Assembly: GCA_951230915.1 (NCBI GenBank)
Contig: OX579635.1
Location: forward strand, 22,258,001 to 22,322,000
DNA: 64,000 nt
Reading direction: 5' to 3'
Source of the DNA: Antitrichia curtipendula
Taxonomy: Eukaryota; Streptophyta; Bryopsida; Hypnales; Leucodontaceae
This document shows positions 1 through 64,000 of the stretch, in pieces. A model generated the notes under the pieces. The model searched no databases. It was not told where the DNA came from and saw only the letters and a program-made list of their open reading frames with translations. Both the position numbers and the translations under genes were made by a program. Position 1 is the first letter of the stretch; every line of letters starts with the position of its first letter.

Positions 1-1109
1 TGTTTGGTAGCTTTAACTAGGCATTGTATGATTATCTAAAAGCTTATGGTTTGCTCTACTTTAATGCTATAGTAGTTTATTCCAAAATTTTGTAATGCCT
101 AAGTTTGGTTTTGAAACAAGTGTTTTGATCCCTAAAGGACCGGGGCACATTTTGGGATTAAATTGTCAATGGAAAATTTATTTATTTTTAATAGATATTC
201 AACCATATAAACTTATAGTAGACTATTATGTAAATGAGTGAAAAAAAAATTTAGAAAATTTGACTGAACGGATTGATAGATTATAGCATTTAAAGTTTGA
301 AGGTTTTTTTTTTCCAACCCTACATGATAGGCTCAACAAACTTTAATTGCTCCTAGAGTGACATTTTGCACTAAACATGGGATTTTCTTACATTTGCATC
401 TTATGTTATGTTAATTACATACCTACCAAATTTCAAAGGTAGAAGAATGTTTTTGCACAAGTTATCTAAGGTTACATGCATTAATACCTTATCTAAAAAA
501 GTTTGGACATCATAACTTTTGGTCAAGGCACCTGATCAGAAAAAAAAACTATAGTTCCAACAAGGTAGTATATATCTACACCTTGTGTCAAATTTGAAAA
601 AGATTTGTTCAAAATTGACTTTGAAAAAACCTATCCAAATTTTCAATTGGTTATTCAAAAACCACTTGGTCTTTTAGAGGTTAATACGGCATATCTATTT
701 TAACAATGTTGAAATGTACTTTCCACAATCACTTGAGTGGCATCCCAATAATTTAGGTGAGTTTCAAACTTATAGTAGGGTTGTGAGTTCTAAATGATTT
801 TTTTGTATACATTCTTGGTAGAAACTTTACCTTGACAATAATTGGGACCTCATATTCCTTAATCCCTAAAAAACAAAATTATGTTTTTTGGCAACATATC
901 AATTTAGGATAGCTTACTACGAATGGGATTTTTATTTTTTTCTTAAGAATTTCCACACAACATATAGACAAGGTTTTTCTTTAAGGCCCAACAATTATTA
1001 TAGCTTTTGACTACATGGTTAAAAAGTTATTGTATGCTATGTAATTTTTTTCTATACCAAGCAATCCGGGTAAATTTTAAAAATCACTTTTTTCATAAAC
1101 AAAAAGTTG

Positions 1110-1690
1110 AAATTCTTTTTTTAGATTTATATATACATGGAAAGCTTTTAATCATTCCATTTTGATTAATGAGATTAAAGTTATGAGGAATTTCAATTTT
1201 AGAGAAGTTATGGATTCTCTACTCTTAAATAAACTCTAAAGTCCTTTATAAAACTCAATTTTCAATATTTTTGGAAAAAAATAAAACCATAGGATGTAGA
1301 TTGTTTATTACAACATTTCAACCATTGGAATTGGAATTTTTCAATTCCATAACTAAATTTTTAACAATTTAATATTTTGAATCACTTTCTATTTCTCTCT
1401 ACTTACTACTTTTTTCCTATATGTTGTATAATTCCAAATGATTTAAAACTTTTCAAGCATGTAGCCAACTTGCCTTGAAGAATGAATCCAAAAAAGCAAC
1501 ACCAACATGGACATTTTTTTCATACAAATGTAACCTTGTGAAGTGCAGCTACCTTATTTTTTCACAGAGCCACAATTTTTTTTTTTGTTAATTCAAACAC
1601 TAATATCTTGCAATCCACATGGTGAAAATTCATAAAAAATTTCCACATCTTCTCAAACTAGATCCTATGGTTACATGTGTCCAAAAATGT
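1110..1690 (+). repeat. Dispersed repeat A, copy 1
   Basis: Shares a series of phrases, in the same order, with copies at 1900-2720, 20850-21620 and (inverted) 24600-25200: a 'tatatGGAAAGCTTT' block, a 'CCATAGGATgtaga' or 'AGGATTGATTT' block, 'ATTGGAATTgga', and downstream 'ATATCTTGCAATCCACAT' and 'GATCCTATGGTTacatgtg'. It is diverged and non-coding. The family is not recognised. Confidence 0.5.
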
Positions 1691-1899
1691 TGTTTTTCTT
1701 CTAAATTTTGGTACTTGTATTAGAAATGACAATTTTTGAGCGTTTTTGGTGAAAACGTTGTCAAGAACTTTAGGAGTTAACTTGGTGAATTTCAATATGC
1801 CAAAAATTTCCAAAGTACAAAAATTGGGGCTTTTGACATCTCAAATGGGTTTTAATCCTTCAAAGTTCTATTGTGCCTATACAAGACAAAGAGTGGATT

Positions 1900-2720
1900 T
1901 TGGATAAGCTCCTGTAGTTTCAATATTTGTCATGATTTTTCGAAACTTTTTGAAAAGATAGAAAATACATTAATTTTTTGGAAATATAGTTTTTTAAATT
2001 TCAACTGATGCCTAGGAGCAAAAGTTATGGCACAGTAAGCCCAAATTCTAGTTTAGCAAGAAAAGAAAAGAATTTTTTTTTTTTTTTTTAAATCTCATAA
2101 ATTATCTTTTTATCTATATGGAAAGCTTTGATTCATTTTATTTGGATTTGTTTTGTGTACATTATAGAAAATAATGTTTTTTGGACAATCATAGCATCTT
2201 CTTGAAAAAAGAACTTGTAGGATTGATTTTTGAACTCAATTTTTGCAATTTCTTCAAAAAAAAAGATTACAAGGTTAAGATCTCTTGATAGAACAATCTC
2301 ATCATTGAGATTAGTGTATTTCAATTCCATCTTAGAGCTATTAACAATTTAGTTGTACTTTCAATCTTAAACCTACTTCTATTGATTAATTTTTTAATGA
2401 ATGAAAACTAAGTGTGTGTTTAAATTTATTTTTCCTAGACTCTCAATTCAATTTTACAACATAAATTTTTTTTTAAAGGTACAAAAGAAATTGTTTTAAA
2501 ATTTAAAATCAGCAGTGCAAAAAATTTGAAGTTAAGAAGATTCAAAGGCAAAAATCTTGTTAAGTAAGGTACAAAAAAATTTGTTTTCTTCACTTTAAAT
2601 GCAAATATCTTGCAATCTATAGACACAGACAAAGTTTTAAAATTTCTTCTATATACTCTTATACTACTAGTCTAATCTGAGAGCCTACGTATACATATGC
2701 AAAAATGTTTCAAAAAAATA
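1900..2720 (+). repeat. Dispersed repeat A, copy 2
   Basis: The longest clear copy with the one at 20.9 kb. Ordered shared blocks are 'CATGATTTTTCGAAACTTTTT', 'ATATGGAAAGCTTTGATTCA', 'AGGATTGATTTTTGAA', 'AACAATCTCATCATTGAGAT' and 'ATATCTTGCAATCTA'. Only short accidental open frames occur in it. It could be a fragment of an old retroelement or a large MITE, and no protein domain decides between these. Confidence 0.55.
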
Positions 2721-4810
2721 AAAATCAACTGTTTCAAAACTAATATGGGAGACTAATAATTAATATTTTTGTGAATTCATTGAAATATTGTGAGTTCAAA
2801 ATTTTTGACTTGAAATAGTCCCTAAATTTATTAATTCAGAAAAAAAATATAAAAATATTGCAATGCATTTTTTATGTATGAAAAAATAAAATTGCTAAGA
2901 ACTACTAAATAAATTTCAATTAGAATGATAGGATGCTACATTTGAAAGAATTAATGTACATACATAAATGTGAATTATAAGTGATTGATATTGCTACATA
3001 TAAAAGGGCTTATAGATATTTTAATGCATTTTAATTAGTCGTCAGTTACTTACTAGTAGCATGGAACAAAGTGGAGCCATTATATTTAATATAAATGTTG
3101 ATAAAAAAATTTAGATAAATGTCTCAAACCACTCTTATTCCAGATATCAAATATCTCAAATTACTTGTGATTTGTAGAAAAGTTAGTTTTTCTTTCTACA
3201 CCAATTTTGAGCTTGGAGAAAATTTTGTGAAAATTCTTATGTATATTAATCCCTTAAATTTAATTGCATTTTGAAATCAATAAGTACAAAAAATAGTCTT
3301 TTTTTGTCAAGATTTTTTGAGTGGATACAAGTATCATATGATTGGAAATCCTCTTAATCCCACAACAATGTAGAAAGAAATGTTTTTTTCTTAAGTGAAA
3401 AATCGTTCAAAACTATTTCAATTTCTTTGAAATAATTTGTAGTTATAAAGTTTTCTTTTCACAATTAATGAAATAAATAAATTGTTGCAAAATCTTAACA
3501 CAATATAGCTCCATTTTAGAAGAATGTACTAATTTTTGAATGAATAAATGATTCTTCGTCACATTTATGTGTTTTGTCTATGACTATAGATGCAAAGAGC
3601 TTCACGTCTCCAACGTAGATCACTTTCTTCACTATATAATCACTATATAAAATATTAGCAAAAATAGAATCTAATAGAAACTTATTGTTTGAAAAAAAAT
3701 TAACTCTCTATGAATTCTAAGTGGGACCATGGTGAATAGATCCGGCTAAATGCTCCAAATTCCATCTTCTTAATTCTACAACATAGTGCTTTTGGGGCAA
3801 CGTTTTGTTTTAAAATATCTTCTCATTCATCTAAAGTAATGCATGGATATTTAAAAGTGCAACCTATTTTATGAGCAAATTGATAGAAATCAAAAATTTA
3901 ATATATTTGTGTAATAATATTAATATAAAAAATTAAAAATTAAAATTTGGGGTGTTACAAGATTAATTTATGATAAAAGTTGATTGGATTTCTCTCTTCA
4001 TCTTGGTTGAACTAAGATAGAAGCACCTACAACTGACATTATAAGCAATTTTGTATTCTTTGAGGTGGAAATAACACATGAGATTATTTTTTAATACATT
4101 GATAATTGTAATTTATGACTTTAAAAACAAATTAATAATTTTTTGAATGTGTATGAATATGCTATGAATTTGTGAAGTTCAAATACATGGTGCACCCCAA
4201 ACCATTTCTTACAGTCATATATACAACCTGTACATTTCTGACTTCCTATACAAGTATCTACATATTTTCAAGATTGGTTCGGGGTTTGGGGTACATGGTT
4301 GGGAATGGGTGCCTCTACCTTAACTGGAAACTAGCCCTTTTTTTTTTGGCACCATGGGGCCAGATAGCACCATTTCAAAATAAAACTCTACTTTTCGCTA
4401 GATAAAAGTAATCTCTTTTCGCCAAAAATTTCCCATTTCTATTGAAAATGTGGATGAAGTTGCCAAATTTGGATGAAAAAGTGCATAAATATGATTGAAA
4501 AGTATTTTTTGGTCCAAAAGATGGATGAATGTAGAAATACAATGCTTCACCAAATTTTAAGTGATCGCCACCTTGGCACTTTCTCAAAAAGCTTAAAAAA
4601 AGGACTGCTGGGAACAGAGTGACTGTGACCCCGGCTGCCCAACCAAGGCAAGGCCGAGGCCCTTCTTCTGATTATTCTTCTTCGTCGTCGCCATCGTGTT
4701 TACTACACTTGCTCTTGTAGAACTTATAATTCCCAACTTCTCTCTCGGGTCTTTTGTTTTTCTTTGACTTTGTTGATTGCGAAGGAGTGTTGAAGTTCTA
4801 AGAAGTAGCT

Positions 4811-7800
4811 ATGGCGGTCATGCTGGTTACCAGCGCTGGTGAGCTTGTCATCGACCTCTTCACCGATCAATGTCCTCTGGCGACCAAAAATTTCCTCAAG
4901 CTTTGCAAGTACGTTGTATTCTCCGCCACCCCAGCCTGTCGCTCGTGTCCAGCCTGCATCCCGCTAATCTGCACTGTGAATGGAAAGAAATGAGGTTTTA
5001 GGGCGTGGAAATTGGAGCTTGCTTTGAATTGTGTTTGGTGATACGCGCAGGATCAAGTATTACAATAACTGCTTATTCCACTCGGTCCAGAAAGACTTCA
5101 TCGTGCAGACGGGCGACCCGACAGCCACAGGAAAGGGCGGTGACTCCGTTTACAAGTGAGTTTGGGACGCAAGTCGATCGCAAGTTGGGAATAATTTGAT
5201 CGTGTTGAGCAGTCGCAATTACTGTAGGCTGCCTGGGAGGTCCCAGCTCATGCTTGCTATAAAGAACTGGTGGCAGTTTTGAGAGATAATAGTCTTACTA
5301 TAAAATTCTCGAATTAGGGTTTCAGATGTCTGGAGGATGATTCCCATCTTCGTAAGAAATTCGATTCGAGTACTTTGTGGTCGGTGCCAGTGTGTGATCA
5401 ATTTTTTTCCGCTACAGGGTTTTGGGTACCGAGTAATGCTTTGATATTTGAAAATGTTGTGTGAATGCTTGATATATGCATTGCAGGTTATTGTATGGGG
5501 ACCAGGCCCGTTTTTTTGATGATGAGATTCACCCTACTCTTAAGCACGACAAAGTGGGTATTGTGGCCATGGCCAGCGCGGGTGAAAATGCAAACGCATC
5601 GCAGGTGCATGCCTCTCCTACTTCCCTTTCTTTAGTCCTCTGTTAAACAGAGTTTATTTCTGTTTTCTGTATTCATCTGGCCACTTCATCTAGTTAATAG
5701 CCGTTTCCTAGTTCCCTAACACCAAACACACCATGTACTGTGGACCATGGTAATTAGGGAGGCCCCAGTAATTTGTATTCTTCAAATTTAGTGAGACACC
5801 TTGGAAGCTGCAACGTAGCTAACAACCTCCTGGGACATAATTGTCATGGGCCATTTATTTTTTCACTCACTGCATTTAAACACCCTGAGCTAATGATGTG
5901 TTTGGTGTAATCGTTTGCAAGTGCCACGAAACGTTCACTTTAGTTGCCCAAATTGTGACGAGGAACAGTGCTCGAACTCATTTGATGTTTCTTGGATTTT
6001 GGTTGCAGTTCTATATAACAACAAGGGCTGAACTGGACTACCTTGATGAAAAGCATACGGTCTGTATGTCTTTCCTCTTGCCTTTCGTTTTTTCGAAGTT
6101 CTCACGTTTACAGGACTTCGTCACGCATTTCTTTATTTAGTATGATGTGATTCCTGTTGGTTAACGTCCGCTTCAGGTATTCGGAGAGGTTGGAGAGGGC
6201 TTGGAGGCATTAACACGAATTAATGAGGCATTTGTGGACGACAATAATAGGCCATATAAGAACATCCGGTAAGGTTTAGGGATATGGGGATTACCAGCTG
6301 TTTCTCTATTTTCGTGAGCAGATATTCTGTGTTTCACTGATTTGACTCGTTAAAGGTCCGTTGTAACAACTAAGAGACGGTAGATACCTGCAGTTTAGAA
6401 AGTGGATGAGACGTTTGGCTACTGATCGAGTGGCTAGGGGACAGGATAAAGCACACCATCATATTGGAGGACCCATTCGATGATCCGGCTGGCCTTTCAG
6501 ATCTGATCCCTGACCAATCTCCTGAGCTGAAGCCTCCTGCTGAGGTAAGGAATTATCGTTTTGTATTCTTCCCTCAATCTAGTGCCTGTTTTTTTAATCT
6601 TCTTAGGGGGAAATGGGTAGTGCTTCTGTCCTTGGGGTTCGTTTGGGTAGTATCCTTTTCACTACCTGCCTTGCGACAAGGAGCTCCGTATTCGTACACA
6701 ATCAAGACGGCATACCAGCTGGAAGCCAGAAGGCTGTAGTGGCTGGCGTGCGACTCTGTGTAACGAAGATCAATTGGTAGAAGCTGTCTTCCTAGCCTGA
6801 TGGGCTGTGAGCCATGAAGGAGTGGGTCAAGATCCTCTACACAGTTGTCGTTTAGGACGTTGGGCTTGTGTGTTCTGTTTTGTTACGAGTTCCCAATCTT
6901 CGCGCGCATAATCAAGTTAATCGCGCAGCAGTTAGCGTGGAGTCTGGTTTGCTTTTATTGCGCATATTTATTACGAGTAGGGCGAGTTGTGATTGGATGC
7001 TTTCTTTTTGTCTTGCAAATTTCCATTTGAACTTCTGAAATCCAGGTTAAGGGCATGCATCTTTTTACCGAATTTGTCGTTATTGACATGCAGAAATGAT
7101 TTTAGGATTCAGAAGTGAGCGTGGAATTTTTGTCTAGTTTTATAAGGTTGTTATACTGCTATTAATAGATTAGGGACTCTTTTCTTCCATGTGTTGCCTA
7201 ACATTGTAATTGTAACTCGTAGGGGGAGGAGGTGCGATTGGAAGATGATTGGGTTCCAATGGATGAGACCATGGATCCAGAGGAGATTGAAAAATCAATT
7301 CGCAAGAAAGAAGCTCAGTCACGAGCCGTCGTTTTAGAGATGGTATGTAATTTGCCCTAAACTTTGGCATATGAACGGGGAGTCCATTCATTCAACTTGC
7401 AAGCTCAGTAACGGTTGTAGATTCTATTTTTTCAAATTTGATTTTATGATAAGTTTTCAAGTTTATGTTTTACATCTTTTCTTTTTATGCAAACTTCAAG
7501 AAAGTTGACGAAGTCATGTACTATAATACATCTAGATTGTGTCCAAGACCCTCAAGCATTAAGTGGTTAATGTACTGAATCCACCGTAACAAAGTTTTAT
7601 TAGAAAATACACTTTTTGAAGTTTGGGCTTCAGGATCAGCCAGTAAGGTAGAGAACTTTACAGTAGTTGGAGAGTTAATAATATATACCTTAGTGCTTAG
7701 AAATCCTCTCAATAGTGGACAAGACTCACAAAAATTGGATTTCTAATAATAGTAATTAGCAGCCGATAGTGTAGGTTCTTAATCTCATTGTTGATTATGT

Positions 7801-10351
7801 AGATACTCTGTTCGTCAGTTTTGAAAATTCATTATGACTGATTTTATTTCATTCTTTGTCTTTTCTTGCGTGAGAGTGCCGCAAAAGAGATGCTGGTGAA
7901 CAAGCCCTTATTGGGTGGTTGCACTTTTGTAGATTGGGGATCTCCCAGAAGCAGATATGAAGCCTCCAGAGAACGTGTTGTTCGTTTGCAAGCTTAACCC
8001 CGTTACTGAGGTAAGTTCGCAGAAAAACTTATGTCGTCAGTATTGGCCAGTCTACTTTCCTCATGTTCTTATTGGGCTAGTTTTCAGGATTACAGTAACT
8101 AATCTCTTGTATGGTGGTGGGGATGGGTACAGGAAGGTGATCTTGAGCTTATCTTTGGGCGATTTGGCAAAGTCAAGTCGTAAGTCTTTTGTACTTTGAT
8201 TTTCTTTCCTTTTTTCCTTGTATTTAAAGAAAATAAATTAAATTTTCGTTCAAGGTTTTGTTGGAAAATGTGAATGTGATTTTTCTTAATGTGGATAATG
8301 TGCCTTGCGTTGATGTTTTTGCTGTCACTATCCGCAGGGCAGACATCATACGAGACTTCAAAACTGGGGATAGCTTGTGTTATGCCTTCATTGGTAAGTC
8401 TTGCTGCAGTTCTTGTCCATGACAACTTTCGCCAATTTTATACCTAAGTAGCTGAATTTGGGATGAACATTTTGTGGATTGCGTGTGTTGACTTTCATTC
8501 TAAGGTTTCCTTGATGGTTACAGAATTTGAGACCGAGGATGCATGTGAGGCTGCTTACTTTAAGGTCAGTTATTGGCGCATCTTTGTGTTTATGGATGGA
8601 TAAGTTTTGTCTGTCATGAATTGTGCTTGAGTTTCCTTTACATTATCTCACTGTTTTTATTTATTTATTTATTTTCTTCTGATTTTCTGATTTGTCACTT
8701 CAGATGGATAATGTGTTGATCGATGATCGACGAATACATGTGGATTTTAGCCAAAGTGTCTCACACTTATGGAATCGATACCGAAAGCAAGGCAAGACTG
8801 GTGGAGATAGTCAATGTGAGTTTTCTACACAATGATATGTGCTTTGCCATCTTAATAAGATAGCCAAGAAGTTGATGACTGCATTATCTTCGTAGGTTTA
8901 GTTACAATTTATCAAAGTACCAGATAGAAGTCGGATTTATACGAGTAGAGGAATAACCTACTAGACTAGAGTTCTCCTTTAGTTGTGGCAAAGTGGGAGT
9001 GCTTACCCTGTCAGTAAAATAACAGCATCAATCTTAAATTCTGCAACGTATTGATGACCCTGATTGAATCGGCTAGTGCTGGAAGCCTTTTGGGTCGTTT
9101 TTGAAAAAGATAGAAAATTGTACGAGTTAAAGATATCTCAAATGTGTGTTCGCATTCGCCCTCATTGCAGTTTTATTTATGTTGGAACTGAAGGCTTCAG
9201 CTGACATGACTTCTTTTTTGATATTATGGGCTGCTGACGTCCCTTTATGCTGCAGCTGGAAAGGGTTGTTTCAAGTGTGGAGAGGTGGGCCACTTTGCAA
9301 AGGAGTGCCCCAACGATGGAGCGGAACAAAAGGAAGCCCCTACTGAGAAACCTAAGTACACAATCAAGGACACCGGTGGGCAACGAGGACATGCAAACAA
9401 AAGGTAGGAGCTCTACCTAGTTTGATGTCACTGTTCATCCTTAAGTACCCAAGCTCAAAATAGAACTTCCACCTCGGAGGCTAATAGTCGATTTCTAGTA
9501 ACATTCAAAACATATTGCACTTATTAAAACATGTAAGCAATGATTGTTGTTCTATATTTGTACTCATTGTTACCTTCCTTGAAGCTTCCTAAGTGATTAC
9601 ATGTCAACTTTGACCATTTCAGCAATATGGGGTTAAATGATTATTTCAAAAGCAAAAATGGATAAGTTGTCACTAACTTTGTCCCTCTCCTTACAGGTAT
9701 GAGATGGTCTTTGCCGATGATGAGAATCCACAAGACCAAAGAGTATCGAACAAATCTCGGCAAGGGAGACGACAAGATAAGGACAGAGATTCACATCATG
9801 GGTCTGAATATCACAGCCGCATGGAAAGAGAGTTCGAGAGGCCTCGGTCTGATTGGGACGCAAGAAGAAGAGCTGAAAGAGAGTCTGACAGATCTCGTGT
9901 GGACAGGGACGTGCGAAAGAGAACGGATAGGGATAGGGATCGAACGGATAGAGATAGGGATCGAACGGATAGAGATAGGGATCGAACGGATAGGGATAGG
10001 GATCGAATGGATAGAGATTTTGATTACAAGTCTCGGGAGGACAGGGACACAGAGAGAAGAAATGAGAGAGAATATGAAAAGCCTCGGGGACAGAGGGACA
10101 CAGACAGAAGAGTTGAGAGGGAATATGAAAAACCCCGTGTGGATAGAGACGCACGTAAAAGAACAGATAGAGAGTTCGAGAGGGATATGAGCAGAAGGAA
10201 GGAGTCACATAGAGGACGTAGTGGCAGTCCTGAGGATTTACACAAGGCTACAGGTAGGAATCATGAAAGGGATGAGTACGGGAGGGGGGCAAGAAGTGAT
10301 GGTAGTAGATATCATAACGATGATATGCGCAGTAAGAAAAGGAGGTCTTAG
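4811..10351 (+). CDS. CYP59: CYP59-type cyclophilin with RRM and zinc knuckle
   Basis: Multidomain nuclear peptidyl-prolyl cis-trans isomerase. In plants CYP59 is known to bind RNA and the RNA polymerase II C-terminal domain and to link transcription with splicing. Exons: 4811-4908, 5051-5155, 5487-5604, 6009-6059, 6177-6268, 6445-6544, 7223-7342, 7933-8010, 8133-8179, 8338-8393, 8524-8564, 8704-8815, 9256-9403, 9697-10351. They join in frame to give 606 residues. Residues 1-165 are the divergent cyclophilin domain ([32 protein letters not shown]). The RRM spans about 241-320 ([20 protein letters not shown]). A CCHC knuckle ([14 protein letters not shown]) lies at 344-357. The tail from about 395 is RD/RE/RS-rich. 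The family's Arabidopsis member is about 100 residues shorter, largely because of the longer tail here. The start ATG opens the conserved cyclophilin strand. A near-identical partial copy lies at the right end of the window. Confidence 0.96.
9920..10024 (+). repeat. 21-bp tandem repeat encoding RTDRDRD
   Basis: Five head-to-tail 21-bp units within the last exon of CYP59 (starts 9920, 9941, 9962, 9983, 10004), each reading RTDRDRD. The last unit is diverged to RMDRDFD. Units 2 and 3 are identical at the DNA level. The repeat stays in frame and lengthens the Arg-Asp-rich tail, around residues 464-498. Confidence 0.9.
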
Positions 10352-13139
10352 GGGGTAGTGGGTAATGTAGTTTTGGTACATTTGCTATTGAAGAGCTTTC
10401 AGGATAGGAGCCAGTTCAGAATTTGTATATTGAATTGTTCACATGGATTTTTTTTCATTTATTCTTGGACTTGATACCTCTTCATGCTTAACTTGGTTAT
10501 CATATCCACCTGAACATTTAGTTATTAATGTGTTGAAAAAATGTAGCGCACCGTCCGTCTTGATTGACTGCAGGTTTGGTCTCTATTTTCTATTTGGTAC
10601 GAATTTTGCTTGATACTACTGCCGGGTCTCCCGGAGTGCAAATCCGAAACTCTTCGTCAAGGTTTTGCAGCTTTTTGTGTTTTTTCTGCCGTGCTTGCTT
10701 GTGGATACAACAGGAGCAGGTCGTCATTGCAGCTGGTGAGCTTCTAATTTTCATGTATGTACCGATGATCCTCAATCGTGTTTTCGGAATACAAGAATCA
10801 GTCTCGTTTGAATTTCCTCTGTGCGATCGGAGAAATCTCGGAAATGGCAACCACTTGGAAATTCTCTCATTTCTTCATTTTCGATGTGGATGGATTTCCA
10901 AAGAAATTCTGTGAATGCCATTTTCCACAGTTTCTTGTACTCAAGCTAAGGCCCTCACGAGGTTTAGGGTTAAAGCTCTGCATTCTGCAGATCAATGGCT
11001 TGCGGTGGATGCGATCTTATTTCAGAGTGCAAGATTTGGGAGGAAGCTCCATAGGTGCTCGTAGATATTCTAGAACGACGTTGACTCGAGAGCTGGTATC
11101 GCAAATTTCTGACGACGTGGTTACTCAAGAGGCTTTCCAACCACTGAATTTCTAAGAGATCTATTTCTCATTTCAAAGCATGCTGAAGGCATTTGATTTA
11201 ATTGGATTGCCTAAAATGGCAGCCATTTCACCTGCAGATGCTCAAGAAGTGAAAAATCGGTCCGAGGGAATGGGGGGGGTAGATGCATATGGGTATACGA
11301 AGCAGTTTTTACAGCTCTAGTTTGGCTATTGGTAGTTTTGTTATAAGTCAGCCTATGCAGATTGGAAAATGCAATTAGGTTTCATCGGAGTCCAGTAATG
11401 TAACTGTGTATGTGATCGGTGTAGTGAAAGTGAGACTCCCAGTTTATTTCGTAATTCGGTTTTAGATCATTCTCGATCTGGACCAACTGTAAGAAGCCCA
11501 TTTTTGTGAGTACACTAGCTGATGTCCTATCTAAAGCAGATGGAAACCATGCATGGTTGTGCTCGAAGCATTGTTTCGGCATTGCTAGCATTTTTCGTGC
11601 ACGTCAAAGGATTAAAAATTGAGGTTCTGCAGACAGAAAACTTTATTGTGCCTGTGATTTCATTCATCTTCAAACCTTCTCTCGAGGAAATATGTCTGAA
11701 GAGTCAGAGTAGAATATTGTACCTCGCTTCACACCGACATAAAAATACAAGAAGTTCCTCGCACTAACTTGACTGCAAACTGGTCTCCAGAGATACAGCA
11801 ACAGAAGCCCAATGATGCAGCTAAGTTAGAGGTACCGCACAATTGCACTACGACGTCCTTGCTGCAATAGCACAATTATAGCACAAGAAATGATAATCTC
11901 GAATACAAATGAGGTTATGAAAAATACCTCCTCAGATGGACGAGAACTGGTTGTGATGGTGTGTGTCTTAAAGCATCGACCGAAACTGGCCAACAAACTG
12001 AAAACCTACTTCTTCAATTCATGGTCAAACAAAGCAGCCATATGCACATAGTTGAGAACACCAATTCCTTGAGAGCTCCGCCAAATGAATGAATGAATAT
12101 CAAATCAAAAGCTTGAATATGTGGGCGCAAAGAAAATTTGTTAGTTGGCGCCTTGCTGCTGGTGTGGTTAGCTAACTCTTGCTACTTGTTTGACGGAGTC
12201 GGGGGCTCATGTGGTAGAATGACATTCACTAAGGTATCCTCACCATTTTGCATCAACAGCCGATTGCCACCACTTAGAATAGACTGCTTTACAAATATGA
12301 TAGTGTTTGAGCAAAATCAACACTAGTTTTCATAAGGAACCAATGGAAGTTGAAGAGTTATGACCTCAACTTTGAAAATTGTAATATGTTCATATAGACT
12401 CTAAAAATTCTCAAACCAATTGCACTCACTTCTGCTTTCTTTTGCTAATAATGTGATATTATATCTTTTAGAATTATTGGTTTGAAAAAAAGTGTATGTA
12501 TTGTGCCTTACTCTTTCAATACCATGCATTCAATTCTCTTCTACCTAAAAGAAGGATATTATTTTTAGAGGGTGTTGGCATAGAGGGTGTTGGCCAAAGG
12601 AACCTTTTAGGGGCTTCAAGGATATTATGATGAGTATTACAATTTAGCATTTGGGGTGTCATGAAAATTCCCTATTTTGAAGTATCATAGGTCCAATCAT
12701 TGACCACACTGCACAATGACAAGCCAATGTTGTAAGTGTTAAATTTGAATAGGAAATTGTAAAACTTTGAAATCCAAAACAACTCAAGTCTTATAGGTTG
12801 ACATTATGCAAGAAAGTATATTACAAGAGGTTTTGTTCCTTTTCATAGTGAAAGAAGATAGTCATTTACGCAAGCAAGTATGCTACAAGTGGTTTTGTCC
12901 TTTTTCATAGTGAAAAAAGATAGTCAAATAGTTTTTCGTAGTGGAAAAAGATAGTCAAAGAGTTTTTATGTGGTAAGGTTACATGTTTTTTTTTCAATAG
13001 TTTCATTGAACTAATTGTTGATGACCAATTCCATCCAAGTTTGGTGAACTTAATAGTTAGAATAAGATATGACTTCCATTAGTGGCTTAAGGTAAAGGAA
13101 TACTATAACTACCTAAAAACCTATGCAAACTTGCATAGT
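10352..13139. other. Intergenic region, no confident gene
   Basis: Holds the 3' flank of CYP59 and the downstream flank of SERINC. An open frame on the plus strand at 10778-11155 (125 codons, ending ...VVTQEAFQPLNF) and overlapping frames from 10564 have no recognisable domain. Base composition at 10.5-11.8 kb is less AT-rich than the flanks, so an unrecognised exon or non-coding transcript is possible. The rest, from 12.3 kb, is AT-rich with a local imperfect tandem repeat. Confidence 0.5.
12800..12969. repeat. Imperfect tandem repeat, about 70 bp units
   Basis: The phrases 'GCAAG(A)AAGTAT', 'ACAAG(A/T)GGTTTTGT' and 'TTTTTCATAGTGAAAAAAGA' recur in order two to three times, with the last unit truncated ('TTTTTCGTAGTGGAAAAAGA'). 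Non-coding; lies beyond the 3' end of the SERINC gene. Confidence 0.6.
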
Positions 13140-13346
13140 TCATTTTAGATGAAGTTTGTACCAGTGCAATGCTTTCTTCCCTTTGCTCTAGAGCCAAAGG
13201 TTGAATGACCAAATTAAAATTGTATCTTTATAATTTATTTTGAATGACCAAATTTATATTGATCTTTGTAATTAACTTTAAATGTATTGTTGTTGAATTT
13301 TAATGTGCTTGATTTTCAAGCATGCTAGGATTCTTTTTAAACTTAC

Positions 13347-16300
13347 CATAAAGACCGGAAGCAAGCCATTTGTTGATAATTTTAATCCACACACTTGTCC
13401 ACCCAACATCAATACTCCACCTGAAAAAATTCCAAACAACACAATACTCTTGAAGAGTTGCTAAAAAAAACTATAGAAAAGGAATTGAAATTATATGTAG
13501 AGCTCACATTAGGTGTAAGATATCAAAAGTTATATGAAGAAAACAAACTAATAGATGTTTAGTGAACACTATGCATGCTCTCTATAACAAATGTCAAACT
13601 TTTGAGTCTTTTCTTTGATTATTATTTATAATGAAGACGGATGAGTTTTGAAAATTGCCAATAGAAGTTATGTAGTGATGCAAGGTTAAAGAGTTTTTTT
13701 GATATTGCTTCAATTTGCAAGTAGATGTATATTATATAAAATGTGCAAGTGATGGATTTGTTTTATAGGAAGTATCATACTTGTGCATAATTTGGTGTGA
13801 GTTCCATCCCACAAATAGCATAGCAAAGTACATAGCTCCTATTGCAAAAACAAAGTGGAAGAATCCATAATTGTATGGCACCTTGTGTCCTTCTCCATAA
13901 ACATCCTTTCTTGAAATCTTCAAAAAAATCAAAGTGATAGTTTTATGTAAATAATTCATGATTGTCATCAAATTAGATAGTGAAAATCATATCATGTTGA
14001 AACTAAGAAGTGCACTCAATTTAGTTGTATTTAGATCATTAGTGATGAATTTTGGTCAAGTTGGAAAGCCCAACTTCAATAGGACATTATTTTTACTAGT
14101 GACATTACTAAATCCTATGATCTATCAACTAGATTAAATGATAAAAGTAATGTAAATAGTTTCAAATTGCTAATTGTTCTAGGATTTGTCATCAACATTA
14201 AATGACAAAAGTGGATAGACAATCTACATATAGAAAACCTAATGCAAATAAGGTGATGGGCACATTGTATGTAATTTCTATTCAAAACATTGCATTCATT
14301 TTGCTTCTTTACCAAAACTTCTGAAAAATCATGGCTTATATCAAAGAGCCCTTACAGAAAAGGATCTAGAATCCACCCCTGTGGTGAAAGTTGCCAACAC
14401 TATAGCACAAAAACCAACTACAAATTCCTGCATCATATATAGATTCAAACAAAGTGCAACGTTCAATTCTACTAGAAGAGTTGAAAGTACATCCACCCCC
14501 CTTGTAGATCATTTTACAACCTACTCCTAAAATTAAAAAAATTATTTTCATATCACACTCACAAGTTAGAATTGACTCCCTAAAGACAATTAATAAATTT
14601 ATATGTCAACAATGCATAATGAGGATCATTTCATATTCTAAAATTATTTATTCTTCAAAAGCTTGGAAGATACAATCTCGTAAAATTACTATTATGGTAG
14701 TATTACTAAAAAATTCATTTTTTTGTTGATTTGGTTTATTTTTCTATTCATTTGGACAGTAATCAACTAAAAAGTGAACCAAATCAACACAACCAAATCA
14801 ACACAAAAAATGAGTTTTCTAGTAGTATAGAAGATACTACAATTGCTATGACCATGATTCCATCTCCTATATTGACATGTTATGAACAATAACTCATTAG
14901 TTCATACAATTTGTGCACTTGCTTGGACTTTTTAGTGGGTGGTGAAGCATGACATGGTTTAATGTCCATATTCACCAATTTTTATTAAGGAAAATGGAGT
15001 GGTATGGAATTTTTTTAAGGAAAATGGATAACCTTCCACTTTCAAATTGCATAAAATATTCACCAATAGTCATAGGGATTCAATCTCAACAAAATTGAAT
15101 CTTATATCCAATATATTTGAAGAGCTCTCTATTTATCTTCCAAATAGCATACCTTTACATATGTTAAAAATCTCAATATTGATGCAAATACTATTTTCAA
15201 TCATAGTTGGTTGCTAGACCACTTTCCCCTCTCCCTTTTTTTTCGCAAATAAAATGGTCTTTATGGTTGAGAATATCTCATGCATGAAATGATGAATGAG
15301 CCTCTCACACTAAGGTATACAACCTATTTTTGACAATATCAAGTATTTTAGCATATGTCTACTTGAACCAATGGTAGAGGGGATAATTTTCTCCAATCAA
15401 GGAATAGAAATAATAAACATTGCACCATCTTTTGCTAATTTTTCATCAAGTTTAGAATTAGTAGATATTAAAGAAGTGTAGATTGTAGTTTGACATGTTC
15501 TTGATATAAAGGCAAATATATTTTTAAGAAGCACAAAACCAAAAACTGACCTTAGCAACTTCATTACGTGTCAATGTGTTATTCATCATACAATAATGAA
15601 GGTCACAGTCAATATCATATTTCCCTCATTCATGAAAATAGGTCACCCTATCTTGCGCAAATGGAGTCCTAGTTGGAAACAAGTTGTATACCTTACTACC
15701 ACTTGAAACTCTGAAATGGGTACAAAATTGATCATAGACTTGTCAGAATCAAACTTCACTATTTATGAAAGTTGTGAATGATGAAGAAGGGGCATCATAC
15801 CACAATTGTTAGCCAGTCAGACTTGCCACCATTTGGACGTGGGCGTGTATTGCAGGAAGATGAAAGTGGTTCACTGTAGCAACCCAAATCTCTCAAGTCA
15901 TCAGCTCCTTGCAACAAAGAAATAACAACAATCTTTTGACCAACAAGCAAAAGATCTAAATGATTTAACATGCTATCTTACATACAATCTTCAACAATAA
16001 CAACAGGAAGATTAAAGTACAGGTAGAACCTCTCTTAGTGCATGGTGCCGGGACTATGCACTAACTAAGAGAGGTTTATGCATTTAGAGAGGTGTAATAA
16101 GGGCCATTTAACACATGTCAACTTCCAACACTACTTTTTTTTTTAAATGCTTGAAATTGGACCCACCTACTAACTCCATAAGTGATAGTTATGCATTAAG
16201 AAAAGTTCTACCTGTATCTGGTTTAAAAGTCATTCCAAAACGCATAATTATTGTCGAGGTAAAGAACATACCTCATGATAGCAGACCAGCAGAGGAATAC

Positions 16301-18894
16301 AATGTATACTGCCATGAGGCCTGATGTTAGAAGGCCTGCATTCACCTGTCTAGTAGACATCAACTCCTAATGTCCTAACGGTCATTAGAGATAACTTAAT
16401 TATCCTTAAAAGTCATTCGAAATGGGGGTGTTGAACTTGTTTCAGCAAAAAGTAGGCTAACCTTCAGTCTAATGAATAATGTTGGTGAGCCTTTGGGATA
16501 TTCCACTACAAACTGAAATAAGTTGCTTTTAAACCCGTACAAGAAATCCTATAAGACTGTTCAAATGACCTTGCAGTATCCATGTTCTCATCAAACTTAC
16601 ATCAAATTCATTACTTCAGTCTGTAAGTTAAGTGGCACTCGACCTTCTCTACTGCAAGTCACACTGAAAAATAATTGCAAACTCTTTGTATATCCTCAAA
16701 ATGTATCATGTTCTGAATACACCTAATCAGACAACTTCCACAAGACAGTCAAGCTGTACTAACATTTGTTTTTGCATTTAGAAGCCCAAAGGTAATGGCT
16801 GTCATTAGAGAGAGACTGATTGAGTTTATTACCTTGGACGACATTGAGATAACGGTTGTCAACGTGACAAGGATGACAGTGGAGCTGATGAAGAAGATGT
16901 TGAGCTTACAGCTCTCATTTGGTACAAACCACACGATCATAACTCCAATGGCGAAGAAGGAGGCTATGAAGCTAAGTGCAGATATCAGCATCATAGGCAT
17001 GCGGCTGAATATTTTGGCCAAGGAAAGTCAGAATTACATCAAATTCACAAATTGGTTGACAGAGGTGGAGACCACTGAGTGTGAGAAGTGTCTCCCTCTA
17101 AGTACTAAGGTATGCGCACCTATTATAATGAAAAACAATTACAACTGCACATACTTACAATTATAAAACACAAATTATTGGCAACTGAAAGGTAGACGAT
17201 TCCAACACACTGAGAATGCATTATTTGGATACCGGATGAATAAGTTATGAATTTTTAAAGTATTGTGTCTTGGTGTACCAAAAACCAACATTAGACTTTC
17301 ATAGTTTCTTATGTTTTGATTGTGTTCATCTTGTGTAAGCAATATCTAAGTCTAGTGACACTTTTTGGTTCAAATATCGATGTTACATTTGGGGCAATGT
17401 TGATTATGAGTGTACATACCTTGTCTCATGTAATAATGGCATGAGTAGAGAGATTACCAGGTGCGCTCATATTTCTCCTTGAGCCACTCTTCATTCCAGA
17501 AGTAAATGAAGTTGATGAAACTCACCAGCTGGATCACCAAAAACATTCTGCAAGAAATTGTGCAAGAAATCATGAAAACTCCTTTTAGTGACATTGAGCT
17601 GGTGAAGAATATAAACTCATGCAAAGTGATAAAATTTTGATCTAAACAGATCTGGCTCTTGTATCTGCAGCTCTGGAGTGATCTCCCAAAATCTCTCTTA
17701 CATATTGGTAGAATGCATAGACTAAGTGATAAAACAAATTATACTCTACCTAAAGAAACGTTCTTATCTGGTCTCAATTAACTTAAGGTTTTGAATGCTT
17801 TCCCTTAATACCTGAATATCCCCAGAACTTAAATCTGACGATTTAGTAAGAAAGTTCACCAAGATGAGAGGACTTTTCGGAGACTAACTCAAACTAGCAT
17901 ATCTAAGCATGCATGTTCTTTCCTGCTGTGTCATGACAGTTTCAATGCATTGAACCTAGCATAGAAAATACTTGACTGTGCTCATACCCAGCTCCAAATC
18001 TGGCAATGTCTCCTGCACATATCAAGGCAAATGAACAGCAAGTATCAGAATACCACTAAGAGAATGTCACTATCAGAATGTCTTGGTCATTGAGCAGTCC
18101 ATATCCAAAAGGATCACCAAGAGTGAGGGAAGAAGGATTACCATAGATCGCAATGTACTGTGGTGGAATGAGGAAAGGCACAACCAGAAGGGCAGCCCAC
18201 ATCATCACCTTCATTGGCCACCACCCCACATGCCAAGCATCTCGTATGTCCTTGGTATTTGAAGTCCCCACTGTGGTCAAAAACATGATAAAGAAAAACA
18301 TCTGCCCATCAATGTCAAGGAGCCTTGCCACCACACTTTTGTCAGTCAAAGTAAGCTACCCTTTGAGGAATAGAAATTTCTGAAGCCCTTGCATGAAGAG
18401 GATACAAAACAACCGCAGCTGAGTCGCAAGACTCCATCTGACCCCATGCAATCCAAGCCAGTTTGGCAACCCTTCAGGTCTGCAGAGAACTCCACATGGA
18501 CTGGTTGGTCAAAAGAAACAAACAGGCAGTTGATGCACGATGCGAGTAGAATAACCCTAATCAAAACCGAAGCCTCAGAAAGACCCAGGTTTCAACCTCA
18601 TCCAAGAAGAGAATCAAGAAATGATGTGAAAAACAAGAATGGACACAACTTCTGTGGAAGTCTCCAACTTCTTCAAAGGGACATTTTAGAGAGGCTTAGC
18701 AGGGGTATGTGATTGAGGAGCATACAGTGAAAGGGGATATATCTTTTGTGGCTGTAATCGCGCACCATCCACGCCATGATGTTGGTGAGGAGAAAGAGCA
18801 GACCATAGATATAACGAGCTGCCATGGGGGTTGAACCTACACATGTTTGACAAATGCAAGTGGCAGCCAAGCAGCAGCAGTCTGTCAAACACAT
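13347..18894 (-). CDS. SERINC/TMS1-family membrane protein
   Basis: Serine incorporator family: polytopic endomembrane or plasma-membrane proteins linked to serine-derived lipids; the plant role is unclear. Exons in transcript order: 18726-18894, 18406-18479, 18142-18301, 17988-18012, 17458-17547, 16833-17004, 16272-16345, 15801-15873, 14356-14427, 13781-13917, 13347-13420. They are in frame for about 373 residues. Family marks: Cys-rich N-terminus (MCLTDCCCLAATCICQTC), the GSDGVLRLSCGCF segment, 'KDIRDAWHVGWWPMKVMMW', 'DIARFGAG', 'FINFIYFWNEEW', 'VNAGLLTSGLMAVYIVFLCW', 'SEPLSSSCN', 'VLATFTTGVDSRSFS', 'NYGFFHFVFAIGAMYFAMLF' and 'DVGWTSVWIKIINKW'. The start at 18894 fits the family; an upstream open frame runs to about 19035. 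The final exon (usually ending near FPDREF) was not found; a weak candidate is 13140-13171. Several introns exceed 1 kb and carry MITEs. Confidence 0.88.
16020..16214. mobile_element. pogo/Emigrant-like MITE in SERINC intron 7
   Basis: A 195-bp element flanked by TA at 16018-16019 and 16215-16216. Terminal inverted repeats begin CAGGTAGAACCTCTCTTA at the left, and CAGGTAGAACTTTTCTTA when the right end is read inward; they match at all but three of about 24 positions. An internal hairpin pairs 16029-16043 with 16056-16074. The CAGnnnAACCTC terminus and TA target duplication match the pogo-related MITE type of plants (Emigrant/Lemi1 class). Confidence 0.85.
17108..17421. mobile_element. TA-flanked MITE, AGGT-end family, in SERINC intron 5
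   Basis: Left end TA + AGGTATGCGCACC at 17106-17120; right end GAGTGTACATACCT up to 17421, followed by TG, probably a decayed TA. The interior (TTGGCAACTGAAAGG, GATTCCAACACACTGAGAA, TTTGGATACCGGATG) aligns with the interiors of elements at 54087-54342 and, reversed, 40727-41003. Non-coding. Confidence 0.65.
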
Positions 18895-20849
18895 CTTGAT
18901 CCAATCCCTGAACCAGCTACCCTCTCCTTCCAATTGCTTGAATCCAATATTATTACTTTGATTCACGACTGTTACTGATTTCAGTTCATCATAGCACCTG
19001 CAGGTAGGCACATTAGGAAACATGCCATTTGCCACGTACCTTTGAATAAAACCACCTGGGTAGCTAGGTTGAGGAAATAATAAATTTTACAACCTCAGAA
19101 AGCTCAAATCTGCAGCTGAGTGGACCTGATCACCATTATATCAAATTCATACAAATAATGATACAGGAACCCTAAACCAATTTGTGCACTTCTTAGCGTA
19201 TGGTGTAAGCATGAGTTAGTGAAATGTCTGTGTCCACTAATCTTTGACTGAAAATGGAGTTGTCTACAAACTCCCACTTCGAGAGATTGATTATGAAATT
19301 CATATACAGTGCCAAGAAAAATTTGATCTCAAGAGAGTTTAAATGCAGGCAACCAATGTGACTCTGCTTCAGTTCATAAAATGGAAAAAGAGACCATCCA
19401 CCAGTTGACAGAGCCTTTGTTGCCTTAATTCATCCAAAACCACCAACTCCTCAAGAGGGTTTGCAAAAGACTCAAATAGAACCGTGATCTGTGAATCATT
19501 TGCTAACCAGCAAACCTTAAACCCTAATGAAAAGAAATACTACTACTTAAGTCTGCTAATCTCTGTTTCTGCAGAATCATTCCACTGTTGCTAATCCACA
19601 ACTACCATGAGGGGCAGCAGAAGAAGGCAATTTCAGAATCACACGAACGCCAATTCAAGTCTTCTTTGGAGAAAGAAAATTGTTAAGGCCACTATGGCAA
19701 CAAACCTGCAAATTGTGGAGCAAGAATGGTGAGCTATGACACCCCTATCAATTGACGATTGGGCTCCAAACTACAAGGCAAGAGCAACTGTTAAATAGTT
19801 CCAGCTCCTGAAAAACTTTGCGTGCAACACCGAATGATCGAGAAGGAAGCATCAATCCCACAATTGTGGAATGATGAGTCCCAAGAAAAGCTCAAGGGAA
19901 GCAGATTGCAGCACTGAAAGATTGCCCAAAAAATTGTAAATTTGTGGGGTAGAGTTGATGGGTTGTGTGCAAATAAGTAATGTGGTTATTTTTGGTTCTG
20001 GTGGTTGGCTGTTCAGGAGAAGTGGAACAAAGGGTTCTAAGGTTTTAACATGCTCTTAAAGCGACCATTTAAGGACTGGTCCGCCTTTTTTATAGGCTTC
20101 CGTAGACAGAAATATTTTTAGATCATTTTTCAGAGAAAGAAAAACAGATGTGGAACCAAACACAAGTGGTTTTGTGTTTTTCCAAGCATTTTTGAATTAC
20201 TTATAAATTTTCAAAGATTCAAGACATAGGCACCTATTTGTGAACATAGGTCTTCCAAAATCAGTCCACTTGCAACTTATAAAGAGATGTGCGGAAATTA
20301 AAGATAATGATTGGCTCTTGCAATAGAAAAACAGTTTTTCCTCTATGCATTCAATTGCTAAGCTGGTCCATTTAAGGATCACCCCTTTCCTATTCTCCAC
20401 CTAAAAATAGGGGTGGTTTGAAGAAGATGGGTGCTTTTAGAGCACACTACCTTAATCACCACTTGTTGCAATTCAACAAAGAAATTTATTGAAGTTGGAG
20501 CATTTGGAAGACAGATTAATTTGATTTTTTTCAGCAATTAAGGAAGAAAAAACTAAAAGATACACAACTTATTCTCCAACGCATAAAAAATAATCTTGAA
20601 CAAATACTTCCAAGATTCAAAACCACAACAGGTTTTGAGGAATAACCAACAAGAAGTGACGAGTATTTTGAAGCAATTAATGAAAGTTAAGACATTTGTA
20701 AAATATTACTAGAATGTTAGGTTTGCATATCTATTGGGTTTGCTAACAATCTCACTAACATTTCTTGTTTATTCAACCTTTGAGGGATTAGGACTAGAAA
20801 ATAATCTCCTCTTTTAGGTGTTGCTAATTTAACCCTGCTTTAGGGGACA

Positions 20850-21620
20850 AATTGGATTTCAAGCAAATACTTACGGTCTCAATTCTTATCATGATTCTTT
20901 GAAACTTTTTTGAAGATAGAAAATCTGATTAGCTTGATGGGAATTTTTTTACTTTTTTCAATTGGTGCTTGGTAACAAAAATATCCAAATAAGCTTAAAA
21001 CAAGGGAGATTGGGCAACAACAAAGAATTCAAAAATTTGAATTACATTTTTTTCTCACTGGCTATATTTTTGTCTATATAGGAAGTTTTGATTCATTTCA
21101 TTTGGATAAGTATTCAATGGAAGTTATGGACAATCTTGTTTTGGAGGCAATCTATGCATATTTTTGAAAAAATATCTCATAGGATTGATTTCTAAATGCA
21201 ATTCTTACAAAAAAAAAAATTTAAAAGCTCCACATGGTTTGATTTTCAAGCTAGAAAAAAATCTCACCATTGGAATTAGTGTGTTTCAATTTCATTTTAG
21301 AGATATTAATAATTTAGATTTCCTTCTATCTCATACCTATTTCTACTTAACAATATTTTTAAGAGTGAAAATTAAGCTTTTTTGAAATTTTGTTTTTATC
21401 CTAGAATCTCAACTCAATTCCCCACCATTGTACAAGAAAACTTGTTTTCTTCACTTTAAACTTACATATCTCGCAATCTACGCAGCCGAAGTTTTCTAAA
21501 ATTATTTCACAAATTCTCATACTAGTTAGGTGTAAGATCCTATGGTTCAATGTGCAAAAACAAAAACAATTTTCAAATTTTTTTACTCTTTGCAATAGAA
21601 ATGTTAGTTTGAGGTGTTTT
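20850..21620 (+). repeat. Dispersed repeat A, copy 3
   Basis: Aligns along most of its length with 1900-2720: 'CATGATTCTTTGAAACTTTTTT', 'TATAGGAAGTTTTGATTCA', 'AGGATTGATTTCTAAA', 'CATTGGAATTAGTGTGTTTC', 'TTGTTTTCTTCACTTTAAA' and 'GATCCTATGGTTCAATGTG'. Same orientation as copies 1 and 2. Non-coding and diverged. Confidence 0.6.
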
Positions 21621-24599
21621 TTGGTGAAAGAAAGGCCTTGGTCCTTTAGGAGTTACGGTATGAGCACTTGGAAGCAACACTTTATTTTGTCCCATTACCA
21701 TGGTAGTCAAATGAAATTTTTTTTATGAGCTTACCAACAAACTCAAGATAAATGCAACCTTAGGTGGTTTTGTAATTTTTCAACACTTGAGTAATATCTT
21801 ACACATTTTTAAAGTTGAAAGCATAAGGTACCCTATATATAACACTAGACTCACCTTGAATGAATATCTTGAAGCACAAAATATCTAACTCTCATTGGTT
21901 GCTTCAAAAAACTCTTCAACTTTCATTAATTGCTCTTGAAAGTTTGTGGTGGTTTTAAGTCATAAAGGTGTTCATTTAGTCCATTCTGTAGGGGTTGGAG
22001 AATGGAAGGTGTTGCATTTGGATGTTAACAAGAGAAGTTAAAAACATAAGTAGAAATAAAAGCATAGATTCTGGTCCAAAAATGGAGAGACATATATTCA
22101 TTTATGAAGTTCATCTTAGGAGAGGACCACTTATTGATAGTAGGATCACGTAAAAATAAAGCATGCACACATGAATGAAAAGAATATAGTGCACTTCCAA
22201 ATGATGAATTAAATTAAATAATTACACTTGTTTAGTGACTTCTTCCAGTGACTTTTTAAATTGGCAATTTACCAATTATTACACTTCACTTACTTTTGGT
22301 ATTATAGTTAGGCATTGTTGCTAAGGGGGTTTCATACTTAATCTTGGACTCAAGGTATTTAAAATTTTCAGTCAATTTTTTGTGGTAGATAAATCATTTT
22401 CACTTATACAAGTCTACAACAATAAAGTTCCAATACCATATTGTAACCTTTAATTATTGAAAACTAACACTTACACATTCTTGCCTTAAATGTAAAACCT
22501 CTACTCATGAGTTAATTGTGATTGAATGTAGGGTCAAATTTGGACATACCTACTTTCAACACTTTGAAAATTTATATTTTATTCATGCAACATCCAAAAA
22601 TTGTATGCTAAGAGAATACGGAATCCTTATTTGATTTCAAAAATATCCAACAAATATATAGACAACTTAATACTATGAAACATATTCAAATGCTTATTCA
22701 AAGGATTTTAAGTGTAATTACTTTATTCAATGATGAAATAAGGATGATTTTCGAAGTTAGTATGCCTTGTAGTTAATATTATTGATGTGACATGTATTGG
22801 TACCAAATCACTTCTAACTTAGTTTGAAGTTTCAAAAACTACAAAAATTAGATTTTCTAATTTTGATAACATCTAAAAGAACCATGTTGCTAAATCCATC
22901 CCCTAAAAATTCTTCTTTAAATTGTAAATTTTTTGAGAACGATATCTAAGAGTTGGCTTTGGACTCATCTATAAATAGTTCTCTAAAAATTCATAGCATT
23001 TATACAATATCCAATAATACATTAATACTAGAAGAAAATGAGGATTTTTCAACTACATTTACAACTGCTTTTTGAGTTGTAGGGGACACTAAGATGGTGC
23101 TAATTTGAAGAGTTACAATCACTATAGACAAGTCATTCTTAAGAACTTAGTTGCAAAGTACAAAGGGATTTTTTGTTCTATAAACTTAGTTGGAAATTCA
23201 TCAACAGGTTTTGCCAACCTATAGTGTTGTAGCATTCATTTCCACATCAAAATGTCTACTCAACATTTCCACTACTACGTGACATGTTATGTCAGTGGCA
23301 TATTCAAATGTAGTAGTAGAAAAGTGGTTGTACAGAAAAATGACTACAATGCACATCAAATTTTCCATGAGCAAGGTGATATGGCAAAGTTATATTGGAT
23401 TTTAATGAAGCTTTTTTGTTTTTACTTATAATTTAAGCATTTATAGATTTATTTGTATCTCCTATTTTTTCTATGATAAATTAATTTAATAGTCATTTTT
23501 AGTTGTTTTTGCATGCCACATGGAATGCTCACAACAATTTCTTAGTCAATTGTTAGTAGAAATTGAGTTATCACTTGTGTCAGTGCTTTGACTTTCAACT
23601 ATAGTAGTTGTTGTTCTAGTTGTAAAAGTAGTATGAACTCATTCCAAGGGTCATTCTTTATACATTGATCAATTGAAATACAATTTTTTTGTGACAACAA
23701 TTAAACAAAGATTGCATACACCTTTAACATTGATTGAAAAACAACTAAAACAATTCAAAAAGTAAAAATGACATTGTACCAGTCGCATTGTTGAAAATGT
23801 ATTCTACATGAGTGAGCACCCAAAAAAGATTTACACTAATCAATGCACTTGCAACTTGTACATAGAATTGGACACAAGTTTATAAATGTCTACTTGGATT
23901 TATGGCACATTGTCTACACTCTGAAAGGTACAAATTCCTTTAAGTTTTTTGAATACCTAATATATTAGTTTATGCCTTTCAATACATTACAAACCAAAGT
24001 CCACATAATCATCTAATGTTGTAATTACTAGCACTAGATGATTTACAAATTTTCAACAATACAAACTATGGGATTCAAAACAAAAATGGTGCCATGGAAA
24101 AAGAAGTAGAATGCAAGTTATAACAATGGAAGAGATCATGACTATACAATCTTGTGATAATAAAAAACAAGGAAACCACATCATACTAAGAAGGAGAATA
24201 ACAAATGTATGTTAAAAATAATAAGAGGCAACGCTAGTGATAGCAAGGGGCAAGAACAAGAGTTTAAGGCAACAAGAGCAGGAGGCAAATACAATGAAGA
24301 GGTGGCTTAGGATTTCCTTGATTTTGAAAAAGAATCTTGAAATCTTGACCATGATCAATAATCAGATCAAACTTGGAGTTGCCATGTCTCAATGTCACCA
24401 TGATTGCTCAATGACTTGTACAATTGCTCCACAACTACAATAATATGTTACACAAGGATGTTAAAATGCTACTAGGCCAATAGTTTTGAAGAAACTATAG
24501 TCATTCTATAGTTTTAATAGTTTATTTTCAATTTATGATTTATAGGATGGAATCCACCTCAAGCTTTAGCCCCTAATGTCCCAAGGCCATTTTTTTGTC

Positions 24600-25200
24600 A
24601 AAAAACACTCAAAACTGCCATTTATGCTAGATTTGCCTAGGGAAAAAAAAAAAAAAAAACTTTCTAAAAATCTAACCATAGGATCTTGTACTCAACTTGC
24701 TTTAGATCATGTTGTAAAAATTTCATGAAGTTTGACCGTACAAATTAAAAGATATTAGCATTCAAAGTTTGCAAGAATTTTTTTTAAAAATTTGGCTTGC
24801 AATTTCAGATGACTTTGACCACCATTTGTGGAATTTTTTTGCACTGCACACTTTGAATTAAAAAAAATTTATGTTGAAGAATTAAGTTGAAAGTGTAGGA
24901 ATTTTTTTTAAAAACAACAAAACTTGATTAATTTTTCATTCTGTAGAAAATTGTTAATACCTCTAAGATGGAATTGAAACATAATAATCCCAACGGTGAG
25001 ATTATTCTAGCAAGCATACTTAACCCTATCAAACAGTTTGTTTTTTTTAAATGTGAAAATTGCATTTAAAAATGAATTCTATAAGTTATTTTTTGAAGAA
25101 GATGCTTAGATTGTCCAAAAAACAAGATTGTCATAACTTTTTCATCATTAGTCCAAATAGAATGAATCAAAGCTTCACATGTAGGGCCAACAATATTATC
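24600..25200 (-). repeat. Dispersed repeat A, copy 4 (inverted)
   Basis: Reverse complement of the family: 'GAATGAATCAAAGCTTCAC', 'AAACAAGATTGTC', 'GATGGAATTGAAACATAAT' and 'CTAACCATAGGATCTTGTAC' appear in the order expected of an inverted copy. It lies about 3.8 kb from copy 3, so the two form a long, imperfect inverted pair. Confidence 0.6.
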
Positions 25201-25775
25201 ATTGTTTGGTACTGAAATTCAAAATTCAAAAAACAATGGTCAAACAAAGATATACACATTGACAAGTAAGCCCTTAAAAGGTCTAGGGAGAATAAAAAAT
25301 CTCCTTGAAGGAGGGCATGGGTCTGTCATTTGAGGGTAAATACAGGAGAGAATGCAGAAGAAAATCAATCCAAGAAACGGTAGGGAGTTAGGCTACAGTT
25401 TAAATTGTGTTGGATTACCTTTTTTCACATGCAAGTGACAGCCCAGCTCCACTGCTGAATAATTATACATCAGATTCAAGATTTGTAAATTGACCAAAAG
25501 AGAACAGAAACCAACTAATTTTCAGCGCAGAGAACTGAAGTGGCATAGAAACGTCTTCACAAAATCACCATGAGATACAAGATAACATTCAATACCAAAG
25601 CTGCTCCATTCAGCCACCATGGTCAATTAAATTACTGCTCTAGTACTCAACAGAATCATTCCCAATTGTTTTGGGTAATCAATGCTTTCCCGGGTAATCA
25701 ATAGGAACTGATGAAGGAAAAACTCAAAAATTCCACCTTCAAGAGGCTACTCAATCTGAATAGTCGTAACTCCAG

Positions 25776-28700
25776 TTATGATGCCATGAGCTTTGAATCC
25801 TTCAGCCCTAAATTATGAGCCCCCTCAACTAATTTGCCATCACTACCAGTCTCTTCAGCTCCAGTTAGCAAATAATTAAGCTTTTCTTCAACTTTCACAA
25901 TCTCAGGACTTGTGTGACCGGTTCGAGTTACACACAACCATTCCCTAGACGAGGAAACATCATCGCTACAACTCTTTGGAATATGCCAGGACCCGCTTAC
26001 AGATTCCTGCATGGACAATAACCAAGCATCAGGGATTTGGTCTCACATTTATAGAAGCAGTAAGTGTTTAGAACTACTTCTGGAATCTGTTGGCTACCTA
26101 GACCAGTCAATAAAGCAAAGGAACTAATAGAAAACATCCACCCAAATGTCTGTAGAAAATATGTGTCCAGAGAAGTCAGAAACACTACACATATAGCAGC
26201 TAAACATTCGACACAAATGAACCTCGTCCTCATTGAGCGATTTCCGATTATAACGAAAAACCATGTACCTGGATTAATATAGAATAAGGAGGCGGCATGT
26301 GGAAAACAGGACCCTCCTTGCTCAGCGAAAATCGAACCTGATATCACCAAACTCACGCACGCAACTGTTACCATGTGTTGCTATACTAATCACTCTGGAC
26401 ATCATAGAAATTTTGGTTATAACTTTCTGTACCCTAAACAAACAGAAGGTTACCCTCAAAAGAAGAATTTAATCACCTGATGTCGCTCTTTCCACTTGGG
26501 AAAGAAGTCGCTCCCAAGAAGCTGGAATAAGTGGTCTCGCATCTCGTCATTGGTCACTAGAATGCACTTATATCGTACTGCAGCGTATAGCCAATACCTG
26601 TCAAGAGGAATAGTATCTCTTAAATTAGATACAACCTGTGTCACGTTCTCATCCGCACAATTTTGCATTCATTTGTTCTTGCTAAACCCTAATGACATGC
26701 AAAAAAATTCTCAATGAAACCTTGCAGCAGGACGGAACCTTTTCGGTGTGTTGCATTGTAACAGGCTCCGCTCTAGTAAGATATACATATAGATAGAAAT
26801 GACCTTTCAAAATTAAAACAATTCTCAGGTACTACAATTTGCACGAGATATCAACTATCAGTATCAGTTACTTGAGCTACATTGACTGTAACAACAACCG
26901 CATCAGCAGAATACAGAGGCTTCCTTGTATGTACCAGTCATCGTTCGATCCAGTTGGTGTGGTGTAGAGTGCATGCGCATCTTGCCATCTGTTAAGCGTT
27001 TTAATGGCAAAAGGAGAATTGGCCGGTCCTCCTCTGGTTCGTCTATGATGCAACAAAACAAGTGGTTCTCTTTTTGAACCCACCTTTTCCTTAATCCCTT
27101 TCACTACGGAATTCAGCTGCAATTATGCAGAACAGAGGGAATAGACTGAGTCAGTGACTTGAACTTTGGTCGCATGCTACACCATCACAAAACAGCATAC
27201 CAAACAACTGCTATGATACTGACTGTTCATGCAAAAAAACCAAATACCTGGTGGAAGTTGAAGCCACCTTCACCGAAATTCTGGTTAAACAACCCAACAT
27301 TGGCTCCATCTACAATAACATCAAACGGTCCATGTCGATCAAGCCATCCCTGCAGCAATATTCACAAACGTACGTGATCAGTGACTGTTGTAAAACACAG
27401 AATCAGTTTTGTACTCCTAAATGAGAAGCTCTCTTCACAATCAAAACTCTTTCAAAATCAGGTCCTTTGCGGAAATACCTGAAACTTTTTAAACTCGTTG
27501 TTTTTGCTCTCTCGCTGGCAAGCTAATTCTGACAAGGAATTCGCAAACAGCTCTGTCTCTTTAGGATCTATGTCAATTGTGACAAGCTGCTCCCCGCATT
27601 CTTGACAAACACCACTTGCATCGAGTACACTGGATTTGACTTCCCAGGAGCCACGGCCAAGCCAGCCAAGTCCATGCCACCCACCACCGCGGCTGTCATA
27701 AGCTGCTTTCACTGTCTCCTGACTAGGCAAAGTATCCCAATTTGAGCTGCCAACATTCCCACCAGTGCTGCTTTCAAACCACAATTTAATCACATCGGCA
27801 ATCGAGGGCGACAACCCCCGAACTGTCGTCCGTATACGGAGCAGGATAGAATAGACTTTGTCTTCAAGTCCCGCACCAGCGCTCAACGTTAGAAGCGCTT
27901 CCAATTCGCTTTCTTCAGGCCGAACGCCAGCTGACTGCATGTGCTCATCAACCTCAAACGCCTTTTCGACGTTCTTCAGTTTGCAGTACGTGTGAAGTGC
28001 TGGACTATATGACCTCAGCCTGCAAAATACAAATTTTCAAAAAGCAAAAGTATAATCAAAACCTGCTTGAATAATGCTACGCTTAGGAAGCACACCAATA
28101 CCACATTACACTGCCAGGACAGCCTTAACAAACAAAGAAAGGACCTAAACTTATTACGGTCTTGGTGAACAGTACACAGCAAGACAAACCACAAATATAC
28201 TGTGACAGTGACCATCAAAGGGATGAACTTTTGAGTGACAGACTACAATCCTTTACAAGTTTATGCCATTCAAAATAGAAAATTAATCAAACGTGAAACA
28301 CGAGTGTAGAGTCGGTGTAAGTCACTATTTTGAGGCCAGATATTCACCTGGGAGAGAGCTTCGCCGCGGCCATCTGCTTAACCATATCGAAGGCCAGATC
28401 TCCATCTTCCTTAGCCACTGCAAGCCGTGCTACTGCAGTAAAAGTGGCTTCATTTGGAGGCACTCCTTGTAGTTTCATTGCTTCATAGACCGCAAAACCC
28501 CTCTGCAGACACACTTCCTTTTGATCATTTGTCAGCACAACCTCTTGCTCCGCCTTCGATTCAATTGGAGCGGCGCCTTCGAGTTCGTCTTTGGCACTAC
28601 CCGTCTGCTTGCCCTGCACATTGCCTAATGCAAGAAACTCATTCAATCCTCACATACATTACTGTTGAATGGACCTAAACCCTAAAACCCTAAAACCCTA

Positions 28701-29088
28701 CCAATAGGATTCTTCGCCCCAAAATTGCCTTCCAAAGAGATCCATATGGAAAGTCTTCAGCAGTGGTGGTGCAATGAAGGGACTCACTCTTGTGCTTCTC
28801 GCTGTTTCCGCTCTTGCCCCGCTTGAGGGAGCCCGTGGCGCCCGAGGAGCACAAGTATAGGAGCACATTGTAACTGTACTGATTGAACGAGGTCTTTCCT
28901 TCAGTCACCACCCTGTCATAAATGTCTATGGCGCCCATGGCATCGGCAAACTTCGAACACATGTCAATGGACCTTCGAAGCTCCGACTCAGCTGGATCCC
29001 GTTTCTTCTTCGGCTTGCGTTCGTCGCCATCCTGTTGGTCGGTGGGCGCAGGCCGCTTCGCATTCTTCCCGTTCTTCCCATTCTGCAT
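25776..29088 (-). CDS. PRORP: Protein-only RNase P (PRORP)
   Basis: Single-protein endonuclease that removes 5' leaders from pre-tRNA. Exons in transcript order: 28788-29088, 28348-28624, 27479-28019, 27248-27349, 26935-27116, 26477-26597, 26269-26337, 25776-26006; in frame, 607 residues. A basic N-terminus (KRPAPTDQQDGDERKPKKKR) looks like a bipartite nuclear signal. Pentatricopeptide repeats follow (about 50-260), then the central zinc module with CQEC at 331-334, then the NYN metallonuclease: DGANVG (Asp387), SNDDW (Asp466, Asp467) and TNDEMRDH (Asp485). These four aspartates correspond to the catalytic set of Arabidopsis PRORP1, so activity is expected. ATG 29088 is the first in-frame start. 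The frame is open upstream to a stop near 29168 but has no earlier ATG, so an upstream exon or an organelle-targeted isoform is not excluded. The nuclear form is the likelier call. Confidence 0.95.
28673..28700. repeat. Telomere-like repeats in PRORP intron 1
   Basis: Four near-perfect CCCTAAA or CCCTAAAA units in a row, inside the first intron of PRORP. Plant-type telobox sequences near gene starts are known regulatory elements of translation and RNA-processing genes. Here they could be regulatory or a relic of telomerase-mediated repair. Confidence 0.7.
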
Positions 29089-29295
29089 CTTTAGATCACG
29101 TGGAGGGTCGACGACGACTGCGCCTTGCAAAGACACTTCACGATATGTATTTGCTGAATCAGTCTAGTAAGCAAGCCAATGACCGTGCCTTTAAGACTTT
29201 AGCATTTGATATCAAGAGTTTAGTGACTGCAGAGACTAAAATGACGAATTGTTATAGATGGCTTATAAACCTTCTCTCAATACTTCACCGCGCTG

Positions 29296-29407
29296 AGTCA
29301 AAACCCTAAACCATCTTACAGCTGTACAGTACAAAGCAAATTCGACTATTTAATTCACGACACGATAAATCCTAAATTCGATTGTTTAATTCGAACCCTA
29401 AACCCTA
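29296..29407. promoter_or_regulatory. Likely PRORP promoter region with teloboxes
   Basis: The stretch just upstream of the minus-strand PRORP start carries AAACCCTAAACC at 29301-29312 and AACCCTAAACCCTA at 29395-29407. Telobox motifs are common in promoters of plant ribosomal-protein and translation genes. No TATA box was assigned. Confidence 0.45.
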
Positions 29408-29835
29408 TGTTCGACCGAAAATTGAACATCCCGACGTGGACTCAGTGCGTACCGAACGTTTTCGATTCCCAGCTCGAGGTGAAGGTGCGGCGTGTGCGCT
29501 TGTTGAAATACGTCCTCCCCGACACCTCTGATTCAAACCCCGACTCAAGGTCAGTCTTCAAGTCGTCACTACCACTTGTTGCCCTAATTCTCCCACAGAA
29601 AACTGGACTTTGTGGAGGAATGGTTGAGAAAGCAAGGATTGCGGTCCCCACTTGCAAATTCCCTCCACGAGTGCTTACCAGAGCTCCAAAGCGGCGAACG
29701 ATCCCGTCCAAGCCTGCACACCAAGTCGTAGGGCCCAATAGTCCCATGAGACATACAAAACCAGGCCAAGAGCTTGAGCTGCTTGCAGAGAACGCAGTAG
29801 AGACCCCTCAAAGCATCGAGCAAGCGCGGCTGTGA
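29407..29835 (+). other. Unassigned open frame upstream of PRORP
   Basis: A 142-codon open frame (starting MFDRKLNIPTWTQC) lies divergent from PRORP. Overlapping frames on the minus strand are also open (29442-29747 and 29584-29823), so openness alone means little. No domain is recognised. It could be a short divergent gene, a 5' exon of PRORP read on the minus strand (the 29823 frame starts with a hydrophobic, presequence-like stretch), or noise. Confidence 0.2.
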
Positions 29836-30356
29836 TTCATAGTAATCAAAGGTACGTGCGCACCTTGAGCGACGATGCGGCCAAGATCAGTGTTTCAGAG
29901 TCTAGCTGTTAACAAGAAGTGTGTTCACACAGACTGGCACTCTTAACCCCCGAACCTACATGGAGGTGAACGTGGCATGAAGATAACACCTGGCTCTTTG
30001 CTCCAGGCGTACTCCATCACTCCAACGGGATAGTTAAGCTTATATTGGAGTCACCCATAACCGATCAAATAAGCAATTGTGGACATGATCTGGAGTAGTG
30101 CAAGGCAAAGCAAATATTTCCGGAAGTGCAGAGATAGAAATGATGGGGATTGCCAAAAATTTGATAATTTTATCGCTTGAAATGAAATTACCATCCATTC
30201 ATTAAGACAAGTTGTTTGTTTTGTTTTGTTTGTCACGTTGAGATTTCCCGGATTGTGCATCCCCTGGTTGTGTGCTTGGTATCATCAGAAAGCCCTCAGT
30301 GAAGAAGGGTGCATGGGCTTTGTTTTGTGGCGCTTGGACCTACAATATGAAAGTTA

Positions 30357-33300
30357 AGGTAGCCAACCCACTTTTCGATTAGGCACCTATTTTTGCACAT
30401 TAGGGTGCTACAATTCCGTGAAGCCGATGACGTTTTTATGAAAAGTGGTGACACATTATAGGTAGAATTAGGAGTATTCTTAGTTTAGTTGACATGTAAG
30501 GATGAACACATTTCTTAATAGTGTTTTTTGGAATGGATGTGGATAACATTTCAAAAATACTAATTGTGCATCAATAGCTTTGGCCATTTCAAGCAGCTAA
30601 TTATATAAATTTTAGTGATTAATGTATATGATAGTGTGGTTGGTAAGGGTGCTGTCATCTATTGAGTTGCATGGAGGATAGAATAGAGATCCAAATTAAA
30701 TGCTTTTATTGACATTACAATGCACTTCACATTCACAACTCATAGTTGCATTAACAAGAGCTCCTATACATAACTCGTAGCTAGCTTTGAAGGCATTGAA
30801 ACTTGATAGTGAACTTTCAATCTAACCACCATAGCACCTTTGGGTGATAGTGTGGTGTTTGAGATTGATGACCTAGAATGCAACAGTGAGAGTACCAAAG
30901 AGGAACATGTAGTTCATGAAGGAAGGAATGGTGCTAGTTCTAGTGAACTTGATTCTCCTATGGATACTAAAGTAGACAATTATGAAGCATTGGAGATTCA
31001 ACATTCACAGAACAAAAGTCATAGGAGTTACAAGGGTGGTCGACAAGTTGGGGGAACAATAAGTAGTAGCGGTCTAAGTTTCACTAGGCGAGAAAAAGGT
31101 TGAGTAGGGACCACCGTATGAGCAAGAGACAACTAGTCAAAAATATAATAACAAAGGAAGGTAGGGGGCTACTCTACAATAATCCCACTGTATAAGACAA
31201 CATGGTCAAGGGAATACCACCAAGGCCTATTGAAATGAGCGTAGTAACAAAGGAAGTCAGCAAGCAACAATTCCAACCACAACAAGCAAGGCAACAGAAG
31301 ACCAACACTAGCAAGGTGAAACGGAATGCCCATTGGAGTGATGACCAAATGAAAGCAGCCATAGCAAAGTATGAGGATGGTACAAGTATGAGGCAAGCAA
31401 CTTCTAACCATAACATTCCATGTTCAACTTTCAGAGAGTGGTGTTATGGTAAGCATAAAAGCAAAAAAAGGGGAACTAAAGATGTTCTAATTATAGAAGA
31501 AGAAAGTCAAATTGTGAATTTTCTTCTAGCTATGTGTGACATGGGTCTAGATCTGAATCCTACAATTTTGAAATTGAAAATGTATGAAATCACAAAAAAT
31601 CGGTGCACACCATTCAAAAATGGGATTCTAAGTAATGGCTAGTTCAAGAGGTTTAAAAACCATCACCCAAAGTTGACATTAAGGTTAGCTAAAGCCCTTG
31701 CAACTTCTAGAGCAAAGGAACTATGTAAAGAGAATGTCCAAAGATTTTTCAAAATTTGAATGAAATTTATACATTAAATAGGTATCCTCCACAAAGAGTA
31801 TGGAATTGTGATGAGGTTGATGTGCAAGCTAGGAGAAACAGTGGTATGCTTATTCTAGCTCAGAGAGGTGCTTGTCAAATACATCTCATTGTTCCAGATC
31901 AATGCAAATGGCTCTCAACTCTGATTTGCATCAATGCAATAGGGTTAGCATTGCCATCCTTCTATATTTTTAAAGGGAAGCAAGTGTGTCAAGACTACTT
32001 ACAACATTGTAAATGAAGTACAACCATGCAGTGCAACCAAAGGCTTTTATGACAACTTTTTTATTTTTAGCTTGGATTAGGCACTTCATTAAGAGTGTGG
32101 AAAAACTTGGTGGAATTTCTTCTACTTACAAACATTTGTTGATTTTGGATAGATACACTAGCCATGTTTCAATTGAAGTGGCAAAAGTAGCACATGATGT
32201 TGGACTTGACATTGTCACCCTACCATCTCATACTTCTCACAAACTACAGCCTCTAGATGTATGTGTTTTTGGCCCTTTTAAGACCTATTTCAAACAATCT
32301 CAAGATTACTAGATTCCTAGACACTTAAATTAGCCAATCCAAAAACAAACTCTTGCAAAATGGGTGTCTGTGAGCTTAAGGCAAGCTTTGAGAGGGAACA
32401 TAATTACCAAATGATTCAACTCTACTAGAATCTTTTCTTTAGGTAGAACAACAATGGACAAGCACATGGATCCTAGTGACACATATAAAGACCAAGCCCA
32501 CAAAGGTATATAAGAGCAAAACAATGGTGAAGACACTACACATAATTCAATAGAATATGAAGGAAATGGACAGGTGGACATACAATTAGATGGTGCAATC
32601 ATACCTACCTTAGAAGATGATGACATTGCAATTGACTTGCAGTAAGCTCCTAATTCGAATACAGATCACTATTTCGTTGAAAATGACCACTCTGATACGG
32701 AATTGGCACATGAAGTGGCACAAAAGGTTGGCAAATTACAACCTACTTCTAGTACTCTGGAATCCATAACACGCTTTCTAGCTCGGTCTACCATCACAAA
32801 CATGTCCAAAGACATGAAACACACTATAGACCCTACAAGGGATTTATTAAAATCACAATTGTTAACTTTGGGGACATACATCAATAGTATGCAAGAAATA
32901 CAATAGTGGAGTCTAGAATGGGCGAGGGAGAAAGAAAAAGCGCAACATGAACGACAAGAGGCAAAGCAATGGAGATTGGCCAAAGAAGAGGAGAAGTGAC
33001 TACAACAAGAAACTCACCAATGGAAGCAAGCAAAAGAGCGTGCCTGAAAGGCAAAAGAGTGGGAGGTAGAAACAAAGGAGTGCCAAGCAAAGGCAAAAGA
33101 ATGTGAGACATCATCGCGAGTAAGGTTTCTGCAATGAGTGGAAGCGGTGCGGTTGCAAGCAACAGAGAGGTCAAAGCAACAAACAAGTGGGTGCAACAAC
33201 GCTTCAACGTGGAGAAGGCTGAGGCAACTGCGTGGAAAGAACGGCCTTGGCTGCAATCAGAGGTGCTCAAACTTCGGGGTCAAGGAAGTTGTCGGAGAGG

Positions 33301-33361
33301 ATGCTCGCCACTCTTCATCAAATCCGATCTAGACTGAGAGGTGACTCCAACTAGGCTACCT
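30357..33361 (+). mobile_element. Decayed pogo/Tigger-like DNA transposon
   Basis: A transposase relic lies between short inverted termini AGGTAGCC (30357-30364) and GGCTACCT (33354-33361), each flanked by TA (30355-30356, 33362-33363); including the flanks, 11 bases match (TTAAGGTAGCC). TA target duplication is expected of Tc1/mariner/pogo elements. The inverted repeats are short, so the boundaries are tentative; the transposase itself is clear. Confidence 0.5.
31202..33135 (+). pseudogene. Broken pogo/Tigger-like DDE transposase
   Basis: Three blocks in different frames make one ancestral transposase. 31202-31642 carries a Psq-type helix-turn-helix (HWSDDQMKAAIAKYEDGTSM, then CSTFREWCYGKH); translation stops at a TAG near 31640 and the frame continues with FKRFKNHHPKLTLRLAKALA. 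31756-32016 carries the first catalytic Asp region (RVWNCDEVDV) and ALPSFYIFKGK. 32013-32312, after a frame change, carries the second Asp (LLILDRYTSHVS) and TLPSHTSHKLQPLDVCVFGP. A C-terminal coiled-coil-like region (32700-33135) is cut by further stops. An open frame at 30840-31103 (acidic, Ser-rich) may be the former N-terminus. The several stops and frame changes make it inactive. Confidence 0.85.
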
Positions 33362-33363
33362 TA

Positions 33364-36300
33364 AAGCGCCCCTCTTTCTAGCAACTTTAGTACGATGCTG
33401 CCACAACCCTAGATTTTTATTGCATTGTTGCTACACCACTTAGGCTCCACTACAATTGCAATACAGATTGTGGAGGCGGAAAATAACTCTGCAGTGGCTT
33501 TTTTGCCTTGTAATGACACACAATACTCTAGTGGCAATGCACTTGGAAATTATGTTGTCCCTATACAATCCATATAGCAGTTGCACATTCCTTACTATAA
33601 TAGCTTCCAAGCTTACCCTCTACAAAATGTTGTACAAGTTGCATGACTAATGCAACAAAATGGACAATGGTTGCTGCAAGTGAATGATGGACAATTGACA
33701 ATGCAAGACAAAAGTAGATAGAGAGAAAGGTAGCCATTGCAATAGAATTGAAAGATGGACAATGATTGTTGTTGGGTTCTATTCTAGGATTTTTACCCGC
33801 ATTGGAGCAAGGTGTGCATAGTTTTTGAATTTCATTAAAGTTCTTTGTTCTTTAGCAACAGATGTATGAATTCAACAAATATTGCAAGGGAATGCTATCA
33901 AAATGAACAAATTTGTTTCTTCTCACTGTGATTTAGGTCCATTTCAATATGTCATTCATTTTCATCCAAAAAGAAAAGAGGCAGTCACCTTCTCCTATCT
34001 CTTCTTTTAGATTGACGGAGCACTACATTTAACTCTCATTTTTCATTTTGGGAGTGCTAGAAAGAGTCTCACTTGTAAGGATACTACTTTGCCATAGCAT
34101 TGTATTGCACACTCTATATGTCTGGTTTCATTTATGTGTTTCAGAATTTCACGTGGCTTTTTTGTTTTGGAGCTTCTGCTGTAGGGTTTCAAATTCTTGG
34201 GTGTAGAATCCTAAGCGATTATCATAGAATGCATATGAAGACCACGATAGGCTATGGTTTCCTTCAACACTTCTTTACCTCATGTCTTTCACTATTATGT
34301 CGTGTTTTCTTTGGTTCATGTAATATATTATAGACTATTGTTTTCCTACGTCTATTCTGCAGCATGGTATCATTGTTGTAGTTCTGGAGACTAGACTTCT
34401 TCAAAAACAATGGTCATGTCAAAAATGCTTCCTAGGACTCTATGACAGAAGATGAATCGTCATGACAACCATACGAAGTTGCTTTGACAACGACAGGGTT
34501 TCATTTACAAAAAGAATGAGGTCATGTACTATTGTAGCTTGTAGGATCGTACATTTCATGGTCATTGGTCTTTTTCCTTCTACTTAGTTCATAAATCTGA
34601 ATGTGATGACCATTTATGGAGCCTTCTAATTGCTAAGTTCTTGTGAGCTGTGAAGTTTGGTAGACCATGTGTGAAGTAAGCTGCACTAGTGGTGAGGAAG
34701 TTGCAATAGAAAAGTTGGGTAGCACAACTTGTTATTATAATCTCATCATTTTCTTTATATCTGTTTTACATGGTTTGAAGTATCGGATATGTAGGGTTGT
34801 TAGGGTTCATGGCAGACATGTAGTCTGAGAAATTTGGCTTTCCCATTATACAACACCGACTTAGAAACTGATAGAGTTGCTAGTTGTTGACATATCAAAT
34901 GCACATATAGAAGCAGTTTCTTGTATTGCTTGTATCTACCAGAAGGAGGGGTCCCCTTGTAGCAAAAAGAGATTGATTTATATGACTGATATAAGGTATT
35001 CAAACATCTATCAACTACTACCTTCTTCAACGCACTTCAATATAGGAGTTTTTCTTGTGGATTGACCCATCTGTACTTTGTTTCCATCTATACTTGCATA
35101 GGAATTGTAATGTTGTTGAATTCTATTGTATCTTTTATGAACCTGAGGATATCAACTATGTGCATGCCATTTCTCCCATGCTCGCTCCCATACGTGACTT
35201 CACTAGTAACGAAGAAACAAAGAATGCAGCTATTAGTCACATAATTGGAGCCTATTACAATCTTTATGCTATGTATTGTAATTGGTAATATAGCATAGGC
35301 GATGCGTTTTCCTTTGGAAGATTTTCATTTTCTTGTTGACACCTTTTGTAGGCACTCATTTCTTTGTTGTTCTTGACAAGAACTGCCAACGACATGTGCT
35401 TTGTTTAGAACACAATAGAAAGAACATGTGACAAAACAATCTTAGAGTCTCATTTTTTAGAAATTGCAATGGGCTCTAGAATTGAGGAAGGTGGACAATG
35501 AGAACTTGAAAATTGACCAACAAGAAGTACTCACATGTGGAATTCTGTCGATATTTATAGCCTTTCCTATGACATTGTTAATGTGTCTACAACAGATTTC
35601 ATTAAGCTATTTCATGATGGACATTGTGTCACATAATGCTTGCTAGACTATATTGTCAAGATTTTGTTTAGAAATTCAGTTTCTTGTTCTATAAATTATA
35701 ATTCCCTAGAGAACCAAGAATCCTAGATGTCCATCAATTCTTTGAATGCAATATCTAGCACATGTTGTGTGAACTATCACTAGAAAACGTTGAATTTATT
35801 TTTACTAGTGCATGCAAATTAGTTGTTGCGTATGCTGACTTATAATTCTATGTGTATAGGTAGGAATGTGCAATTTCTTAAGCGTAGAAAACGCAACTTT
35901 CTAGCAATTGCTTCCATATATTTGGGCATTCAAGTTTGTAAGTTTGCATTTCAACCGTAGCTTTTATGATGATAATCTCCCTTGTGTATCTTGTACTATA
36001 TTTTTTGAGGTTGGAGAAGTGTACTTGTGTAGTAGATTCACCATAAGTCTACAGTAAAAGAGAGAAGGTAGTGAAAGTGATTAAAGAAATTGAATCTATG
36101 GATAGAAAATTGTCACAATTAAAGTTTGAAGGTACAAGCACTACCTTTGACCTATTCATGTCTGTTGTTTGTCAACTGAGTTTGTTGGAATATGGTTGAT
36201 GTTTTCTTCTCCTTATTTTTGGTCTTTGTTATCTTATTTGTTATATTCACTACTGCACACTACTGCAAATGAGCATTGTGTATAGCTTATGGAAAACTTA

Positions 36301-39300
36301 GAGCATAAGGCACAAAAACATTGTAGAAGGCATGAGGAGACATGAATCAAACCAAGTGCAATTGTATATCACTGCTTCCTTTTAATCTAGGGAGTTGAGG
36401 GCTATGTTTCTTTATTCCAAAGTACATTTCGGAAATACCATTGTGTGTTGGTGAGTTCATTAGAGTATTTTGAATAGCATGTATAGTTTGATAGGCCATT
36501 GGATGCGTTTATGAGAGGAATTTCCTTGAGGAACTTATATTCCATCATTGCATTTATGGTATTTTCAAAAGTGCTTTCGCTCTCTTGTTCATCCAATTTT
36601 GGAAGTTTGCTTTTAGTGAATATCTTGTGAGAATTCAGTATAGGTATGTTTTCAATGTATTTGAACAAGTAGTAACAACCTTATCAACCATTTGCTACTT
36701 GAACTTGTGATAAATAGAAATGAATGAACTTACCAAGCCTAGACTTGGATTGGTACATTCAATACATAGAGTACATCAACTTTACCTTGGTAGAATATGA
36801 TGTAAATATCTATTTCGTAGAGTTTTCTCATAATTATCTAGTTTCAATGGCATTCTTCCTTACAAAGTTGGAAGTTAAATATTTAATATGTGACTGCTCT
36901 AATTTCTCTACCCATTATAGAATGTAACTGCAGTCTTTGACCCGTTGATCTTGTTTTTGATGTTTTAATCTTTGGTATAGGTAACAAGTGCTTTCACAAA
37001 TCAAATGAGAAGCTACCATTCCTGTGATTATTCTGCTCAGAACTATGTCTAAGTGCATGTGCCAGTACTACATATAACAAGGACTCACTTAAAGGTTATC
37101 CTCTTGCTTCATTAGTATTATTTCATTGAATGAACAACAAACATTTATTCTCTTCAAGCATAATTTCAGTTGATGTGATTAACAATTTAACCAATGGCCG
37201 TAATTTGGTTGTTACCATGCACAACAATGGGGTATAAACTGAGCTTATAGAATGTAAATACAGTCTTTGCTTATGTTAGCTTTTGGAGTTTGAATTGCAG
37301 TTGATCTATTTGTTCCTCATTTCAAAACCAAAGTAAGAGATTTCCCTCAATCATCAACTCACCTACTGAAATGTATAGTTCTCTTGCTTTGCAAATCCTA
37401 AGTCTTCTACAATGTACTATTCTTCCTAATATTCCTCTAAATCTTGTGATTTTCTATAGCAAGCAAAAGAACTAAGACAACAAATGGAAACTATGTAGAA
37501 GAAAAGAGATAACACCATTGCCAAAATGAAGGAGGTGGTCACAACATCAAGAAACAGATATGTCTCTTTCCTTGGTTTCATTTTCTAAGAATGTTTAAAA
37601 AGCTTTTAATATACTGTAATTTGAGTCCCGTCCTTTTAGATTCCTTATTTCAATAACCTAGAATTTGTGCACTCTTCATTGAAGTTTTGGTGGTCATCTG
37701 CAGACTGTCATTCGCATTTGGAAATAGGCTCTACTAAACTTATTTTTGTAGCTACTGCAAGCTGAACTGGAGCGTGATGTCCTCAAAGACCTTCTAAACA
37801 TAGATACATTCCCATTTGCACAACTTAGAAAACTCTTCCCTCAACATCATTCACGATTGTTAGTTGTAGGCCTATAACAACATCTAGTTGCCCTTTAGGT
37901 ACAATGGTGTCAAGTAAAGACCACACTTTTCACTAAATTGATGAGAGCACTAAGGTAGTAAAGTTGGTTTCAATGTACATGCTCTTAGGCTTCAAAATAT
38001 TTATGGCTACAACAAACCCTACTATTTGGGAAATTATAGCAGCTAACTTTTAGAGAGGAAGAAACTTCAATAAAGTCGTCATTTATTTAACTACTTAATT
38101 CATTCAGACAATTTTTGACTACGTGAAGAGAATCCACCGTAGCAATGGGATATATGATTACAAAGTTGACGGTCTTCAAGTTATAAAATGACATTGAAAT
38201 TTGACTTAACTTCATCAACATACATTATTAGTTCACAAAATTCTAACATCTTAGTACACAAAATTCTTCCAGTTGTTAGTCAATTACAAATACACATCCT
38301 CTTGTAATTTACTCCCATCATGCACATATTCACATCTTTTGGTATGGCAGTTTGAAGTCTATTATGAAAGCTTTTTTGGGTGTCACAATTATCAGTTATG
38401 GAAATAAACATTGTCAACTTTATAACTAGCTTGTGGTTGGAAATATAGTGGCCTATTGAACAAGAATAGTTAGGACAAAAAATTTGCAAAAAAAATTTAT
38501 AATTATTTCTTTTTGTTTCTGAAAAACAACAACTATGCAATCCTTTTCAAATCTATTTTTCCTCGAGGGGAAATTTTTCCCCTCACCCTTTGCATATTGG
38601 AAATATAATAAATTGCTTCCTGAATGGTCAGAATGAGGTCGGCTATTTTATAGAATTTCAAAAATTTTATGAGTAAAAAAATTAGAAAATCAATTTTTCT
38701 TTTGACTGTGGCAATGGTACAAGGCATACTAGTGAATTTTGAAAGGCAGAAAGTTTGTCTGGACCCATGTCCAATGTCTAAAGTCATCCAATTGCAACAA
38801 TTCAAGAATTACTTTCCTGCTCATTATTTCCTACTTTTTTGCTCACTACCTTGGAACATGTGCCATGACCTTAATAGTTCCAACCTTGAAAAAGAGGAAA
38901 AAACACATTCCAAACTTTGGTTGGATATTTGCTCTAACTTTGGTTGGAAATAACTACCCCCTATAGGTTGGATATGGGTCTCTAGTTGGAAAATGGATGG
39001 TCCTACCTTATCAACTTTTATGTCAACTCTTAAAGGACGAGTTGGTGACTATGGAAATCACCCCTTTTGGCATTGAATGAATAATTGGTTTAAAAAAATC
39101 CAAAAGCACTCATTGGAAGTCAGACTACTATACAAGACCTCTCCTTTTTAAGCAAAATTTTGAAGATGAATAGTTGCATTTCAATCCTACAAAAAAGGAT
39201 TTTTTTTTCATTTATTGATCAAAAAATGGCCGTAGCATCATTTATGGGTTAAATAGAAAATCAAGCAAAAATGAACATTTGAGAAATTTCATTACAAGAA

Positions 39301-40724
39301 ATTTGAGCCTTCAAGAAGGCCGTCAAGTCCTTGACAATAGAGAACGGTGGCCAAAAAATTTAATTTAATTTAATTTAAATTTAAAAATTAAAAATTTAGC
39401 AAATTGTAGAGCCTCAATGGTGTGGGGTAATTTTGATAAATATGTTTTAACAATTAAAATAGTAAAAAATGATAATTTTAAAATGAATCTAAAATTATAA
39501 AATTTTGAAATCTAATGTGGTACTAGTAGTGCCACATCATATTGTGATTATTTTATTATTTACTATTTTATTATTATTAAATAATTTGTCCAGCACTGCG
39601 CTAGTTCACAACTTGGAGAACCTTTTGTTATGGCCCTTTCAAGGCTTGAATTTTTTTCTAATGAAGGGCATTAGTAATAGCCATTGTTTTGTAGTGGTCC
39701 TCATTAACACCAACTAGAAAAGAGACTAATTTACCAACCTTTGAGGCAGTCACAACGCACTAAAATATAAAGGTAGCATACCATCATCTCTAGTTATTTA
39801 TCTTATTGTATCAAAAAAGAGCTACAAAATCTAAAATTCCAACACAAAAAATGATGCAAATTTATGAAAACAAAGCAATGACTTCAAGTCGCTTACATGA
39901 AATCCTAGAGTAGGCAAGGAAAGAATGTGATTTGCATTGCAACTCCTACAAGAAGTCAACTTTCTCCCATCCCACAAGATTGCAAAAATTACATAGAAAA
40001 AACTCTTTCAGATCAAAAAATAGGAAGTATTGCCAAAAAATGTCACAGTGAACTAATCCACCAATACGCTTTCTAGGGAAGCATGAAAGAAGCTCTACAA
40101 CTTTGCTGAAAACAACCTCTGTACTCTTTATGAACCCTTAGTGACCAAGATGGAATGAGCCAAACCACAATTGAAGGTGCTAAATGGAAATTAATGCAAG
40201 TAAGAAATTATTGTGAAAGAACTTTTGTGCAAAATCAAATTTGTTTATAAACTATAAAATGCAACATCTTAGAACAAGAAGTGACAAACTTCAAATTGAG
40301 ATAAGAGAGAGAGAGGGGCACTAGTAATAATCCGCTCAAGTGTGTACAATGTGATTGGATAGGGCCATTATACCATGTTTTATTTATTTATATTAAAACA
40401 AAGTATATGTATACATATGTATACATATGTATGAACACCTACAAGCTAATATAATCTCATAGTGTTATTGTTTTTGAAAAGTTGTTCCTCCATAATGCCA
40501 AATGTAATTGTCCTTTAACTCCAGAAGAACGTGAATCAATCTTTTTGGTACTTTGTAAATCATTTGTGTAAAGAATCTAAGAGTACTCAATAGAGGTCAA
40601 ATTATTGTGCAAAACTTCCCCTTTTCACACAAAATTCCAAGGATGAAGATTTGTACTTCTATCCTACATAGAAGGATTCTTTGTCTTCCATTGGACACTT
40701 AGTGTACACATCATCCTTATAGAG
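33364..40724. other. Gene-poor region with possible pseudogene fragments
   Basis: No complete exon chain was found. Short segments between 36.0 and 37.9 kb look like fragments of a coiled-coil protein on the plus strand: about 36068-36132 (KVVKVIKEIESMDRKLSQLK), 37458-37555 (QAKELRQQMETM, stop, KKRDNTIAKMKEVVTTSRN) and 37750-37860 (LLQAELERDVLKDLL, then TFPFAQLRKLFPQHHSR). Stops and AT-rich gaps separate them. The source gene is not recognised. The rest is AT-rich with no feature seen. Confidence 0.4.
39290..39720 (+). repeat. Dispersed repeat F, copy 1
   Basis: Shares 'ACTAGTAGTGCCACATCA', 'AAATAA' runs and 'CATGGCCCTyTTGAAGCCTGAA'-like sequence with 56030-56300 in the same order ('TATGGCCCTTTCAAGGCTTGAA' here). 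Non-coding. Confidence 0.45.
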
Positions 40725-40726
40725 TA

Positions 40727-41003
40727 ATTGGATACACCCAAAATTGCATCCTATCTAAAACTACCATCATCACTATGTGTACATCTCTAAAATCAATATG
40801 TATACATATTGAAGAAAAACTTTTAGAATATCTACCAAAAAAACCTTTGAACCTTCATAACTTTTGCATACGATATTCAAATGCCACATTCTTTGGTGCG
40901 TTGAAGCCTCCCTTCACTTGCCAGAAAGGAAGGATCAAAATTTGACCAGTCTAATGATAGAAACTAGAGCAAAAAGCGGCATTTTGGGGGGAGGTACCCA
41001 CCT
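40727..41003 (-). mobile_element. TA-flanked MITE, AGGT-end family
   Basis: Read on the minus strand the element starts TA + AGGTGGGTACCTCC and contains 'CTGGCAAGTGAAGGGAGG', 'TTCAACGCACCAAAGAATGT' and 'TCGTATGCAAAAGTTATGAA', which align with the plus-strand element at 54087-54342. The other end is GGGTGTATCCAAT + TA (40725-40726). 277 bp, non-coding. Confidence 0.8.
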
Positions 41004-41390
41004 TAACCCTTAAACGCTCAAAGCAGCCCAAAATGGCCTACGATTTCTGATACCATACAGTATTTTGGTCTTAATGAAATTCACTGTTCAGCTTTTTGGT
41101 TGTTCATTAATTGTGTAGTAAGATTAATGTAGTTTTTGTACTATGGTTTGAGTTGGCCAATTTTGAATGGATGGCTCATTCCTTCACACTCATTTGAACC
41201 TTCATTAAATCTGATCAGTCTTGGAATGTGGGATAAAAGCACAAAATTACAGAATCAATCAATAATCAATGCGTGGAAATTTGTACATTGTTAGGCTTTC
41301 AATTTATTCTCTTTATTGTTAGGCATATGGTATTGTACTCCGTAATTCAAAAACCGTATGCCAAGTGCTGAGCATTTAAGAGTTAACTTA

Positions 41391-41807
41391 AGGTAGACAA
41401 GCCTATTACCACCCTGATTCACGATCTGACTATGTTGGAATCAACTTCAATGGGGTCACCTATTTTTCAAAGGTGTATGCATGTTTCACAAATCAAACCC
41501 AAGTGGAATTATAATTTTCTAATGAAAATTGAAATTTCTATGAATTGTTGAAGTTGACTGCCCTGAAATTACAAATCCACCCATGGATTAATTTATAAAA
41601 GTCCGATCAACAACCCATTACCGCCATAGATTGTATCTATGAGTACTTGGATATCCACCAATCAATGGTAGACACGTTACCCAAGCTGAAATTAATGAAC
41701 TGATTTTGTCAGAAAAATAGATGGACTTAGATGAGTTTCAGGGTGGTAATGGGGCCAAAAGTAAGATGTCGGAAATAGGAAGCTGGCGGGAATAGTCTGG
41801 TTTACCT
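41391..41807. mobile_element. Candidate TA-flanked element with AGGT ends
   Basis: Starts TA + AGGTAGACAAGCC (41389-41403) and ends GTCTGGTTTACCT + TA (to 41809). A subterminal inverted pair, ATTACCACCCTGATTC near 41408 and GTTTCAGGGTGGTAAT near 41735, supports a single folded unit. Non-coding; no second copy was seen in the window. Confidence 0.5.
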
Positions 41808-41840
41808 TAGTCCTTGCGGAACAGGTCCAAGAAAGAGGCC

Positions 41841-42060
41841 GACCCCCTCGCTCGTACCCCTGGGAAAACCCTGAAATTTTTTATTTTCCATGCATGAATT
41901 TTTTTGCAAATTCTGAATTCATATTTGAATTCATATTTGCAATCAGAGGCCCCAAATTAGCTAGGGGGGTTCTAGAAAATAGATTTTACACGGCACAAAA
42001 TAGGGGGCTTTTTTTTATGTGCACCCCTGGATGGACTTTGGCAGTACGAGCGAGGGGGTC
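41841..42060. repeat. 220-bp unit bounded by a perfect 17-bp inverted repeat
   Basis: GACCCCCTCGCTCGTAC at 41841-41857 is the exact reverse complement of 42044-42060, and further pairing (ACCCCTGG with CCTGG / CCAGGGGT) lies just inside. It lies about 380 bp upstream of the glucosidase I start codon. No clear target-site duplication was found. Confidence 0.75.
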
Positions 42061-42438
42061 AGTTCACCCCGGCCCAGAAAGACATGTGGTTGCCACTCTC
42101 CACGTGTGCAGTGTCAATCTTGTCTTGGGTCCGCATTGGAAAATAATACAAAACTTCGCAGTAAAGTTAATCTGCGCACTCGATCTCCATCCATTCTGAG
42201 ATGCGCAGCACCTTTTTTTTAGTTTTCGCAATGAGAATTTAGGCAGTTGCTGCAGCAGCAACCCAATGTCAGTGTGGAACAACGAACCAGAGATCCGTGT
42301 AGTGTTTGTTTTGCGATCAGTTTCAGTCCCTCGGCATGGATCCACTCTTTGCATTGAAATCACACTCCATGGTTACCCCTGAATTTTGATTCTTCTCGTA
42401 CTCTGTGAGCCATTGCTCAGCTTCCGAGGGTTTTGACA

Positions 42439-45400
42439 ATGAGGGGTCGGAAGGGTGGAACGGCAGCACCAGAGAATTTTCTGCCGAAATATTCTTCAAG
42501 AGGGCGAGCAATTAAGGAGACCAAGAGTCGACGGCGAGGACCCCTGTTGCAGTGCTCAAACGGGCTCATTGTTCTACTTGGTGTTGCTTTGTTATGTCTT
42601 GGATTGATCTTGTATGGGAAACCGTGGAGCTCGATGAGGGTGAAGCCGAGGGCGATTACTCCCTTTCCTGGGAAGCTTGTCTGTGATTTACCTCAGGTAC
42701 AGACAGACATCTGTCTCGCTTCCTGTTTGGGTTGCTGTTGAGCTTTTTTGGTTCAGTTCTGAGTTGATTGTTCGAATGCAGTTTCAAGGAGATCATCGAG
42801 AACGTATGTTCTGGGGGACGTATCGTTCGACTCTGTACTTGGGGATTCGTGCAAGGTGAGGTGATTCTCATGCTTTTCTCTGTAGTCAAGCACAATGTGA
42901 GATTCCCTAAACCCTAAACCCTAGTTTTGGGTTTGATTTTGTGCTGTTCTGGTGATAATATCTTGTTTGTGCTTGAATTTTTACAGAAGAGAGGATGGTA
43001 GGTACTCTTATCTTGTACAGTGACGTGCTAGAAGTTTTCTTACCCTAACAAACATTTTCAGTAATGAGCCCATTTTGTTCTCATAAAAGCTCATTTTGGT
43101 GTTGATATATAAAATTCTTATGATTATGATACTACCATTCAAATTTGGGATTTTGATTGGTGGCATTTAGGACCTAAAATCAACATTGCAAATAATCTTA
43201 CGAGTACGCTGATTGTTTTGACCTAGCAAATCAATTATTTTAATCAGGGAAGCTTAGAATTGTTATCTCCAAGATGATATATTTGAATTCTCAGCTCAAT
43301 GGTGATAGAAATTGGTCGTCTGATTAGGTAAATAGATAAACATTTTCACCACCTTTGACCACTTCCAATTAATTCACTTACTAAAACTAATTGTCTATGT
43401 AATTTTTCATAACCAATTAACTTTGCTGCTGAAATTGTAATGAAATTGTTCCATTAGAAGGTTCTCCAACTTTCTCAAAGGGTACGAAGTCTTATGACTG
43501 TACAGAGTGGAGTTGGAACAAAGATACTAAAAGCTGACCACCAGAGCTTTGATTTTAGATTGTTGGAAGTTTGAGGAAATCACTGCTAATTTTGTTAACG
43601 TTCGCTTGCATTGTGAGTGTAGGACACCGAAGTCATTGCTTGCGGGGTTGATGTGGCTGGGAGTTAATGAGAACCTCTATTCACCGAGGCATACATGTGA
43701 GGAAGGTGACAAGCTCACTAGGTATGCATGGCTGCGTCACGATGGAGCCACTTATGGGCGTCAGGTACTTGCAATTAATAATCTTTGACTTCCCAGTTCC
43801 TTTGTGTGGTGAATCTTGCTAAAATTTGAACCTGGGTTTGAATGATGCATATGCAATGCATGGTTGAGGTACTGCGCTGATGTGAATTTTCCCAGTGCAG
43901 GAAATAGTAGATCAAGGCCTTGATATTACTACGTCGTTTCTAAAACACCAAGATCCTGATGGTGGCTATGGAGGGGATTGGGCAGTTCGTATTGGAGCAC
44001 GTTCCCAAGAAAGGTAGAGTTGTCGTTGATACCTTGCAAGGGATTTTCAACTTATAGCTGTTAACCCCTAACTGAGTCCAAGTGTCTGTTTCCGTATTTA
44101 TAGGAGTTGAAATAAATCATCTGGAAGCTTAAAGGATGATAACAAAATGTACCAATAGGTATAAGAAATTATACCTTACAATTTTGAGCAAAGGTACTGT
44201 TATTGGCTTGACTATTGGCTTCCAAAGGGAACTTTTCTATATTTTAGCTTGTGCTCGTAGGGTTTAAAGAAAGTTTGTACAGTATACCTTGTATTGAGAT
44301 TTAATTTTCTCAGTAATTTCTTATATTTTGTGTGTAGGGAACAGGACATGGTTCCCAGCCGACAAGTGTCACTTTTTTTCTACATCGCGGATGAGGGTGG
44401 AAGTGCAATGCAAATCACTTCAGATGTATCGGCAGGTACAAGGTTTGCTGCAGGCAGAGCAAATGAAGTTGGTGGTTGGGAGCTTCATGTCAAAGGTCAG
44501 GTATAAGTTGGAGAATTTCCTGAGATCTTCTGATTGTGGGTATGGAGTTGACATTGTGCTTTTGAAGATATTTGCAACCTTTGCTTCTTGAGTCATAGCA
44601 AAATATGTGTTTCCGACCACAACGTATCATATATATAGTAGGACACGACCCACCCCACCCCACCCCCCGGGTATCCTAGAAAATTTAATGGCATTAAACC
44701 TTGCAATTGTAAGGCCATTTAAGTCTATCTGAAGCTTAATAATCTTGCCAATTGTAACGCAAATAGAATACCTCTGGGTTTGGGTTTTCTACTAGTCATC
44801 ATCGGTACTTCATTATACTCTAAGTCAGAATCGTGAATTCTTGAGACTATTTCTGAAATAGTCTGTTATCTGTATGTTGAAAATGCAAGCATGCCTTGCG
44901 TGCTAAGCTATTCTAGAAGAATAGCATTGGATTTGGCTGAATTTTTCTAACTTAACTCGGTTTCTGTTGTTCAAGGAAAAAACTTCTGTCAGTTTTGTGG
45001 GACTTCGTCGCCAACACACGCACAACTTGACTCAGTTGGTTCGGCAAGTACTCACGATGCAGGTATTCACTCGGTAAGGGCATTTGTGAGAAATTTGGTT
45101 GGTTCTCTGTGTGCATTAGAAGCGTCATTAAGTGAACTTATGTTGCTTGCACAAGTTCTTTCCTTGGGTTGGAATGAGACTTGCAGTATCTCTGAATTCT
45201 TTCTCGATGTTGAGGATTTTAGGCACAGTCACATAGGCGTATTGAACTTCCAAATTCAGTGGAGGAATCTTCAAACATTGGTGTCATCCAGGTACAGGTT
45301 CTTTCAATCTTCACCTGGCATTTCCTGTTGCCAGTGAAGATGCATATCCTGTTTGTGTGTGACATTGATTATCAGCAAGCTGATTTTCTCACTACATTGC

Positions 45401-48400
45401 ACGAATCATCATTTAGTCAAATTATGGAGCAGATAAGTTAGCTCAGGAACTGATCTTTTTCTGAACTTGAGATCTGCTTTGTGCTCAGATTACTGGTGTG
45501 GCACCTCTTTTGTTCGACGTTGTGTTTGTATCTGGAACACAGAAACATCATGTCGGAGCTCTTGAACGTGTTAAGAAGCTTTCAGGTATGTTACTCAACC
45601 CTCACCTAGAAATTAAGCATTGGACTTCATTTCTAGTCAACTGCCTTTAGATGATGGTAACTTTTGCATAGTCGCAGCGTTCATGCACATATGCGACTTC
45701 GTTTCATAGAAATATTATAGTAAGAAAGTAGGGTAATCTTTAGGTAAGGTGCACCCTAACCCTGAACACATTCTGCAGTTGTAATTTGGTATATTTTGCA
45801 TATTTTTCATGCCAATGTTTGTCTTTGCATCAGGTGCTGAGCTCATCAGGAAAATAACGGAACGTGAAGAGATGTTTGAAAGGCGTTTTCAATCAACCTT
45901 TAAACTGCAAGACAAGGTACGTCGAAGTTTGATTTATCTTGTGGCTGGCATTGAATTGGGAAGTAGGATGTAATTAGTCATCGATTGTGAAAATTGGGTC
46001 CAGAAAAGTTACATAATGTTCTTCCAGATGAGTTGTTTGTAACGGTTTCTGAAGTGTTTTCAGTAGGCCTTCATCTCTTCTTTATACACAATGTTCTACA
46101 ATGCACTTAAAACAAAGATCATTGTGGTAACCTTTTTTCTTTCCAGATACTCGGTTCCGATCAGATATACCTATGAGTGGTTCACATCCTCCGTTTTGGG
46201 TTGATGTTTATGTAGAGGAAATCTCAGTGACTTCCAACAATTTCAACTGTGATATGGATATGGTGATGGAACAGGTGGAGAGTGAAAGGGAGGTGGAAGT
46301 GGGGCGGGTTGCACTCAGTAATCTTTTGGGCAGCATAGGATACTTCTATGGACAGTCTCTGATAGCAGTTCCACCAGAGTATCAAGTGAGTATTCCAGTT
46401 CCTTTTTTGTTCATCTAACGATTTTCAGTGCCAGGATCAGCTGAGTGTCTTGTTCACTCATGCTTTCACAATGTTGTTTTGATGCCTGTCAACAACTGTT
46501 AATAGAAACAGGCGATCAGTAATGCTCTTTGACGATGACATTATTTGAATGTATAATACTCTGACTGAAGGCAATTTGGTCGATGTTGTAGAATTTAGAA
46601 GAAGAAGCTGAAGACGTTTGGGAATATTGGCCTGCGGCACTGTATACTGCTGTCCCTAGCCGCTCGTTCTTCCCACGCGGTTTTCTATGGGATGAGGGCT
46701 TTCATCAGCTCGTGGTCAGGTGTGATAAACATGAAATATGTGTCTCGATCTTTGAATAAGAGTTAATGTGTCGCGTTAGGGATTCATATCTTTGCCTTAC
46801 GAAGAAATTAGGAAATACAGTGTTTCTTAATTGTGGAAATCTTATTGGAATATACAGCTTATGACGTCTAATTTTGCAGTCAATGGGACCGGAAGATGAG
46901 CAAAGAGATTATAGCTCACTGGTTTGATCTCCTCAACATCGATGGTTGGATTCCTCGTGAACAAATTCTTGGAGAGGAAGCTCGCAGGTATACATTCAAT
47001 GGGAATGTAGCAAATCACGACCGAAAATTTTGCACTGCCACGGTTTGCTAGTCTGCAGTCGCTTTGAGAGAGTTGCTCCAGTTTATAGAAAGAGCATTGT
47101 CAAACCTTTCATGTACAGCCTATGCCTGTGTCATGGGTTTTGATGTTTTGATTGTTATGAATTCATGGTCGAGAACCCACTCCTCAGAGTTATTCTGAAA
47201 ATCCTAGCAGTGTTAAATCCTGTCAATTGTAAGACCATTTAAGGTAGATATCTAATGTAAACCCTGACAATTATAAACCAGCTAGGTTTTCTAGAATACC
47301 TCTGGAAGGTGGGCTCTCTACTAGTGAAAGAGATCATATTTTCATTTAAGTTATATTGAGTTAATTGAATGGGATTTGTGTAACCATCTTGGATTGTGAT
47401 GCAGCAAAGTTCCCGACCAATTTGTGAAACAACACACCAGTAATGCAAATCCTCCGGCGCTTTTCATAGCTTTACATAGTAATAAAATCACTTCCTGCCT
47501 TTCATTTTTAAATTGTGAATTCTGCTTTTTAAATATCTGAGTGATTTCTGCTGTTGGGACCCAGTCATATGCTTTCTCGTTTCTTGTAGGGCGAAATGGC
47601 TTACATATAGACTTTTGATTCTTTATTTTAAGCTTGCTTGAGGATATCTACTTGTAGGGATAATGACGTCCTTGGTCTTGGTATGTGCAGAACTTGCAAC
47701 AGCGTACGAAGAAGAGATCGCTTTAGGAGTTCCAAACGAAGAGGATAAAGTATTCTTTGAGAGATTGTATCCTAGACTTGAAGCTTGGTTTCAGTGGTTC
47801 AACACCTCTCAAACTGGTTTGTCTCTAATACGACTTCAATTCAAACTTTCATGATGTCGAGGCTAGGCTTTATATGTGAGCCAATGAAGAATTTGAATTT
47901 CCTTGGCTGCTTGCACATGCGTACCCTGATTTCTCATATCTTTTACATCGTCCTGTCTGGTACCTTCTGTGAGTGCTTGTGAGTTTCTTCTATGGTTTAT
48001 AGGATACTAATAGTGCATAAAGTGGAGACTGAGCAGGGAAGGTGCCAAGCAGCTACTACTGGCATGGACGAAACGCAGAAACGAAGCGGGAATTAAATCC
48101 TACTGTGAGTGAACTGTATTTGCACATCTTTTTTAAGCTAAGCTAGTGCAGTTAATTTGTGAATCCATGTTGGTATTGAAGAGGAATTGTATACCCTGAT
48201 GGTGAGTCATGAGTGCATTGAGTTAGATATAGCGGAAATATAAGGTAGCCGTTCATTTGAGAATCTTCTTAATGTCTCTCGACTCTTATAGGAATCTTTG
48301 TTGTGGCAGACCTTAATGTCGGGTTTAGACGATTACCCAAGAGCATCACACCCTACTGATGATGAGCGGCACCTGGATCTGCGGTGCTGGATGGCATTGG

Positions 48401-51400
48401 CTGCGCAGTCGTTAGCCAAAATAGCCTCCATTGTTGACGCACCAAATGAGGTAACACCGTCTTCCAGACTAGACTTGGTCATTCTTCATTGTGTTCCTCT
48501 CAAGATTAGATTCCCCATTTCCAGTTAGCATGATATTATGATCCAAGAATTTCAGAAATATGGGGTACGATTTTTGTTCTTGCTATGCATTTTTGCTTCT
48601 ACATTTATTTGACCCCTAAGTGCTGAAAGGGCCAAAGAATTTGCAGCTTCCTTACCTATAGGTCTTGAAGTGTAAATACACCATTTAGGAAACTTCAAGG
48701 AGCGTAACAAAATGCTCCAATAGAAAGAAAAATCATACCCTACATTTTTTACCAATAGAAGTATAGTGAACTCTATCCTTGGTACTTCGGGGTTAACCTT
48801 TTATAGTGGTTGATTATGATCGTGTTAGGTGGTTTTTTTCGTTTCAGGATTAATTGTTCTACATTCGATTTGGTTTTGCAGGTCTACATAGCAACCGCAG
48901 CTCAGCTAACAGACTTGGAGCTCCTCAACAAGGCAAGAAATTTAGTTCATCAAAAGTTGCTCACCTATTGCACATTGTAACTCAGCTATTTCTTCGTTGA
49001 AACGTCATTTGCTGTGTGGTGGGTCTATCCCGGTCTTTGTGAATTAAATTTATTGTCTAGTAATGGATTCATATTTGGGAATTATGCAGCTTCACTATGA
49101 TGCAGAAAGCGGGCGTTACCTTGATTATGGACTCCACACTGAAGAGGCATGTTGTCTTACCTTGTCCTCCGGAATTTTTTAATTAAATGCTTACGAGTAA
49201 CCTCATGTATGTTTCGCTTGAGGTAGACTCGCACAACTTTATTTAGAGCTGCTTCACAATTTGAATTTCAATGCTCGCCATGTGCAAGCTTATTCAATTC
49301 AATTCGCTGTATGGTATGTCAAAAGACTTCATTGAACATGGAGTAGAAGACTCCAAGATTTAAGAAACGCTCAATGGACGTGGTTACAGGTGAAGCTTAA
49401 GCGACAGTTTTTCACGGACCCTCGGACCGGTCAATTGCAGTCGAAATTGGAAAGGGTGGTGTTGAAATCTCCAGAGCTGGGTTGGGTTCCACATTATGGT
49501 TATAACAGCCTCTACCCCTTTCTCATGAACTTACTGCCTCTGGTAAGTCATCTCGATGCAAAGTATTGGATATTCTTATTTAAAGCATTTTAACAAATAT
49601 GTAGGATTGCTTTGTGGGAGATCACGCTAGAGCTGTGGAGAGATTTGGGGTTCAAGAGTCAAACCCGTTGAGATCAAATTTCTTATCACTATGTATGAAT
49701 TTCTTATGCAATTTCAATGTGTGGTTGTAGACCACTATTGGGACTGTAGTCAACCCCATTTATATCGAAAGATGAATATGGCCATAGACATTTACCCTAG
49801 TCATGCTTACAGCACTTGCTGATTGAAGGTCAATCAAATGTATGAATGTATGAGTTGTTGGTGATACGGGTATAGTAGGAGACGGAATCAATTCCCTGAC
49901 GGTTCTAGTATCCTCTACCTTATTTCTTCTTGAAATATTTCACCCGAGTTTTCAAAAAAAATTTCTCCGTGATGGTTAAATTCTCTGCACTGAAGATCTC
50001 AGTGTGTGTGCAGAACTCGCCAGTGTTGGAAACCCAGTTAGAGCATCTACAGAACGAGTCTAATTTGTGGACAACCTTTGGATTGCGGTCTCTTGCCACA
50101 ACAAGGTATACTAAATATCCTGACTGGTCGTCAATTGCTTTAGAGTTGTGGTTCACCTCATCTGTTGCAGAGGGTAGCTCACTGTGTGCTGATTCTCGCC
50201 AATTTACTCACGCAGCCCATTCCCAGTGGCTGTAATTCGTGTATTTAGTATTTATATCTTTGCCACCTTTGAGACCTCCGCATGATTCAAGCTCACTATC
50301 ACACTTTATTTCTCCTATGCTAATTCGTCTTTTTTTTAAATGTAGCTCCCTCTACATGAAGTACAACACAGAGCACGATGCTCCTTATTGGAGAGGACCT
50401 GTTTGGATGAACATCAACTATCTTGTTCTCTCGGCCCTGGACCGCTGTTCAAAAGGTTTGTACTGCAAGCTTGAGTCTTACAATTTCACCGTTGAACTCT
50501 CACGAATTATAGAAAGCTTTTGTTGGATTCTCCCAGCTTGATTTTTCAGATTTTGTAGGATCAAAATCAGGAAAGAAAAACTTTGGGGCATGAATCTCTT
50601 GAGGCAATGCCAAATTCATAGAGAAAAAGAATTATTGAGGCACCTCTTTTCACATGTCCCCAATAGCGACTACCTTCTTAACCCCTAAGTGCCCAATTGG
50701 CCAAAATAGCCGCTGTCATATCTGTAGGAGTTAAAATATATCATTTAGCAAGCGTCAGGGAAGGTAACAAGTTAAAATGTATGAAGAAATTATACCCTAC
50801 ATTCTCTAATGATTGAAATATGTTTTGAGAGTTACTATAATCGATTATCAGCTTCTAGAGTGGACTATCTATTTTTAGATTGGGTACTTAGGGATTGACA
50901 GTAACACAATTAGAACCAACGATACATGAGCTGGAGCTTTTAGGATCATTATGAATCGTTTCAGGTATTTTATATTGTGCTGTTGTAACGAACTGCAGTT
51001 GAAGGTCAACATAGTAGCAGATGCAACGACATGTATTCTCAGCTTCGTGCTCATCTAATCAGGTGCATAATTCCTTCCTTCCTTTTCTGGTTGACATTCT
51101 TGCATTCCCCTTATTACTTCATATTTGTCGATGAAGGGCTGCCTCAAGAGGTTTTGTCCAGTATTCACTCTTTTGCACTTCTGAGAGGACACCCTCGTGC
51201 ATGAATATCTTTTTTTTATTTTTTTATTTTACACCTTTCTAGCAGCCATTCTGGAGTGTACTAAAGCATCATCTGTGAGCGTGTTCATGACAGAATCCTC
51301 TGTCCGCTATTCTGCTGAACTGATATCCAATTATTTCTGTGTGGTGCTTGTCTAGAAATGTGGTGAAACGATACCATGAGAGCGGATACCTCTGGGAGCA

Positions 51401-51494
51401 GTATGACAACGCAAACGAAGGGAAGGGAAAAGGATCACATCCATTTACAGGATGGACATCACTAATACTTCTTATCATGGGTGATTCCTACTGA
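42439..51494 (+). CDS. GCS1: Mannosyl-oligosaccharide glucosidase (glucosidase I, GH63)
   Basis: ER type II membrane enzyme that removes the terminal alpha-1,2 glucose from the N-glycan precursor. Exons: 42439-42696, 42782-42855, 43623-43764, 43901-44013, 44338-44500, 44976-45062, 45223-45291, 45489-45585, 45834-45916, 46275-46385, 46592-46719, 46880-46987, 47405-47478, 47691-47816, 48037-48104, 48310-48450, 48882-48932, 49090-49146, 49390-49542, 50014-50105, 50346-50455, 50999-51062, 51356-51494. All join in frame: 835 residues, near the family's length. Basic cytosolic tail, one membrane anchor at about 42-60, then the luminal domain. GH63 marks: [78 protein letters not shown]. Exon 7 could end at 45297 instead. 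Introns 17 and 18 use GC donors. The introns carry several MITEs. Confidence 0.96.
42905..42923. repeat. Telomere-like repeats in GCS1 intron 2
   Basis: CCCTAAACCCTAAACCCTA directly after the second exon of the glucosidase I gene: plant-type telomere units of the telobox kind, as at the PRORP 5' end. Confidence 0.7.
44061..44266. mobile_element. MITE family E, copy in GCS1 intron 4
   Basis: Starts TTAACCCCTAACTGAG and ends near GTAGGGTTTAA. The interior 'TAGGAGTTGAAATAAATCAT', 'GATAACAAAATGTACCAATA' and 'AAATTATACCTTACA' aligns with copies at 48611-48796 and 50678-50898. Confidence 0.65.
44669..44772. mobile_element. MITE family D, copy in GCS1 intron 5
   Basis: About 104 bp beginning GGGTATCCTAGAAAATT and ending AATAGAATACC, with shared interior 'GTTAAAyCyTG(T)CAATTGTAAG(G/A)CCATTTAA' also seen at 47191-47300. 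The GGTATyCTA-type termini are inverted. Confidence 0.55.
47191..47300. mobile_element. MITE family D, copy in GCS1 intron 12
   Basis: Same family as 44669-44772: TATTCTGAAAATCCTAGCAG at the left, 'CTGTCAATTGTAAGACCATT' inside and 'TTCTAGAATACCTCTGG' at the right. Confidence 0.55.
48611..48796. mobile_element. MITE family E, copy in GCS1 intron 16
   Basis: Starts GACCCCTAAGTGCTG and ends GGTACTTCGGGGTTAA, whose reverse complement matches the start. The interior 'GTAACAAAATGCTCCAATA' and 'AATCATACCCTACATTTTT' is shared with the two other copies. Confidence 0.7.
50678..50898. mobile_element. MITE family E, copy in GCS1 intron 21
   Basis: Terminal inverted repeats TTAACCCCTAAGTGCCCAA and, read inward from the right, TCAATCCCTAAGTACCCAA match at all but three positions. 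The interior 'AGGAGTTAAAATATATCATT' and 'AAATTATACCCTACATT' is shared with copies in introns 4 and 16. Confidence 0.75.
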
Positions 51495-54086
51495 GCTTCA
51501 ATACCCCTTTCAGCTCACTACAATGATGGACTGCTCAAAAATTAAGAGGTTGAAATTAAGAAGTTGAAATCCTTTTCCATCAGTTGGAAAAGGATCCTTC
51601 GTACTGATTCGTATGTGCAGTCTCAGGGTAAATACTACGTGTGCATCTTATTAAGGTTTAGGACAATCATAACATTTAAAAGTTCTTATGAGGGTACCCA
51701 TCATTCTGTTCATAATAAACTGGATTTGGTTTGGTTTCAATCAGTATGTCTGATAATGATTTGCAACATGTTACTTCCTTCTTGCTCACCTGTATGAATC
51801 CAGGAGCCTACTGTTACGGAGCTATTGAATTGTGACAAACGTCAGAGGTATCCTTTTTTATCTCAAAATTCTTGGATTCGAGATGTACGAGGATGCTCGA
51901 CAAAGATGACTAGGGGGTCGAAGCATCTACGGTTTCCTGATTCTTCCTTGAATTTGGAGATGGGTCCAAGTTGAGATCCTTTCTTACTTCTCATCAGATT
52001 CTAAGTAAGTTCCCTACAAACATATTCCTTCATTATGAATTGCAGACTTGTGCTATGCATATGATCCAGTAGCTGACTGATTAATTAGAAAAGCAAATAC
52101 ATGTATATATGAAGACTAGTGGGGTTTCTCCCAATCTGCAAACTGAGTCTCATTTGGATACTTTTAGGTATAAATATCTTCACATGAGGGTACCCAACCT
52201 AGTTTGACCTCTCCAATCTCAATAACCCATCTTAGTGGGAGTTATTCCATACGTCTCAAGGTAAAGATATCCCCTTCATTGTGTGGGAATGTGTCCATGG
52301 AATGTAATGGACCAGCTAACATGGAACCCATCAAGTTTTCAACATGAAAAAACCATCAAGTTTTAGGGTTGTTGGTAAAATGGGACTGGCAAGGGCTCAA
52401 AGAACATGCTAACATTGTTTGAAGTTGACATTGACGTCAATAATCTCAGCAACCGAAGCAATTCTTTCTCCCGTTGTGGCAAGCCGGTCACTATGGTGAG
52501 CCATAGCCATAGCCAGGCGCTCGGATGTGTTGGTCATCATCTCACAAGAGTTGGTAAGGCGGTCTCTTCCTGTTGTGCCATTGTGGTCATCATGTGATGG
52601 GCCATTTTCCCACTTTGGTGAGCCATTGCTAAAGATCCCAACACCACAGCTCCTGCTATTACTACACATCCCCAAAATGCACCTGCAGGCTCTGGAACGG
52701 GCATCACTCATCAATCTCACAATGATGATAGTCTTGACAATCCTGCAAACCACAATTCTTTTCATTATCATACTTCTGTAGAAATATGATTTTCACTCTA
52801 GGGTAAGGGTAGGCAACATAATTTGGGGGGTAGTGAAAGGGGCAAGGACAAGATGCTTCAAGGGAATAAGGGCTGGTGAAGCCCACCAATCAATGGTGGA
52901 ATGGGAGTCTGATTTTTTGTGATTGAAGTCCCCATTCCATGGTTGATGCACTGTTCACCAGCCCCAACTCCACATGAAAGCCGGCACTGAGCGGTCCCAT
53001 GATGCACTAGGTCCCATTCGCTTATCCCATGGAAAGAATTAAAACACAGAAATTCTGTATGCAGTGAGGTTCACATTTGCAGGACCACCTAATGTCCATT
53101 TTGTTCAGTTAATCCTAGTCCTTAGAACCTTTGTGTACAAGCATGTCACAATTTTATGGACCCCAGAATTACACCAATTTAACAAAATTGGCAATAACTG
53201 AGCACTCCATCCACAATTTCACTCTTACTGTAGGGATTGAAGCTATCATTTTTATCATGGATCATGCTGTGATTTAGAGAAATTGAAAATCTGTTGTACC
53301 TTGAATCTGACTAAGGTAAACCTGCCTTATGACAAGCAAAATAACTGATTTGTCATGTTGTCATTACCAAAAAAAATTCTGATTTTTTTTCATACAAAGA
53401 CAAATCTGAGAAATGAAGGAAGCAACTAGAATTTTATTTTTTTGACAAAGTATGAATTTTTAATGAATTTTTGAAATGTGCTGTCTAGTTGGCCCAAATG
53501 AGTCTATAGACTACCCCAAATCAGCAAAAAAGTGTTTCTATGATGGTCATCTTGTCACCTAAATCAGTCACAACATTTTCTAACATGGCTATAAGATTTC
53601 CTATCATGGACATGACATTGAAGGAATAAAAAAATAACTTTTTACTACCAGTTTACACTAGAAAGGTGTAAGTGTCCTATGACAATCACTAATAACTCCA
53701 TGACCTTCTCCCAAAGCTTTAATTATGACCACAAACCAATCTAATGTAGTCCTAATTTCAATTATTAGGAAAAGTCTATCATAAGTTAATATTAAACTGT
53801 AATGGACAATTTCCTAGGTGCTTGTCATGGGAAATTTGCTTGTCATAGGCAGGTTTACCTTATAACACAATGGACAGGTCTCCACACAATTGTAACAGAG
53901 ATGTCACAGTCCATGAAGAGAGCAAGCAAAACGCCTTTGATCCAAATTTTTTTCTTTTCAAATGAGCCTTGCAATGGATGGAGATGCAACAAACCTTGAA
54001 ATGACAGCTTCCCCTCTTGAGGTTGGCAAATGAAATTGTCCAGAAGAATCATGAGCAGTTTCAGTTGTTGATCACATTCTCAGGTA

Positions 54087-54342
54087 AGGTGGGTACATCC
54101 AAAACCGCCACTTTTTGCTACTGAGCCTAGTTACTACTATTAGATTGGTCAAATTTTCATATATAATTGTTGGCAAGTGAAAGGAGGTTCCAACGCACCA
54201 GAGAACGTGACATTTGGATACCGTATGCAAAAGTTTGTTTCTGAAAGCGCTCCATCCAAATAGGTACACAACTGATTTTGGAAATGTACACAACCTGTAG
54301 ATGGCGCTTTAAGGTCAGGTGCCATTTTTGGGGTGCCTACCT
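54087..54342 (+). mobile_element. TA-flanked MITE, AGGT-end family
   Basis: 256 bp, flanked by TA at 54085-54086 and 54343-54344. Left end AGGTGGGTACATCCAAAACC; right end read inward AGGTAGGCACCCCAAAAATG. The interior aligns with 40727-41003 (inverted) and 17108-17421 ('TTGGCAAGTGAAAGGAGG', 'TTTGGATACCGTATGCAAAA'). Confidence 0.85.
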
Positions 54343-56029
54343 TAACACCACAGCAGCAGCATGCTTGTGGAATTCTGGCACATTTTATAAATCAGAGTAT
54401 TTTTGGATCTTATTACACAATGATCCATTTCAACAGCTGTGGCTGCACTGCACGTAACATCCCTCTGTCAGCTAGATCGTTTGCACAGGAACAAACTTGG
54501 ATTTTTAAAGAGATGTGTTTGTGACCAAGTGATGCTTGAGAGAGTTAAAATAGGAATGAAGAAATTGGTCATGCTTTTGAGGGTGAAGGCTCTATGAGCT
54601 ATAGAATGTTGGGACATAATTATCTTCATCTCTGTAGACATTCCCAGAAAATATCTCAAATTAATTTGCAGATACAGCAGTGAACAAGCTATACAGGAAC
54701 AAGTTCACAAGAAACAACACGATAATAAGGTAAACTAGCCCATTACGGTCAGATGACCCATAGTGGACATCTAATGACCTCATGATGGTTTTTCAGACCA
54801 CAATCAATATCTAACGTGACACCTATGGAGTGATTAGTGACCTCAATAGGAACACCCAATCTTTTCAGTGTAAGTCATTGTAGGAAGTGATTTTTCATGG
54901 CATTCCACATTAGAAATTATGGTGACCACTTTAGGTGCTTAAGATGAGCATATTGGATACACTTTTTGTTGGTTATGGGGCATAGTTTTAAGGTGCTTTA
55001 GCATTGGAAATAGGTCTTGGGTCTATAATAGCTTTAACAAGCATAATTAAGACTAAACTTCACAACTTTAGGAAAGCATGGAGTGCTTCTACCACTCAAT
55101 GGGAAGGGTGGGGAATTAGAGATGTACCCTGAGATAAGGTAAAACTAATCTTAAAACACATGGGAACGCTTGCCATGGGGGAAATGTATGGGAACTACAG
55201 GTGAACAATTGTCTCTCTCCACAGAATGAGCAGCATTGATGAGCTTGGTGACTCTAGCATGCTCGTAATTCGCAGAGGGACAAACTGGACTTATGTGACC
55301 TGATCGATTTGGATGCTTGGAGCAAGGAATGCTGGTCATCGCGTTTGGATGCGGAGGATGAGCTAGTGGTAGCTACCGGAAAGAGGGAAATCAATCAAGG
55401 TTGCAATGTAGGTTTCAGTGGTACATGAGCTGGGTCTTGACTTGCAAGGAGAATCAAATCTGGGGAGATTTTGTGCTGTAGTCAAAGGAGGTATTAACAA
55501 GCGGCAAAATGCTTGGAAATTTGGATGGTTACCATTCCAGTGTACTAAGGTAGGTGTTGGTTGCTCGTGAAATTATATTGGGCGACCGACACGGCAGTGT
55601 TGTAGAGATTGAAAATTGGGTTCTTTGAATGGAGAGTGTCATTTGGTGAAGGTCTGCTGGCTGTCGAAGAAAATGAATGTCTTGTGCTATGGTGCAATCG
55701 ATCAGGAATTTGCTTGTATGCTTCAAATGTAGTCAAAGTCATTTCTATCTACAGTTATGAAATTGTTGCGTTAGTTTGAAATATGGCACGTTGTTTAGAT
55801 TTTATTGTTCCATCTTGAAGTGGTGAATTTGAAGGTGGCGCGCTAACAGCTTGAGGATTCAAACTATTGCATCTAATTGTGATGAGAATTGGAGTGGGAC
55901 CAACCTCTGTAGTAAATGCAAGGGTGCAATATAGTGGTGCCTGGGTCTGACCACATTCAAATGCAATGCACAGCTAAACTTCTCATTCCAAGCTTACTAA
56001 ATAGCATGAAGGCATTAGAAGAAATCTGA

Positions 56030-56300
56030 ACCCTGCGGAGGGCCGCTAACTTTTCATTTTCAGCTCCCCCCCAATGCAAATACAGAAAAATATATATATA
56101 TATTAAAAAAAAAATGCAATCTGATGTGGCATTGATGTAGCACTACTAGTGCCACATCAGCTGCTAACAAAAATAAATAAATAAATTCAATATCTTCTAT
56201 AATTGCATTGCTGCCATTGAAAACTCATGGCCCTCTTGAAGCCTGAAATTTTTTCTGTAACTACACCTAAATTTGTTGAAAAAAGCAATTGAACATTGTT
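56030..56300 (+). repeat. Dispersed repeat F, copy 2, with hairpin
   Basis: Second copy of the repeat at 39290-39720. It contains a short hairpin: CTGATGTGGCA at 56121-56131 pairs exactly with TGCCACATCAG at 56150-56160. An AT microsatellite precedes it at about 56090. Confidence 0.5.
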
Positions 56301-57226
56301 CCTATTGTTGAATTGCCTATTTTCTAGTTGACTCTTGTTGGAAGTCAAAAGAATGTTCTAAATTCACTTATACATTTATTAGACACCAAATTTTCAAAAT
56401 TTTAGAAATAACATTTCTAAAACCAACCCTAGACTCTCATGAATAGAGGGGACACATTTTTTGCAAGAATCTCTAGGAGTTGGCTTTAGAAAAGAATCAC
56501 AATTAGATGCAATTACCTTCATAACATTTAATAGCAAGCATCATCACTATCTTTGCTCTATAATGTTTTGTGTGGAATATTCTACACACAAGAGTACTTC
56601 ATCAATAGCTAAGTGAATAAGTGGAGGCTCTAATTTGATGAGCAGGGTGCATGAAGGAAAGGCAATGGGCATGAAGGCATAATAGAGAAAGCTATTGAAC
56701 TGGGATCCTCTGCCAAATGCAAATCTAGAAGAACTGATAGGTAGTACAAAACAGCTATTAACGTTACATACAGGCCACACTGTTCCATCTAATCTTGTGA
56801 AAAAATCCTGATCACCGCTTCTGAAACTGGCAAAATTATATATTCTACAATAGAATTCTTAGAAGTTTGGGGGTACCTCAGTTTTGAGTGCACTGTGCGC
56901 ATGTGTAAAGCAATGCTCCTACTGACTATCATCCAGAGCAGCTACGTCCCGAGCCTAGCAGGATTACCTTACTGCATTACCAACACCACAGGGACTAGCT
57001 GCAATAGAATGCTCTATTCTAACATGCTGATTGCACCTTAAAGCAGATCCCCACAGTTCTTCATGAGGATGCTGCCTTCAGCAGTACACCTAGAGTTCTC
57101 TGCAGCACCACCTCAGTGAGGTAGGTGACTAGTTCACGTCATGAGTTTCTTCGAAATCCCAAAAGACAACTCGTTGGTGAGGTGTCACCTTGCTATTACA
57201 TCATACAATGAAGGCCGCCAATTCTA

Positions 57227-60200
57227 TTACCCCTGGACCGTGTAATCTACAGTAATTTGACGGCCATTCAAGAGGGTCCTGCAGAGAAAAACCTGATATG
57301 TCAGAGTAATGACAAGAACATAACACTATCTTCCTACAATTCCATCAGAGGCCCGCCCTAAGTTGTACAGACACAGCAAAAAAATACAGAATCCAGCTCT
57401 TAAAGTAATATTATTGACCTGTGAAGACTCCGTTTTGCTGAAACAGCTTCTGCGACGCTGGAGAAGGTTATGTGGAAAGCATTTCCTTTATCATTCTTCT
57501 TAAATTCCTGCACAATCATACCACGGAGCTCAAGCTCAAGAATCAGAACTGCAGTCCGATAAATCACGACCTTCTGATATGCTTTGAAAACGAAAAAACG
57601 TCATAAGCAGATCGTCTATCTCAGTCTGAAGCGAGGGTTTTACAGACTTCAAGATCACATAAGTACACCATCACAACCAAAACATTATACCCCAGGATCA
57701 TACCAGTATCTTTCCTTGTTTCTCGAATGCTTCCACCACCGCTGCCATTGACGTGTTCTCCGGGAAACCGCTCACAGATAACACTCTACAAAACACACCT
57801 ATGTCAATAACACATAGTTCACAAACAATAAAATCCCTTCCATTCTAGACAACGAAGCTAATTGCCTCTCTGGTGAATGTAATTGGGTTGCTTGGTTTAT
57901 ATTCTCTCGGGTCACAACCTTCTTATATTCCTGTATCTGTCCTCACTATCAGGAAATACATGCATTGTTAGTACACCTAGCCTGCGCCTGGTAAACAACA
58001 AAGACCTCAGATCTATAAGAAGGAGAACTTTTGTGTTGCCTCGGTAAATGCACAAGTGAATAATACCTGCTCTTTGTGACTGGTCCACCAAGCTGGATAA
58101 GATGGTTCCCCGCAGTCTCCATGCCATTTCCTACACTTGAAACAGTTACAGTCTTTGAGCTATGCCTCCGATCCAACCCGTTTTCTCGGCTTCGTTTATT
58201 TCCGAACTGACCCCCAGACGAATTTTTGGACCATAGAGCAGAGTCGTTCCTAGAATAGAGAGCCGGAGTTCCATTGTGATGGACACTACCTCGATTGTCT
58301 CCGTTTGTCCTCCACGTACCATCAACCTGAGATCGAATGTCTGAATTCTTCATACTAGCATTTTCCCTGTTGGCAGCGGTATGGTGAGGAATCACGATGG
58401 GCAATGATCCCTGTCTCTTGGGAGTTCCTAAAGCCACCACACCACCAGGACTAACATTGACAGGTACTGCATGGCCAATGACTCCAAGTGGTGAAGGAAA
58501 TCCAGTGGGGATACTCCCTACTGGTGGCTCAGCCCAGAGAGGACTCATCACCTGACCTCGACCCTGGCCATGAGCCCTTCCTCGAGCAGCTGGCATGCTT
58601 GAAACCTCATGATAAATAGCAGACGAGGGTGCCCACGCACTCGGTTGTCTTCCAGATACTGTTCGATCTCGATTACTGACCTGATTTAACAGACCGCCCC
58701 CACTGATCCGACCTGCAGCGAAATCTGTACTTGGTGGAGCTCGGTTCCCAAAACCTTCCAAGGGCCGGGGATAATTAACCTGTGGCCTTAAGTCAGGTTT
58801 CTGAACTTGCAAATGCATCATCCCATGTGAACCTTGTAATTGGCCTCCTATAAGCTCAAGACCCATCATAGGCCGCATAGTAGAACCACTCATAGAAGCC
58901 CGAATTGTCCCAAAATTAGCCATATGGACCTGGGCTTGAGCGTGAGCATGGGCATGTGCCTGCTGTACTTGAGCGTGAGCTTGAGCTTGAGCTTGAGCTC
59001 GGGCTTGAACTTGTGCCTGGCCCTGGGCCTGGGCATGTGCTTGGACCTGTTGAACTTGCTCTTGGGTCATTTGCATAAGTTGTTGCTGTCGCAACATATG
59101 TTCTTGGACTACCATAGTATCTCGCATATGATTTTGCATCTGTCACACCACATTCCATTTTCTCAAAATACGAACACTCGGAATATATTGACTGTGATGA
59201 TTCTAAATATTGAAGTGCCATGCAGATCAAAAGAAAAAAAACATTCAATAACTCACAAGTTCACAGGCTCCTGATATAGGACATCTAAAAATGCAGAGAA
59301 AAATCCACATCCACATTTGTAATTAAAACAAAATCAATATTTGCAGACATATGGACAAAACACGTCAAAATATGACGATTTCCTGTTAAGAAACATCATC
59401 AATCCTTGTATGGCCTAAGGAAATTATAAACAAGAGACTGTGACCAAGTTTCTACAAAGAAGGCTTCTTACATTAACCTCATTCTGATTCAACCTTCCAG
59501 ATGCCACCATGCCTCCAACGGATCGTGGAATTCCTCGGCCAAAACAGCGCAATGACATATGCCCCCCATACTCCATTGACACTGCAGGTTTTCCAGGACC
59601 CATAATTCCTGGTCCAGAATTCCCTCTCTGAAAAGACGCCGCGTTGGCACCTTTAGAACCTGCAAACAACCAAATACAAGAATATGAACATCTTGCACGT
59701 TCAGAGAGAATTTAGGCTAAAGACAATAACCAATGAAGCAGCAAGTTGTCATACAAAGTTTTCATATCAGCTTAAACTAAGAGGAGAATTTGAACTATAG
59801 CATAGATGTGCAATTCTTGTATGGAAGAAACAGAATATCAAGAAGTCAGAGATCCATGTGCTTGTCGGATCACTGAACTTATTTATCGGTGACTAGAGAG
59901 CGGCAGTTGTAATTGAGCACCCTGCGAATTTCGAAGTTGACTGCAGAATATTTACTCAATAGATGAAATTTTAAAGATCAGAATACGCGATGTTTACCTC
60001 TAGAATAATTACTCCGCTGACTTCCATGCATCTTGTCACTGAACAGAAGGCAGGAAAGATATCAGTTGAAAATGACGAGCATATAATCCACATAAATCGT
60101 TCAGCACACACACCACATTGCACATGCACGTCATGAACTAAATACATTCAAGATCTACAAACAATGAAAAATGAAAGAAAAGAACGCTACTCCGAGCAGA

Positions 60201-62509
60201 AAGGATCTGCGAAGAGTACACTGAGGCTTAAAAGAGTGAAAACTTGCTACTTCTGTCAGGTTACAATTAAAAACCAGGAAGAACAAAATTGTAATCTTGT
60301 TCTCGAACCACTCTGATTCAAAAGTACTCCATAAATTATACCTTGAACGTCCTCGAAATTGCCTGCTGTGCGCAAGAGCAGTCTCCTCTGCATCTCTTCT
60401 TCCCCTGTTATCCAAATGCCTCTCCGCAGCATATCGATCTTTCCTACGTTTCCGCTCACGCCGATCGTTCTCACCTTCGTCATCATCTCCACCATTGGCC
60501 ACTGCTTCAGGGTCAGAACCCTCGGGCTGTCCCCCGCATTTCCAACTTCCACATATGAGTGCTTAAATTGATCTTTACTATCTATCCCTCTTGACCAAGG
60601 CTGAGACTTCCTGCAAACATCACGTTTACAAAACCCAGCACCTCTTGCCCGAAAAATGAGGGACTATTTAGACCAAAAACCTATTAAGCATGTGAAACAT
60701 GTTACTCGACGACAAGAGATAGTTCTAAAGACAGGCTAGAAGAGCCACCCCTAGGGGAAAAAAGAATTGGCTCCACAGACGTATTTTTTAATATGGTTTA
60801 GGGTTCACTTCCCACTTACTAAAACCGCAGGTGACAAAATAAAAAATGCCACAAATTGCCTCCATGTGCTTCGGTCCAGACTCTTACCCTCCAGAACCAA
60901 TTCAAATTTAAAAAGAGACAACCCTAAGCCCTTAAAAAATTGACACACACAACAGGGAACACTTTGGAAGTTCACCAACTTTGGGCTCTCTGAATATATC
61001 GGATCCCCGCCAACGCTTTTGAACATGTCTTCAGCCTCTGAAAGGAGTTTGATCAAACCCAGCCATCTCCTTCGCAGATTCCCAATAACTACTGTGGCTT
61101 TGCTGCCGAATTGGTCTCATTCCCGAATGATGGTAGATACGCAGAACTTAATCCCATGCGGCAACTGACAGCTGACTCAAAGTAATAGTTGCTGGATATA
61201 TCCCGCTAGACAACACGCACGGAACCAGTTTCAGGCATGAATCGGAATGAACCACCGCTCGCCCCTTACCTCAGAGACAACTCACCCAAACTACTCGCCC
61301 GAGGCCCACGGGACATCTATAGAAGATTGAATGGACAATACGATTTTCAACTTCAAACGCCGTCCCAGGATACAAACGTCCTCCAGGATACAAACGTCGA
61401 TACAGCAATATGAAGAATGGGATCTTCAAAATTAACGAAGGCCTTCTAATGGAGAGACGATAAGAGGAGATTAAACCATTCGACAGAGCCAAGTCATGGC
61501 GCAAGGAAAACTACAACTTCCGAAGTTCGTAATCCTCACAAGAACAGCGCTCAAAGCAATGATTGAACAGAGGACTGCTAATTTAGTCTGGAAATGGTCT
61601 AAAGATGTGAAAGTTCTAGAGAGACACCGTAGAGAGGACACACAGCTTTTCGCGACACTCCACTCGAGAGAACACTACGACATGAGCACATATGATTCGG
61701 AGAAGTAAATGAGAAAGTTGTGAAATGCCCCCTTCACGGCAAAACACAAATCGCCAGGGACTAAAACCACATGGTGTCATATTTCCGCCCTTCTTCCGTC
61801 ACTCCAAAATAGCAAGAAATCGCGCTGATCTTTGCATTGCTCATGCTGTGAACTAAAATAACGATTCTAAAAACTGAGAGAAAAAAACTTCAAGAGAATT
61901 TCGACTGAATCAGCAATTTGTGCGTCAACGAAAGTTTGTGAGACAGTGTATCGAAAAGAAAGATGACTGGAGTAGGAAAAAAAATGAGACAGCCGAGAGA
62001 AGCTACGTCCAGTAACCGCTATCATCCAATGCGAGAGGAGTGTAAAAAACGGCGAGATGAGTAGAAACCCAAGAGGGTGAGAAACCCTAGCCAAGAGAAA
62101 ACGAAGACAAAGCGGGACTGGGAGGGAGAGGGGGGTATGGGAGCGTGGAGACACGGAGGAGAGAGAAGATGATCACCATGGCAGCGTCGTCAAGCTCGCC
62201 ATCCTCGAGGTCAGGCTTAGGACGCAACGATTTATGCTTAGGGGGATCATCTACGACGACGAAGAAAACGGGGACGACAGGAGGTTGTTTTACATCAACC
62301 ACTCCATCCGCTTTCGCTTCAGCGTTGAAATGCGCAACACTATCTTTGGACGGTTTGGAGGGAAGAGGAGGAGGGGGGGCTTGGGCTTCGTCGTCTGCCG
62401 CAGAGGCTTCCTCGTCGCCGGATTCGAAACCATAGTCGGAGCCCTCAAAGTCCACAAGCTCCTCGTCCTTGACATCATAGTCGCCATCTACCGCGGGGCC
62501 AGTATCCAT
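57227..62509 (-). CDS. Acidic, Q/A-rich protein with C-terminal RRM
   Basis: Family not recognised. Proposed exons in transcript order: 62177-62509, 60342-60600, 59998-60038, 59472-59659, 58006-59139, 57854-57936, 57704-57785, 57419-57573, 57227-57278, about 775 residues. The protein has an acidic N-terminus (MDTGPAVDGDYDVKDEELVD), an Arg/Lys/Asp region (RRERKRRKDRYAAERH), a Gln/Ala/His-rich stretch, a Gly/Pro-rich middle and a C-terminal RRM-like fold: VLSVSGFPENTS, MAAVVEAFEKQGKI, KVVIYRT, GNAFHITF, LLNGRQITVDY. This points to an RNA-binding nuclear factor. Two problems: the second exon needs one extra base at the C run 60531-60535 to stay in frame, and the intron after the Q/A-rich exon has a better-looking donor (58066) that breaks the frame. 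The first intron and the first donor are the least certain parts. A CYP59 fragment is fused in frame upstream. Confidence 0.72.
58921..59050 (-). repeat. Gln-Ala/His-Ala coding microsatellite
   Basis: A run of degenerate 6-bp units (GCTCAA, GCCCAG, GCTCAC) coding alternating Gln-Ala and His-Ala dipeptides in the long exon of the RRM gene. The six-base period keeps all frames open and explains the open frames in other frames and on the opposite strand. Confidence 0.85.
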
Positions 62510-62521
62510 GGTCTCATCCGC

Positions 62522-64000
62522 GGCTCGCGACTCAGCTTCTTTATTGCGTAGCGCTTTCTCCGTCTCCTCTGGATCCATGGTCTCATCCATTGGGACCCAA
62601 TCATCTTCCAGCCGCACCTCCTCCTCCTACAAGATATATTTACAATGTTAAGCAGCACACGGAAATAAAGAGTCCCTAGTCTACTCACAGCAGTATCAGA
62701 AAAACACTTCTGCATGTCAATAACTACAAATTCGGTAAAAAGATGCATTCCCTTAACCTAGATTTCAGAAGTTCAAATGGAAATTTGCAAGACCAAAAAA
62801 AAGCATCTAATCACAACTCGCCCTAGTCGTAATAAATATGGGCAATAAAAGCAAACCAGACTCCACGCTAACTGCTGCACGATTAACTTGATTATGCGCG
62901 CGAAGATTGGGAACTCGTAACAAAACAGAACACACAAGCCCTACGTCCTAAACGACAACTGTGTAGAGGATCTTGACCCATTCCTTCATGGCTCACAGCC
63001 CATCAGGCTAGGAAGACAGCTTCTACCAATTGATCTTCGTTACACAGAGTCGCACACCAGCCACTACAGCCTTCCGGCTTCCAGCTGGTATGCCGTCTTG
63101 ATTGTGTACGAGTACGGACCTCACTGGACACGAACACCAACGACAGAAGCACTACCCATTTTCCCCTAAGAAGATTAAAAAAGCAGGCATTAGATTGAGG
63201 GAAGTATACAAAACGATAATTCCTTACCTCAGCAGGAGGCTTCAGCTCAGGAGATTGGTCAGGGATCAGATCTGAAAGGCCAGCCGGATCATCGAATGGG
63301 TCCTCCAATATGATGGTGTGCTTTATCCTGTCCCCAAGCCACTCGATCAGTAGCCAAACGTCTCATCCACTTTCTAAACTGCAGGTATCTACCGTCTCTT
63401 AGTTGTTACAACGGACCTTTAACGAGTCAAATCAGTGAAATACAGAATATCTGCTCACGAAAATAGAGAAACAGCTGGTAATCCCCATATCCCTAAACCT
63501 TACCGGATGTTCTTATATGGCCTATTATTGTCGTCCACAAATGCCTCATTAATTCGTGTTAATGCCTCCAAGCCCTTTCCAACCTCTCCGAATACCTGAG
63601 GCGGATCACATGCTACGTTAACCAACAGGAATCACACCATACTAAATGAAGGCAAGCGGAACGAAATCCTATAAACGTGACAACTTCGAAAAAACAAAAG
63701 GGAAGAGGAAAGACTTACAGACCGTATGCTTTTCATCAAGGTCTTCCAGTTCAGCCCTTGTTGTTATATAGAACTGCAAGCCAAAAAAAATTTAAAACAT
63801 CAAGCGCAGACCGATTACAGTTCGAGCACAGTTCTTCATCACAATTTGGGCAACTAAAGTAAATGTTTCGTGGCACTTGCAAATGAATACACCAAACACA
63901 TCATTAGCTCAGGGTATTCAAATGCAGTGAGTGAAAAAACAAATGGCCCACGACAATTATGTCCCAGGAGGTTGTTAGCTACTTTGCAGCTTCCAAGGCG
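62522..64000 (-). CDS. Partial CYP59 duplicate (exons 4-7), fused in frame to the RRM gene
   Basis: Inverted second copy of the gene at 4811-10351. Exons: 63723-63773 (exon 4), 63504-63595 (exon 5), 63228-63327 (exon 6) and 62522-62626 (first 105 bases of exon 7). The window ends inside the intron before exon 4, so exons 1-3 should lie just outside. Exon sizes and phases equal those of gene 1 and no stop is present. Exon 6 is identical to gene 1 and intron 5 differs at 2 of 176 bases. Homology ends after ...EAESRA; reading continues ADET and then the ATG of the RRM gene's first exon, all in one frame. Changes include LDYLD to LEDLD in exon 4 and GEG to GKG in exon 5. RRM, zinc knuckle and RD tail of CYP59 are absent. 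It is either an expressed chimera or a truncated pseudogene. Confidence 0.88.

What the first reader, a model, noticed from the sequence alone, without database searches (positions are those of the whole stretch)
62177..64000. In-frame gene fusion: CYP59 cyclophilin exons joined to an acidic/Q-rich RRM gene
Seen: the minus-strand CYP59 copy keeps splice sites, phases and reading frame through exons 4-6. Its exon 7 runs without a stop, in the same frame, through ADET into the MDTGPAVDG start of the RRM gene. Known: CYP59 itself couples a PPIase to an RRM and an RS/RD-like tail. Inference: the rearrangement may have made a new PPIase-acidic-Q/A-rich-RRM protein of roughly 1000 residues, or at least given the RRM gene a CYP59 promoter and 5' exons. 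I know of no described family with this order.
Basis: partly seen in the sequence, partly recalled or inferred. Interest (0 to 1): 0.9.

Follow-up and report, generated by a model that had tools for sequence, protein, structure and literature searches.

The report
Moss cyclophilin and RNA-binding gene fusion
In this stretch of what looks like moss DNA, a copied piece of a cyclophilin gene has been joined, in frame and with a visible repair scar, to the start of an unrelated RNA-binding gene; it looks like a young gene fusion of a common kind whose product is not yet shown.

Summary
An inverted partial copy of the CYP59 gene (intact parent at 4811-10351, +) lies at 62521-64000 (-). Its exons 4-7 read in one frame into an RRM gene: 800 residues over 11 exons. 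New here: (1) the join carries a 16-bp exact copy of CYP59 exon 7 (62519-62504), as in templated end joining; (2) 12 of 16 distinct relatives of the RRM protein start MA[DE], but the window has a CYP59 codon where that Met should be, so the native start was probably lost; (3) a relative shows an unfused 5' end; (4) 0 of 254 proteins fetched match both halves. Against a new PPIase protein: only the last third of the PPIase domain is in the window; the copy changed at conserved sites, including an active-site Tyr to Asp (also seen in 2 of 113 relatives); its exons are no better kept than its introns; a competing out-of-frame donor follows exon 4. If the RRM gene is expressed, its transcripts very likely carry CYP59-derived leader or coding sequence. 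A full fusion protein is unproven; exons 1-3 lie beyond the window and could not be reached.

The parts
4811..10351 (+). Parent CYP59 gene, 14 exons, 606 aa, intact: PPIase domain, RRM, CCHC knuckle, RD/RE-rich tail
   Evidence: tblastn; assembled with one terminal stop; RRM, knuckle and tail named from the sequence, not from a domain scan of the parent
62521..64000 (-). Inverted partial copy of CYP59 (part of intron 3 to exon 7); similarity runs to the window edge, so the copy probably continues beyond 64000
   Evidence: blastn 63998-62521 vs 5799-7328; base-by-base alignment
63723..63773 (-). CYP59-derived exon 4; weak donor ACG|GTCTGT shared with the parent; a GTAAGT donor 4 nt downstream in the copy (GTATGT in the parent); DY to ED at the active-site edge
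63504..63595 (-). CYP59-derived exon 5
63228..63327 (-). CYP59-derived exon 6
62522..62626 (-). CYP59-derived part of exon 7, in frame with the RRM gene
62573..62588 (-). Source copy of the 16-bp repeat GGATGAGACCATGGAT in exon 7 (parent copy at 7261-7276 +)
62504..62519 (-). Second copy of the 16-bp repeat at the join, 69 bp from the first: templated filler (inferred); contains the in-frame ATG at 62509
62177..62521 (-). First coding exon of the RRM gene (KDEELVDFEGSDYGF ... LEDGELDDAA); native start codon probably replaced at its 5' end
57227..60526 (-). Remaining 7 exons of the RRM gene (60526-60342, 60038-59998, 59659-59472, 59139-58067, 57785-57704, 57507-57419, 57278-57227); Q/A-rich stretch, C-terminal RRM
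   Evidence: spliced relative P0241 94% identical over 360 aa

Best explanation
A DNA-level, lineage-specific gene fusion, probably in a moss. Part of CYP59 was copied in inverted orientation, introns included. Its exon 7 was joined to the RRM gene at or within a few bases of that gene's start codon. The repair copied a 16-bp filler from exon 7, as in polymerase-theta-type end joining, either during insertion of a fragment or during a deletion between neighbouring genes. The native initiator Met was probably lost and its place taken by a CYP59 codon; the filler brought an in-frame ATG at 62509. Shown: the copy, its partial spread, the repeat at the join, the unbroken frame, and RRM relatives without this 5' end. 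Inferred: the loss of the native start codon, the repair route, and that any RRM-gene transcript now begins in CYP59-derived DNA. Most likely product: the old RRM protein with CYP59-derived 5' exon sequence, read either as leader (start at 62509) or as a short acidic N-terminal extension (starts at 62590/62578). A complete PPIase-RRM fusion is possible only if exons 1-3 lie beyond 64000.
For: Inverted copy with introns and a full-length parent in the same window. Open spliced frame of 800 aa. 16-bp repeat found three times in the window: parent exon 7, copied exon 7, and the join; longest match 16 against at most 11 in 5000 shuffles. N-termini of RRM relatives: 23 records, 16 distinct after I merged P0005/P0238 and P0242-P0248; 12 of 16 start MA[DE]. 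A relative, P0204, reads MADPADDDEYDVKDEELVDFEG with a 70-residue upstream stretch that has no significant CYP59 match (best E 0.15); upstream stretches of P0236, P0237 and P0240 have none either. Of 254 proteins fetched by three searches, 224 match the CYP59 half, 28 the RRM-gene half (its own RRM domain left out), 0 both, 2 neither at E 1e-3. Templated fillers are a TMEJ hallmark in Arabidopsis (PMC10923293, passages read).
Against: No DNA from a sister species was available, so the native start codon is inferred from proteins only. Four of the 16 distinct N-termini, the Physcomitrium one (MTD) among them, do not start MA[DE], and the spacing of MDTGPAVDGDYDVK also fits a native start at 62509. 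The homology searches were capped: one search scored 7992 candidates and listed 120 of 351 hits, one search listed 120 of 124, one search scored 7992. An exon-7-only leader would have a first ATG (62604) out of frame, opening a 38-codon frame that overlaps the RRM start; this would favour an upstream in-frame start or need leaky scanning. No transcript data.
Confidence: 0.68

Rival explanations
1. Full-length functional fusion: CYP59 promoter and exons 1-3 lie beyond 64000, and one mRNA encodes PPIase-like domain, acidic/Q-rich region and RRM (roughly 900 residues or more).
For: Splice borders, phases and frame kept through exons 4-7; similarity to the parent runs to the window edge; exon 7 has 7.5 synonymous and 6.5 non-synonymous differences, fewer non-synonymous than random (P about 0.009; exons 4+7 together P about 0.027); a start in exon 1 would avoid the out-of-frame ATG problem. 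Asp at the Trp121 position also occurs in 2 of 113 CYP59 relatives (P0012, P0014), so it need not mean decay.
Against: Eight amino-acid changes on the copy against one on the parent, judged by P0007 and P0008; several at conserved sites (E24 in 113 of 113, D10 in 110, Y11 in 109 of 113 relatives). The excess of synonymous changes in exon 7 is about what a constrained parent plus a neutral copy would give (my estimate). In the copy a GTAAGT donor 4 nt after the exon 4 donor matches the consensus at 6 of 9 positions against 5 for the shared donor (parent 5 and 5); using it gives a frameshift and a stop after 33 residues of the window part. Glu at the Trp121 position abolished PPIA activity (PMC2911226, passages read); I saw no test of Asp in those passages.
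Confidence: 0.27
2. Silent flank: the copy is a pseudogene fragment, and the RRM gene is transcribed from a promoter just upstream of its coding region, with only a few CYP59 bases in the 5' UTR.
For: Exons 4+7 differ from the parent about as much as introns do or more (16 of 156 sites, against 73 of 1080 for the six intron stretches listed, or 52 of 445 for intron 3, intron 4 and the end of intron 6 alone); the ATG at 62509 has the strong context gagaccATGg.
Against: CYP59 sequence touches the coding region directly, leaving no native 5' UTR or promoter next to it; the in-frame join needs a 1-in-3 coincidence.
Confidence: 0.25
3. Assembly chimera joining two unrelated loci at 62521.
For: Only one sequence is available; the window has no N but read support cannot be seen.
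Against: The repeat of exon 7 sequence at the join and its place at the start codon look like biological repair, not assembly (inference); the copy differs from the parent at 95 of 1452 sites, so it is not a misplaced parent.
Confidence: 0.05

Closest known systems
CYP59 / PPIL4 multidomain nuclear cyclophilins
   Same: Exons 4-7 of the copy match the intact CYP59 parent at 107 of 116 residues; PPIL4 (7qtt) is the best sequence match among solved structures for a composite query
   Different: The copy lacks CYP59's own RRM, CCHC knuckle and charged tail; exons 1-3 not seen; active-site Tyr changed to Asp
Unnamed plant RRM family (Physcomitrium P0001, Ceratodon P0002, liverworts P0004-P0006, Diphasiastrum P0020)
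   Same: KDEELVDFEGSDYGF and LEDGELDD motifs and C-terminal RRM; 64% identical to P0001
   Different: The MA[DE] start seen in 12 of 16 distinct relatives is replaced by CYP59-derived sequence
Chimeric genes by partial duplication and fusion in plants, e.g. 310 fusion genes in four Oryza species (PMC9199173, start of abstract seen in a search listing)
   Same: Two known genes joined at DNA level in one lineage, one parent kept intact
   Different: Here the join is caught with a copied filler and sits at the start codon; expression not shown

Membership tests
CYP59/PPIL4 | Complete cyclophilin PPIase domain | tested here: inconclusive
   Only profile positions 107-157 of 159 in the window; exons 1-3 beyond the edge
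CYP59/PPIL4 | CYP59's own RRM after the PPIase domain | tested here: not met
   Copy ends in exon 7, before the CYP59 RRM exons
CYP59/PPIL4 | CCHC zinc knuckle and RS/RD-type tail | tested here: not met
   Not seen in the fused frame; seen in the parent sequence
CYP59/PPIL4 | Tyr at the CypA Trp121 position | tested here: not met
   Asp in the copy; Tyr in 109, Asp in 2 and Ser in 2 of 113 relatives, so the feature is usual, not absolute; position by alignment to CWC27, which has Glu there
Unnamed plant RRM family | KDEELVDFEGSDYGF and LEDGELDD blocks | tested here: met
   Alignment A1
Unnamed plant RRM family | C-terminal RRM | tested here: met
   PF00076 22.7 bits against cut-off 20.7
Unnamed plant RRM family | MA[DE] N-terminus | tested here: not met
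   12 of 16 distinct relatives have it, so it is usual, not absolute; the window has GCC of CYP59 where ATG is expected
Chimeric gene | Two identifiable parents and an in-frame join | tested here: met
Chimeric gene | Transcript across the join | not testable with these tools
   No RNA data; 0 of 254 proteins fetched match both halves
Chimeric gene | Selective constraint on the newly acquired part | tested here: inconclusive
   Exon 7 dN 0.082, dS 0.469, but changes polarise 8:1 to the copy and a gene-conversion-like tract covers most of exon 5 and exon 6

The most novel reading that the evidence does not exclude
A newly born moss protein in which a cyclophilin domain with an altered active-site pocket serves as a docking module, placing an uncharacterised RRM protein under CYP59 control and perhaps into the CYP59 (SR protein / RNA polymerase II, recalled) setting, created by one templated repair event that removed the old start codon and supplied a new one.
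Probability: 0.15. Interest if true: 0.6.

Novelty: new member of a known kind. Interest (0 to 1): 0.38.

Why it matters
It shows what looks like a gene fusion soon after birth, with parent, partner and repair scar all readable, so the steps from break repair to a new transcript could be tested directly. As a protein it would be a domain order not seen in the relatives fetched here, but gene fusions are common in plants and function is unproven.

Tried and rejected
Constraint test: exon 7 alone looks constrained (P about 0.009), but a constrained parent plus a neutral copy would give about the same, so I do not count it as evidence for a functional fusion. Conservation of exons 5-6 was rejected as evidence: a gene-conversion-like tract (parent 6196-6566, 2 differences in 371 sites, 0 of 2000 permutations; with a laxer setting 6146-7095, 29 in 919) makes introns and exons equally alike.

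Both put the join within a few codons of the start.

Asp at the Trp121 position was first taken as loss of the pocket; the check showed the same residue in 2 of 113 relatives, so it is now called an alteration.

Searches without result: tRNA and Rfam scans of the window (none); solved structures for the RRM family profile (none); papers on a cyclophilin fusion in moss (1 paper; 8 of 80 listed; 4 papers; titles and starts of abstracts only, none describing this in what was shown).

Full report
What is there. The window looks like moss DNA: the nearest named relatives of both genes are mosses (Physcomitrium, Ceratodon). The parent CYP59 gene is complete on the + strand, 14 exons, 606 residues. 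An inverted copy of its middle (part of intron 3 to exon 7) lies at 62521-64000 on the - strand and reaches the window edge. Because introns are kept, this is a DNA copy, not a retrocopy. Exons 4-7 of the copy read on, without a stop, through a complete RRM gene of eight coding exons: 800 residues from the first complete exon in the window to the final stop.

The partner. The RRM gene belongs to an unnamed plant family: Physcomitrium (64% identity), Ceratodon, liverworts, a lycophyte and, more distantly, a fern. Most members open MA[DE]..., then (K)DEELVDFEGSDYGF, and the full-length ones aligned end in an RRM-like stretch. P0241, from an unnamed sample, is 94% identical over 360 residues of the 3' part and runs across three of the window's introns, so a spliced form of the gene exists in a close relative. 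It does not reach the 5' end.

The join. The bases run ...CGA GCC | GCG GAT | GAG ACC ATG GAT | ACT GGC... in the fused frame. CYP59 similarity ends at GCC G. GGATGAGACCATGGAT (62519-62504) is an exact copy of 62588-62573 in the same exon, 69 bp away; shuffles gave at most 11 matching bases. Such fillers copied from a flank are called a hallmark of polymerase-theta end joining in Arabidopsis (PMC10923293, passages). GCG GAT reads AD, the second and third residues expected after the family's initial Met, so I infer that the native ATG was lost at the join. The alternative, a native start at 62509, changes only a few codons. P0204, a relative alike in exon 1 and in the start of the following intron (65% over 135 residues), has MADPADDDEYDVK with upstream sequence that does not match CYP59. 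Of 254 proteins fetched, 0 match both halves. The fusion is therefore probably derived in the window's lineage.

Is the acquired part working? Exons 4+7 differ from the parent at 16 of 156 sites. Introns differ at 73 of 1080 sites in the six stretches measured (20/210, 14/118, 2/175, 7/99, 12/361, 18/117), so the copied exons are not better kept than the introns. A tract (parent 6196-6566) has 2 differences in 371 sites, which suggests gene conversion. Of nine amino-acid differences in 116, eight are on the copy and one on the parent, judged by P0007 and P0008; position 103 is L or I in these and T in the copy. Changed sites include E24 (113 of 113 relatives), D10 (110) and Y11 (109); the 113 were the CYP59 proteins among the 120 listed. 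Y11 aligns with the CWC27 Glu, the CypA Trp121 position; Glu there was incompatible with activity in the tests of PMC2911226 (passages), in which I saw no test of Asp. Against a simple loss: P0012 and P0014, relatives annotated with PPIase and RRM domains, carry Asp at this place. That paper also reports PPIL4 to have Asn in place of Arg55, and CYP59 has Ser there by my reading, so even the parent's activity is not assured. The copy also has a GTAAGT donor 4 nt past the shared weak donor of exon 4 (6 against 5 consensus matches); using it would end the window's frame after 33 residues. Against these points stands exon 7, with dN 0.082 and dS 0.469. On balance this argues for relaxed constraint, not firmly.

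Mechanism. Either a CYP59 fragment was inserted at the RRM start, or a neighbouring second CYP59 gene lost its 3' half together with the RRM 5' region in one deletion. In both cases an RRM transcript must start in or cross CYP59 DNA, unless it starts right at the join. In-frame ATGs stand at 62590, 62578 and 62509; an out-of-frame one at 62604 precedes them.

Verdict. A real, probably young, in-frame gene fusion with a readable repair scar; ordinary in kind, uncertain in product.

Noticed in passing
window 27461-29163 (-): Gene for a protein-only RNase P (PRORP): PPR_long in three ORFs; the PRORP domain match (34.6 bits) is below its cut-off of 39.1.
   Followed up: no
window 18059-19086 (-): Exons of a serine incorporator (Serinc) gene: one ORF at 49.1 bits (cut-off 24), a second weak one at 17.6.
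   Followed up: no
window 31196-32309 (+): Remains of a pogo/Tigger-like DNA transposon: psq helix-turn-helix and DDE_1 pieces (the type name is recalled).
   Followed up: no
window 46131-46415 (+): ORF matching the C-terminal domain of glycosyl hydrolase family 63.
   Followed up: no
window 6196-6566 (+) and its copy on the - strand: Gene-conversion-like tract: 2 differences in 371 sites between parent and copy, against 93 in the other 1081; 0 of 2000 permutations as strong.
   Followed up: yes
window 1917-2453, 20876-21419, 24948-25196: Three-copy dispersed repeat, 69-76% identical.
   Followed up: no
window 6060 (+) and 63722 (-): CYP59 intron 4 starts with an unusual GTCTGT donor; a GTATGT (parent) or GTAAGT (copy) lies 4 nt downstream.
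   Followed up: partly
P0002 and P0008: In Ceratodon the RRM gene bears a tag (KC19_VG289300) that reads as chromosome V and CYP59 one (M758_9G126200, perhaps another assembly) that reads as chromosome 9, whereas here the two genes are about 50 kb apart (reading of the tags is recalled).
   Followed up: no
window 62522-62626 (-): Copied exon 7 has 56% GC (parent exon 49%), the same as the adjoining RRM exon 1.
   Followed up: no
P0012, P0014: Two CYP59 relatives have Asp where nearly all others have the active-site Tyr.
   Followed up: no
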